Made by a program: the position numbers and the translations under genes
Shown: positions 1 through 64,000 of the stretch, one piece after another
Position numbering within the stretch: position 1 is the first letter of the stretch
How the letters are laid out: every line of letters begins with the position of its first letter
The notes under the pieces: model-generated
What the model saw: only the letters and a program-made list of their open reading frames with translations
The model's database searches: none
Told to the model about the DNA's origin: nothing
Assembly: GCA_025449115.1 (NCBI GenBank)
Contig: JAHLKC010000035.1
Span: forward strand, 1-64,000
Length of the DNA stretch: 64,000 nucleotides
Reading direction: 5' to 3'
From: Chytridium lagenaria
Taxonomy: Eukaryota > Chytridiomycota > Chytridiomycetes > Chytridiales > Chytridiaceae

Positions 1-395
1 CAACGTCCAATGTTTTTGGCAATATATATAAACATACCGCCGCATACCGGCGTACACGGCGGACAACGTCCAATGCTTTTTGGCACACTAAATGAACATA
101 CCGCCGCATACCGGCGTACACGGCGGACAACGTCCAATGCTTTTTGGCACACTAAATGAACATACCGCCGCATACCGGCGTACACGGCGGACAACGTCCA
201 ATGTTTTTGGCAATATAATAAACATACCGCCGCATACCGGCGTACACGGCGGACAACGTCCAATGCTTTTTGGCACACTAAATGAACATACCACCGCATA
301 CCGGCGTACACGGCGGACAACGTCCAATGTTTTTGGCAATATAAAAAACATACCGCCGCATACCGGCGTACACAGCGGACAACGTCCAATGTTTT
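1..395. repeat. Tandem array, ~63-bp unit
   Basis: Six to seven head-to-tail copies of a 62-64 bp unit. Successive copies of 'caacgtccaatg' start at 1, 64, 128, 192, 254, 318 and 380. Each unit carries ccgccg ... cggcgg arms around 'taccggcgtacac', so it could fold into a hairpin. Variants alternate between 'ttggcaatata' and 'tttggcacactaaatga' linkers, giving a higher-order pattern. Short ORFs run through both strands only because the unit length is near a multiple of three; I do not regard them as genes. Confidence 0.9.
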
Positions 396-1214
396 TTCGC
401 ACAATAAATAAACATATCGGCGTACACGGCGGTACACGGCGGACAACATCGAATGTTTTTTGGTGACAATTTCATCAGCTCATTTGATGCAGGGTACGTG
501 AGCCAAGCGTTGCGCATAACACTCAATCCATGCGGTTGAGCGCGAAAGGATGCTGTTACAACGCAAACTTGTTGCTACACATCTCAGCTAGCTGTGGTAT
601 CATGCGCGGGTCATAGGAGAGTAAAATGGCATAATACTGGGTATTCCGGTTCACTCCATAAATGTTCATACCGTCGCATACCGGCGTACACGGCGGATAA
701 CGTCGAATGTTTTTTGGTGACAATTTCATCAGCTCATTTGATGCAGGGTACGTGAGCCAAGCGTTGCGCATAACACTCAATCCATGCGGTTGAGCGCGAA
801 AGGGATGCTGTTACAACGCAAACTTGTTGCTACACATCTCAGCTAGCTGTGGTATCATGCGCGGGTCATAGGAGAGTAAAATGGCATAATACTGGGTATT
901 CCGGTTCACTCCATAAATGTTCATACCGTCGCATACCGGCGTACACGGCGGATAACGTCGAATGTTTTTTGGTGACAATTTCATCAGCTCATTTGATGCA
1001 GGGTACGTGAGCCAAGCGTTGCGCATAACACTCAATCCATGCGGTTGAGCGCGAAAGGGATGCTGTTACAAAGCATACTTGTTGCTACACATCTCAGCTA
1101 GCTGTGGTATCATGCGCGGGTCATAGGAAAGTAAAATGGCATAATACTGGGTATTCCGGTTCACTCCATAAATGTTCATACCGTCGCATACCGGCGTACA
1201 CGGCGGATACGCCG
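396..1214. repeat. Tandem array, ~255-bp unit, three copies
   Basis: After a degenerate bridge (396-451), three copies of a 254-255 bp unit start at about 452, 706 and 961. Each ends with one copy of the core used in the upstream ~63-bp array, so the long unit probably arose by capture of unrelated DNA into the short array. The minus strand of each copy has an identical 74-codon frame, for example residues MSVMRNAWLTYPASNELMKL. It might be a fragment of a captured gene, but I do not recognise it. Confidence 0.85.
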
Positions 1215-1884
1215 GTATGCCGTCCATTTGGCTACTACATTTTTGATACAATAGCCTTTTTTATTTAAATATTGTATAAATTACGCTGGTATATTGTTTT
1301 TCACGTTTTTTTTACAACCCGCAAAGAATGGAGAATAACGTCGGTTGGTATACCGGCGGGTACTGGTGTAAATTTTTAATTGGAAAAGATATTGCATTTT
1401 ACATCGAATTGTGTACGACCGTAGCTAAGCGCATCCTACCGTCTTAGGAAAAAATCGTCGAAATTTTATTACTTGTCGTCGTTTTTGACCTCGGTATTTA
1501 TCCCACCAAACAGGCCACATTAATATACTTTTATACTATTTTCGTTTTTGTTAATCGGAAACTGGAAGTCTATTGAAGGGTGGAATTTTCTTTCCTTCTT
1601 GTCTCCTTCAACAGATGAAGGGGACTTGGTTGATAAGTGTTTCTTTTCGAGTACCTTTTCAACTTCATACTTTCATGTACCCGTTTCAACACCTACAATA
1701 ATATAACCCTTAGTTCGATAGTAGACAACGATGAGTATATTATTGCAGTGTATTCTGAAATGGTTAAGTATTTATATTGAAGGAACATTGTACGATAGAA
1801 ATCAATAACGCGAATAAAGAGAGAATATGGCTTAATTGTAAAAGTGTATTTATTAAATTGGATGCTATAAACAAGGTTATAACA
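1215..1884. other. AT-rich spacer, no gene seen
   Basis: No ORF with convincing composition, no splice-linked frames and no RNA gene seen. It separates the 255-bp array from the 166-bp array. Confidence 0.5.
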
Positions 1885-2327
1885 GATTTATCCGGCCTTT
1901 TTTTCGGAATTTACGTTCAAGTCTCCGACTGATATACGATTCATCCTTCGGAAGGCCAAAGTCATTGAAAACATAATTAATAAGGTGGTACAAGAGGTTA
2001 CCGAAACGCTCAGAAATGCTGTTATCTGTAGCTGTGCAAAATCTGAGCATGATTTATCCGGCCGTTTTTTCGGAATTTACGTTCAAGTCACCAACTGATA
2101 TACGAATAACCCTTCGGGAGGTCAAAGTCATAGAAAACATAATTAATAAGGTGGTACAGGGGGTTACCGAAACGCTCGAAAATGCTGTTATCTGTAGCTG
2201 TGCAAAATCTGAGCATGATTTATCCGGCCGTTTTTTCGGAATTTACGTTCAAGTCACAGACTGATATACGAATATCCCTTCGGGAGAAAGTCATGGAAAA
2301 CATAATTAATAAGGTGGTACAGGGGGT
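1885..2327. repeat. Tandem array, 166-bp unit, three copies
   Basis: 'gatttatccggcc' recurs at 1885, 2051 and 2217, a period of 166 bp, with small substitutions and indels. The third copy is truncated and runs into a gtc/att-rich simple repeat (2326-2385). Plus-strand frames are open across the unit, but codon content is shared only with the repeat, so I treat them as non-genic. Confidence 0.85.
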
Positions 2328-2533
2328 TGTCGTCGTCATTGTCGTCATTTTCATTCTCATCCTCATTATTGTCATCCTCTATTGCTTTTAAAGCAAGTTC
2401 TCAGAAATTAAATAATATAGGTACCTGAGTCTGAAAGATAGGAAGGATCGAATGCAACCTGAGCAATGCGGTTGGGTCGCATCGGACTAATGTTGTCCAG
2501 TATGCTATTGCTACCTTGCTCCTCCATTTTTAA

Positions 2534-2785
2534 TTGTCAGCGAAAATGTTTTGTGTTGGATGCAGTATCAATGTTAGGGTGGAGAATAAGGAGGAGCTTG
2601 AACAACATATGCTTGACGCACACCATCTGGATTCAAGCGTTTGGCAATTTATGATGAATTTCCCGACAAAGGAGAGCTGGATAAACATGACTCAGGCAGT
2701 AACTACAAAAGGGGGTGGCTCGAAAGTGTTGGATTTGGCAAAAGGAGAGAGGTCATTGAACCTCTGGTGCTCTCCAACCCGATGA
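2534..2785 (+). CDS. Possible small C2H2-like zinc-finger fragment
   Basis: An open frame of 83 codons. The N-terminus carries a CVGC pair and, 14 residues later, H-x4-H (HMLDAH), a slightly long C2H2 spacing. No other domain is visible. The 3' end enters the dispersed repeat starting near 2750, so this could be transposon-derived or a fragment rather than a host gene. There is no sign of introns or of a longer protein upstream. Low confidence: the finger is the only support. Confidence 0.3.
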   Translation: MSAKMFCVGCSINVRVENKEELEQHMLDAHHLDSSVWQFMMNFPTKESWINMTQAVTTKGGGSKVLDLAKGERSLNLWCSPTR

Positions 2786-3178
2786 TCAGGCGCTTATGGC
2801 AGGCAATGAGTGATATTACCCTGTTCTAAGCTCTGAGAGGCAAACGAGAGCCCATGTTCCAAAAGGTGCCATAGTAGGGTGGCATGGAGACTTATAGCCA
2901 TCCCCGATCGCCAGGAGACAATCTGGTGCTGATATTGGTTTAGAAGCAAGGTAAATGATAATGAAGATACTAAACACATTCCCTCCTCCCTTAAATAAGC
3001 AGAATCTCGCGATCACTCACCCACACCATGGCCAAACAACAACAACATCACTTAGGTTCAGGAGTACATCCTGTCCCTAGGTGCTCTGTGGGGTTTAGGG
3101 CTTGAGCAACTCCTTTACTCTTCTCCCCTACCCCCTAGTTGAAGCTAGGTAGGAGGGATGGGTCAAGAGAAGATCAAA
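2750..3178 (-). mobile_element. Dispersed repeat, copy A (inverted relative to copy B)
   Basis: The reverse complement matches 44152-44420 over several long blocks: 'gatcttctcttgacccatcc' with the following 'ctagggggtaggg', 'cctagggacagg', 'cctaagtgatgttg' and the block around 'catgggctctcgtttgcctc'. Relative to copy B it has about 130-150 extra bases (roughly 2885-3030). The homology stops near 3178. It is an unclassified interspersed repeat, probably transposon debris. No terminal repeats or target-site duplications could be defined by eye. Confidence 0.75.
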
Positions 3179-3827
3179 GGAAAAAATATGAAAGACCCCA
3201 AGAGGGAAAAGAATGGAACGGGAACAAGAAAATACGAATAATGGCACGACGTCTATATAAGTGACGCATTCATGCCTCTTGGTGACGTTATCTTATAATC
3301 TCACATCTGGAGCTCATGACATCCGGGGTGTGGGACTATCCGTTGTAGATGTTAGCGTCGGGGGCGGTTGCGGACACGGCGTGGGTCAAGGCACAGTTGC
3401 AGTTGCAATTTGTCGGGGGGAATCTTGTTTCCGCAGTGGCAGCACGACGAATTGCCTGTACGAAGGGTGGGGTATGAATGACTTGATGATTCAGGGCCAC
3501 TTAACTTTGGAGGCTTTCTACCTCTACCTCCGCACCCGCCCTGAGTTTAATATGTCGCTATACCGCCGGAAGGCTGGTGGGTCTGGTTCGTCAACGTCCG
3601 CCGCGTTGGCCGTTTCGAGTTGACGTGTGGTACTGCGCTGGGTCTTGGTGGATTCGCCACACTGCAGGCTTGCGTGTTGGCCGGGTTGTTGCGTCGCATA
3701 CTTGCGCGCGAGGTTTTGCCATCCTGCATGCTTGCGTGCGCGGTGGGGCGTCGAGGGTCGAGCGGGGGTGTGGTGCGGCGCGTTCGCATCCGCGTCGGGG
3801 GTTGGGTAGGCGCAACGCGGTGTGGGT
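3179..3827. other. GC-rich spacer, no supported gene
   Basis: Open frames exist on both strands at 3260-3870. They are long because GC is high, they overlap each other antisense, and they show no domain. I see nothing else here. Confidence 0.4.
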
Positions 3828-4295
3828 AGGGGAGGTGAGATCCGAGTCCCGTGCCGCGCTTGGCGCCAAGGGGCTCCGGGATCAGCCTCTTGCGTTCTTG
3901 TGGCCTACACTGTTTCTCGCGTCTTTCACAGTACGCGTCATTTGGGTTACACAGTCGTGGAAAAGCGGGAACGGACTAAATTTCACCAACGATAGTCAGT
4001 GTATTTAGGAGTGAAAGAAGTTCGTAGTTCAACGAAGTTCTTTTATTCCTTTTTCTCCGACCCGTCTTGAGTGGTTTTGTGCTTCCCGTCTTCCCTCCCC
4101 AGCTCCCTTGTGTGTTTCTCGGTGTTTCTACGTTTCTCCGTTGTCTCTTCCGCCGTTTATGTTTGTTTGTTCATTATTCTTGTTATTGTAATAGAAGGGA
4201 GGCGAGATTCGAATCCCGTGCCGCGCTTGGCGCCGCGGGGCTCTGGTGTTTCTCGCGTAGTTTCACACTTTGGGGTTATACAGTCGGAAGTAAAA
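3828..4295. repeat. Diverged direct repeat with a pol III B-box-like core
   Basis: About 3828-3960 and 4195-4290 share the order: gaggtgagatccgagtcccg / gaggcgagattcgaatcccg, then gtgccgcgcttggcgcc, then tttctcgcg, then tttcac, then gggttacacagtcg / ggggttatacagtcgg. The second copy contains gattcgaatcc, which resembles a tRNA T-arm/B-box, so a tRNA-derived SINE is possible. No cloverleaf or A-box could be confirmed. Confidence 0.55.
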
Positions 4296-4331
4296 AGTCC
4301 TATATACAGCAAAATTTGTTTTCAACAAATC

Positions 4332-5201
4332 ATGAACAACAACAGTCTGGTATTACCAGATCATATCTTAGTGGAATGCTATCTCTTCCTCAAACTTCCA
4401 GAGATAATACGCCTGCGACTTGTAAGCTCAAATCAATGTCGCCGTATCGATTCACTCCTGGAACTTATATCCTTTGCTCGGCGGTACCTCCATGAAGTCA
4501 TTGAGAATGACAAGATCAATGAGTCATTGATAAAATACGGCGAAGTCTTCACCTCGGCTTTTGTACATCTACCTTCCAGCTTCACCGTTGCCCTTTTCGA
4601 AAAAGAGGGCTTCAAGGCCCGTGTGAGACTCACCGATCATCGAACTTTTTTTAACCCACACGACTTGGGTAAACCGTTCTTAGAAAAGGTTATTGACGGC
4701 CTTCGAGGAGCAGTTTTGGTCACCAAGCGGTTATTGCGGGAACCGAACATGACAATTTACCATCAGGACTATCAGTCCACACTTTCATGGGCTATCGGAA
4801 CGAACGACATGATGCTTTTTGAAGGCATCTTAAAGTACTTTGATAAGGTTGAAAAGACGAAGCAAAGAGAACTGCTTCGAAATCCCATGGCAAACGCATG
4901 TCGTTGGGATCGCCCGCACTTCGCTCGTCGCTTATTGCAGATCACCTCTGTTTCTTGTGCCGGCACTTTGGTCATTGATGCATGCAGGGGGGGAAGCATC
5001 GAGGTAATGGAGATATTGTTGACGGCTGGCTTGAAGCATCCATATGGCTCTGATTATAGTCTATTGGAAGCGGTAAAACGACATCACCCTTCTATGGTTC
5101 GCCATTTGATTCAACGGAAAGGTGTCAACCCAAATACTTCAGAAGTCATTGAGGCCATGGAGAAACGCCATTATGATTTGGCGAGTGATTTTTACCAGTA
5201 G
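4332..5201 (+). CDS. F-box protein with ankyrin-like C-terminus
   Basis: Single uninterrupted frame of 289 residues from ATG 4332. The frame stays open upstream to 4071, but that part translates the repeat, so the start beginning MNNNSLVLPDHIL is preferred. Residues about 7-40 look like an F-box (LPDHILVECYLFLKLPEIIR), expected to bind Skp1 in an SCF ubiquitin ligase. It is followed by SFARRYL, a motif shared with the paralogues at 45-53 kb. The rest is helical with ankyrin-like units (ACRGGSIEVMEILLTAGL; AVKRHHPSMVRHLI) that would contact substrates. It is the shortest and the only intact member of the family here. The F-box call is by pattern; substrate and pathway are unknown. Confidence 0.7.
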   Translation: MNNNSLVLPDHILVECYLFLKLPEIIRLRLVSSNQCRRIDSLLELISFARRYLHEVIENDKINESLIKYGEVFTSAFVHLPSSFTVALFEKEGFKARVRLTDHRTFFNPHDLGKPFLEKVIDGLRGAVLVTKRLLREPNMTIYHQDYQSTLSWAIGTNDMMLFEGILKYFDKVEKTKQRELLRNPMANACRWDRPHFARRLLQITSVSCAGTLVIDACRGGSIEVMEILLTAGLKHPYGSDYSLLEAVKRHHPSMVRHLIQRKGVNPNTSEVIEAMEKRHYDLASDFYQ

Positions 5202-5436
5202 AACGGTGCGTCCCAATTGATATTAATTTGTCAAACTAACCTAGCGGCTTTCTTTAAATAGAAAGAAGACCTTGGCCGATGAATCATTTTATTAATCTGC
5301 TGGATGAGAGAGTCTATGGCATCACTTTTCTCCAGTCTCCTGTAACGGTGTTTACGAAGATTTGGATATTTGGAAATAAACACTTTGAACTCGACGTCAA
5401 CGAAAAACAAAACGGAACGAAATGCAAAGTTTTTTT
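5202..5436. other. Short convergent intergenic stretch
   Basis: Lies between the 3' end of the F-box gene (+) and the 3' end of the LRR gene (-). No feature seen. Confidence 0.4.
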
Positions 5437-8400
5437 CTATTCAAAGATGATATGCCCCAATTCGTCAGGTACAGATCCTGTTAGCTGATTATTTGATAGA
5501 CGTCTATGTAAAAGATTTCTCGTTTTAATAAATAAGCAAATAGACAAACACCAAAAGCAAAATCAGTGCTTACAGTACTTGTAGGTTTACCAAACGACCC
5601 AACTCAGGCGGTATTGACCCTGTCAGTTGATTACTGTCCAACTTTCTATGAAAAAAAGTCAGTCAAGCCACATTAAGATCCAAGCTCTTACAATTCTCGA
5701 AGTGACTTTAACCCGCCCAATTGCGGAGGTATAGGCCCACTAAATTCATTCCGGTCCAGCCAGCTATAGTAAATTCAAATTCGCAAACAAAAAAATATGT
5801 TTAAGGCGTGAACTTTTAATGAAAAAGGCGGCAGAGAAAATAAATTATTCAGACTTACAGATACTGTAGCTGCCGCAGATCGTGAATAGCTTCCGCTAAT
5901 GGCCCTGATAACTTATTGTCGGACAGTTGCCTAACGAAAAAAGGCATAAGACCTTTGATAAGAACCAAAATATAAATATACGAACAAAACTTGAAGGCGA
6001 CATAGTCTCCGGAACGCGCGAGTATAGGCCCCGTTAGTTGATTGCCATCCAATTTACTGATAAACAAATTTCATTAAAAGCATTCACATTTAAAATAAAA
6101 GAAGTCAGAAAAACTATTAAATAAAACTTAAACTCACAGCTCTCGCAGTTCACCGAGATTGTCCCAATTTTCAAATAAAGGTCCAGATAACTGATTGTTC
6201 GAAAGACATCTGTAGCGAACTTAGAATATAAGCATGGCTATATTAACGCCAACAAGCCATTGGCACAGCTAAGATCATGAAAACTTACAGATACCGGAGA
6301 TTTTTAAGACGTCCAAACGTTCTTGGTATACTTCCCGAAAGATTATTATTGTCCAACATCCTATATAGCAAGTAGTAATTGTTAGGGTTGTGCAACAGAA
6401 TGGTAAAACTCACAGGGCTTGCAATTGCTGGAGTCCGTCTCCCCGAACGGGTCCGGTGAACTGATTATGAGACAAAATCCTACATGAAGATGATTAAGAA
6501 AGTAACGGAAGAAAAGAAGAAAGATAAACCATCATACAGTTCTCGGAGTTTACTTAAACCTCTAAAAGCTGGTATGCTTCCCGAAAGTTGATTACTATCC
6601 AACCGCCTATTAAAATAAAAGTTAACAAAAGATATCGTTTCTCCGAGACGTGGCCTAAAAAATGTAATAAATCAGAAAGCAAATACGTACAACTCTATCA
6701 GCTGCTTCAAGTTTTCAAGCTCGTCTGGTATGGACCCTGCCAAAGTCGTTCCGATCCAGCGCACTTATGCAAGGTTACAGAAACCAAATACTACAGATTG
6801 CGAGGAAGTTCACTTACAGATATTGCAGGTTATCAATTTCCCTAACGACGATGGAATAGATCCTGACAGCTGATTACGCCCAGCCTTCTGCAACGAGGTG
6901 ATGAAGTTAGAAAACAGGATAGATCTGATAACTAGCATAAAGACAAACAGAAGTCTCACAATTCCCATAAGTTACTTAAGCGATCGATATCTGCCGGTAT
7001 GGGTCCAGTGAGCTGATTGTCGGAAACCATCTGCAGCAAAGGTGGTAAAACGACCGTTAAAGCAAATTGGAAGATTTCATTATGGCCAAAGGGTTAACGT
7101 ACAACACCTGTAAGTTCCTGAGGAGCACCAGATCTGCAGGTATTGGTCCTCCCAGTTGATTATCATCAAGTTTCCTGTTATAGTTGTAACGATGATTAAC
7201 TTTTTTTAATTGCAAAGAAGGAAGAACTAGACTTACAAAACTTGTAGTGTACTTAATCCGCAGGTTGCTTGTGGTATACGCCCCGAAATTTGATTGCGGG
7301 ACAGCCATCTGTTGAGGTAATTATCAGGGTTAACTGAAGGCGACGTTCATTCAGAGTAAACGAAAACTCGGTTGTTGGTATCTGGAAATAGGGAAATTAA
7401 CCTACAGGTATTGCAGTTTCGTCAGAAGCGCTATACCTTCTGGTATACATCCAGACAATTGATTTCCATCCAGCCTCCTAAAACATCCGTAAGAACTAGG
7501 CAGAGCCAGTGACTTAAAAGAACATTAACTTACAACACTTGAACATTTTTCAATAGACTCAACTCTTCAGGGATCGGCCCTGATAGTTGATTGCTGTTTA
7601 AGTACCTATAATGCGTGATATGAACGTCAATAACAGCTACAAAAATCGCGTAACATACAGTTCTCGAAGGTTGCTGAGTTCCCCTAATTCTGAGTTTAGA
7701 AATCCCGTGAGCTCGTTATTTGACAACCATCTGTCAGAGTGTTAACGTTTTCTTCTTGACTGCGCTTAACTATGAAAAGTGATTTTCAATAAACTCAAAA
7801 AGACCCACAGATATTCAAGGGACGACAACCGCGACAACTCTTTCGGTATTGGTCCTGTCAGCTGATTGCAGTCCAGCTTTCTACAATCATCTTAATACGC
7901 GTCCCAATAGGCAAGATCGCAGCCTAAGCTTATAGAAAGACAAGAACTACTGACAGGTTCTGCAGGTCACGAAGATTTGCTAAGTCATGTGGTATTAATC
8001 CTGTTAGCTTATTGTTGTCGAGCCTCCTGCAATAAGGAACGCTGGTTAGCTAATTCTTAAAATCCGTATGAATGAATTTACAGCTTCAGGTTTCAAAACC
8101 GATGACAAAGTATGTACATACAGCTCTCGTAAGTGACTCAGTGATCCCAAGACACCGGGTATGGCTCCGGATAGTTGATTACGATCCAGTCTCCTACAAA
8201 GACGGAAAACATCCAACGATCAGAAGTGCTGATGGTGAAATCATGACATCCGTACAGTACTTGAAGGTTTTTGAGCCCCTCTAACTCTTGCAGTATTGGT
8301 CCGGATAGCCCAATAGCCGCCATGTCTCTTTCGTTATCGTGCGGTCAGAAAAGATAACCCATTGTCAAATTGAAGATGTCTCACATCTGAATGATGGTCC

Positions 8401-8605
8401 GAGGGGAGGACGAAGTGGACGAAGTGGGTGAAGAAGTGACAAAGAAGCGTTTGAAGAATGTTTTCTTGCAAAACTCGTCACATCCACATCTCAACGAACA
8501 GCCGAACTCTTCCAGACTTTCAGCTCCGCGAATGTCGTAGAGTGGGTTTGAGGTGAGCGTCAAGGCTCTTGACAAAGCCTTTCTTACGATTTCGAAATCA
8601 TCCAT
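5437..8605 (-). CDS. LRR protein made of ~21 single-repeat cassette exons
   Basis: Inferred exons (5' to 3'): 8605-8385, 8327-8256, 8193-8122, 8026-7955, 7880-7809, 7730-7659, 7605-7534, 7477-7406, 7308-7237, 7174-7103, 7030-6960, 6887-6818, 6763-6691, 6606-6538, 6479-6414, 6360-6289, 6209-6138, 6056-5982, 5930-5859, 5763-5692, 5645-5574, 5503-5437. Exon 1 encodes MDDFEIVRKALSRALTL and a Cys-rich stretch (CSLRCGCDEFC) with no signal peptide visible. Every later exon encodes one plant-type LRR (LDxNQLxGxIPxELxxLxxL). Most are exactly 72 bp and all introns are phase 2. Exons 6691-6763, 6818-6887 and 6960-7030 carry indels (73, 70 and 71 bp). Undoing these four changes gives exactly 574 codons, which supports the model. 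Probable role: protein-protein recognition. It is divergent from the LRR gene at 9020. Confidence 0.8.
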
Positions 8606-9019
8606 AATGTAAATATGTACAACTTTCAGAAAAAGAATACGACTAATTTATTTAACGATGGCGTGCATGCATACATTTACAGTATGTAGTATACCTTATA
8701 CCGTTTGCAGATGGAGCTTCTGAGAGTGAGAAATAGTATGCGAAAGCACACTTCAAGTTCTAAACTAAAGGGATGGTATTTACACATGTTGATTTACACA
8801 AAAAAGTTTAAAAATTATACACAAAAAAAACCAAGTGGAACAAGCCGTTTTCCATAGTGAAGTTTTTACTTGACAGGTGCCTCATTCAGATTCTGTCAGA
8901 ACACAAGTGTGTCAAGGGCCTCTTGTTGCGAGGCACCTTGTGTAATGAGAATAACCTTATGCGATTCTACTTAAATGGGGACGAGTGTGGAGTGAGGTAG
9001 CAGGAACTTTCTTGTGTCA
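8606..9019. promoter_or_regulatory. Divergent intergenic region between two LRR genes
   Basis: About 410 bp between the start of the minus-strand LRR gene and the first coding exon of the plus-strand LRR gene; any promoters are here. An imperfect hairpin (gcctcttgttgcgaggc, 8919-8935) lies near 8.9 kb. A short upstream exon carrying a signal peptide for the plus gene might also lie here, but I could not find one. Confidence 0.35.
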
Positions 9020-10169
9020 ATGAGTCAGGAATCAGATTGTGCCATCGCAGCGTCGCTGTTTCCCGAAGCGAATTTCTCACCGTCAGAATGCTGCTTTGAA
9101 AGTAACAGAAATCGCTTTGTAGAGTGTCTGGATGACCGCATTCAACTCTTGTGAGCACACTCTCTATCTGCCTTCTGTTTTCTTGCTCATCAATACTTAC
9201 CATCCATCACAGATCCATCACAGGAATCCCGCTCCGAGGTGGAATTCCAAAGGAAATCTCAAGGCTTTCTAGCCTCATGTCCTTGTGAGTCAAACCCCCT
9301 CTTACCGTCGCCTTTTGCTTAATGCTCGATAATGTAGGAGATTGCGAAACACAAGTTTACCTGGAATAATACCTCCAGAGATTGGTCGTTTGGTGAACCT
9401 GTTCGAGATCAGGTTGTCCAATAACCAACTGACTGGTCCCATCCCAAAAGAACTGGAGAACAACGTCGCCCTCATGTCAATGTGAGTCTTTGTAATTAAA
9501 TGGAGAAGGCCTTAACCTGCATATATCAGATATTTCGACAATAACAGGTTATCTGGAGAGATCACGGTGGACTTTGGCAAGATGAACAAGCCTCTTCTGT
9601 AGGTGTACTTACACTTAAATCACTCTCTTTCTTGTTGGCTTGGCTGATGTATACGTTTTAGACGTCTAGAAAATAATTACTTTAGCGGCAGGGTGCCAGC
9701 CTCCGTTACTCTGCTCCAGAGCAGAACGTAAGTTCAATTCTTTAACTTGCACGGCTCTTTTTTGTTCTCATACTGAATATCTTGTTTCATTAGCATCAAC
9801 GGAAACTGCTTTAATGTTGAGGGTCTGAGTGGAAATAGTTTCTCCAAGTGGGTTTTTCCCCTTACGCTATCAACTGAAGTTTTAATTCTTTCATCACAAC
9901 GCTAACTCACTTCTTCAAGTCTCACTCAGCGAAGCGCGTCCGATTGCAACACGCCTCCTACAGCAGTGACCTTCCCAGCCATGACACAACCCGTCGTTGC
10001 CTTCACACCAAAAACCACCACCCCACCTTCCGAAAATTCAACAAGGCCTAATATTCCTGCTATTGCTGGTGCCGCGGTGGGCGTTCTAGTGGTTGTCCTG
10101 CTCAGCATTTTTGGAATTCATTTTTACAAGAAGAGCAAACGGCAACAACCTCCTACAAGCCAGCTTTAG
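9020..10169 (+). CDS. Membrane-anchored LRR protein
   Basis: Inferred exons: 9020-9150, 9213-9284, 9338-9481, 9530-9598, 9662-9727, 9794-9847, 9920-10169. They sum to 786 bp (261 residues) with no break and all introns are phase 2. The N-terminus has an LRR cap (SDCAIAASLFP, then ECC and VECLDDRIQL), followed by about five LRRs; the 144-bp exon holds two. A Thr/Pro-rich stalk (residues about 190-225) leads to one membrane segment (IPAIAGAAVGVLVVVLLSIF) and a basic tail, KKSKRQQ. This predicts a type I surface protein with LRRs outside. No signal peptide follows the chosen ATG, so a 5' exon is probably missing from this model. No kinase or other cytoplasmic domain is present. Confidence 0.75.
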
Positions 10170-10983
10170 ATATTGCTCTGGTTCTATGTGGATTTAATAT
10201 CGCGTGAATAAAATTATTTTGTGCCTAAAAGTATAAGCTTCGTAAAAGTTATACATATATATATATACATTTGCAGCATTTCTAAAAACACTACAGAACA
10301 TAGCCAGCAATTATAGTCACGGTAAAGAAGACGCCCCTAACGAAAAATATTTTACGTCTCGATCGAAAATCTCCGAAACTCCATAGAACGTTTTATTTTA
10401 TCTTTAATTAACAGAATGTAAGCTAATGATACTTAGGTCGCATATTGATTTTGGAAAAACGACCCAATATCGATACGGATGACTAACCGACCGTAACCCC
10501 CGATATAAATGCGAGAATATAGAACCACTGGACAGAAATTCACAAAGCCTGCTCACAAAAAGTCGATCTCATGCTCCGTCGCTTTCTTTACGTTTCTGAT
10601 GCTTTCGTGTGTCAGCTTTCGTGTGTCATTCAATTTCGGTTATGTGATGAGAACTTAGTCCACATAACCCAATCTCGATTTTAAAAAAAGACAGCCAACG
10701 AAAGAAAAATAATGTTTTTGTTGTTTTCCGGTCATTCAATTTCGGTTTTTATGTGATAATGAGAGCTTGGGAATTCAGTCCCCGTCTCGATTTAAAAAAA
10801 GGGGCATACAAGGAAAGCGAAAAAAGGATACGTTCGAATATGGTGAGAGAGCTTTCGTGAAAAAAAAGACAAAGCAGCTTCAAAGAAAAAAAGAAAAGGA
10901 TGAAAGAGCAAAAGAGAAATACACGAAAAAAAAGGTGCCGGCATTCACACCACACCTCCGAATAAACAAAACAATACACAAAT
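10170..10983. other. AT-rich intergenic region with a diverged direct repeat
   Basis: 'gtcattcaatttcggtt..atgtgat.a.gag' occurs at about 10625 and again at about 10731, each followed by 'tctcgatttTAAAAAAAG'-like sequence. The ~105-bp spacing suggests an old duplication. An (at)n tract lies at 10253-10267. No gene is supported. Confidence 0.5.
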
Positions 10984-12674
10984 TCACCACCTCCCAATAG
11001 GCAAAAACTGTCCCACAACCACCCCAACACCACCCCAAGCATCCCTCCTCACACTCATCCAAAAAGCACAAGGCACCTCCCCTCCATCCTCCTTTACAAA
11101 CACACACCGTCCCCTAATCCCATCCCCCTCCACCCTCGCGCGACTAACACAAGTCCCCTTTTTCACTTCCACCTCTGTCTTCATCTCCCCGGTACACAAG
11201 GACGTGAACGCCTCCCAATATTCCACCACCGATTCCGCATCCCAAAGGTCAGTGATGAGGGTAGTGGATGTGAGCGGTGTAGGAACAAGTGTATCGAATC
11301 CAGCCCCAGCAGCAAGGATCTCACCCCCTTGTTCACCCCTCCAAACACACCAAGGAGTGCCAGAGTATTCCATCAACCTCGTGACATCTTGGACGCTTTT
11401 CCGAATCATGTATTCCTTGACCACGTGATCGCTTTCCGACATGTGCGTGGCGGCGGCGATGAGACGTGGTCGGAGGGTGGAGAGGGACCAGAGGAGACGA
11501 GCTTGATGCCAGCGTCCGAGACGCGTTTGGGTTGTGGTGAGGAGGTGTCTGTAGGCGCGGGTTTCGGGGATGAGGAGGTTGGGGATGGGGTGGAGAGGGT
11601 GCGGAGAGTGGAGAGGAGGGTTGGGTATGGGGTTGAGGCTGGGAGGGTGGTGAGGGTTTGGGAGAGGAGGGTTGGGGTTGGGGGGTTGGTGCGAGGGAAG
11701 GGGACGCAGGGTCGATAGGTCGTGTAGGTGATGAAACAGGGGTAGGGATGCGGATAGGTTCCGCGGGTTTAGGTTTTCGGCCACGTTTCTTTTTAAGGAC
11801 GTCGACGTCGTCACTCTCGTCATCGCTGGAACGAGAGCGTTTTTTGGATTTGTTGACGGAACCTTTTGGACGGCCTGGACGACGTTGGGGTTGGGATGTG
11901 GGGTTTGGGGTGTCGTCCAGGGAGAAGGTTGGGGAGGCCATATCAAAGGCCATGGCGAAGGGGTTGGTGGAGGGGAGGTTGAGATGGCTGAGGAGGGTGT
12001 TGAGAGGGCCGAGTCGAGGGTAGGGAGGTTGAGGTCGATCATGGAGAGGGTTGTGCCAAAAACATCGAGGGTTGGAGCAGTGTCGTGACGCATCTACATA
12101 ACACAAGAGGGTATTAATACTTTTGTTCGATGGAATTTGAAGAGAAATCACAACAAAAGGTAGTGATGGAAGGCTACCTGCGAGACGTCAGTTCGAAAGG
12201 CTTCAAGCTTTTCCTGCTGTTGACGAGATTGAAGGCCAAACCAAGCTTCCTCCATCCCTCCATCCGTTCCACATCGCGTTGACCTGACAACAGCCCCATG
12301 AATCCTTCCTCCTCTGTTGAGTTGCGTCGTTGCGCGAGAAGAGAGAACGGAGATGGATTGGATTTAGGCGGGGATGGGGATGTGGCGAGGTAGAGGTCCA
12401 TGTCGAGAGAGGTTTGGGATGGATCGGTGTGAAGGAGATGCATGAATTGAGAGAGGTCTGTTTGAGGTTGGAGAGAGCTGATGAAGGATGTGAGAGTAGA
12501 TGTGTCAATGTGGTTGGAGGTGGAGTTGTGGGAAGGGATGGTAATGCTGCGGTGGTGGGAGGAGGTGGTGTTGAAGCGGTGATGTTGTTGTTTGAGGGAG
12601 TGGCGCATGGAGAGGATGTCGCTGGTGGTGTTGTTTGGAATCATGGTGTCGTTGTGAGAGATAGGAACGACCAT
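10984..12674 (-). CDS. Putative transcription regulator with AT-hooks and an ERT1/RDS2-like PAS region
   Basis: Exon 1 12674-12178, intron, exon 2 12093-10984. The N-terminus is Ser/His/Gln-rich. The end of exon 1 reads as a coiled segment (LQSRQQQEKLEAFRTDVSQ) only after undoing an apparent 8-bp tandem duplication (GGATGGAG twice). The middle has two AT-hook-like motifs, RRPGRPKGSVNK and KKKRGRKPKP, then a long Pro-rich linker. The C-terminus has EYSGTPWCVWRGEQGGEIL, LWDAESVVEYWEAF and VVVGQFLPI, which resemble the PAS-type region of the fungal ERT1/RDS2/AcuK gluconeogenesis regulators. No Zn2Cys6 cluster is visible. The frame changes at least three times (exon 1 end, near 12000, and in the Pro-rich linker). 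The family call rests on pattern memory; a different PAS-like regulator is possible. Confidence 0.5.
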
Positions 12675-15600
12675 TGTTCTTAATAGATGTTGGAAGGATG
12701 TGCTGTTGTTGTTGTTGTTGATATTGTTGTTGATGTTGCTGTTGGGTGTATCTGTGTGCGAAGTGGCTGCAATAGGGAAGGATGATGATGATTAATGGTT
12801 GGAACTGCAAGGGTTCTCGTTAAACATTAAAACTACAAGGTCATGTATGGAGGAATCAGAGGACAGATGGTGCGGAGTGTTATTGAGAGGAGTAGAGTTG
12901 CTCGCTTCAAAAGTATAGAAAAGAAAGCACGTTCTTCAATGGTCGTTCGCAGTGAGGATCAGTACGTCACGATGGGTTCCTCCTCCCTCATTATCCGGAG
13001 GTCATCCACGAGTAAGATTGAAGAAGGTAAGAAGAACGTGACTCTTCTCTCCAAACAGAAAAAAAAAATAACCCTGATGATCGCCAACTTTTTAAGCAAT
13101 AAAAAAACGTGTTGAGGAAGCAACCCCTAAACAGGCCAGGCCAGGCGGTCGTATTTTCAATTCCCAGCAAATCCTGTGCAGGTTTGGACATCTGCATCCG
13201 AGCAAGTGGTTACAGCTGCCGTTATGTAGGTTTCAGTCTCCGACTCTCCTGACGCAACAAAGGTCATCCATTCCTCCGTTCCGTCCTATCCCATCCATCC
13301 ACCCATCCATCTATCCAGCAACGTAAACAAAAAAGAAAAACGTGACTGCTTTTTAAATGAGTTTTTGATCCTGTGATGGATGACAATTTCTGTAGATGAC
13401 AATCCTTTCCATTTTCCAGCTGGAATTGTTCCAGAGAGAGTTTTGAGAGAGAGAGTGAGAGAGTGAGTAAGTGGAGATGTGTGAGATGTGATGGTGCAGA
13501 GGAGATATCATCAGGTGAGGTGTGTGCCAGGAGACGGAATATACTAATGCAGGCTTCAGACTTACAGGAGGAATGAATGAGTTGTAAAGGTTGAGAGAGT
13601 CGAGGGGGAGTGAAAGGATGCAGGAAGAAGTCGTTAAGGTAATGATGGATGATGATGGAGGAAATAATAAGAGAAAAAAACAGTGCAGATGGATGCCAGA
13701 TTCAAACAGAGCTAGCTGCAAATAGGTGTGGGTGAGAGGGTTATTGGAAAAAGAAAATGCGCCCATGATGAAAATGAAATGTTTAACGCCGAAATCACAT
13801 GTTCGGCGGCATAAGATATTTCATAAAAAAAGCTGTTTAAAAAATAAACTTAAATTTTCAGAAAATACTAATATTCCAAGCCCCATGAGAAGTGTTACAA
13901 CTTGCGACATCACCTCCTGTTCTGCTGTCATTTCGGGCAACAGCGACAAAAAGGAATGATGTCGACATTCAACGCCATTCTTGTTTATTTCACATGTATA
14001 CTGAATAGAGTGCTAGAGGAAAGGAAAGAAAAGGGAGGGTTGCGATGACTACCCCATGCAGGTGGGAAATAGAGGGATTGAGAAAGAAGAGGTTGCTGAA
14101 ACGGAACAGACATCGCAGCAACAGAATCAACAACTACTTCTAACAAAGAGAATGCTTCACATACCTTTTTTTAAATAACAGACTGAGAACGTTACGACGG
14201 ATACAGAGAGAAGGAATGTGAATCTTTTTAAGAAAGGCAATAGTGATGGAGCGACAAGAATGTTATAAATCTATATGCACAGACGACGATGGGGCGGGGG
14301 GCATAGCAGGTGGCTACTTATATATTTTCCGTAGAAATATTTATTTAATTATACACCAAGACACAAGCTCTAATTAGTAAAGGAATCATACGCAGCATGA
14401 AATTGGGGAAGGGTTTAGTTCGCTTCTCCGAGGATCACAGAGAAGAGGAAGAACCATCTGACTCTGATTTATTTATTATTTATTTATTTATTTTCCATGT
14501 TTCCCATTGAAAAGGAATCTGTCAGAAGCCAGAATAAGAAAGACCGCTTTTTTACTTAATCTTTTTTTTACTTTTACTTTTCTGCCTGCCAAGCAACTCT
14601 ATTAAAATGCTCGCGTGAGCACCACCATGTATTAATTAATTAATTAATAAATAAATAGTATAATAAAACAGCATGGATGGAATATGCCCCACATGACAAC
14701 ATCACCAGGGAGGGTCGTGTATCATTCATTCCTTCATAAATAAAATTAAGTAAAGCTGAAAGCATAATAAATCAATTAGAAAAAAAAGACAAAAAGGAGG
14801 TGACAGCCACTCGGCTCATATAATATTTTATGAATAAAAAGGATCTCGGAAAATTCCCTTAAAAGGTGAAATTTGCAGCTTGGATGTCAGCCAGCACCAC
14901 CAATGATCGTAAGTGTACCGAATCCCTGGTTCCCTGCATTGCATTATTAGGTGGTACAAAAGGCGCAATGTCTTGTGACAGCAAAAAAATAATATCACGT
15001 TTTTTATTTCTTATTTCTTTTTTGGCTTTACTCAAAACGAAAGGGACAAAGAAGAAAAAAAAATAACCCTAAAACTGCTCATTGCATGAAAGCTGACAGG
15101 AGGGCAAATAAAAATTAATCAAATAACGAAGGGGGGCGAGTGGAAAGAAGGGGTCTGAAGGGCCCGAGTGCATGCTGCAGTGGATGGGTGGATGGATGGA
15201 GGATGGATTGGGGTAGACGGATGGATTATTCAGTGATTTAGAGGGTACATTGACGACGATGTGTTTTCAGTACGGAAGGAAGGCATTGCGTGTATGCTTG
15301 CATGAAAAAGGGAGACATCTTTCCAAGGATCAATTGACCTCATTGCACCAGCATGTCTTTTGCATTTTCATTCCCTTGAAGTGCGTGCTCTCCTTGCAGC
15401 ACTCTCCCCTGATGACCTCTTTTTCTTTTTTTTCTTTTCACCAAAAATAACCCTATTTCCCAGCTTAACTGTCTTTTCCTATCCAATGGGATATGCCTCA
15501 CATGGCATAATTTTAGAAATAAATCAAACACCAAAGTCAGCATTTCTCCCATTCGCAAATCGCACCGTCATTTTATTACACTTGTAAACCGTGTAAATAA

Positions 15601-16482
15601 TTATAACACTTTCCCCCCTCGTGCTCACTTATTCATTGGTATGTCATTTAAATTACAGCGGTCTCTGAAAAAGCATGGTCATCCATCATGATCACCTGCA
15701 AGTGTTCAGTAAAGGCGTCATATGTGTTTAACCCTGTACTAACGCAACCCATTCAATAAAATACGCTTTCATCCGTCTGCGTGATCACCTGCAAGTATAT
15801 ATTTAGTAAAGGCGTCAAGTGTGTTTAACCCTGTACTAACGCAACCCATTCAATAAAAATAAACTTTTACCACATCTTTTGTATTCTCCCTTGCAGCAAG
15901 TACCTACCTAGCTATCTCTAGTCTCTTGCCATTACCAACTGTAAATAAATGTTTATTACTATTTTCTCAAACACTACTTACCAAGTTAATGTGGTTCTCC
16001 CAGTTCGCGCACTTCCCGCTCGCCTTTTAGTGTCGCAGCATACCTTTGTGAGTGTACCTTGAGCACTGCTTGCGTATTTCAAGAAGTTTAAAGAAAGTTC
16101 CGTGCTCATGATAGGGTGTGTTGGTTGAGTCTTTAAAATAAGTAAAAAAGGTTTTCCTTAAGTGTTATTCATGTGTTTGTAGCGAAACGCTTGCATCCCA
16201 AGTCAAAGGGATATCCTGAGTATAGTAATTAATAACAAATAAGTCAACAAACAGAAGAAATGTACGAACGCGGTGATTTTATTTCTTTACAGTGGAAATC
16301 ATGTTTAAAAGGTACCGCTCACATCTCCTTGCGGTGAATTTAAAGTCGATATACACATTACAAATTAACATATTAAAAACCAACATTTGTTCACCCCCCA
16401 TACAACATATATCTACTTCAACATATACACTGACATAAGTAAACAAAAAGAATAAAATATCAAGTTCGACCCATACGAATCA
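12675..16482. other. Long non-coding stretch with simple repeats
   Basis: About 3.8 kb with no convincing gene on either strand. It contains a CAA/TTG tract (12703-12745) just upstream of the regulator, a pyrimidine/GAGA-rich tract (13430-13470), (atta)n at 14632-14660 and a ggat-rich tract (15180-15230). Open frames in it have UTR-like composition. It could include long UTRs of flanking genes. Confidence 0.45.
15689..15861. repeat. Direct duplication, ~90 bp apart
   Basis: 'gatcacctgcaagt...agtaaaggcgtca...gtgtttaaccctgtactaacgcaacccattcaataaaa' occurs at about 15689-15762 and again at about 15781-15861 with only small differences. It is a simple tandem duplication in intergenic DNA. Confidence 0.85.
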
Positions 16483-18140
16483 CTAAACTTTATCAGGTAA
16501 TTTTGGAAGATACGTCAACGATCCTTTTCCCCCCGGATCCTCATTGCAAGATCTCATATGCATCACATTCCCATCTCCCACACACCGCATCCGGCTCGTA
16601 ATCTCCACAGGCAGATCTCCAACATCCACATGATCCAATCTATTCCCCGTCAAATCCAATTCTTCCAACCCACCCAACTTTGCAAACTCCTCAAAGGGCA
16701 CTCGTCCTTCCAGCAGGTTTTGATTGACTTTAAGTTTTTGCAGGTTTCGGATGTTGCCGATTTCTGGGGGATCGAGCCTGTCAATTGGTTGTTGTCTAGG
16801 CGGAGGAAATGGAGCTGTGCGAGATCGCCAAGTGAAGGTGGGATGTCGCCAAAAAGTGAGTTGGATTCGAGTGAGAGCTTTTCAAGATTTGTGAGATTGG
16901 AGAGGGTTGGTGGGAGCGGACCGTACAAGAGGTTGTTATTGAGATGTCTGAATATTGTGATAAAGTCTTTAGAATGAAACCACACATTTTAAAACGAGAA
17001 ATAACATAAACGTATTAACTAAGAAAAACAAACGGTGGAAATAGGTGAAAGATAACCATATAAAAACTTACAATTCCTGCAAATTTGTCAACATCCCTAC
17101 TCCAGCAGGTAAACCCCCCGACAGATTATTGTAATGAAGACACAACTTTCTCAACTTTGCCAACTCAAACAACTCTTCTGGAATGATTCCAGAAAACTCA
17201 TTGTTATTCGCCCAAAGCGCCTCAAGCTCTTTCAAGCTCCCAATTTCTTTTGGTATAGCGCCTCCAAGCTTTGTTATTGGAGATGTAAAGTTTGCGGAGG
17301 GCAGGAAGATTGAATAGAGATGGAGGAAGGGTGCCGACAAAATAATTGTTGTTGAGCCACTATGAACATGTAAAAATTAGACCAGGCAGTAAAGAGAAAC
17401 AACACAGACGTCACGATAACTTACAAGGTTCTGAAGCTGTTTAAGATTCGAAAGCTCCGCGGAATGCAGCCGGTGAGACGATTGTACAAAAGAGCAAGTT
17501 CGCGAAGAGAGGTAAGCCGTCCAAGCTCTTTTGGAATGGGACCGATAAGATTATTCATTCCAAGATTCCTATTTTAACACATGCGTCAAAAGAAAAGGCA
17601 CACGTAAACGAAAAAATCGAAATTTCACATGCAACTTACAAGACTTCAAGGTTCACGAGCTCGCCAAGATGTTTTGGAATCTGCCCTTTCAACTTATTCG
17701 AGCTTAAATCCAAATGCCTCAACTCCGTCAACTTCGAAAACCCGTTCGGCACAGCTTTAAACGGACACTCTCGATGAAAGATTCTACAGCAAGCGTATTT
17801 AAAAAACGACATTTGCTTTAAAGATTCAAAAAACGAGGACCTACAATCTCACAAGTCTTCCTTCACTCGAAAATTCAATCCGATTCCCATCTCTACCAAG
17901 ATGACGTCGAATGATATGCCATCCATTCGCATGCTCAATCCCATCTTTCGTTCGAACGTCGGGTTCGCAAGGCCATACTAAACTCTTGGACATGGCCCAT
18001 TGCATAAACATTTTCTGTAGCTTTTGCGCATCATCTTCACGACGAGATCGAATGTTGTTTCCAGAATTCTCACCGGCCCTTTGCAAAGCTGAATGTGCGT
18101 GAGAAAGGAGTAGAGTGATAGAAAGAGACATCATTACCAT
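16483..18140 (-). CDS. Secreted LRR protein
   Basis: Inferred exons: 18140-17845, 17783-17640, 17568-17425, 17359-17072, 16947-16483. ATG 18140 begins a signal peptide (MVMMSLSITLLLSHAHSA); an in-frame ATG at 18182 is less likely. Then comes an N-cap (LQKMFMQWAMSK, WPCEP), about ten plant-type LRRs (LDLSSNKLKGQIPKHLGEL; LDNNQLTGSIP) and a Cys-containing C-cap. No membrane segment or GPI-like tail is visible, so the product is probably secreted. Three single-base indels interrupt the frame: missing G near 17460, extra A near 17270, missing C near 16770. Correcting them gives exactly 446 codons. It shares LRR type with the 5.4-10.2 kb genes, but each exon holds two or more LRRs. Confidence 0.8.
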
Positions 18141-21120
18141 CCATCGTTGTTCTCGTGACAATAGACATGAAAATACTGTCACTCCCCTCGGTCAAAGGTT
18201 CGGTTGATGGGGTAGCATCGGTAGGTGGGGCTGGCCCGGAACGTGCATCACCGTCTTTGAGCGCTGTCAGGCTACCAGCAAGTGAGCCGGCCGAGTTTGT
18301 GGCGACCGTTTCTGTACTTCCAAGTAGTTCCGCTTTAGAATCGGCTTTACTACCAAGAGAGTCGTCGGAGCCTTGGAGATATTAAATACGAGTTTGTAAA
18401 GGTCCGAAGAAGGTTAAACTCACCGAGAAGCCCGATTGGAGATATCCCTTCGTTCATTAAAGATACCGCCACTGCCTGCTGCATTTCAGGCGGTTTCCCA
18501 ATAAGAGAATCGATAGAATCGGATATGGTTTCGACTATTTCAGAAGAAAAAAAAATTAGGAATAAATGTTACGTTCATGACCAAAAGTCAGATATCATTG
18601 TAGCTTACGGATAGGCTCGACAGAAAACGATTCTTCAGGTTTGGGTGTAGGTTTTTGTTGTATTGTGTCAGCTGCGGAATCGACCTTTGCTTCGAGGGGA
18701 ACTTCAGCCGGGGTTGGTTCAATAAGTGAACCCAAGGAAGGAGGGGCATCCGGCAAGGTGTCCGAATTCCCTATATCTAAAGAATCATCTCCATCTAGCC
18801 AAAGAGTGGATTAAAGGTAATAATAATTTAGTTAATGAAGGCATATATTCAACTTATTCAGCGACTCACCTTTTGTGGTGGTAATATCTTGAGTTGATCC
18901 CATCACATTTTGATCCACCGCCGTGCCCTCGAAGTCTCCTTCTTCAATCCTATAATGAAAAAAACACGTTCGTTTCAGTATATTGCTGTTACACATTTAT
19001 CGACAAAAAAAAAAGTAAGTAATTGAGCACACGGACCCTTTGCCATCGTCTCCATCTCCTCGTTTTGCCATTAAAACCCTCAACTTCTCCAGATTCCTCT
19101 TTGCGCTCACATTTCCTTGCTCCGCCGCTCTCTCAAACCACTTTAAAGCTTTTTCCCAGTCCCTCTCCACTCCAATTCCCAAAACATAACACCCGCCCAA
19201 ATTATTCCTCGCACTCGCATTTCCCGCCATAGCCGCTCTAGCAAACATCTTTGCCCGCAATCACCATATCCTTCTCTACGCCGATCCCGTTTTTATAGCA
19301 ATGACCGAGCCGGTTTGCGCACGGGTGCCCTTGCTTGCGGAAGATTCGTAGAGAGGAAGGCGGCTTGAGGATTTTTGGGAAGACCTGCGAGTCCGTGTTC
19401 GTGAAAATGTCCTAAATTATCTTGAGCGATGGGGTTCCCTTTATCAGCGGCCGGCGAAAAATTCCAGGGCTTGAGTAAGGTCGACGGCGGGACTCCCACA
19501 CCTGTCTCAAAGCACAAGCCAGCGTTGGCCATTAGCGGGAGGGTACCCCGCTTCCGCAGATTTCATGTACCATTCTACAGCTTTCAGGTGATCCTTTTCC
19601 ACACCAACACCATTTAGGTATAAGGTTCCTACAGCGTTTTGCGCTCTTGCGTCACCGCGTTTTGCAGCAGTCTCGTACAAGTTGAAAGCTTCTGTAGGAT
19701 TCTTCTCTGGTACTCCAATCCCACGTTCCAAACACTGGGCTAAACCGTACATGGCTGGTACACAGCCCCGTTTCGCTGCCTTACGGTAGACGGCAACGGC
19801 GGCGGCAGGGTTCTTTTCGACGCCGAGTCCTCCAAAAAGCATGTCGGCGACGCTATTCATCGCTGATACATTTCCCGAGTCGGCAGCGCGAGAATACATC
19901 AAAAAGGCTTTCTGGAGGTCGACGGGGGTACCTGTTCCATGGAAAAGAGCGTTGGCATAATTATGTTGAGCATTGGCATATCCTTGTTCCGCAGAAAGAC
20001 CATAGTGCAGAGCAGCTTTTGTGAGGTCGATAGGCGTCCCAACACCAGTTTTGAAACAATAGCCAAGGTTATTTTGAGCTTTAGGGTGGTTCTGCATTGA
20101 GGCCCAAGAGTAGAGACGGAAGGCCATGTCGGGGTCTTTTGGAATGGAGGCGACGCCGCGTTCGTAAAAGTATGCTACATCATTTTGTGCAGGTGCGTGA
20201 CCATTCTGCGAGGCAAGTTGGTGAAAGAGCTGTAATGCTTTTGTAAGATTGAGTTTACAACCTATTCCCTTTGACAGTTTGAGAGCCGCGTCATAGGTGG
20301 TGGATATGTCATTGCCAGTCGATCCGGAGCTATTGACGCAATCAGATTGAGAGTGGTAGTCGAATTTTTTTGAATGCTGATGAGAAGATAGTAGTGACTT
20401 GAGGCAATCGCCGACGCTAGACGCAAGGGAGTCACCGAGAGGCTCGTCTTTATCAAGGGCAAAGCGATGACATCGCCCAAGGAGTAGCGATGACCACATT
20501 GTCGCTTCCGGGCGACATCCATGAATCTCAATTGCCAGTCTCAGTTTGCCGTTATCATCAGCTTGCAAGAGGCTCGACGACAAAACTTTGATTCCTTTTT
20601 TTAATTCTGTTAATAATACTGTAGTATAAGAGCGAACTTAGTAAAGGGCCCTACCTCAAAATGGTCCGTCAAAACAACACAAATGGCAGAGTAGGCTCCT
20701 GTCGTTTTCGTTTCCTCCGCCACTCCTGCGCCCACCGAAACATCCCCTTGATCAGAAAAATCCCGTAAAGGTGCCTCCTCCCCAACATGCACTTTCAACC
20801 GAGAGACTGCAGCTTTTCCGTTAAAACAGGCCACACGATTCCAGTATCAAGTTGACTGCAAAGGATTTAGCAGATGATGAGCAAGAGAATGAGAATGCGA
20901 TGACGCTTACCTGCAGCATATGAAGATGTCGACAGCAGCCTGCTCCTTGCCGCCGTTGTCCATGACCATGCAGTTGAAGGAAGTTTTGAGGATGAAGGCG
21001 AAACGGAGATCGGAAGTGTTGCTGCCTGCACTGTTGCATGGTCTCTCGCCCTGGCACCGATCTCATCGCGCGGCAATCCTTATTTAGTGGCGAGAGATTC
21101 AGGGCAGAAAGGATTTTCAT
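18070..21120 (-). CDS. Sel1-repeat protein with acidic Ser/Pro tail
   Basis: Inferred exons: ~21120-20911, 20855-20655, 20594-19037, 18949-18870, 18794-18609, 18534-18424, 18371-18070. The large exon encodes about nine to ten Sel1/TPR-like repeats, e.g. AQNNLGYCFKTGVGTPIDLT and ARNNLGGCYVLGIGVERDWE. Such solenoids act as scaffolds for complexes, often in ER quality control, chitin-synthase activation or signalling; the partner here is unknown. The N-terminal ~150 residues (FILKTSFNCMVMDNGGKEQA) match nothing I recognise. The tail is rich in D, S, T and P. Frame breaks occur near 19530, 19380, 19250 and 20830, mostly single-base changes. The 5' start is uncertain. The 3' coding end overlaps the first exon of the LRR gene by about 70 bp in another frame. 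Confidence 0.65.
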
Positions 21121-21794
21121 CTGGACAACACCTCCAACTCCAGTGGTAGATGATGTGTTGAAAGTGAGGTGATGATGATATGTATAGTACAGTAGTTGCT
21201 GCATCCAACCGTAGGCTTGCACGCGAAACGTAGTAGATTACGGACGAGAAGTCTTATCCCCGACCCTCTCTTTCGGCCATGAGCAAATCATTATTCCTTC
21301 TGCCCGTTACCGACGTCCGTCCAGTCAACACTCTCTAAACAGTTTTGGAAACACTGAAACTGTAGCTCATCGTTTAACTACGCACGCCGTTACGTCCGAT
21401 GGTCTGATCACTTTTACCGTCTGAATCACGGCGTCACTGGCACCCACCCGTCAACATCACAAAACAAAACAAACAAATTAATGCATACGGGATCAATGGA
21501 AACGTAACCTGCTTATACATAAATAATGTTTTATTTTTTTCTTAGTCAGTAAAGTCCAATCTAACAGTATCGCCCCGTATAAGTCAAATGAGCAATGGAC
21601 CAACTCATGATGCTGCTAACAACATATCCCTTAAGATAAAATACAGCAGATAGAAACAGACAAATACAAAACGCGGAGTTCTTTGCGTAAGGCGAGGGAG
21701 GCATGAAAGTAACGAAAAACAAAAGGAAAGAAAACAAAGCATATGCACGATTAACGAACTTGATGACGGACAATGCGTCAAAACATAAGCACAA
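21121..21794. other. Intergenic, AT-rich, no gene seen
   Basis: Nothing recognisable apart from the duplication that begins at 21745. Confidence 0.4.
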
Positions 21795-21830
21795 TTAACG
21801 AACTTGATGACGGATCAATGCGTCAAAATA
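21745..21830. repeat. 44-bp tandem duplication at a gene end
   Basis: 'gcac(g/a)attaacgaacttgatgacgga..aatgcgtcaaaa' starts at 21745 and 21789. On the minus strand the second copy encodes the last residues and stop of the 60-residue ORF 21977-21795; the first copy repeats them just downstream. Confidence 0.85.
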
Positions 21831-21977
21831 AAGAACAGCATCGTTGAGCCAAAAACTATCATAGATGAGACGATGCAAATATGAATTTAAGTAAGCAGGC
21901 TCGATTCCACTCTCACAGCCCTTTAAGCCGTGGAGCTTGTACTTCAAGAATTGTCGAAGCCGACTCGCTGGAGACAT
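21795..21977 (-). CDS. Small hypothetical protein, 60 residues
   Basis: ATG 21977 begins MSPASRLRQFLKYKLHGLKG and the frame ends at 21795. It has ordinary amino-acid composition (YLHRLIYDSFWLNDAVLYFD) and a pyrimidine-rich leader upstream. Its 3' end, including the stop, is duplicated in tandem 44 bp downstream. No domain is recognised. It may be the last exon of a larger gene, since the frame is open upstream to 22133. Confidence 0.3.
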   Translation of the reverse strand: MSPASRLRQFLKYKLHGLKGCESGIEPAYLNSYLHRLIYDSFWLNDAVLYFDALIRHQVR

Positions 21978-22237
21978 CGTTGAGGAAAGGGAAAGGGATA
22001 AACTATGTATAGAGGCGAAACAATGGATAATAAATAGAAGATTGTATTTAGTTAATATCAACGGCAGTTTGACGTGCTTTTGTGAGTCGCCTCCAAAACA
22101 GGGAAAAACCGCCCAAACTACCCCCCGCCGCACGTTCAGAACCTAGAACATCACCGAAAGGACAAAAGAAGTAAGGAAGACTCATGACAAGCAATAAATA
22201 CGCGGAAACACACAAAGTAGAAAAACTATAGACATTT

Positions 22238-22789
22238 TTAAAACGCACACGATACCAACGCGTCGACGCGTCCCAGATACCCCCCGAAATGCGTCGAACA
22301 CCTCTTAAATACGTCCATCACCTTCAAATGCCTCTCTTCCTCCTCGCCAAAACCTACTTAACAATGAAAAACTATCCTCATCATATGTGAATAACGTCTC
22401 TTACCACGCCCTGATTAAATCCGATGCAAGTTCCAGATCGCTCTCAAACCCTAACACACTCTTCTATCATCCTTCAGTGAGGCTCTTAATTCAATCATCA
22501 GTTTAAAAATTCTCTACGGATAGCGTAGCCAGGGCTTTAGAAAGATGTGGTAAAAACAATCTCTGGCTTCGTCAGTCGTTTAAAGAGTGTGGCGATGGCG
22601 TTAGGTGATAGAGTCGTGGCAACGAGTCAATATTAGAAGAAGACCTCCATAGAATACATGGCTTGACTTCATCTCGCCGATAAAGACAAAGGCAACCTCT
22701 GCGTTGGCCTCGTCATCGAGGAGCTCCTTATTGGCAAGAGTTTGAAGGTGGTCCTTATCAGCCGCTTTATGAATTATAGTCTGCACCAT
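22238..22789 (-). pseudogene. Possible BTB-like gene remnant
   Basis: A 62-codon frame at 22789-22601 (LANKELLDDEANAEVAFVFI) resembles the first strand-helix of a BTB/POZ domain. Downstream on the same strand are a fragment reading GFESDLELASDLIRAW (about 22440-22490) with a good GTAAG donor, and a terminal fragment EEEERHLKVMDVFKRC ... RVDALVSCAF ending at 22238. Frames between them do not join without indels and part is closed. It is either a decayed BTB-like gene or one with unresolved introns and sequence errors. Confidence 0.3.
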
Positions 22790-23495
22790 TTCAAAGTTAA
22801 GTAACTATATTCCATGCAGTACCAGAGTAACAATTATAAGCTCTTATGATAATTAATGCAGAAATGGGGGCAGGTTTAGCTTTTCCCAATGCGAGATGAG
22901 CAAGGCCCTGTTTTAATGTATTCGAACAGAAGCTCTTGTCTATGCAAGCTCTCCACCTTTAAGCCTTCAATTGTTGTTGCATGCGCTTGTATCATATAGC
23001 TAGCTGTATCTCTTTAGTAATAAGCTCCGTCGAAATTCTGTGTCTATTTTGGACATTTTATTGACGGGACCTCCAATTCTGTTTTCCTGGTGATGTAAAA
23101 ATACAAATAATAGAACGAGTAGGAATACATCTAAAATCACAGTACAAAACAGGAGTGAAGCAGTTCAACTTTACTTCCAATGCAGCAAGATACTCAGTAA
23201 TATATAAATATGCAGGCATTTGTAGTTTAGAAGAAAGCATAAACAATTGAAACGAATATTGGAATAAAAAAAAAAGAAAAGTAGTGATTCAAACCAGAAA
23301 CAGGATGAAGCGGGTGGAACAACAGAAAAAAGAAACGTATTTTCAAAAATATGATAAAAATGCCCTGACAAAGCGCGACGTAAACAAACTTTAAAATATG
23401 TCCTTAGAATCAAAGGAAAGACATCGTTACGGACAGGCCTATAACAAGCTACTCCGATAACTTTTGCATTAAGTTTTCAATCTTCACCGCCACCA
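22790..23495. other. Intergenic, AT-rich
   Basis: About 700 bp downstream of the NACHT-WD40 gene. No feature supported. Confidence 0.4.
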
Positions 23496-26400
23496 TCAAC
23501 CCCCCGACACAAACCGCACAACCTTCGCATCTGTCGACAACCTTCTATCTCTTGTAACAGGCACTGGCGGTTGCAAATTCACTGTCCCTTTCAAGACCCA
23601 GCTCTCCCATTGAAAGAACCTACACTCCATCCCCCACCCACAAAGCACAACAATGCTCTCTGTCATAAATCCTACAGCAGGTGCAGTCTGCCTTATCGAG
23701 GACAGCATCCCGCCTGTTTCTACATCCCACACTCTCACTGTCCCATCAAGACCCGCCGAAACAATCTTTGCCCCACTTGGCGAAAACATCACCGCCATCA
23801 CATCTTTCTCATGTCCCTCAAATACCCTCTCACACTTCCCCGTCGCAACGTCCCAAACCCTCACACTTAAATCCATAGACCCAGAAACAGCCTTTGTACC
23901 ATCCCTCGACGTCCCCACCGCCTTGACCCAATTCTCATGCCCCTCAAAGGTCATCTTACAAACACCATTCGAACTATTCCACAACTTTATCGTCTTATCC
24001 CAAGACCCAGACAGAATCCACTTCCATCATCCGAAAACTCCAACGCAGATACCTTACTCCTATGACTCCCCTTCATCTTTATCGTCTTCCCACTCCCCGA
24101 ATCCATAACAAATATCTCCCCTCTCTTTTCATCAAACGCCCACGCTCGTTTCTTCGCATCCCCCAAACCGCCCCCGAGAACAATTTCCGTGTACCTGTGT
24201 TCCCATCATCACTCTGCATCATATCCCATATAAGAATATGTCGGTCGTAGGCAGCTGACACGAGTCTCGTCCCATCTGGAGATATCGACACATCATTCAC
24301 TCCAAATGAATGCCCTTCGAAAACACGCTCAATCTTTCCATTATCAACATCCCATACGAATACATTTGTATCCATAGAGCACGTAATCAGCTTCCCACCG
24401 TCCCCTGAGAACACCACAGAAGCAATCGACCCAGCATGACCCTTGAACATCACGCTAGGCTTCTCAATATAAAGAATTTCTTCCTGTCCCTTCTGAGCAT
24501 CAGACAACTTCCATAACTTCGAGGTCTTGTCCCTTCCACCTGACACAAACCTCACCCCATCCGGCGCAAAAGCCACACATCACTTTATCCCCATGTTTGG
24601 CAACAAGTTCACACTTCCCCGTCTCCAAGTCCCAAACTCTCACCTCCCCTCCAAAACACCCCGTCACAACCTTCCTCCCATCTGGCGACACCCCCACCGC
24701 CTTCACAAACTCCCGATGTCCCTCCAACAATTTTTCAAAAGCACCTGTCTTTGCATCAAAAACTTTCACAACCCCCTCCTCAGACCCAGTGATGATTTTG
24801 CTCCCGCATCTCGAGAACACAACCCCTCGCCCGCGACACTCTATCGAAACGATAGGACTTCCTGACACAATGTCCCGAATTTCCATCCGCTCCTTCGACG
24901 CAACAGCAATACTCCCTCCATCCGGGTGAAAGGCCATAGCGGTTATATCAACGCCTGTAAATTTCTTTTCTAATGCAAACGATGCAGAATCCCATACAAT
25001 AATCCCCTCGTCTGACGCTGAAACAATGCTTTTGCCATCAGGTGAATACATGACGCTAATTACGGACGACGAATGACCTTTAAGAACAGAGAGATACGCG
25101 TCCCAGTGGGTCACGCCTGCAAGAACAGTGGGGATTGGGAGAAGAGGGGTTATGAGTGGAAGGTATGTTGAATAGAGGAGGGTGGAGGTTGGGGTGAAGG
25201 GGAGGGCAGACTGGTAGATTTGCAGAGCGGAGGCTTCGATGGAGGTAAAGTTTGCTTGAAGGAGGCGATAGAGGTCGTCCCAGAGTTGGAGATAGCGGGG
25301 AGAATTGAAAGTATGGCGGACTGTTCTAACCATTGACGACAAAGCGGTATGGCTTCAACACCGATGCGGAGGTTGCCAACAAGTGAAAGAACTTCGAGCC
25401 ACGACAGTAATTTCTTTTCCGTTATCTCTGAAATTAACTGGAAGAGGAAACAGCTTAAAAATACTGCCTTCAGAGCAAACATTTCTTACCTGCTTCACAC
25501 TTTTAATATCATCTTCTAGAATCTCAGCTCTCATAAGATGCGTCACCCAATGCTTAGCACTATAACCCACCTCCTCTCCAACACCCGCCCTCACCTTCTC
25601 CTCAAACTCCGCAATATTCCTATGCTGTTCACAAGGCATCTTCAACCCACACATATTCACTTGAACCTCCCCGCACACTTTCCTTAAACACGCAATTCCA
25701 ATCTCCCAATGCGCCTTTCCCCTCTCAATACGCCCACTTTCGTCCAAAAAATCCGCAACCGTTTTATGTCGAAACGCTACAAGTCTAACCCCATCAGCGC
25801 TCACAAAGCGATGCACAACGGTTGTTAAACAAGTTAATGCGAGTTCAACGGCATCCAAGTCTAAATTTAATAATTTAGCGATAGCAACCCCGCTCAATTG
25901 TTCCTCTGCACATGTCAACACGTTCACTATAGAAGTGCCAACCCCTCCATCCAATTTTTGAAGTCTCTCAAACACGTCCTCGTAAATCCTCGTCTCATTT
26001 ACAACCATATCTTTAACTATTTCAACATTTATAGCCTTCAATTTCGATTCCTCCGCAAGCCGTTCAACGGCTAACACAATCCTTAAAAACAACCCATCAC
26101 TTTTCTCCACAACGATACGTGCGATTTCCTCAACATCATCAGGGTTCTCTATCATCGCCTCTCGTTTTAATCGATTCGTGACGCATATCCTTCCATCACT
26201 TAAATTCCGTTCATGACTCGTGCTTAAGACACGTGTCGGGATCCCAGAAACCTCAAATGCCTCAACGATGTCCGGCTCTGGCCGACCTGTCACGAACACC
26301 TTTACGAATTTCGGCAACCCCCCGCAATCTTGTGTTAACACATCTAAAAACGGTCTCCGTTTCCCCATCGCCCCGCATTCATCCAAAGCGTCGACGACAA

Positions 26401-28341
26401 TAACGCAGTACTTTAAGTGTGTGAGGCGTTTTTCGAGACGAAGAAGGGGTTCAAGGATGAGGGATTTGAAAATGACATTGTTGGGTTCTTGAAGAAGGTT
26501 TGGGTTGGACGCTTGGACCGTGAGGAGATCGCGACCTAGGGAGACGTCCCATTGGGACAGACCGTAGGCGATAGTGGTGATGAGGGAGCGAGGTGTGTTG
26601 CGTTGGTTGTTGTTGTAGCGGCAGAAGAAAGTGGTGCCAAGACGGTTTCGGCCGAGGAGTTCACTAGCCACAACTGCGGCCATTATAGACTGTATAAATA
26701 GCGGGAGCAATTGCGATTTTTAGCCTCATAGTATAATATTTTGAGAACAAAGGAGAAAGAGCGCTATCGCGAAGCGGCCCAGAAAGAATGTTTACAAATA
26801 AAAAAATATATAGTAATAGAAATATAAGTATCTCCACAAAAAACCCTCTTACCTTCCCAACTCCAGCATCCCCTCTCAACCACATAACTCTGGACGCTTC
26901 GGTATCAACGGCCCAATTCACCACATCCTCCAATAGCCACTGCCTTGTGCCCTCAGCATGACGAGACTCCAACAATCTTCTTTCCGAATCCATCGCCTCT
27001 GTCACAGGAGACAACCAATGTCTCAAAATATCATCCTCGCTGGTTGTTAACCGAATAGTATCAGTGATGGATTGGGGGTCGGGCGTCGCGGATGGGATGG
27101 TTTCATCTTTCATAGAGGGTAAGGATGGTGAATAGTACTGAATTACTACCTTTTGTAGATAAAGATTCTTTAAATTTCTCGTAAACGGCCATAATCTCGG
27201 GTATATAACTATACGAAAAACGAAATTTAAATCTCTTGCGCAAGAACAACAAATGCAGAAAAAAAGGAAAGGAGCACCTACACTTTAACATTATCATTAA
27301 CACGAACCGCTTGTAAATGAAATACATTTTTCATCGTTTCTCTAACCGTTCGTACACGCGGGCTTCTTGGATGCGCATGGTAAGAATCCGGGAACTGATC
27401 GACTCCGAAAGCATTGAACTTTCGAATTACATCGCCCTCAACTCTCGACAAGAGCAGCGGAAGAACGTCAGCTTTTCCTTTCTCCATTTGATCAAGAGCA
27501 AGTTCCCACTACAAAAATAAAAAACCGACAAGGCTTTTCAGTCAAACCCATATTATAAAAGCATTCGAATCATCATACCTCCAAAAGCATATTATCCGCA
27601 AACTCACTCGCCCTCTTCACATTCTCAATCCCCTCATCTGAACACAACAGCAAGACAACATTTGATCTCATTAACCCATTCAAAAAACCATCCCCCCATT
27701 TTTGTCCCGGAACGAGGCAATCCTGATCAAGGTATGCATGCAAGTGCGGTCTAGCAGCAACCAGCAATTTCAATATTGAGCAGTGACCGCTTCAGTTTTG
27801 ACTCGATAGCTTGAGAGTGGGATTAATTCAAAATGACTGGTTATAAGAATGCAAACCTGATGAAAAAGTCATGAGCGATGGTGCTTTCATTACAACACCA
27901 GTTTTCTTCTAGAATAATCTTTTCTGTCTCTTTCAATTAAAGTGTTTAGATAAAAAGAATGAGGGCCAACAGGGGACTCACCAGGTTGCTCATCTACTCC
28001 GTCTTTACAGCGGCCACAATCTCCTCACCTTCACACCAGCAGTATTACTCATAACACTCGGTACAACTACCACAGGAGTCGGTCGGGTAGCTACTGCATT
28101 CGCTTTTAGATGGGCAATGATCAACCTCGCATGTCCAATCTTGACATTACACTCCCTCAGATCCTCAAACGTCGCAGCGGCGTGCAGCTAAGAAAAAGCA
28201 GTGCGAAAGAACAGCTTTAGAAATAGGTATCTACGGGAGGATCCTTACGGCATCGAGGGTATCAAAACCATTTTCTTCGAGGTCCGTGAGGTATTGCGTG
28301 AGATTGAGCTTCTCGAGGAGAGCCGTCGCTGCTGGGTCCAT
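23496..28341 (-). CDS. SAM-TIR-NACHT-WD40 NLR-like protein
   Basis: Inferred exons: 28341-28249, 28187-27982, 27908-27857, 27809-27579, 27508-27284, 27195-27150, 27106-26853, 26689-25490, 25437-23496; about 1,400 residues. Exons 1-2: a SAM-like domain ([36 protein letters not shown]). Exons 3-5: TIR, with [42 protein letters not shown] (holding the probable catalytic Glu of NADase-type TIRs) and [11 protein letters not shown]. Exons 6-8: NACHT, with Walker A GDAGVGK|S split by an intron, Walker [12 protein letters not shown], then a winged-helix part ([13 protein letters not shown]). Exon 9: 11-12 WD40 blades ([20 protein letters not shown]). Splice phases join cleanly if two G are missing in exon 2 and one A in exon 4; exon 9 has about four more shifts. 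Expected role: ligand sensing by WD40, NACHT oligomerisation, TIR signalling, probably cytosolic. The SAM and TIR exons lie 73 bp apart with a good intron, so I favour one gene. Confidence 0.75.
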
Positions 28342-28849
28342 TACACCAGCAAATTAAATGAGTTGACGTTGTTGCACATGAATAACAAAACCCCTACAGA
28401 AGACACACAATATCTCCCGAATGCTGGGCTGCGATGCGATGCCGTAGCGATGCCCACTTTGCCCTTACGCGACCAGGAATTACGTCTCTTGAAAAGAAAC
28501 AGCGCTGGAAAGTCCATTTATATTTCGCGTGATTTCATGTGTGTATGATCAAAAGTTGCGTTGAATGACCATAAAATGTTCCTCACACCTCCTTCTCATG
28601 GTCGATGGTCAACGAACAGTCGGAAATGAACGCTAGAGTTATCTTCTCTTCACTTATATCCCGCGTATCTATTAAACCATGTATGTATGTTTTACGGAAC
28701 AGGTGGTGAGAGAGAGTGAGAGATGGAAGATCGTGGCAGAGTCAAAGGTTGAGTGATATCACTGGAAATTAATCCCTGACACTTAAAAAGACGCCTTTCC
28801 TTTACTATATTCCTCTCCATCCTTCAATCCTCAACTGTAGAGTCCTAAA
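28342..28849. promoter_or_regulatory. Divergent intergenic region (NLR / GST-like)
   Basis: About 500 bp between the first NLR exon (-) and the GST-like gene (+); both promoters are expected here. No specific motif can be supported. Confidence 0.3.
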
Positions 28850-29607
28850 ATGACCATCATTCTTTACGACATCATTTACACCGACGACCCCATCAACTCC
28901 ACCTTCTACGCCTCTCCAAACCCGTGGAAAGTCCGGCTCTCCCTTCTTCACAAAAAAGTCACCTTCACAACCACCCCGTGACCCTCCTCGACATCGCCAC
29001 AACCCTCACCGAGCGCAAAGGCAGCAAAGCCACTGGTCCCTCCATTGAACTGGTAGACGGCACGATCTTGTCCGACTCCTTCCGTATCGCAGAGTACTTG
29101 GAGGAGACTTACCTGATGCTCCATCATTGTTCACAGGCTCATTGAGCAACTCCCGGGAGTTGGTGACGCTGGAAAAGCGTATTCTAGATTGGTGGATCTA
29201 GGCTTAGGAGCTTCAGGCCCGCAATGGGGTTTGGTTTGACATCATCTTCCCCTCCCTTCAACGCCTCACACCTCCTGGTCCCAACTGGACCCATTCGTTT
29301 TCCGACGCAATGCTCGCTCCAACAGGCTACGAAGCCCATCTCACGCGACCTGAACGCGAGGACCTGATGACCGTGCTAAACTCAACATGGTCCCGCTGGC
29401 GACCATATTAAAGGATTCAAATGTTTTTGCAGGGATCGATGACCTGGGTTTGCGGACTTTGTGGTCTTTGGACGATAATGCGATGACGAGAAACTGTGCG
29501 CCAGAGATGTTAGAGAATTATGGGAAGACCAAGGGATGGAGGAGTGGGTGGCGAGGATGCTGGAGAGGTATCCCGAAGTGAAACCGTTTTTACGGGAGTT
29601 GAAGTGA
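28850..29607 (+). CDS. Glutathione S-transferase-like protein
   Basis: ATG 28850 begins a thioredoxin-fold start (TIILYDIIY, FYASPNPWKVRLSLLHKK), continuing after a missing base at about 28980 into ATGPSIELVDGTILSDSFRI and AEYLEETY, the usual GST N-domain ending where glutathione is bound. The C-domain is readable in pieces: SNSRELVTLEKRILDWW, WFDIIFPSLQRL, then EWVARMLERYPEVKPFLREL to the stop at 29605-29607. There are at least three frame changes, and a stop-containing patch near 29200 could be a short intron or errors. Total size (~245 residues) fits fungal GSTs. Likely cytosolic; substrate unknown. Divergent from the NLR gene. Confidence 0.6.
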
Positions 29608-29939
29608 TTAATTCAAATATTCAACATTTTTATAACCTTTATGTATTTTCTTTCGAGAATAAACTTATCAGCTTTGCAATAAACTAATCGGTATCCGTCT
29701 CCACCTCCAATTCTCTCCGGCAGGCATCTGCCAGATTGGAGGGAAATGACAGAAACGACGCGCCTTCTCATCTTTGATGGATGACTTGTTCATTTTCATT
29801 TGCACCCCCAACCAAACGTTTCCCCGAAGTGTTCCAATTTCCAATCGCCATTTTTCCATCAAAAAGGCGGTTTGCCCATCTGTTGCCAGACACACTCACA
29901 CAATCCCAACATCGCATCACACCACATCGACCGTCAAAC

Positions 29940-30716
29940 ATGACCACTCAATTCGCTACTCTTGCCTGCTGGATGCTTCTGGTGCTTTGTGACTGCAGTC
30001 GATCCATCTTCCCTTGCCTTATATGTCTACTTCCGCATGCCATGCACCATGCATCCATGGCACCTTCTCGTCGCATACATGCTTGCAGCTTCACCTTCCA
30101 AAAACAAAACATCTCACTAACCCAACGTTTAGGGGCGTTGAAAAGTCATTCCGTCGCAAGTTCCCTGGCGTCATCGCCAACACCATCCGCGTCGGCTACT
30201 CTGGGCGGCGCCAAGTCTAACCCTTCCTACAAGGAAGTCTGCACCGGCACAACAAACCACGCTGAAGTCGTTCATTTCCAATTCGACCCCACCGTCACCC
30301 CCTTCCCCGTCATCCTCGATTTCTTTTTCCGCATGCACGAATCCTACTACAAAGGATCGCCAGGGAAACGATCGCGGAACTCAATACCGGAGTGCCGTGT
30401 TTTATCATGATGAGGAGCAGAAGAGGATTGCGGAAGAGGTTGTGGAGAGGGTGAAGCCGGCGTTTGGAGCAAAGGGAGTTGCAACGGTTATTACACCGTT
30501 TGCAATTTCTTTGATGGAGAGGAATACCATCAGGTTTGTTTTAGTCTTTCATCCTTTACATTTTTTTTGGCATGCAAACGTTTGCCCTGTTATCTGTCTC
30601 TAAACTTTTTTTTTTTGCAGGACTACCTCACCAAGAACCCCACGGCTATGAATGCGAGACCCATTTCGAAAGGTCTTGGAAAGGTCGCTAGCGAATTCGG
30701 AGGTGGTTCCAAGTAA
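29940..30716 (+). CDS. msrA: Peptide methionine sulfoxide reductase MsrA
   Basis: Exons 29940-29981, 30133-30533, 30621-30716. It reduces methionine-S-sulfoxide in proteins and free methionine using thioredoxin. The catalytic Cys lies in AGCFW, with the next residue supplied across intron 1, giving [17 protein letters not shown]. Further family motifs: GYSGG-like, [34 protein letters not shown], and at the intron 2 junction EEYHQ|DYL. The C-terminus ends [12 protein letters not shown]. Introns are 151 and 87 bp with GT..AG ends. Four one-base shifts (near 29967, 30207, 30350 and 30498) interrupt a protein this conserved, which argues for sequence error. No targeting signal seen; probably cytosolic. 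Confidence 0.88.
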
Positions 30717-30951
30717 AGCAATGACCCTTTATGATTCGTTCACACTTTTTTTCCTTCTTAAACGTTCAGGCTTTAAGAATCAACTCAAAAGGGGAAATCA
30801 CGCTTTTTTTACATTTTCTTGTGGTTTTTGACCTTTTGTCACTTATTTCGTTGATGAGTGAGCACTGTACCTCGTTTTCTATTTGGTCTGATACCGGCTT
30901 TTGGCTTCAAATAAACTCTGGCTTTTTGATTCAATATCTACACTTGCAATA

Positions 30952-30983
<32 letters not shown>

Positions 30984-31864
30984 GAAAATACCCACAATCT
31001 TCCTCGACTTTATGACCCTCTCGAACTATCTTCGCGACTACAGGCGTTGATGGACATTTCGCATTCTAATATGGTACGATAACCAAAAATTCAAGACCCC
31101 ACAACAGCGGTTTGAATCATAAGATTCTACGTGCAGGGAGTTGAAAAAATCGGGGGGACGTTGTAGGTAGAATGTTGTCGTTGACGAATAAGGAGTGATT
31201 TTTTGTGTTGAGGGCATATATTGTTCTTTTTTAAAGGATGCTTTAAGAAACTCTACGAGACATGACGATGGTGATTTGGCAGATAATAATTGATTGCCAC
31301 GTTCCACTCCCTCTTTGAATGTGGTGAGCGAAATGAAATTGCAATTGCATTATATATACTTGAAGTTAGTACTTTGATTATATCCCGCGTATCTCCTGCT
31401 ACCATTTTGTTTTTCCTCAATGTTTTTTTTTACCATCATTTTTTGGTTTTTTTTGGAACCAACGCAACACGCATCAGTTTAAATTCAGTGTTTTTCTGGT
31501 AAGTCAAAATCCGATGACCACGTCTCAAGTATTTATTTGGGCTGTTCTATTTTCATCTTAACAAAAGCCCTCCATTCCACCATCGCCTCCTCCTCCAGCC
31601 GAAATAAAGCGATTCCACAAAACAAAGTAAAATGTGGTATAGTTTCCCTCCAAAAAACAAAGGGGTACGACATTATCGCTTTTTCCCTCCTATATTGATG
31701 AAAAAGAAAAAGAAAAGCGTCAGTGAATATCATCCAGTGATAAAAGCAACGCCAGAGATCACAACGCAAAAAAAAAGGATAATGGTTTGCACCAACATAA
31801 CATTAAAACAACATAATCAAGAAAACAGCAAAACCAAAAAAAAAAAACAAAAAAAACAACCCAC
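30717..31864. other. Intergenic region with a long T run
   Basis: Contains an uninterrupted run of about 29 T (30955-30983) and other T/A-rich tracts. A possible last exon of the uL6m gene (-) lies at about 31689-31558 after a tatag acceptor and reads EGKSDNVV; I could not decide its end. No other gene seen. Confidence 0.45.
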
Positions 31865-32590
31865 CTTCTTCTTTATAGTCTCATTCGACACAAAGACTCC
31901 CTTTTGATTATAAGGCTCGGCGGCCTCCACGCCCTAATCTTCGCCGCAAACTGCGTAATCAATCCTAAATCCGCCCCCTGCACAATCAACCTCGTCGGCA
32001 CGGGCACCCTCACCTCAACACCCTCAGGCACCTCCAACTCAATAGGATGCGAATACCCCAACTTCAACGAAACCTTTGGCCTTCCACTCCTTCCAGGCAT
32101 TGGAGCCGGTTGTTCCAACACAGCACGATATCCAACCCCAACAAGTTGAATAGGGACAGTGAACCCTCTGACACGCCTTCAATCATGTTTGCGAGAAGGG
32201 CGCGAGTGGTGCCCCACATGGGTTTCTGGGAGGGTGAGGTTGGGGTGTCGGTTTTCACAATGAGGATGGGTCGAGAGGGTCTTTTGTTGTTCAACGTCCA
32301 TGGGGATAGGTCGACGAGGGAGTTGAGCGAGTTCTTCTGGGGTTGGAAGGTGGAGGTTGATGTAGGGATGGAGAGGCATGGAGAGGGATCCGAGGGTCCT
32401 GTGACGGTGACGTTTCGATGGATGCGAGGGTTGGTGGGGTCTTGGGAGGTGACAGAGATGGAGACGGAGGAGGGATTCGGATGGGTTTTTGACCGACACG
32501 AGAGTGGACGGGGGTGGTGGTTGAGAATGGGCGGGTGGATGAAAGACATGAGGGTGGAGGGACGCGGTGGAGGACGGTGCGTCGAAGCAT
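31865..32590 (-). CDS. MRPL6: Mitochondrial large-subunit ribosomal protein uL6
   Basis: ATG 32590 begins a presequence-like start (MLRRTVLHRVPPPSCLSSTR, then PFSTTTPVHSRVG). The body has uL6 signatures: NVTVTGP, KPMWGTTRALLANMIEGVSE, LKLGYSHPIELEVPEGVEV, VPTRLIVQGADLGLITQFAA, KIRAWRPP and KGVFVSNETIKKK. It would bind 21S/23S-type rRNA near the GTPase centre of the mitoribosome. The frame shifts several times (near 32420, 32130 and 31930) although the protein is plainly recognisable. The open frame after KKK meets a GTGGG donor at 31864, so a short 3' exon may follow. Length to this point (~240 residues) fits fungal Mrpl6. Confidence 0.8.
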
Positions 32591-33803
32591 GGTTGTTGCC
32601 CACTAGTTCGTTGTTGGAAAAGAGGAAAAAAACGACCAGGGAAAATGGAAATGTTGCGAGGGACAAGTCCGATCTCATCTGCATTCTACTACACCTCCAA
32701 CCGACGCTAACCTCCCTCCCCGACAAAACATCCCTAACCCTCCAATATTCAGCAGAAATAAACAAAACAGCTTTATCCCGATGAAATAGAATAACAGACC
32801 CCAAAAAAAACCCGTCCACCAAACCCCCATTCCAAGAAACATAAAACCACGTACGTAAACCTCCCAAAAATCCTCCACCACTCCCTCCGGCTCCCCTCAA
32901 AAAAAAAACCAAAAAACCAAACACAACTATCCTTGTTTCACCACACAATCATGACATAACCCTTCCCTTTTTCCTCATCCATTCCATCATTCTCCCACCT
33001 CCAAAAACACCCACTTTCAAAACACTAAAAAAAACAACAACTCCAACGTCAACACCTCCAAAAACAACAATAAAAAAAACACACACACGCGCGTCGACAG
33101 CAAAACATCCAGGATACGCGTCATCAAACCCATGATTTAACACCAAATTCCATAAAAAAAACAACGGAGAAGCAGTTCAACCACCCTACCCAGAAAACAC
33201 AGGAAACCCCTCCAAAAGAGTTCATTGTAAAACTTTCCAAAACAACAGAATTTAAACTCTGACAGAAAACAACAAATAACCCATACTCCCATATTCATTA
33301 ATAAGAAATCTATACATACAACACACACCCAAAACCTCCATCCGCAGCTCTTAACAACACGAAAGCGAAGAAAAAAAAAAGAAACCGCTCCATCCAAAAT
33401 AAAAATAATACATTCCATTTCCCAGCAACACAACAAAAACAAAAAAAAATAGAAGAGGGAAGGTGTCGAGAAATATCAACAAAAACGACAAAACGACAAA
33501 ACGACAAAACGACAAAACGACAAAACGACAAAACGACAAAACGACAAAACGACAAAACGACAAAACGATAACAAAAAAAAACATAAAAAAAAACACTCCA
33601 AAACAAACAACAATAAATCAACAAAAAAAAAGTATACCGAAAAATGGTGCGAAAAGAAAAAAAAAATAGCAAAAATAGCAAAAAAAAGAAAAAGAAGTAA
33701 AAAAAAACCCCAAAATAAAAACACACCACAAAAAATAAAATTGGCATCATAAAAACAAAAAAACAATCACCACTTTCTTCAAACGAAAAAAAAAAAAAGG
33801 CAA
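32591..33803. other. A-rich, low-complexity intergenic DNA
   Basis: Very A/C-rich on the plus strand. The long minus-strand frames (F, V and C-rich) are artefacts of this composition. It contains the 8-bp array at 33485-33568. Confidence 0.6.
33485..33568. repeat. 8-bp microsatellite (acgacaaa)n
   Basis: Ten perfect copies of acgacaaa from 33485, plus a partial one ending at acga (33568). Confidence 0.95.
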
Positions 33804-36800
33804 TCACACAGGTCCACCCCGATACACCCCCTGCCCCATCTCCATCTCAACCCCCATCCCCCGATACCCACCCTGTCCAAACCCACTCCCTCCCAAAACC
33901 GTTCGATAAGTAAACCCCTGCTGCTGCTGCTGTCCAACCCCAACTCCACCAACCCCAACCCCAACTCCACCATGTCCAACTCCCCCAACCCCAGCCCCCC
34001 AACCCCATGCCCACCAACCCCCCCAAACCCCCCCTCACCTCCCCCACCAAACAATGCACCTTCTTCCCCTCCGCCACAGCCTTCTCATGCCGTCTCAACG
34101 CATCTCGTCTCGCAAACCCTTTACCGCATCGTGGACACGGGTATGGCTTTTCCCGGGAATGGATGTAGTAGTGACGTTTGAGGTCTGGATAATAAAAGGG
34201 TGGGAGGGTTAAGAAGCGTTGATGGAATAAACGGGGGTATTGGTGTGAAATAACCCAAAGAAAAAAAAAAAACGTCGCATAAAAAAACAAAAAGAGAATA
34301 CAGGAAAAATAGATTTAGAAAAAAAAAAAGAGAAATGGAGGTAGGGGACAAGGGTGCTGGATTGAATAAACGGGGAACATTGGTGCGGAATACCCCGAAA
34401 AAAGAATTAAAAAATACCTCAAAAAACAAAACTAAAAACAAAGGACAGCGGAAAAATATACGAAAAAGGAAACGCCAAAAACCAAACACACCAAAAAAAA
34501 AAAACGCAAAACTCACCATGACTCCTACTAAACGTCTGCGGACACCTCAAACACCTAAACGGTTTCGCCTTCCCACCCGGCGTCACCCCCAACTCCCCCT
34601 CCCCCCCTCCCCCATGTTCCGCAACCAAATGCGCATGCAAATCCTCCACATCCGCAAACCGTTTCCCACACCCCTTTGCAATACACACCTCCTCATCTGC
34701 CGGAGACCGTGGCGGGGACGCCGGGGTGGCGTTAGCCGACGACGACGGGGTTGGGGACGGATGATGCGGGGCAGTGGGGAGGGGTTCGGGGATGGCGGCT
34801 TTTTAGGGATGCGGGGGAGGAGGGGACGGGTTTGATGTGCGGGGTGAGGGTGGAAGGAGGTTTGGGGGAAAGGGGGGTGATGGGGGAAGGGTTGGGGGTA
34901 GGGTTGAGGTGATTGTTGTGATAGGATGTATTGATGTTGAGGTGGAGATGGATTTGGGTAGGCAAAGTGTTGTTGGGGGTGTTGTTGTGGGTGATGTAGA
35001 GTGTACGCGTTCTGTTGGCCCATTACCATACCGTTTTGCATGTAAACGTGTTGTTGTTGTGGTTGTTGAGGTACCATCTGCTGGTGCTGCGGTTGTTGAT
35101 GCATTATCTGCTGGTGTTGTGGTTGTTGAGGTACCATCTGCTGGTGTTGTGGTTGTTGATGCACCATCTGTTGGTGCGGCGGCTGTTGATGCACCATCGA
35201 CGGGTGCTGCGGTTGTTGATGCACCATCGACGGGTGCTGCGAAATCATCTGCTGCGGTGGATAATGGTGTTGAGGGTGTTGATACGGCGGTGTCTGCATC
35301 TGCTGATTCTGAAAGGTCTGTTGAGGTTGCATATACGGTTGTTGCTGTTGGATATGTTGTGGGAGTGGCAGAGGTGGTGGCATATGAACCAACACCTGAT
35401 GCTGCTGTTGCTGTTGCGGAAGGGGTGGGGGTGGCATATGAACCAACACCTGCTGCTGCTGCTGTTGCGGCGTCGGTGGCGGTGGTGGCAGCGGGGCCAT
35501 CATCTGCGGTGGTCCCATCACATGATACCCAGAACCAGCAGCCCCCTGTCCATCATACCGTCCAACATGTTGTCCTTGACCATTGTGCAATACTTGTGGT
35601 GGCATAGCATGAACCTGTTGCGGCGACTGTTGTTGTTGAACCAAAACCATCCCCGCCCCAACACTCGGACTTCCCTGCTGCTGCATTCCATACCCCTGCT
35701 GCACCCCCACCATCCCAGCTCCAACACTCGGACTCCCCTGCTGCTGCTGTTGTTGCACCAAAACCATCCCCGCACCAACACTCGGACTCCCCTGCTGCTG
35801 CATTCCATACCCCTGCTGCACCCCCACCATCCCAGCTCCAACACTCGGACTCCCCTGCTGCTGCTGCTGTTGAACCAAAACCATCCCAGCCCCAACCCTC
35901 GGACTCCCCTGCTGCTGTTGTATTTGCATTGCATGAACCTGTTGCTGCTGCACCATCCCCGCTCCAACACTCGGACTCCCCTGCTGCGGCTGCACATGCA
36001 TCATATGCGCCTGCTGCATCCCCCCCATCCCAGCTCCAACACTCAGACTCCCCCGCTCCTGCATTCCATACCCCTGCTGCTGCAACTGCATCCCCATCCC
36101 CGCCTCACCACCCAAACTCTCCATCCCCATCCCATACCCCTGCTCCCCTCCATCCCATACCCCTGCTCCCCCTCCATCCCATACCCCTGCTCCCCCTCCA
36201 TCCCCATCCCATACCCCTCCTCCTCCACCTGCACATACCCCTCCATCCCCATCCCATACCCCCCCCTCCCCTCCTCCTCCATCGCATAAACCTGCTGCAA
36301 CGACTCCCCCATCCGCATCTCATACCCCTGCATCACCCCCCCTCTCCCCCCAACCCCAAACCCAATCCCATCATCCCCTCTCAAATCCCTCCCCAAATCC
36401 CACTGCACCCCCCCGTACCATCCCCTAAAAACTCCCACCCCCAACCTCCAACACAAGCATATCATCACGATACACAACTCCCCGCTCCTCACTCACACCC
36501 CCAACCCCCTCCAACCCACACCTAAACCCATCCCAAATCTCCTCCACAACACAATCCCTCATCCCCAACATCGCCTCCCCCCCACGTCCACTCACAAAAG
36601 CACCAGAAAGCGGTTCCATCGCTTCCTCTGCGAAAAAAAACCCAAACCCTCCCAACGTTGGTGTCATTTGAGGCGTGCTTCGAAGGGGGTCCGTCGATGG
36701 CTCGCGTTTGCGTTTCAGTGCGTTGAGAGCAGGGAAGGGGGAGGTGGGGGTGGGTCCGTCAAATGTAAAGAGGAGGGGGGTGGGGGAGGCGAGGAGAGGG

Positions 36801-39800
36801 GTTGCTGGGGGGAACATGGGGAGGGGTGGTGGGTGGGAGTCGGGAGGGGGTTCGGCGGCGGGGGGGAGGACGGCGGGAGAGTGTTGATGGGCATTGTCTT
36901 TTTGTAAAAAAAAAAAAAGGAGAAAGAAGGAATGAGAATGCGTTTAATCGAGAAAAAAAGGGTGAAAGAAATGTAAAGAAGAAAAATAAAGTGTATGATG
37001 TATTTATAGCGGGAACGAAAATAAAAAAAGTATATGGCAAAAAAAAAAAAAAAAAAAAAAAAACCGAGAGAGAAGCGATCGCCATTCATATTAAAATAAA
37101 ATAAAAAAGAGTGAAAGAGGAACAACAATAAAAACAACCAAAAACAAAAGAAAGAGTTCAACTTACCATTCACCTCCTCATCCTTCCCACCCTTCTTCAC
37201 AACTTCCCCACCAAGTCCCTTCTTCTCTCCCTCTCCTTCATCCGCAGGCGTAACCATCACCGTCCCACTCAAAGCATCCTCCTTTCCCCATCCCACGTCC
37301 ATCTCCCCCCCCCGTTCCTTTTCGCATCTATCAAGTTCCTTATCCCCCTCCACCTCCAAACCACGCTTTAGAATCGACAAAGCAGGTCCAGTTGGCGTCA
37401 AAAACCCTCCTCCGCCCACCCACCCTTTCTTCTCTTCATCAGCAGGCGTCACCCTCACCGTCACACTCAAAGCATCCTCCTTTTCCCGTCCCACGTCCAT
37501 CTCTCCCCCCCGTTCCTTTTCGCATCTATCAAGTTCTTTATCACCCTCCACGTCCAAACCACGCTTTAGAATCGACAAAGCAGGTACAGTTGGCGTCAAA
37601 AACCCTCCGCCCACCCACCCTTTCTTCTCTTCATCCGCAGGCGTCACCGTCACCGTCACAATCGAAGCATCCTCCTTTTCCCGTCCCACGTCCATCTCTC
37701 CCCCCCGTTCCTTTTCGCATCTATCAAGTTCCTTATCCCCCTCCACCTCCAAACCACGCTTTAGAATCGACAAAGCAGGTCAGTTGGCGTCAAAAACCCT
37801 CCTCCGCCCACCCACCCCTTCTTCTCTTCATCCGCAGGCGTCACCCTCACCGTCCCACTCAAGCATCCTCCTTTTCCCATCCCACGTCCATCTCCCCCCG
37901 TTCCTTTTCGCATCTATCAAGTTCCTTATCCCCCTCCACCTCCAAACCACGCTTTAGAATCGACAAAGCAGGTCCAGTTGGCGTCAAAAACCCTCCTCCG
38001 CCCACCCACCCCTTCTTCTCTTCATCCGCAGGCGTCACCTCACCGTCACACTCAAAGCATCCTCCTTTTCCCATCCCACGTCCATCTCTCCCCCCGTTCC
38101 TTTTCGCATCTATCAAGTTCCTTATCCCCCTCCACCTCCAAACCACGCTTTAGAATCGACAAAGCAGGTACAGTTGGCGTCAAAACCCCTCCTCCGCCCA
38201 CCCATCCCTTCTTCTCTTCATCCGCAGGCGTCACCCTCACCGTCCCACTCAAAGCATACTCCTTTTCCCGTCCCATATCCATCTCTCCCCCCCGTTCCTT
38301 TTCTCTATCAAGTTCCTTATCACCCTCCACCTCCAAACCACGCTTTAGAATCGACAAAGCAGGTCCAGTTGGCGTCAAAAACCCTCCTCCGCCCACCCAC
38401 CCCTTCTTCTCTTCATCCGCAGGCGTCACCCTACCGTCACACTCAAAGCATCCTCCTTTTTCCCATCCCACGTCATCTCTCCCCCCCGTTCCTTTTCGCA
38501 TCTATCAAGTTCCTTATCCCCCTCCACCTCCAAACCACGCTTTAGAATCGACAAAGCAGGTCCAGTTGGCGTCAAAAACCCTCCTCCGCCCACCCATCCC
38601 TTCTTCTCTTCATCAGCAGGCGTCACCCTCACCGTCCCACTCAAAGCATCCTCCTTTTCCTGTCCCACGTCCATCTCTCCCCCCCGTTCCTTTTCACATT
38701 CTCTATCAAGTTCCTTATCCCCCTCCACCTCCAAACCACGCTTTAGAATAGACAAAGCAGGTCCAGTTGGCGTCAAAAACCCTCCTCCGCCCACCCACCC
38801 CTTCTTCTCTTCATCAGCAGGCGTCACCCTCACCGTCCCACTCAAAGCATCCTCCTTTTCCCGTCCCACGTCCATCTCTCCCCCCCGTTCCTTTTCGCTA
38901 TCAAGTTCCTTATCCCCCTCCACCTCCAAACCACGCTTTGGAATAGACGAAGCAGGTACAGTTGGCGTCAAAACCCCTCCTCCGCCCACCCATCCCTTCT
39001 CTCTTCATCAGCAGGCGTCACCATCACCGTCACAATCGAAGCATACTCCTTTCCCGTCCCACGTCCATCTCTCCCCCCGTTCCTTTTCGCATTCTCTATC
39101 AAGTTCCTTATCACCCTCCACCTCCAAACCACGCTTTGGAATAGACGAAGCAGGTATGGTAGGCGTTAAAAATCCTCCTTCGCTTGCCCGCCCATACGCA
39201 TCACCCACTCTTCCATTCACATCACCCACTCTTCCATGCGCATCAACAGCCTTTCCATCACCCACTCTCCATTCGCCTCAACAGCTTTTCCATCACCCAC
39301 TCTCCCAATACCCTCATTCCCCCTCAAATACCCATAACCCCAAAACGACGCCGCCAACCCCGTCGGCGTCCTCGGCACCGCCCCCAACCCAGTGGGCGTC
39401 CTCGGCACCGCCCCCAACCCAGTGGGCGTCCTCGCACCGCCCCCAACCCAGTAGGAGTTCTCGGCACCCCCCCCAACCCAGTAGAGTCCTCGGCAACCTC
39501 GGAGAAAACGGCAAATCCCGAGCCGACAAAGGGGCAAGAGGATCATCATCCAAGGTCTGGAGATGGGAGAGCAGGGCACACCCAAGGATTTCTCAAAGAG
39601 GGTTGCAGAGGGGGAGGCAGAGGATGGACCTGATGAGGAGGAGGGGAAGAAGAGGGGGAGGAAGGGTTGTGGAGCGGGGGAAGGGGAGGAGGTGGGGACG
39701 GTGGTGGAGGGGGGTTTGGGACGGTAAGAGGTTGGATGGCGTGTGGAGGTGGAGGGAGGGAGGGGGAGGGGAAGAGAGGGGATGCGGGTGGTTGGTGTTG

Positions 39801-40674
39801 GTGTGATGTGATGTGGAGGTGCGAGGATAAAAAGAGGGGACGGCGAATGTGGGTACGGGTGGTTTCTTGTAGAGTGATGAAGATGGTGGTGGCTCTGTCA
39901 AGGATGGTGATGATGATGATGACGACGATGACGATGCTGCTGTTAGTGATGATGCAGCTGCAAAAGAGGTAATAGCGGCTTTTGGTGGTGAAGCTATTGC
40001 TGCTTAATATATAAAGATGGATAGTGTGAGAAACGGATTGAAGATAAACAACAAGATAAAAGGCATGCAATGGATAAAAGAAAAAGAAAGGCTTGCAGTG
40101 AGAGACAATAATGGGTCGTTGAGCATTTCGCAAGAGAGAGAGAGAGAGACTCACCAGTGATGTCTGCATTGGCTTCATCTGTTGGAGAGGCACAGAGAGA
40201 AGTGACAGAGGAGGAGGAGGAGGACTTGAAGAAGGAAGCATCCACGATAGCATTGGCAGTAGAGACGGAAGAAGAAGGTGATGGAATGGACAATGGAGTG
40301 ACAATGGCCAGAGAGGGTCTCCGAGAGGGTGTCCGAGAAGGTCTTTTCACTAGAGTAGGAGTAGGAGTAGTAGGAGGTATGGAAGGTATGGAAGGTATGG
40401 AAGGTGATAAAGTAGTAGAAGTAGAAGTAGAAGAAGAAGGAGGATGAGGATGATGATGCTGATGTGATGACGTGTTGTTACTGATGATGCTGCAGTCATG
40501 TTGATGCAGAGGAGGAGCAGTCATTGTATTTGATGCAGCAGTAGCAGTAGTAGTAGTCATAATAGTATTTGATGTAGTATCATCATCAACACTCATACTA
40601 CTCATAGTATCAGTAGTAGCATTTCTAGTAGTATCAGTAGTACTCATACCACTAATACCACTACTACTACTCAT
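33804..40674 (-). CDS. Giant repeat-rich, Q-rich C2H2 zinc-finger factor
   Basis: Inferred exons: 40674-40155, 39993-37167, 36897-34517, 34184-33804; about 2,000 residues. Exon 1 is Ser/Thr-rich with basic sites (KRPSRTPSRRPSLAIVTPLS). Exon 2 has low-complexity sequence, a PRTPTGLGAV repeat (about 39360-39490) and ten ~66-residue repeats (ALSILKRGLEVEGDKELDR ... DEEKKGW ... GFLTPTGP). Exon 3 has ALNALKRKREPS, then Q-rich arrays (QGSPSVGAGMV; HQQMVPQQPQ). Three C2H2 fingers end the protein: CIAKGCGKRFADVEDLHAHL, RCLRCPQTFSRSH|DLKRH split by the last intron, and CPRCGKGFARRDALRRH. The exon 2/3 junction is phase 1 and runs straight into the downstream frame (NDNAHQHSP), so I merge what looks like two genes. 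Several one-base shifts occur. Nuclear DNA-binding regulator; fingers resemble fungal Ace2/Swi5-type factors only generally. Confidence 0.7.
35080..36290 (-). repeat. Nested coding repeats in the Q-rich region
   Basis: Three repeat families inside exon 3 of the zinc-finger gene: ~30-bp units encoding MVHQQPQHQQ (35080-35235), ~60-65-bp units encoding QQGSPSVGAGMV(L/G)VQQ (35640-36060), and 24-33-bp units encoding GYGMEGEQ/GYGMGMEG (36115-36270). Repetition is strong at DNA level, which suggests recent slippage or unequal exchange. Confidence 0.8.
37039..37063. repeat. Poly-A run in intron
   Basis: 25 consecutive A within intron 2 of the zinc-finger gene (36898-37166). On the coding strand this is a T run about 140 bases upstream of the acceptor. 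Confidence 0.9.
37190..39180 (-). repeat. Ten ~198-bp coding tandem repeats
   Basis: The marker 'caggt(c/a)' after 'gacaaag'/'gacgaag' occurs at 37383, 37581, 37776, 37969, 38165, 38360, 38557, 38758, 38953 and 39151, so periods are 193-201 bp around 198. Each unit encodes about 66 residues. Copies are nearly identical; several lengths are not multiples of three because of single-base differences in homopolymers. Confidence 0.92.
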
Positions 40675-41389
40675 GATGAATAGAGTATATCTAATAGTAT
40701 ATATAGAATATATAGAAGAATATATAGAAGAATAGATAGAGTGAGATGATGATTATCTCTCCCACTTCTATACACTATATTATCCACACTATATTACTCT
40801 ATTATACTCCTAATAATATTACCCTCTCTCTATCAATATATTTTATTTATTAACACCGGGTCAATAATATCTACTATATATTTATCATAGAGCTAAAAAT
40901 CAAATCACTCAAATAAACAATTTATTAATAATTAAATATTATATATTTACAACGCATACACCACTATATTATTATTATTATTATTAAACTCTTTAATAAA
41001 AATTTATAGCAAAGCAGCAGAGAAAAGTTTTTATTTTTTATTTTTATACAAGCTGATCCTCATTATGGTTACACACTGCTGTGTAGAGTCACACGCGTGT
41101 AATTATTTATTTTATTTTTTTTTTTTATTTTTTTTTTTTTATTTTGATTTTCTCACAAATTAATAATAAAGAATTCCCTTGTCCGAAAGTGTCCGCCGTC
41201 TCAAAAGACGTTTAATGTGATGTTTTTTAACAAGTAAAAACACACTCAAGAGAAAGTAATGGAAGCCGTTGCCATCCAGTCATGGATTGATAACGCCGTA
41301 TGCCTTGCATAGGGAGGAGGATTAGTAAGTTTTTCTAAAAGGAAGAGGAGCGCTAGTCTTGTCAATTTGTCTTTGTCTTGCCTTTGTCT
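40675..41389. promoter_or_regulatory. Very AT-rich upstream region of the zinc-finger gene
   Basis: Composed of tata/att repeats (atatatag units at 40690-40735; tta repeats at 40970-40985; T/A tracts at 41100-41145). Probably holds the promoter of the minus-strand zinc-finger gene. No discrete site can be named. Confidence 0.4.
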
Positions 41390-41720
41390 AAATGCCCACA
41401 GGTTTGTTTGACCGTATGAACCAGGTTCTTCCTATTTCTGATCAAGAGTGGCAGTTGGTCAAGTCAACGTTCAACAATGACTATCCCCCTAGCGATCACA
41501 ACAACAATCATCCTCTTGAAGCGCCACTTTGACCAGCTGGTGGCTTTACGTAAGCCAACAGGTGACCCAGACCGTCCTGAGATGTGAGGACGGCAAAGAG
41601 CCTTGACAGGAGGATATCAGAGAAAGCGAGCAGAAGGCAATCTTCCATCTTCAGATGACAAGAATAATAAGAATGACGAGAATGACAAAACCAAGGAGGA
41701 CGAGTAGACCTTCTCTACCC
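41390..41720 (+). pseudogene. Fragment of a Myb/SANT-like (DUF6818-type) gene
   Basis: Reading across one or two frame changes gives LFDRMNQVLPISDQEWQLVK, STFNNDYPP, HFDQLVALRKPTGDPDRPE and AKSLDRRISEKAS. This order resembles the Myb-like DUF6818 domain of multicopy genes in oomycetes and chytrids that behave like transposon-carried genes. Stops fall inside the frame. Coiled-coil pieces on the same strand at 42174-42413 and 43945-44062 could be the rest of the same element. Family named from memory. Confidence 0.45.
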
Positions 41721-42173
41721 ACCGTTGGCAAGGACTCTGACAACGGCGACAAAGATTTGGGTGACGTGTATGAACTCACAGTGCTCTCTCACCTGTTGTG
41801 ATACAACAAGAGGCAACTCGGTTTCCTCAGGTGGGTGTAGGTCCAGCGGGATTGGAACAAAGAGGAAGGTGGGTGAGAGACAAAGGGAAGAAGGTGGTTG
41901 GAAGAAGGATTGCTAACTACATCTCTCTTCAGGCCAGCAAAAAACGATCGCGGGTGTTATCGAGGTTTGGGTCAGTTATTGAGACGGCAAACCAACATAG
42001 CTAGGTAGGATGTCTTTTTCTCACTCTGAACTTTATTCATGTTAATAGCTACGTCGTGAGAAAGGTTCAGAAGGATGAACAAGAGGCACCTTGAACTTGC
42101 GGCCAGAGAATACAAAAGGAAAGAGGCTTGAACTAGGATATCACAAGTCAGCGGAGGAGCGTCAAGAGGAGGC

Positions 42174-42413
42174 TTGAGATTCGCCAAGAAGCGCAGAATT
42201 ACAAAGCAATATCATCAAGAAGAGGCAGAAAGGAAGGCGGAGGAGCGTCGAGAGGAGGCTTTGAGAATTGCCGAGGAGCGCAGAATTAAGGATATTGTTG
42301 AGAAGAGGCGGAGACAAAGGCGGAGGAGCAACGAACGCGAGACACATTACGACAGGAACAGGCAGCTCAGAAGGCAAAAGAAGCGGCTAGGAAGGCTGAA
42401 TGTAAAGTTATGA
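42174..42413 (+). pseudogene. Coiled-coil fragment, probably of the same element
   Basis: An open frame of 79 codons rich in E, R, K and A (YHQEEAERKAEERREEALRI and RRIKDIVEKRRRQRRRSNER) predicts a long charged coiled coil. It lies on the same strand as the Myb-like fragment 450 bp upstream, and sequence between them is broken. A second similar patch at 43945-44062 reads NDRLAEERRERNDQMMALWM and ends at a stop. Confidence 0.35.
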
Positions 42414-43944
42414 AGCAACTCCACTGAACAGTCACAAGCGCGTAGGTACTTGTAGCTCTAGGGTCGTTTGTTGGTTGTTTTGCGTTCCGTTACTCTTTGT
42501 CTCTCCCCTTCTTGTCTACCCCGCATGGCGACGTGAGCCCCTTCCTTATGCGCGTGGAGACCTATTATGTGTGGGAGTTGACGATGGGCTTGTATTTATG
42601 TTGTTGTGTGTGTTTAGTTTGTGTTTGTGTTTATATATCCCACATGATTGTATTTTGTAAGAGGAGATTGAGCAAAACTTGAATAGATTTACGGCACCCA
42701 TAAAGACCTCGTTCTAGGCCAGCCTTGAGCTGTGCTCTTCCTACCCTTTTATTATATATTGTGTTTGAGTATTCTGTGAGGCGTTCAAGGATCTGTTAAG
42801 TTCTCGTGTTGGTCATATCCAATACAACGAAACACTTCATCATTCATAGTTTATTCTGCTGTTCATTCACTGAACAAGTTCGTCTTCGGACTAGAGAGAT
42901 GAGAGATGTTCATATCCTCTCATAACGCGTACACATAGAACGGGACACTACACTCCTCTGCCCTCACATTCCTTGCCGCGCCTGCAATTGAATTCTACTT
43001 AGTCGTCAAAGGGTTCTAACATTGTTAAGGTCGTGGGAAGGTATAATAGGTAGTAGAGGACGTCACATAGTAACTTGTCACTCTAAAGACAATTTGTTCT
43101 ATCAGTATGTATGTTGTTACATCATATGAATGGATCTATAATCCTTCATTCCTATCCCGATTAGAAAATTTTCATTGAAGGAATCTCGTTGCCTTTTTCG
43201 GTAATACCCTTCAGATCCTTTCACATCACTTTCCCTTCAAAACTTAGCTATAAAAGCTAGTGTTTTTTCATAGTGGAAGTGCAGTTCAATCCTGCTCTCT
43301 CTGCAGTTATACCTTCCTCTCCTACCTATCAATGTTATTAGACATACCCTCTTTCACTCGTCTCTGAACAAGAGTTCACCTTGAACTCGAAATTTAACAG
43401 GATCGGACGTCGTCAGGGGGTGCCGCAACGCTAGGTCAAGACAACTGAGTCTAAGTAAGGGTAAACCAGAGTTATTACGCCTTCATGGCACAACCCCTTA
43501 CAAAGACCTGCTCCGATAAACTACTTCATTTACGATGATTTGGGCTGTCTACTTGTCCTTGACGGGGAGTGGGACCAGAGAGGAGCCGTGGACAGACGAG
43601 GGAGGAAGTAGGAACGAGTTAAAACGGCTTACAGATGATTCTGAAGGTCCAGGATACTCCTTGGAGCGGGATAGACTCCCTCCTCGTAGCCCCTTCTACC
43701 TAGGTACGTGAGATCCCCGCCTGGGTTCTTTCTTTTCTTCATTATTCGTTATATCCACCCCTTTTCCATGAAAAACCTCGCAAGAACAGCAGGGCTGTAC
43801 AGCGCAACAAATCTTTTGCCTCAGCAACAGAGGAGCTTCAGCCGCAATTCCAACTTATAGCACGCATCATGCGGAAGGCGGCACGGCACAGTAAACTCTT
43901 CCTCTACTATGGTCAAGGCTCGAATAGTAGAGGGCCAAAGGGAG
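42414..43944. other. Repeat-like spacer without a supported gene
   Basis: Open frames are short and lack domains. Sequence style (e.g. around 42880-42960 and 43380-43480) looks like transposon flanks or LTR-like DNA, but no paired LTR, primer-binding site or polymerase motif could be shown. Confidence 0.35.
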
Positions 43945-44062
43945 AACTTCACATGAAGAGCAAAGAGAAGAAAACGACCGACTGGCTGAGGAGCGTCGAG
44001 AAAGGAATGACCAGATGATGGCCCTATGGATGACAGCTTTGATTCAAAACACCAAGACTGAA
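43945..44062 (+). pseudogene. C-terminal coiled-coil fragment
   Basis: Reads EEQREENDRLAEERRERNDQ then MMALWMTALIQNTKTE and a stop. It matches the charged style of 42174-42413 and the expected C-terminus of Myb/SANT-like transposon-borne genes. It may be the 3' end of the broken element beginning near 41390. Confidence 0.35.
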
Positions 44063-44151
44063 TGAGTTTATGCCATAAAGAACAATGAGTTTATTATTCT
44101 TAAAACCCTTTCACATCATTTTATATTGAGAATAAACGGTTCTGATCTGGT

Positions 44152-44420
44152 GTGATCTTCTCTTGACCCATCCCTCCCTACCTAGCTTTGACTAGGGGGT
44201 AGGGTAAAGGAGTTGCTCCAGCAGAGCAAGTCCACAGAGTACCTAGGGACAGGTGTACTCCTGCATCTAAGTGATGTTTTTGGCAATGATGTGGGTGTAC
44301 TATGGCACCTGTTGGAACATGGGCTCTCGTTTGCCTCTCAGAGCTTAGAACAGGGTAACCTCACTCATTGCCTGCCGTTAGCTCCTGATCATTGGTCAGA
44401 GAGCACCAGAAGTGGAATAA
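44152..44420 (+). mobile_element. Dispersed repeat, copy B
   Basis: Partner of 2750-3178, in the opposite orientation and about 41 kb away. Collinear blocks run from gatcttctcttgacccatcc through to agagcaccagaa. It lacks the ~140-bp segment present in copy A. It lies directly downstream of the coiled-coil fragments, consistent with a transposon 3' region. Confidence 0.75.
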
Positions 44421-45491
44421 AGTTGAACAAGCCTTGACTAAAGGACAATATGAATGAGGAGGGATTCTATCATAGCCTTCTGTCTCAAACAGCCAGATTG
44501 TGGCTTCACCAGGTGAAGGGGGTAGAGGGGTCGATTGTCATCAAACTAAGAGTGAAGGGGAGATCACATTGTGAGGCCACCGGCGTATATTTCAAAAAAG
44601 CCAGAGGGGAAAAGAAGGGAGGATTCAATATGACACGTAAATATACGTGCTGACGTGGGATATAAGAAAGCTCAACAGAGTTTCCTGACAAATGTCTTGC
44701 CAAGCCTAAGAGGATAAGGACAGAAGGCGGAGCAGAGCTTCAACCGCATCCTCTTTTGGAAGGGGTTTGGGGGCAGTGGGGTCGCCCAGAAGGATATGGC
44801 CTTGTCCGCCAAATCGGTAGCTGTCAGCTTCCTGTGAGCCTGAGCAGCATGCATCTCCTGGGAACAAGTAAGTTGGCAGGTGTGTTGAGCGGCAAGCCAC
44901 ACCTCCTTCTTATGCTGTTGGCTGAGGGGTTTTGGGCAGAGGACAGCAATGTCATTGAAGTTACGGGGAAGAGGCGGTCAAGGGAAAACATTTGAAGGCT
45001 GTGGCCCTGAGAAGGAGGCCGGGCCACCGGAGGCAATGCGGGATTGTTGGCGGAAGACGGTCGTGAAGACATTGGAGGCAGGTAAGACGGAATTGCGGAG
45101 CGTTTACGGTTCCAAGCATCTTCTATGGCGGCAGTTCTTGCGCCAAAGGAGGTCCTTCTCTTGAAGCTTCAAACATCCAAGCAGGTGCCAACTCCCCAAC
45201 CTTGCTGAGCCAAAACCTTCTGCACATCCGCTTTCGCCACCAGGGAGGTCCCTCAGCATCAACCTTCTCCTCGATAACACCAAAAAGAGTAAAGGGTCGA
45301 TGTCCTCTCCTGCTTTGCCCCCGCCCCCCACAGCAGGAATGGATACAAACGCAGACCACGACGGCTCTCACCCAAATGGTGGTTCAGAAGGTTTATTTTA
45401 TTTTATTAGTTATTTTTTTTATTTTATATATTTACTTCACAGGCTATAGCAGGGGTAAAAATAAATGCACCATATCCATCCATCCACCACC
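44421..45491. other. Broken ORFs, possibly transposon-derived
   Basis: The minus strand between about 45370 and 44700 reads in changing frames as protein-like text (RKRSAIPSYLPPMSSRPSSA; WLAAQHTCQLTCSQEMHAAQ; KLTATDLADKAISFWATPLP), ending EALLRLLSLSS at about 44706. I do not recognise the family. Its neighbours suggest mobile-element debris rather than a host gene. Confidence 0.3.
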
Positions 45492-47453
45492 TCAGCTCAC
45501 GTACTTTGCAATCTTTTCAACAACACCCTGCTTAAAACCACCCTCAACAGCCAAAACAAGGTGCGTCGCATCCACAAACAACTCCTTATTCCTTAACGAC
45601 AACATCCTATCCACAACCTCCTCCCTCCTCCCTTCCAACCCTGCTCGCAAGATCTTGCCATAAGAAGCTAACCACTGCTCCGTAGGTCGTTTCTTGAACC
45701 GGCGTAAATCTCGGCTCGTCAAGCATTGAACAAGCTCAACCCCAATCCTCCCTGTATCAGGATGACACTTATCCATCAACACTTCCAACGCCTGCATCAA
45801 CGTCAACGTGTCATGTGGATACCTCAGCAATACTTGAATCACGCTCCACTCTGCATGATGCTTACAAGCGAGCACAATGTGGGTGTCTCGTTGCCACTCG
45901 GGAAAATCATGTAAAGCGGTAATCTCGTTGATGACGGTGCTGCTTTGTGTTTGCAAGGATAATGTGAAAATGCGGGTGGCAATGTATTTCTGGGTGGTGA
46001 TTTCTAGATAGAGGTCTTGTCGTTGATGAGGATTCAATTGCTTGAGAAAGGTGATCGATGCAGAGGGTTCAAACTTCATGATCAATGTGAAGGTTCTCCG
46101 TATATTGGAGGTAGAGGTGTCGTGGGATAAAAGTTTTCCCAAATCCAGACGAAACGGTCTGCAATAGTCCCAGAGACAATCTCCTCGTTCGACGTTGCAG
46201 GCTTTCCAACAGCTTTCATGGCAAAGGCGTCAAAAGTGATGGTATCCAACCTCGGATGTGAAAGAACACGCATGAGAAAGACAAACTCACGTTCAGCCAC
46301 ATCCTTCAAAAGCTCACCATCCGCCAAAACCATGACATCGACATGCATCCTCTCGAAAAGGCTATTGACGATACCAAGTTTACACTGCAAAAACACAGTA
46401 CAAAGTATATCCTCATAATCCAACGTCGCATCCACCCTAGGATCCGAACTGAGCAGAATAAAATTCACATGTTGTTGTTCATCAGGTGTGAGAGCCGGTG
46501 AGCTTTTCAGCAATGTCACGAATGACTTGAATGAAGAAAGACGTGGAGTGCTTTGATGTTTTTCAAGAATGCATTTCACGTAGGCAGCATACCAGGAAGA
46601 CGGAACCTGATCCTGTATCACGTCGCCCCCTGCCATAGAATGATAATGCATGGCAAATCCCACCTCAGCAGGGTCCACCGGTTGTCGTTTATCCAATTCA
46701 ACAAGCATGCCAAAGTTCTTTTGACGACACGCTGCGTAGATGAATTGATGGTTGAATTCAAAGAGTGGATGGGCGATGATCTTGTCGAGTATTCGGACGT
46801 CATTCGTGTATCGCACTATACTTGGAGATGCTCTAAATGCGAGATTCGAGAGGTCATGCTCTCCAACAAAACAAAGATATCGTATCGATCGAGTTCCGCG
46901 GCTCTCACGACCCATCTAGAAAGAAGGTCTTGATCCTCTGACTTCAAAAGTTGACACTCGACAAGAAGTCGTACGGCTTCTAAATGGTCTCTCTCGATAG
47001 CGTCATCCACCAAATCCACATACTCTCGCTCAACAACCCTTTCAAGGTCATCTAAACCAAGGTTTAACCGATGAATCAAGTTGGTAGCAACACACAGCCT
47101 GATTTCAACCACAGTGGGTAAGGATTCACTGCGATGATCCACCCACATCCTCATCCCTCCACCATCCATGACTGTCGACACATGATGTCTTTCAAACAGT
47201 CCTCAACGATAGACGGGCATACCAGCAACGCTGCTGCGAGATACACGGGATGGGAGGAGACGATGGTGAGGGGTTTGTTGATTCTTTTTGAAAGCAAAGG
47301 TGGCGTTGAGCAAATGATAGGGATTCAATGAATAACCAGTGAGTGCGGATGTTTCTTGAGATTCTTGGCATGATTGTGTTGGTGGTGGGGGAGGTACATG
47401 GCAATGCCCTCGCATACCTCCGAAGGTAGCATCTCTAACGTCGTTGCCATCAT
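45492..47453 (-). CDS. F-box/ankyrin-like family protein (paralogue 2)
   Basis: ATG 47453 begins MMATTLEMLPSEVCEGIAMY, an F-box start like those of the other members. After a frame change comes SLSFAQRHLCFQKE, matching the family SFAxRxL motif. The long remainder (46915-46082, 46142-45492) is helical and ankyrin-like: FEFNHQFIYAACRQKNFGML, DYEDILCTVFLQCKLGIVNS, ACKHHAEWSVIQVLLRYPHD, ending VEGGFKQGVVEKIAKYVS. Four blocks in different frames overlap by tens of bases, so at least three indels or tiny introns are involved; no clear introns are visible. Expected ~640 residues. Presumed SCF substrate receptor by its F-box; substrate unknown. Tandem and co-oriented with paralogue 3. Confidence 0.6.
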
Positions 47454-48108
47454 CGTAAATTCTTGTCAAAAAAAAGACACGACTTTGCTAGGTGCAACGA
47501 TTCCTTAAAAAAGGATTCAAGAAGACGACTTTCCAGGGCACAACAAATCTCATCTAAAAAGATTCAAAAATCTTGGATTTTATTCACAACGCTCATCATG
47601 GCTACCTAGATCACTTGGGCTCGGAGACATTGTCCAAAAAAGACACGACTCTTCAAGGCACAACGATTCTCAAAGGATAAATCATTGAATAGATGATATT
47701 TACACTGATAAAGATGGCGTAATTAAAACACGCGGATTACGCGGGTTATGATTTCTGTTTCTGCCATTTTATGACACGTTGTAGTTTAGTTTTTGCGGGT
47801 ACCGAACAGAAGCCTTTCCCACCCACCCAATTTTAACCGTTAACAGATGTGAGAGGGAAAGGATTATGTAGAGGGTGCACCATGAGTCTTATACCATCAT
47901 TTTCAGCTAAACGATCAAAAAACTTGACGCGATATCATTTGATGATACATATTATATACAAGCGATGATGAATACAAAAGACGCAAAACATCAATCAAAG
48001 GCGTCACATTTCACACTTTACTTATCGAATAGATGATAAAAATTGAATAAAAATAGCGCAATTAAATACACGAACCATCCTCCCTATTTCTAGCTATTTT
48101 GCACCTCT
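47454..48108. repeat. Intergenic diverged repeats between F-box paralogues
   Basis: 'agacacgactttgctaggtgcaacgattc' (about 47475) recurs as 'agacacgactcttcaaggcacaacgattc' (about 47640), with a weaker copy at 47532. 'gaatagatgata..tg.ataaa.atggcg.aattaaa.acac' occurs at about 47687 and 48027. These look like remnants of the tandem duplication that produced the gene pair. Confidence 0.6.
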
Positions 48109-50244
48109 CTAAATCCCTCTCAACAACGGCAATTGATCCTCCCCATATCTCCCCAACCCCGTCTCCACCGCCATCATAGTATCCGCCGAATTCTTCAAAT
48201 CCTCCTCAAAACGTGACCACATGAGACTTCCACATCCCATTCCCCAAAAACAACTCTACCATCTCCCACAACCCTCGACCGAACGCCTTATAAAGCAAAA
48301 GAGGTGCAGTGTGACGATCCAAATCCTTCACATTCACCAAAACACCATTGACGGGAAAACTCGTTCAGGATCAGTTCCATACATGACGCATCATTGCATG
48401 ATAAGACTTCAATGAGATGCGCAACGGTGAGGCAACAATGACCGGCGCAACTTTTAAAAAACTGTTCGGTTGTAGCGGTGTGGCGATGACGTATGACCAG
48501 CATGAGGAGGTCCGAGATAAGGTCTATGTCCTCCTTGATCCTACTGTAATCAAGTGGCTTTGGTTGAATTCTTGGATAAAGATAATAGCTGCATCAACCT
48601 TATCTTTCTCGTAAGAATCAACAAATGTCATTTTTAGAGATCTTCCTCGTTACAAGTTTTAGCAAATCGTAAAACTCTTGAAGTGATATGCCGTCAACGT
48701 TAGAAAGGAACCTCCGGATCCACACAAATCGGTTCGGCTCATGCCCTTGTGTGCGGGACTCACGATGAGGATCAGTGAAGAGAACGCGTTCTGTAAAGTC
48801 TTTGAAAACCTCGGGATTCCTCAACTTTGGGGTGTAAGAGGAGGAGGCAGAGGCGGGAAGAACTATGGACAACAATGCTTCTAAGAAAGTGCCAATCTGC
48901 CAGACTCATAACGCAAACATGGTCACTGTCAAGAAGAAGAGTAATGGCCCGGTTAGAAGAGTACTTGAAAGCCTCTTTGACAGCAGCGTAATCATTTGCA
49001 GATGGGTCAGTTTTGTTATCTTGCAGCATGGGAGAATGAAAGTATCGTCAACAACCGCAGCAAGCCTCAAGCAAGCATGATCGTGAAGTGACGGATCGTA
49101 GAGACCTTGTTCGATGAGATTACCAATATTGTAAACGGCTTTGCGAAGAAATCTTAACGTGCGTTGCCTGTAACTCTTACAGTCATCGTCATCGTCATCT
49201 TGACCATATCTTGGTGAGCCAAACCCTTCTAACTCATTGACTTTATCAAAGAACTCAATGATGCCGCCAATGGAAGCGTCCCTCAACTCTTTTGGATAGT
49301 TTGGAGACATGATCATTTTCAGGCCAACCTCTCGATGATTAGCCAAGATGTAGTCCACTGGTCTGATGGAAAGACGATCCGTCAAATATACCAACAAGCT
49401 CATGCTTTGTCTTTTAATTGTCTCATCAATAAAGCTAAGCTCCTTCATCTTTGGCCTCCCATCATGAGTCAAGCTGTTGATAAACCTCTTGTCATCAACG
49501 TATTCATAGTGAATGACGGGGTCCATGTTGTTCTCTATTTCAAGATCGAGGAGCAATTTCACGGCTTCCAGTGATTCATGGGTAACAGCAAATTTCAAAG
49601 CATCATCAATGTCATCAGCAGTCAGAGGAAACCATTTAGAAAGTTCAGCAAGGTCGTCCACGCTGTTGAGGCAGGCAGCAAGGATCAACAACGCGTTCCA
49701 CAAGACTCTTGTGGCTCCCAAGTCCGATTCTTCGGAGTCGCTAGGCATGAGCGAAGTCTTGGCTGATGGATGTAGATGCAGGATATTCATCCCCGTGAGG
49801 TTGCTCAAGCCGTCAAGATAATTCAAAGATTCGTCAACAGGTCCACCATTTTGAATGAGTATGATAAAGGAAGCCTTGCGATGATTCGGAATGGAAACAG
49901 TCACGTTGAAGTCGTATTCGTAAAGGTGTGTGTAAAAGGATCAAGGTATTCGGGTGACAACGGGAAGAATGATTCACAGCCGCAAACCTTCATTAATGCA
50001 GCATTGAAGACTGGGAGGCAGAAGTGTACGTCGAAAAATCGACCGATAGATGGTTTTGATGTATTAGAACATAACGGACAGCGAAGGAGAACGTTGTGCA
50101 GAACCTCCACCGTCTCGAAACAGTTTGGAGTTTCCGGAATTTAAATGCGGGGAGGAAGAGGGCGATACGGTCATATATTTCATTGGGGAGTGAATCGATC
50201 GTTAACGATGACCAATCTCTCCTCTGCAGAAGAGTCATTCTCAT
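48109..50244 (-). CDS. F-box/ankyrin-like family protein (paralogue 3)
   Basis: ATG 50244 begins MRMTLLQRRDWSSLTIDSLP and continues NEIYDRIALFLPAFKFRKLQ, a good F-box, then FSFAVRYVLIHQ, the shared SFAxR motif. The central intact block (49904-48906) has ankyrin-like helices (DDALKFAVTHESLEAVKLLL) and an acidic run, QDDDDDDCKSY. Blocks at 49029-48772 and 48875-48618 continue in other frames (NDYAAVKEAFKYSSNRAITL; ISLQEFYDLLKLVTRKISK), and the tail reads LLLYKAFGRGLWEMVELFLG to a stop at 48109. At least five one- or two-base frame changes. About 700 residues if restored. Probable SCF adaptor, diverged from neighbours by duplication. Confidence 0.6.
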
Positions 50245-51140
50245 GCGAGTCCAGCTTGGTCTACATCCACCTCGCTTCTTGTGACGACCTGGAGGCTCTG
50301 GGAGCTCATGCTGCTTGGCAAACAGACAGGTGCGAAGAGGAGTGACACAGGAAGGTCAGCGAAAAATGGTGCATGTGGATTTTTATTTATAATAAATTTA
50401 TAAATAACTTGTCTGCGCGCAGCGAGGTGCACACGGCAATAAGTAAGAATATTATCTACTTGATTAATCAATCAAAGCACCATAAAAGTAAGATCATTTC
50501 CACGTTCGATGACTCTGATCAATAAGTAGAGAGGCAGGGTTTTAGTCTTGTTGCATCGTTAAATACAAACTTGGCCATGGCGTTGCGGCGACGTCGTAGC
50601 AACAGCGAGAGTACTGTAAACGAACTAAAGCAATACTATAAAGCGTATGAGATATAGCATGATGTTGGTTAAAAAATTGACCAAACGTAAAGAGTATCTA
50701 AAAACTGCAAAGGTCTTGAAGGTGAACATGTCGCCCTAAGGCTATGTAGTACTGCAGACGTTTTCTACACAAAGTAGTTACAACTTACTAAATCATTATT
50801 GCACTTCCTCGGTCGGCATTACACCACATACCTACCCCCATTGGTTTCTACGTGTTTTCGAGCAGAGTGGTTTTCTGAAAACCATCGAGAAATCAGAAAG
50901 TAATTGATAATCATTTGAAAGATCTGAGGTTATCTGGTGACCTCCAGGAAGAAAGAAACCCAAAGGTTTCCGAAGAGCCCGTTCATCTTCGTCGTTGTTA
51001 ACAAAGCGCTGATACCCAAACTGATGGCGTGAGCAGGCTGGTTTGTTTGGACTGAAACGAGGAGAAGAAGGATTTAAATTGATTGATTTCTTGTTGCCCA
51101 AAACCTTTATAATATCTCTCAAGCCTCCCTTACTAAAAGT
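50245..51140. other. Divergent intergenic region between F-box paralogues 3 and 4
   Basis: About 900 bp. A 96-codon minus-strand frame (51122-50832) has no recognisable content. Promoters of both flanking genes are expected here. Nothing else seen. Confidence 0.35.
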
Positions 51141-53408
51141 ATGACGGCCTCACTGGAGACCATTCCCCAGAGATCGGCGAAAAGATCGCAATCCTTCTTC
51201 ATCCCGCTGCATCCCATACTTCCGTTTACTCTCCAAGCGTATGCGGCTGAACTGGGACTTTTCAACGTCGTTTGCCTACGCAATGGAGCACATGACAGCG
51301 TTTCAAAACCGTCAGCAAGCAAAAGGCATCGAGGTCTCTTTAAAGGAGAACGTCCGTCCCATCTTCTTGGCTGCACTCCTCAAGATCAATTCCTTTTGGG
51401 AAACTTTGAAAGCCCCTGTCGAAATTACTGCGATACGACTACCTGCGTCTACTCTGGCAAGGCCACAGGCCGATGCAGCCTTCATTCATTGTGGATGAGG
51501 AAAGCCACAAGATTCTTTTGGAGCATCAGGATGAAGATTTCAAACTGACAAAAAACGTAGTTGGCTTTCTCATGGAGCAGAAACATTGCGCATCTCGTTC
51601 CGGCGCAAAAGAGTTGGCCGCAACAAATGCCATGGTACTCTTCACACCTGGAGACGTTCTCCAGGATGAACTACCATGAGGTCTTGCCGATACTCTGGTC
51701 CATGGAACGTGAGCTTACTACACTCTATAATGTGAGAGGGCTATTTGCAAAGCGGCCGAGAAGGGCTATCTGAAGGTTCTTGAAACCATTATGGCGCTTC
51801 TTGATGGCGACATTAAGATTGATGGCATATCTGACGAGCACGTTTTTGATATCATGTATACGACGAACCTTGAATATCATTGAGTTTTACGTTGCAGCAT
51901 CCCAGGCTTACTGGCATATCCATTTACGTTCTTACCAAAGGCACATCAAGAAAAAAGCATCCGCGCCTTTATCGCTGTCGCAACAGGAATGAACATGGAT
52001 CCGGAGTCTGTGGCAAGGCAAATTCACGCACAGTTTAGCAAGAACAAGATCATGGCTCATCCGAATGTTCCAGAGTCGTGGAAGCTGGCGTTTCTCAAGG
52101 TGGCTGCTGAGAGCAAGACGGCTTATCTCAACAAGGGCGATATGGAGGTCATTAAGAAATTTTTTGATATCAGCTCCTGTGAGCTAACGGAAGAGGAGAA
52201 GGATATCTTAAACTTTTCCCTTCTGATTTCTCACCCTGACTCGGACCCTTCTGTGGATGGCAATCAAGCTCTTCTCAAGGTGCTTGAAAATTGTGATACC
52301 GCAGCAATCACCCACCTTCTCACCGACTCTCGTGTAGACCCGCTCGTCATTGCGGACCGACAGAAACTGTTGGACACTGCAAAAAGGACTTTTCGACATT
52401 ATTCGCTATCTTAAATCATCCCCGGTTTAACAAGCGCTCTGATTTCATCCCCTTTGCAAAGAAAGTGTCACCCGACGGTAAAATCTTGGCAGCAATGTCA
52501 CTCAAGCCAGACGAAGGTTCGTCGAGCGAGTTGATCGTTGAACGTCTCGTTTGGGCATTGGATTGCATTTTTGCAGAGGACTCTTCTATCAATGACTTTA
52601 AAAACGTTTTTGAGTTCTCGATGTGTTCCGAATTTACCATGGCTCCTGCTGGCCCACCCGACGCTAATCCCTGGGATGGTGTTTCCGCAGACCTCCTTTG
52701 TCACATTGAAGAACGTCAGAGCTCCAAGATGTCTGATGTGTGCAGTGCCAACATAATGCAAAGCTGTTTGAGTGCATTCTTTAAAACTGCTTTGCGTCGT
52801 CGTTGCAACGGTGCTATTCGCAAGGTTCTTAATGAGGGGATTTATAATAGTAGGATCACGGAGGGTGATCTTTATGATGCCGTGACTGGGGCTGAGCTTG
52901 ACATTGTGATGGTGCTCTTTGAATATCAATTTTGGGCATACCCTGTCGTTCAAGAAGCGTATGTGAAGGCTTTGCAACGCAACGACGATGGCCATCATCA
53001 AATACATTTCTGAACGTGGAGCGGAAGAGATCAAGGTGTGTGCGACGACGCAGGATCAATACTTGCGAGCCAGTATTTTCGCAGCCGCTTGACATAATCA
53101 TCAAGATGTCATCGCCTGTTTTTGGATGGTGAAAATTGGGGTGGGTGAACACGAGCCATATCTTCCTCGCTATCCAAAGGAGACTTGATATTGTGCAGAA
53201 GCTGTGCCGATGGGGCTTATGATCACGTCGTTTGAATTAATGCGAAGGCGTCCAAGAGCCGACAGACGCAAGCGTTATTGACTACATTCAAGAATTCACT
53301 CCGACCCTGCGAACGCACCTTCTTCGAGCTGTGGAGTTAGAGGATATGTCGTTGATAGAGAAATTCTGGATAATCGGTGGTGGAGAGTGGTTAGACATGC
53401 TGCTTTAA
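51141..53408 (+). CDS. F-box/ankyrin-like family protein (paralogue 4)
   Basis: ATG 51141 begins MTASLETIP. One missing C in a C run (about 51175) leads into PEIGEKIAILLHPAASHT, then RLNWDFSTSFAYAMEHMTAF, so F-box plus the family SFAxxxE motif are present. Later blocks: QPSFIVDEESHKILLEHQDE; 51989-52414 (SWKLAFLKVAAESKTAYLNK; NQALLKVLENCDTAAITHLL); 52465-53013 (DLYDAVTGAELDIVMVLFEY); and a final ankyrin-like stretch LRAVELEDMSLIEKFWIIGG to the stop at 53406-53408. Frame changes and in-frame stops are most frequent at 51680-51990 and 53020-53280. It could be decaying, or just error-rich sequence. Divergent from paralogue 3. Confidence 0.55.
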
Positions 53409-53547
53409 AGGAATCTACAAGAGAGGGCTTGAGAAGATCGTGCATATTTTTGAACAAAAAGGAATCAGCTTCCACCACAAAATGCTTCGATAACCCTCAA
53501 TCAGACCTTCATCACGTTCAACTCCACACCTCCATCAGTTTCACAGA

Positions 53548-53745
53548 ATGCCATCGTTCTCCTTCTCGTCGTCGTCAGTGGTTCAAAAAGCAAGGTTAAT
53601 CCCCAAGAGCATCGTCACAACCTTTAAAAAGTCTCCTGCGAAACCTTTTACACCGGCCATGATTTTGGGATGCGCCGGCCTTTTCATTCTCGTCAACGTC
53701 ACTCCTGCACCTACTCTTGACGTCCTCCCTCACACTCGCTCTTAG
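53548..53745 (+). CDS. Small hypothetical protein with one hydrophobic segment
   Basis: A 65-codon frame, basic at the N-terminus (KARLIPKSIVTTFKKSPAKP), then a hydrophobic stretch (AMILGCAGLFILVNVTPAPT) that could span or insert in a membrane. No family recognised. It sits just after the end of paralogue 4 and could be unrelated sequence in its 3' region. Confidence 0.25.
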   Translation: MPSFSFSSSSVVQKARLIPKSIVTTFKKSPAKPFTPAMILGCAGLFILVNVTPAPTLDVLPHTRS

Positions 53746-54985
53746 TCGTCGACTTGAACTTGGTCTTCCCTGAGTAATATACGACAATAAACCGTCCATT
53801 ACTATGCACGCTCTCGTTCATTTCAGACTCTTCCGCATATATCTTGATCCTTTCTACTCTCTTCAGCCTTCTTTTTCCTGTTTGTTTTTCATGTATTTTT
53901 CATCATGCCATTCTTTTGGATATCACTCATGTGTTCTTTTTTTGAAACGTTTGATGTTTTTTTTCTTCACCACCCTTTGTTCTTCTTTTCTTACCTCTTC
54001 ACCGGCTATCATGGTTTAATCACACATTCCTTCTCTATGTTCATATTCATATCTCTGAGGACGTCGGCAGCAAAAGATGGGGATGCCCCTTTTTTCTCTT
54101 GCTAAATATAAAAATTTTATCACAAAACGTTGAAGCAAGTTCCATCATGATCTTGAGGTTAAATGCCAGTTCTAAGCTAAAGACATTCTCTATCCCCGAT
54201 GTTCAAACAAAACATGTCGTCTTCATATATAAATAATTTAAAAATCATGTTCAGAACTGTTGTGTCATAACGTTCAACTGTGGATGTTAAAAAGAAACCG
54301 CGAAGGGTGACAAAACCCCCACAAATAACAAACACAAAAAAAGGTTAAAAAATATTGTTATTATGCCAAACCATAAAAAACATAAGCTCCAACATCAAAA
54401 AAAGGCAAAAAAGAAATTGAGCGATATTCAAGATTATGCTCGTAAAACAAAACAAAAAAAAAAACAAAGAAGGTGGTGATGATGGACGTCCACTCACACC
54501 ACAAGAGGGAAAAGGAGGCGTTGCTGATAAGGGGATGAGAAAATCACTAATCAAAAAAAGGTGGGAGGAGAACCGAACGGTGAGGGAAAAATGAATCGTT
54601 TTACTTCCCAATACACGTACCACGCACGCACGCCCACGCACACACAACACAAAAACAAAACATATGCTAAGTGCCACAATGGCAATAAAAGGAATATTGT
54701 TTGAGAAAAGGAAAAGGACCCAAAACCCATACTAGAGAAAGACGCAACGCAAACGCACAAAAAGGAAAAACCTCCCTCCACAAACCCGTAAAAAGACAGT
54801 CGCAAAAAAAAGCAACGACAAGAGAGAAACAGTATTGCAATCACAAAGAAAAATCAAATACTGGACTTGCGAAAAAAAAAATAAAAAAATTCTCACCCCT
54901 CACTATCCCGAAATATAAAATCCATCCCGCCTCTCCAGATCATCATCGGCCCTAGTCCTCAAAACATTCGACCTCCTCACGGAAA
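53746..54985. other. T/A-rich intergenic region
   Basis: T-rich to about 54110, then A-rich on the plus strand. Open frames reflect composition (F/S/L-rich). No gene or RNA supported. Confidence 0.45.
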
Positions 54986-57900
54986 TCACCTAATCAACGG
55001 CTCTTGAAAGCCTCCATATCCCAATGCATCACAATTCGGTAGCAAGCGACTAGGATCGTCAAACTTAAAAAAAGAAAATTAGAAAATTCAGCACAGTACG
55101 CAAAAAAATAAAATGAAAGACTATACAAAAAAGTTGGGTATAACATTTTTAAGGAAAGAAAAACAAGCGTTCCACCTCATGCACCGCCAAGGTCTGATGT
55201 CCCCCCGCTTCGTCTCCACTTCAACTTGAGCAATAACCTCCCTCCTTTCTCAACATCCTCCGAATACACAAACGGCTCCTTGCCTCCCTCTACTTCACCT
55301 CCTCCTTCACAGGCACAACCGCCGCACCGAAGCAACAGCGCACAGCGCCGCAACCGGTGCACTCGGGCAGCAGCAGGCGCACAGGTGCACTCCCCGGCGA
55401 ATTCCACGTCGCCCACCACCGACTCTCGCAGCCGCAGCACCAACACTACCAAACCTCCTCCAGGCAATGTTGGCCTCTGGGTCTCGGGCGTCGTTGGCGT
55501 CGAAGGAGTCTGCGCAGCAACTCGCCCATTCTGTTGCTTGTTGTCCAGCACTCCATCCGGCACCCGCACAGTCTGATCCCCGAATTCGATGTCGGGTTGC
55601 CCCTCCAAATCCAGAATTGAGTTATTAGCAGAATTAAACCCTGATGTGAAGTTGTTGTTGGCATTTGCGTTAGTTACAGGCCATCCCGCATTCGACGATG
55701 GAGCCGCGCCGTGTTCCATACCCTCCGAACGAAGGTGGCGTAAACCCAGAGTTCGTGTTTGACGGTGACGAAAACGGTGCAGGCGTAGCAGCAGGCGTCG
55801 CTGCCCAAGGATCCGCAGGTTTTGCTGTAGTCGAGGAGGCACCAGGTTTCGCCCAAGGGTCCACAAACCCACCAGCAGGTGCAGGAGGAGCAGGCGCCGG
55901 AGTTGTCGTGGTCGACCCACCATTCCAAACGGCAGGATCAGCACCCCAAGGTGCAGCGACCACAGTTGGCTTAACAGCTCCCCAAGCATCCCCGCCCTCA
56001 GTGGTAGCTCCTTCAGCTGCAGCGGTAGCCGCAGCAGCAGGTCCGGAAATTGATCCAGCTCTCGACCGTCGCCGACCAGACGCGATCAAAATGGTCGCTT
56101 TCTCGCCATCAGAACCTTCGGTAGATGACTGGACGGCAGCGGCAGCAGCAGCAGCGTCTTTCGAGGAGACCGAGTTGGAGCGTGCAGCACGACCAGAGAA
56201 CAGAAGAATCTTGTCTTCGGGAGCAGGGGCAGCAGCGGGGGTTGAAGTAGCAGGGGCAGGAGCGACGGGAGCAGCAGCGGGAGTTGCGGAGTGGCGAGAA
56301 CTGAGCTCGGCGCGATTCCAACAGGAGTAGACCAACCGCCTGAAGCAGGCGGTGGGGTAGGTTGCGTAAAACTCATCTTCCTTCTCGGCGCCTCAGCAGG
56401 GGTGGCAGCGGCAGCAGACGCCACAGGTGCAGCTCCAATCCACGAAGCATTGGCACTGGGTCCCTTTGGTTGAACAGGCGTAGCGACGGATGCTGTAGAA
56501 GGCACGAACTCCGATGCCTTCAAACTCAGATTGCTCGTCTTTCTTCGAAGACCCGGAGAAGGTGAGGTTGCGGTGGAGGGAGGTGGGGAGAAGGGGTTAG
56601 ACGAGGGAGATGAGGCGGTGGATGAGTGGAATGATTTGGATGCGGAGGACGAGGCGGCAGAAAGGTGAGCGGCAGTAGGTGGTGCAACCTTCAAACCCTT
56701 AGCAGCAGCAGCAATGACAAACGCAGCTTTGGCAGCGGCATCATCACCCGACATTGGGGACGACTGAATCAAAGGTGGCGCGGCAGCTTCAACAGGAGAC
56801 GAAACGGGTGCTTCACTTTCTCCAAGGACACTTCTCGGGGGTTCAACGTTATTGGACGACCCAAAGTCGGGAGGGGAAGGTGGGGAATCAAATCCAGCAA
56901 GGAGACTGGACCTATCCACACTCAAGCCCCGCGACCGCCGCCTCTCCCTGATCCTTTCTTGCCTCTCATACCTCGCGGCCTCCTCCACCTCTGAGCTATC
57001 ATCCTCCGTATTCTTGATCGAGAGATTTAATAAACTACGACGATGACGAAGTGTCCTCGAGGGGCGGCGTTGAAGACCAGGCGAAGTGGCACCTTCACTA
57101 CCCAGCCCACCGGCTTCACTCGTGACAGGCTTGGCCTCTCCGTTCGGTCCAAGCATGCTTCGCATCACAGCAGCAGCAAACCCAGCATTTGCCTTCCGTC
57201 TCTTCCGGTCGTCCGCGAAATCAGAGGCATACTCTACCTCAACCTTGAGTCCAGATGCCGCCGAATCGTCAGGCTTGCGTCCAGGTGACGAAGGAGAGTG
57301 GCCAAAGCGCCAGGGTTATGATCAGCAAGCGACCGAAGTTGATCAGCGTTCAAAGTACACTCGAGCGCATCATCTCCCTTAAGCAATGCATGCTTGTGCA
57401 CAAACGATCCCAAATCTTGTCACATCCATCAAGCACAAGTAACTGCATCCCACTGCTCTCTGCACCATCTGATGGACAGCTGGAGGGGTGATTAGATCAC
57501 ACGCGCAAAGGTAAGTTCCTCAAGGCTTCCACCTCGAGGCTCCTCCTCCGCACGCGCCGTAATGGCTTGATAGAGGCATCCGTAATCTGCTCTAAGAATG
57601 AGCAATCGAGCGATCGAAGCTTGTTGCAGTGCTTCATGATGGCAATGATGGAGGCGTCCGTGATGCGTTGACAGGACTCAAGGACAAGCACCTCTAAATC
57701 GGGGCACTGCGAGACGGCAAAAGTGAGGAGTTCGTCCGTGATGGAGTGTTTCGAAGGTTAAGACTCTTGAGTGGGCGACGGAATCCCCTTGGGGTCAAAT
57801 CCAACATTTGCAAATCCTCAGCTTCCTGACACTCAGACAAATCCAGCTCGAGAAGAGATTCGGAATACTCCATGACGGGATGGATCGATGCGACCGTAGC

Positions 57901-58386
57901 GTTTGTAAAGGAAACGTCGAGTCGAAGGAGACGCTGGCACTTTTTTACCAAGATCGGGATGAAAGAATCTGAGACGGGGCAACCAGGAAGATCCAATTGC
58001 AAAAGACCGGGGCAATGATGAGCAATCGATTTCAACAAAATGTTGGAAATGTGGAAGCAGTTTTCAAGACGGAAAACTTCGAGGTTGGGACACATGCCCA
58101 GCGCGGCATCGAGATCTCCCATGTAAAGGTTGTCGGCGGCCATGCCCGAGATGTCCAGCTCGCGAATCATGGTAGGGTAAGGGTGGGCAGGAAGGGGAGT
58201 GTTGAGGAGTCCCATGAGGCGTTCAAAAGAATCTGGGGATTGAAGAGGTGGTGCACGGTACATCGCTTGAGCTACAGTTTTAGACCAACCCTTGCAGACC
58301 AACATCAAAGAAACATGATCGGCATGCTCCGTGACGTAGTCAACAATGTTTGCAAGCACGCGGAGCGGAAGGTTCGAGACACTCAT
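54986..58386 (-). CDS. F-box/LRR protein with long Ala/Ser/Pro-rich tail
   Basis: Exons 58386-55176 and 55063-54986, about 1,080 residues. F-box at the start (SNLPLRVLANIVDYVTEHAD, then MLVCKGWSKTVAQAMY). Then AMN1/GRR1-type Cys-containing LRRs (CPNLEVFRLENCFHISNILL; CPGLLQLDLPGC; LDLSECQEAEDL; CPDLEVLVLESCQRITDASI). This architecture predicts a Skp1-binding SCF substrate receptor. The frame passes via SLADHNPGALATLLRHLDAS into a disordered region with basic RRRSRGLSVDRSS and two DPW motifs (VDPWAKPG, ADPWAATP), as used to bind clathrin adaptors. The C-terminus (LLLKLK..VETKRGD, then LAVHE|FDDPSRLLP across the last intron) looks like a small conserved beta-rich end. Five or so single-base shifts. 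Confidence 0.7.
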
Positions 58387-60779
58387 CTGGTTAAAAAGGT
58401 AAGGAGAAAGGTAAGAATCAAGCACCATAGCATATTACAGCTAGTAGATTGGAACTGAAAACAAGAATTGGGCTCCATCTCATGCTCCTCTTCCCATGCA
58501 CTGATGGTAGTTTCTCCTATTCCCATCCATTCCAAAAGGCATCCAAAACACAACACACACACACACACACATACACACTACTACTACTACTATTAAACAA
58601 CAGCCAGAGCGCTCCGAGTACCTTTCAATCCAAACGATCAAAAGAGGAGAGGGAGATGAAGGGTATGCAGACGATTCGCAGCAAGGTTGGGAATGCAGCA
58701 AGAAGGGACGGGTCCAACAGTTTTGAAATTGGGAAATTTTAGGACAGGGGGGTAAAAGAAAAAAAAATTGACAATATTCGAGACACTGCTGGGTGTGGGT
58801 GCAGCCCAACGACGCGTTTCCAATTTCATTCCTAAAATACCATCGCTTGCCCATTCCTCCCTTCCCGCCGGTGTGTAAGCAAAATGATGGCCTCCACAGT
58901 GTGTTTAGACGAGATCTCATGCTAAATCCAGAATGGCTGTTGGTGATTGAGAAACATCTATTAGGCGGGTGACTGGCCTCAGCCACCAGCACCGATGATT
59001 GCCATTCCATCGATCCTGCCCATCTACCCATCCCCCTTTCAGTGCATCCCGCTTCTCTTCATCCACAAAATCGTTTTTACATCGTCCAGAGAGATTGCAT
59101 TTTGATCATCACATTACCTTTTCTACCAAAGGAGGTGTAGCAGTAGCAGTAGCCCTATTTCACAAAAATAAGAGGACGGTGGTCAGAATACAGGTGAAAC
59201 CATAGAGATCATTAAGGAAGCAAAAGTGATGGTTGATGCTCACTTGTAAAGAGGTTAAGGAGAAAAGAGTTGATAGTTGTTGGGGGGAGGGAATAGGGGT
59301 ATAGAGCTTGTTCTAAAATGAGGGAATGTGGAAATGAGTTGAAAATGGACAATGATTTTGCTGTCGTTGTTGTAGAATGAGGTTGACTACTGAGGTGAGC
59401 GAGCGATGTGTTCCTCCTCCTTCTCAATACACAAAAAAGGACGTCGTTGCCGTTGCGTCTTCGTCGTCGTCTCTTCCAACAAAAGAGACAGACGGGAATT
59501 TGGAAAAGAAAAAGAAAAAAATTGAAAAAGCCGACGCAAGGGCATCATTCGCACCACCCAACGTAATAACTGATTTTCCAGATCAAACATGTTCATCAAA
59601 TGTGACGGAAGGTGGAGCCAGCGGGGCTCAGGGGAGAGAGTGAAGGGTGGAAAAGAGGTGGGGAGAGAAATTATGTGTGTGTGTGGATGAGAGGGATGTG
59701 AGAGATGAGAGAAGTGTAATTGACTTTATACTTACATCTTGAGTTGCTGGTGATGGTTGCAGTGGTGGGTGATCAATAGCTTATTAGCTAGTTGTGTGTG
59801 TTGTGTTGTATGAATGGGATCAGAATGAGGTTGGATTCAATGTATGAGGAATGGGAGTGCGTGTGGATGGAATGCCTTTTCTTTAGTAGATTCACTCCAT
59901 TCATTCACGTAGATCAATAGTACTGCTTTAGGGACTCTTTTTCCTCACTCTCTATCTATCTTTTCAACAATCTGCAACTGCTTCTCCGTTCTTCTTGCGT
60001 AAAGCGATAGTGAATGGTTTATGAGGTTTGCGGATGAGGACTTGACGGGCAATGATAGCGGTCGATGATGGAATAAATGATTTTAATGGTTGGTTTTGAA
60101 GAGCGTCAATGTGGCCCAGAACTCTTTCTCCGTTCCATATTATGATTTAGTATCACTTTTTGGTTTCAAGTTGTGTTTTTTTGTTTATTGTTTTTGCGCG
60201 AAACATTTTAAAAAAGTCAACCCCCTTGTTTCTTTCAATAAAATAAAAAGTATGCAAGTAAAGAATAAAATACATAGATTTGGTTTTATGTAAAAACCCG
60301 TAATGCATTATTGTTCATCCTTCCTTAAAAATAATAGTAGTTATTTCAGCTTGGTTTTCTACAAACTAAATATTACAGCAAAAATAACTCCCAAAGTACA
60401 GCTTTCGATTAAAAGAATACGGTAAAAAAGCACTGATACAGAATAAAATGTACAAAAGTAAGATACACTGACAAAAAGAAACAGAAAGGGCGCAGCAAAT
60501 ATACATAACAGCACACCAATACATAAAAGCACACCAATACATAAAAGCACACCAATACATAGAAATAATGAGACTGCAATAAAAGACGCCCTCGTCACGC
60601 TCCATTAAACACCCAATCGATACCTCTTCCTCCTCATCATTGTAACTAAAACACCAGAACATGCTTCACGTCTCTCCAAGTCCATCCATGTCGCAAATAA
60701 AAACAAAGAGAATTTACGACACTGAAGCCTGGGTCCACGCGCATCCAACCTCGCTATGTGACTAGACCAAAACAGTTTC
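58387..60779. other. Long intergenic region with simple repeats
   Basis: Includes an (ac)n tract (58553-58570) with following act repeats (58577-58592) and three 16-17-bp units 'agcacaccaatacata' at about 60511-60562. Likely holds the long 5' region of the F-box/LRR gene. No protein or RNA gene supported. Confidence 0.5.
60511..60562. repeat. Short tandem repeat, 17-bp unit
   Basis: Three copies of 'agcacaccaatacataaa'-like sequence in the spacer downstream of the Skp1-like gene. Confidence 0.85.
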
Positions 60780-62861
60780 TTAAAAAGACGACATGGACAT
60801 TCTCCTCATCATTCTCCTAAACCTCCCATCGCGTTTTTTTGAATCCACTGGACCACCCTCTGCCGACGCGTCAGTCTCTACAGAAGCTAACGACGAGATG
60901 GACATCCTCCTCATCATTCTCTTTAACGTCCCGTCTTGGTTCCCAGCCTTTGCTCCACTGCCACCCTTCTTCCTCTCCGACTCTACCGAGACCGCCGACG
61001 ATATCGACATCCTCCTCATCATTCTCCTCAAAGCCCCATCTTGATTCCCAGCCTTTCCTCGACCATCACCCTTCCCCCCCTCTAATCCCACAGAAACAAA
61101 TGACGATATCGACGTCCTCCCCATCACCCTCAGCGTCCCATCACGATTTCCACCCTCTGACACATTCGTCTCCACAGAAACAAACGACGAAATCGACATC
61201 CTCCCCATCATCCTCACCGTCCCATCCCGGTACTTCTCAACATTCTCACCCTCCAACACCCTACTTCCCTCCCCACTCTTGACCCCAGCCCTTTGCACAA
61301 AATCGTCGCATCTCATCGAAAGAGTCGCTCCACCCTCTTCAACCTCCCCCACATCTCTCGTCCCAAGAACACGTCGTCTCATCACCGTCGCGTCGTTTCG
61401 ACTGCGTTTACGTGTTTCCCTGTTCGACGGCAGCGAGACAGCTACGGATTCGTCGGGTTTAGAAGGCCACCATAGCGTTGGACCGGAATCGTCGATACGG
61501 TTAAGGGACAGGCGAGTTTCGGATGATATAGACGCGCGAGGTTCAATAGTAATATGGCTTGACGATATAGATACGCCTGGTTCGGCTTCTGTACATCTTG
61601 CCAACGTCGATACGCGTGGTTTGGTTTCTTTACATTTTGCCACCGTCGACGTGCGTGGTTCGGCTTCTGTACATCTGATCAACGTCGACGCTCGTGGTCC
61701 CCTTTCAGTACATCTCGACGCATGTGGATCAGTTTCAAGACATCTCGCCGATTTTGACACGCTCAATTCGTTATCAGTACAAGTTGGTTGCAAAACGACG
61801 CCATCACGTAAAGGTAAATCGTCGCTTTCCACATTCAAAGAACCTTCCGAAAACGTTCTCAGTTCGTGATGTCGATCAAAACTACCTCTATCAAGTCGTA
61901 CCGGACTTGACGGAGGTGATGGTAAGAAATGTGGAGCCGACACAACAATCCTATCCATCTCGGGACCCTGAGGTGCATCGTTTCGGCGACATCCATCACA
62001 CCCCGAAAATCTCCAGAATGATGTTGATTCTCCACATTTCATACATTTAGGTTCGTCAGTCTTTGCATCGTCCGATTCATCTACTGTCTCAGTTTTCGTT
62101 GAACCGTCATTCTTCGTCCTCTCAATTTCCTCTCTACGCACCGTCGCATCTTTTCTTGGGCCACCACTTTTCTTCTTTCCATGCATCGTCGCCTCTTTCT
62201 TTACACTGTCGACGCTCTTTTTCCCATCAGCCTCCCTCTCAATCCGTTCCCCAAGATACTTTACCCGTCGTCCCGTCAAACACTCCATCAACCCCAACAC
62301 CGCAGCCGACAACGTCATATTACGACCCCGGATTAATGTGGCAACAGCCTCATGCACAGCTTTCCCATGAATCATATCAATAATCACATCACAACCTGAA
62401 GAGAAAAAAACTCATTAAACCTTACAAAAATCGGGAGGAAACTTACATGTATCCACTAAATATCCATTTCCATGTAATCAGCGGCAGCGAGAAGACTCAA
62501 GATATCCACATGTCCATCCACGATCCGTCTCCCCCGTTCCTCTTCTTCAGCGTCAACACAATAAAACGCTAAACACAATCAGTCCATCTAGAAAAGAGGG
62601 AATTGCAACAACTCACCCCATTCCACTACATCCCGGGCAAATCCACTCGTATCGGTGCATTGTCACCGACTCTCATGATAAGGTGACTTGAGGATGCGAG
62701 GTCTCGAGGGACGGATACTTGAGCGCCATCGGCCCCTATGAGGGTGACTGTGGGGGGACGACGACGACGACGGGGTGGGGGTGTGGAGAGTGGAGATGGA
62801 TGGAGGTGACGTGGGAGATGGAGATGTGAGGCGGAGGTACGACGGGATGCCGGAGGGACAT
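60780..62861 (-). CDS. Skp1-like protein with long repetitive phospho-motif tail
   Basis: Inferred exons: 62861-62617, 62568-62447, 62395-60780. Start MSLRHPVVPPPH, then (after a missing C) VTLIGADGAQVSVPRDLASS, LPG, VVEW, FYCVDAEEEERG, VDILSLLAAADYMEMD, and GCDVIIDMIHGKAVHEAVAT. This follows Skp1 order, where the BTB-like fold ends in a helix like 'MIKGKTPEEIR' that binds F-boxes. After ~150 residues comes an uninterrupted disordered tail of about 450 residues: a CxxC pair (CMKCGES), ~18-residue repeats (RCTEAEPRTSTVAKCKETKP) and five C-terminal repeats of (R/G)RMSISSxVSVE ending RRMSMSSF. The RRxS sites suit PKA-type kinases. Classical Skp1 is ~160 residues, so this is a diverged, extended form; BTB protein is the alternative. 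Confidence 0.6.
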
Positions 62862-64000
62862 GGTGTGGATGTTTGGTAATGAAAAGGAGGGACTACGAAG
62901 TCTTTAAGAAGTCTTGATGATGAGATGAATGTTTAGATTCCGTAAACCCAAGAAAAACAGGGGCCTTTCTTCTCCTCTCCACAACGTCGCCAACAAAGTT
63001 CTAACGACAACCAACAAAACCTCCCACTTTCAAGTATTAACCTCTCCGTCTCTCTTCACCAACACAGCAAGCACAGGATCTCTTTTTCCAAACAGTAAAG
63101 TGGTGTTTTTGGTTTTTTCGGTCGCTGGTTTTGGCAGTGATGAAGTGGAATAATGTGCCCCCTCTTCCCCCCTTAATTTTTTTCAAAGTCCGTTGATTTG
63201 ACATGCCCAAGCAGCAACAAACATCCAAAAAAAACATAAGTCACGCGCCCCAAGCAGTACGTCTTATTTAATTAGGACGAGGGGTGTCGACGACGAGTTG
63301 ACGACGATGACGGGCATCTTGGATTTACTGGTACGTCTAACCATGATCACTTGATGGGGTGAGGATGTTACTTTGGTGGATTGAAGGGGTTCTTTTTGGT
63401 GAATCATCACTTCCTCCTTCTTATCTTCCTGTCGTCTTTGAGTATTACAGCAACGTGCACTGAAATGAGCGTCTTCATTAAATATGGGGGAGCTGTAGAG
63501 AAAGAATTATGGGCATGCGGGAGGAGCTGATACATGAGGACGCCAAACGTGTTTCATCAAAGATTCAGCGATCAAAACAAAAAAGGGCTGAAAGTATATA
63601 TGCGGAAACGTGAGTATCTTAACGTCAACGAAGATGCCTTTTCAACAAAATACAGTACGCAACGGGACAAGAAAAGCGTTTTGAAGCGGTGCAGAAGAAG
63701 GTTTTGCTTGCAACAGTTAACACGTACGGTGGTGGTAAAAAGAAAGTATAGCAATTGTCTTGATCAAAACCTATGCAAACACGAGTCGTTTACATCCGTG
63801 CGGACAATATACTTGCCTTTCAACAGTCAAAGTTAGAAGCGAATAAATAAAAAGCGGTACCGCACGGACAACGCCCTTTGTAGTCCCAAAGGTGCGGTTA
63901 AAGCGAAAAAGAGAAAAGCAAAAAATGCAGAGGAGAATTAAAAAGCGCATAGCTCAGAGTTCAAGAGGAAACGGACATAAAGTATAATTTCGTAACAAGG
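62862..64000. other. Intergenic, no gene seen
   Basis: Upstream of the Skp1-like gene and to the window end. Short frames only (e.g. 63534-63836), none with recognisable content. Promoter of the Skp1-like gene expected near 62.9 kb. Confidence 0.4.

What the first reader, a model, noticed from the sequence alone, without database searches (positions are those of the whole stretch)
23496..28341. A SAM-TIR-NACHT-WD40 receptor in a fungus
Sequence: on the minus strand a SAM-like domain, a TIR domain ([29 protein letters not shown]), NACHT (GDAGVGKS, DALDECG) and 11-12 WD40 blades follow in order, joined by phase-compatible GT..AG introns. Knowledge: SAM plus TIR is the pairing of the animal NADase SARM1; NACHT-WD40 is the common fungal NLR body; TIR is an effector of plant and bacterial NLRs but is uncommon in fungi. 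Inference: this could be an NLR-type immune or incompatibility receptor using a TIR NADase, with SAM for assembly. I do not recall this exact four-domain order being described in fungi.
Basis: partly seen in the sequence, partly recalled or inferred. Interest (0 to 1): 0.92.

Follow-up and report, generated by a model that had tools for sequence, protein, structure and literature searches.

The report
Chytrid SAM-TIR-NACHT-WD40 receptor gene
A chytrid fungus carries a gene for an immune-type receptor that joins the SAM and TIR parts known from the animal nerve-death enzyme SARM1 to the sensor body typical of fungal receptors, which suggests that early fungi may also use NAD-destroying receptors.

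Summary
The window is Chytridium lagenaria (Chytridiomycota). On the minus strand, 28341 to about 23449, lie SAM, TIR, NPHP3_N/NACHT and about 12 WD40 blades in order. In the same assembly 5 of 7 HSP70 loci break too, and two near-identical contigs differ almost only by small indels, so assembly error is likelier than decay. The linkage is real: paralogue P0002 has all four domains in one predicted protein, with introns at matching places. A third locus in the genome and proteins of Chytriomyces and Phlyctochytrium show the same order, with weaker SAM scores. The best-ranked solved TIR, by sequence and predicted fold, is SARM1; the counterpart of E642 is present in 17 of 17 aligned rows. Best reading: an NLR that assembles on activation and cleaves NAD+. 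Activity is not shown, and the WxxxE Trp is Asn in these rows. TIR-NLRs of Chytridiomycota were already reported (PMC9815663); my searches found no report of this four-domain order. A new variant of a known kind.

The parts
28249..28341 (-). exon 1: start Met and first half of the SAM domain
   Evidence: translation; SAM_2 22.6 bits over exons 1+2; 30 of 62 residues (48%) identical to the SAM of paralogue P0002
28188..28248 (-). intron 1, inside the SAM domain (GT..AG); same place as in paralogue L011
28029..28187 (-). exon 2: second half of SAM and linker
27919..28028 (-). intron 2 in the linker (borders uncertain; the paralogue has a small intron in its linker too)
27857..27918 (-). exon 3: end of linker and TIR strand A (HDFFIS)
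27579..27809 (-). exon 4: TIR helix A to helix C; frame break near 27780; last codon 27581-27579 is the Glu aligned with SARM1 E642
27282..27508 (-). exon 5: rest of the TIR domain (starts WELALD)
   Evidence: TIR_2 30.8 bits over exons 4+5
27150..27208 (-). exon 6: linker between TIR and NACHT
   Evidence: matches the deposited model P0001
26853..27106 (-). exon 7: start of NACHT with Walker A (GDAGVGK)
   Evidence: NPHP3_N 20.8 bits
25490..26689 (-). exon 8: NACHT with Walker B ([11 protein letters not shown]) and helical part
   Evidence: NPHP3_N 56.4 bits
23449..25437 (-). exon 9: helical part and about 12 WD40 blades; frame breaks near 25310, 24555, 24170, 24020, 23500
   Evidence: WD40 85.8, 93.9 and 96.9 bits on three pieces; frames

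Best explanation
This is a gene for an intracellular NLR-type receptor of a chytrid. The WD40 propeller most likely senses a trigger, the NACHT switches with nucleotide and oligomerises, and this brings together the N-terminal SAM and TIR domains. SAM-SAM contacts would order or stabilise the assembly, and the clustered TIRs would cleave NAD+ through the conserved Glu, leading to cell death or a second messenger in defence or non-self recognition. Shown: domain order, its recurrence in two paralogues and in two other chytrid genera, SARM1-like predicted TIR fold, conserved Glu, complete Walker A and B. Inferred: oligomerisation, NAD+ cleavage, ligand, and the biological outcome. The frame breaks are most likely assembly errors, so the gene is probably intact in the organism.
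Against: No activity, expression or phenotype is known. W638 of SARM1 (the W of WxxxE) is Asn in 17 of 17 rows, and R570 and E599 are not kept, so chemistry and product may differ. The SAM is of general type and may bind a partner rather than polymerise. The WD40 repeats of this gene are divergent (mean identity 0.30 over the 7 repeats that my pattern picked out), unlike the strongly conserved repeats of Podospora hnwd genes (PMC12881547, passage), so fast receptor diversification is not supported here. The gene itself is broken as assembled.
Confidence: 0.6

Rival explanations
1. The same protein, but the TIR is a scaffold or a recruiter: it assembles and recruits other TIR proteins without cleaving NAD+ itself, as animal MAL and MyD88 TIRs do (recalled).
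For: W638, R570 and E599 counterparts are not kept in most or all rows. Ten further TIR places lie in the genome, and short chytrid proteins with a TIR exist, so partners are available.
Confidence: 0.2
2. The window copy is a decayed pseudogene of a working family (the paralogue on C8 and others being the working members).
For: At least six frame breaks in about 4.3 kb of coding sequence; the deposited model is a fragment.
Against: The same kind of break occurs in 5 of 7 HSP70 loci, six times in the C76 locus compared with P0017 and, by eye, in the neighbouring GST-like gene. Two near-identical contigs differ nearly only by indels. Glu, Walker A and B are kept, and the protein branch is short.
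Confidence: 0.12
3. SAM and TIR-NACHT-WD40 are two neighbouring genes that only look like one.
For: The linker of the window gene has an uncertain splice model and the deposited model P0001 lacks the SAM.
Against: P0002 is one predicted protein with both, with matching intron places, and the order recurs at C76 and in three other species.
Confidence: 0.05
4. An NLR-like switch with a role other than immunity, for example in development or stress of the zoospore or sporangium.
For: No phenotype is known; divergent WD40 repeats give no sign of fast sensor change.
Against: Established knowledge of NACHT-WD40 and TIR families points to non-self recognition and cell death; the TIR genes of chytrids are many and varied.
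Confidence: 0.15

Closest known systems
SARM1 / TIR-1 (animal NADase, ARM-SAM-SAM-TIR)
   Same: SAM before TIR; best-ranked TIR among solved structures by sequence and predicted fold; Glu aligned with E642, also R569 and D594
   Different: no ARM domain found, one SAM, and NACHT-WD40 follows; the W of WxxxE is Asn; the SAM is not closest to SARM1's
Fungal NACHT-WD40 NLRs (HET-E/HET-D/HET-R, hnwd family)
   Same: NACHT plus WD40 body with an N-terminal TIR-related effector (HET as a remote TIR relative: PMC4986451 passages, PMC10197012 section 9)
   Different: a TIR_2-type TIR and a SAM in place of HET; WD40 repeats not homogenised in the window gene
TIR-NLRs of Chytridiomycota (mentioned in PMC9815663 section 17, citing works not held or not read here)
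   Same: TIR in an NLR of the same phylum; probably the same broad family
   Different: the passage that I read gives no SAM and no four-domain order
SAM_Ste50p N-termini of fungal NLRs (PMC9815663 section 10)
   Same: a SAM-family domain at an NLR N-terminus
   Different: another SAM family; that section names SARM1 for comparison but gives no fungal SAM-TIR
Plant TIR-NB-LRR receptors (RPP1, ROQ1, RUN1)
   Different: NB-ARC and LRR instead of NACHT and WD40 (recalled); no SAM

Membership tests
TIR domain superfamily (Pfam TIR_2) | significant match to a TIR profile and TIR fold | tested here: met
NADase TIRs (SARM1, plant, bacterial) | catalytic Glu in helix C | tested here: met
   aligned with SARM1 E642; 17 of 17 rows
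NADase TIRs (SARM1, plant, bacterial) | Trp four residues before the Glu (WxxxE, recalled from SARM1 and plant TIRs; not universal in bacterial TIR-like enzymes, also recalled) | tested here: not met
   Asn in 17 of 17 rows
NADase TIRs (SARM1, plant, bacterial) | NAD+ cleavage | not testable with these tools
   needs purified protein
SARM1 family | ARM-SAM-SAM-TIR order | tested here: not met
   one SAM, no ARM match listed, NACHT-WD40 after the TIR
Fungal NLR / STAND NTPase | P-loop NTPase of the NACHT kind with Walker A and B | tested here: met
   NPHP3_N 56.4 bits plus 20.8 bits; 94.9 bits on P0001
Fungal NLR / STAND NTPase | C-terminal superstructure-forming repeats | tested here: met
   WD40 on three of four pieces
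SAM domain family | match to SAM profile and five-helix fold | tested here: met
   SAM_2 22.6 bits; P0002 SAM_1 33.4 bits; five helices at pLDDT about 90-97 in P0002. Of 53 PDB sequences found with the SAM profile, by name or recall 51 are SAM proteins; 1doq is not and the name of 2eam does not tell
hnwd non-self recognition genes | highly similar, homogenised WD40 repeats | tested here: not met
   mean identity 0.30, highest pair 0.50, over 7 of about 12 blades that the pattern picked out
PB1 domain at the N-terminus of other chytrid TIR-NLRs | match to PB1 profile | tested here: inconclusive

The most novel reading that the evidence does not exclude
Chytrid fungi built a SARM1-like NADase receptor: a SAM-TIR unit, chemically akin to that of animal SARM1, driven by a NACHT-WD40 switch instead of an ARM lock. 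Across chytrids the slot in front of the TIR is filled by exchangeable assembly domains (SAM in Chytridium, Chytriomyces and Phlyctochytrium; a ubiquitin-like beta-grasp domain, perhaps PB1, in several other genera and in other TIR genes of Chytridium itself), which would make polymer-driven TIR clustering a common principle of early fungal TIR receptors.
Probability: 0.35. Interest if true: 0.82.

Novelty: new variant of a known kind. Interest (0 to 1): 0.62.

Why it matters
If the TIR cleaves NAD+, NLR-driven NAD depletion, known from plants and bacteria, would extend to early-branching fungi, in the same protein as a SAM. It would give a testable case for whether SAM-TIR arose twice (animals and chytrids) or is older, and a natural comparison for how TIR enzymes are switched: ARM lock in SARM1, NB-ARC-LRR in plants, NACHT-WD40 here.

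Tried and rejected
Rejected: chance similarity (curated Pfam cut-offs reached for SAM_2, TIR_2, NPHP3_N and WD40). Rejected as main reading: pseudogene. Not supported: a SAM of specifically SARM1 origin.

Led nowhere: Pfam TIR (PF01582) over the whole genome gave nothing, perhaps because the exons are short. A scan of prokaryote genomes with the one pattern that could be drawn from the alignment found no relative (a weak test). PADLOC matched P0002 only in its WD40 region, NCBIfam had only a weak match for P0024 and none for P0032, Rfam nothing over its thresholds in the window. PB1 for the other N-termini stays open. In the tree the SAM label needs two changes, but one origin is not ruled out and 7 of 16 inner branches are open. 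The 2020 book chapter cited for chytrid TIR-NLRs was not read; I saw only the sentence and the reference that cite it.

Rows left out of counts: one search used 29 of the 32 HSP70 matches; the three left out overlap others in, or lie inside, the first C12 locus. The alignment A3 holds 17 of the chytrid TIRs then held, chosen by me; P0011, P0012, P0013, P0021, the second TIR of P0003 and all proteins found later are not in it. By eye in the nine proteins printed the Glu is there in 9 of 9, but the Asn is Ser in P0028 and Gly in P0030. The tree has 19 rows.

Full report
What it is. The homology search matched the window gene to the deposited protein BC829DRAFT_432357 of Chytridium lagenaria on a contig of 296,592 bases, the length of contig C35 that holds the window. 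C. lagenaria is a chytrid of the order Chytridiales.

Domains. I scanned the pieces against Pfam. SAM_2 scores 22.6 bits (cut-off 20.5); TIR_2 30.8 (28) on exons 4 and 5 joined, 18.0 on exon 4 alone; NPHP3_N 20.8 on one exon and 56.4 on the next (24.8); WD40 85.8, 93.9 and 96.9 on three pieces; one small piece between them (23987-24205) has no WD40 match. By eye there are about 12 blades. The gene model has nine exons with short introns that start GT and end AG; the second intron, in the linker, is uncertain.

Frame breaks. The frame changes without room for an intron near 27780, 25310, 24555, 24170, 24020 and 23500. I asked whether this is decay or assembly. Of 32 HSP70 matches in the same genome I compared 29; five frame changes with no room for an intron lie in 5 of 7 loci. 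Two contigs that carry near-identical HSP70 regions, C47 and C250, differ by 3 mismatches and 14 gaps (24 bases) in 3375 columns. The C76 receptor locus shows six such changes against the Phlyctochytrium protein P0017. A GST-like gene beside ours shows the same by eye (sequence; GST_N_2 19.6 bits in one of its frames, below the cut-off of 25). This points to the assembly. It does not prove that this gene is intact.

Are SAM and TIR one gene? The paralogue P0002 on contig C8 is one predicted protein of 1364 residues with SAM_1 33.4 bits and TIR_2 32.4 bits and WD40; NPHP3_N is in its precomputed list. It aligns with the window protein over the SAM (30 of 62 identical, 48%) and over the rest (564 of 1284, 44%). 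Introns inside the SAM, in the linker, after HDFFIS, after MLLE and after GDAGVGK lie at matching places. P0002's own model skips the Walker B stretch, which its DNA encodes. A third locus on C76 has a SAM-like piece, TIR, NACHT and WD40; that SAM piece has no SAM match in Pfam and rests on its similarity to P0017 and P0016. NPHP3_N gave 9 matches in the genome, and the three best loci are C76, C35 and C8. Of the ten other TIR places in the genome two (C8, C76) show a SAM; in the rest I saw none.

Distribution. One search gave 15 proteins: 13 from chytrids and two from Mycena and Trichoderma. One search gave 9, all from chytrids (phylum by recall of the genus names). One search with a SAM-TIR profile (only the 8000 best candidates were scored) gave 13: seven named, all chytrids, one of them marked as unverified contamination by its source, and six unnamed. 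A SAM-like start is seen in P0002, P0003 and P0012 (both C. hyalinus; P0012 by eye), P0016 and P0017 (Phlyctochytrium). In C. hyalinus SAM_1 is 20.3 bits and in P0016 18.3 bits, both below the cut-off of 23; the P0017 piece has no SAM match, so these rest partly on alignment by eye. Several other chytrid TIR-NLRs start with a beta-grasp-like domain: PB1 19.5 bits for P0022 and 15.0 for P0007, below cut-off, and no match for six of the ten N-termini scanned; a predicted fold of P0022 with the right order of strands and helices but no clear PB1 preference. Others have neither.

What is in print. PMC9815663: I read sections 10 and 17, part 1 of the references, and passages. [quoted passage not shown] PMC10197012: passages and section 9; [quoted passage not shown] PMC4986451, PMC12881547, PMC7075850 and PMC4102429: passages only. 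Searches for such a combination listed no paper whose title, abstract or read passages describe it; the library has only open-licence papers and no preprints, and most listed papers I did not open.

Verdict. A real and recurring architecture, new to me as a combination, within a known kind of receptor. NAD+ cleavage by an NLR that carries a SAM is the most likely mechanism; it is inferred.

Noticed in passing
L015 (C17:150000-159900) and L017 (C300:1-9500): TIR genes, tandem in L015, that start with a beta-grasp or PB1-like domain (PB1 12.1 and 15.3 bits in two L015 pieces, below cut-off) and continue with a repeated unit of about 70 residues; the one unit scanned has no convincing Pfam match.
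   Followed up: partly
L013, L014 (C6) and L018 (C62): Related TIR genes with a coiled-coil-like start and LRR-like repeats after the TIR (by eye; the one LRR-like piece scanned had no LRR match).
   Followed up: partly
P0003 (Chytriomyces hyalinus HDU78_009105), residues about 1400-1695: A second SAM-TIR at the C-terminal end of a SAM-TIR-NACHT-WD40 protein (SAM_1 18.4 and TIR_2 27.3 bits, both below cut-off); may be a fusion of two gene models.
   Followed up: no
P0012 (C. hyalinus): WD40 repeats with mean identity 0.66 (11 repeats picked out), far above the window gene's 0.30, as expected of fast-changing recognition repeats.
   Followed up: no
contigs C47 and C250: Near-identical stretches (99.2% over 3375 columns) that differ mostly by one-base gaps (11 of 14 gaps); probably two haplotypes or a duplicated contig.
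   Followed up: partly
window 36715-39806: A long array of near-identical repeats, open in several frames.
   Followed up: no
window 28849-29581, + strand: GST-like gene with the frame broken, next to the receptor gene (by eye).
   Followed up: partly
window 10984-12093 (-), 19507-20637 (-), 57694-58434 (-): ERT1/acuK-type PAS domain (33.9 bits), Sel1 repeats (177.5 bits), and a weak F-box-like domain (21.7 bits, below cut-off).
   Followed up: no
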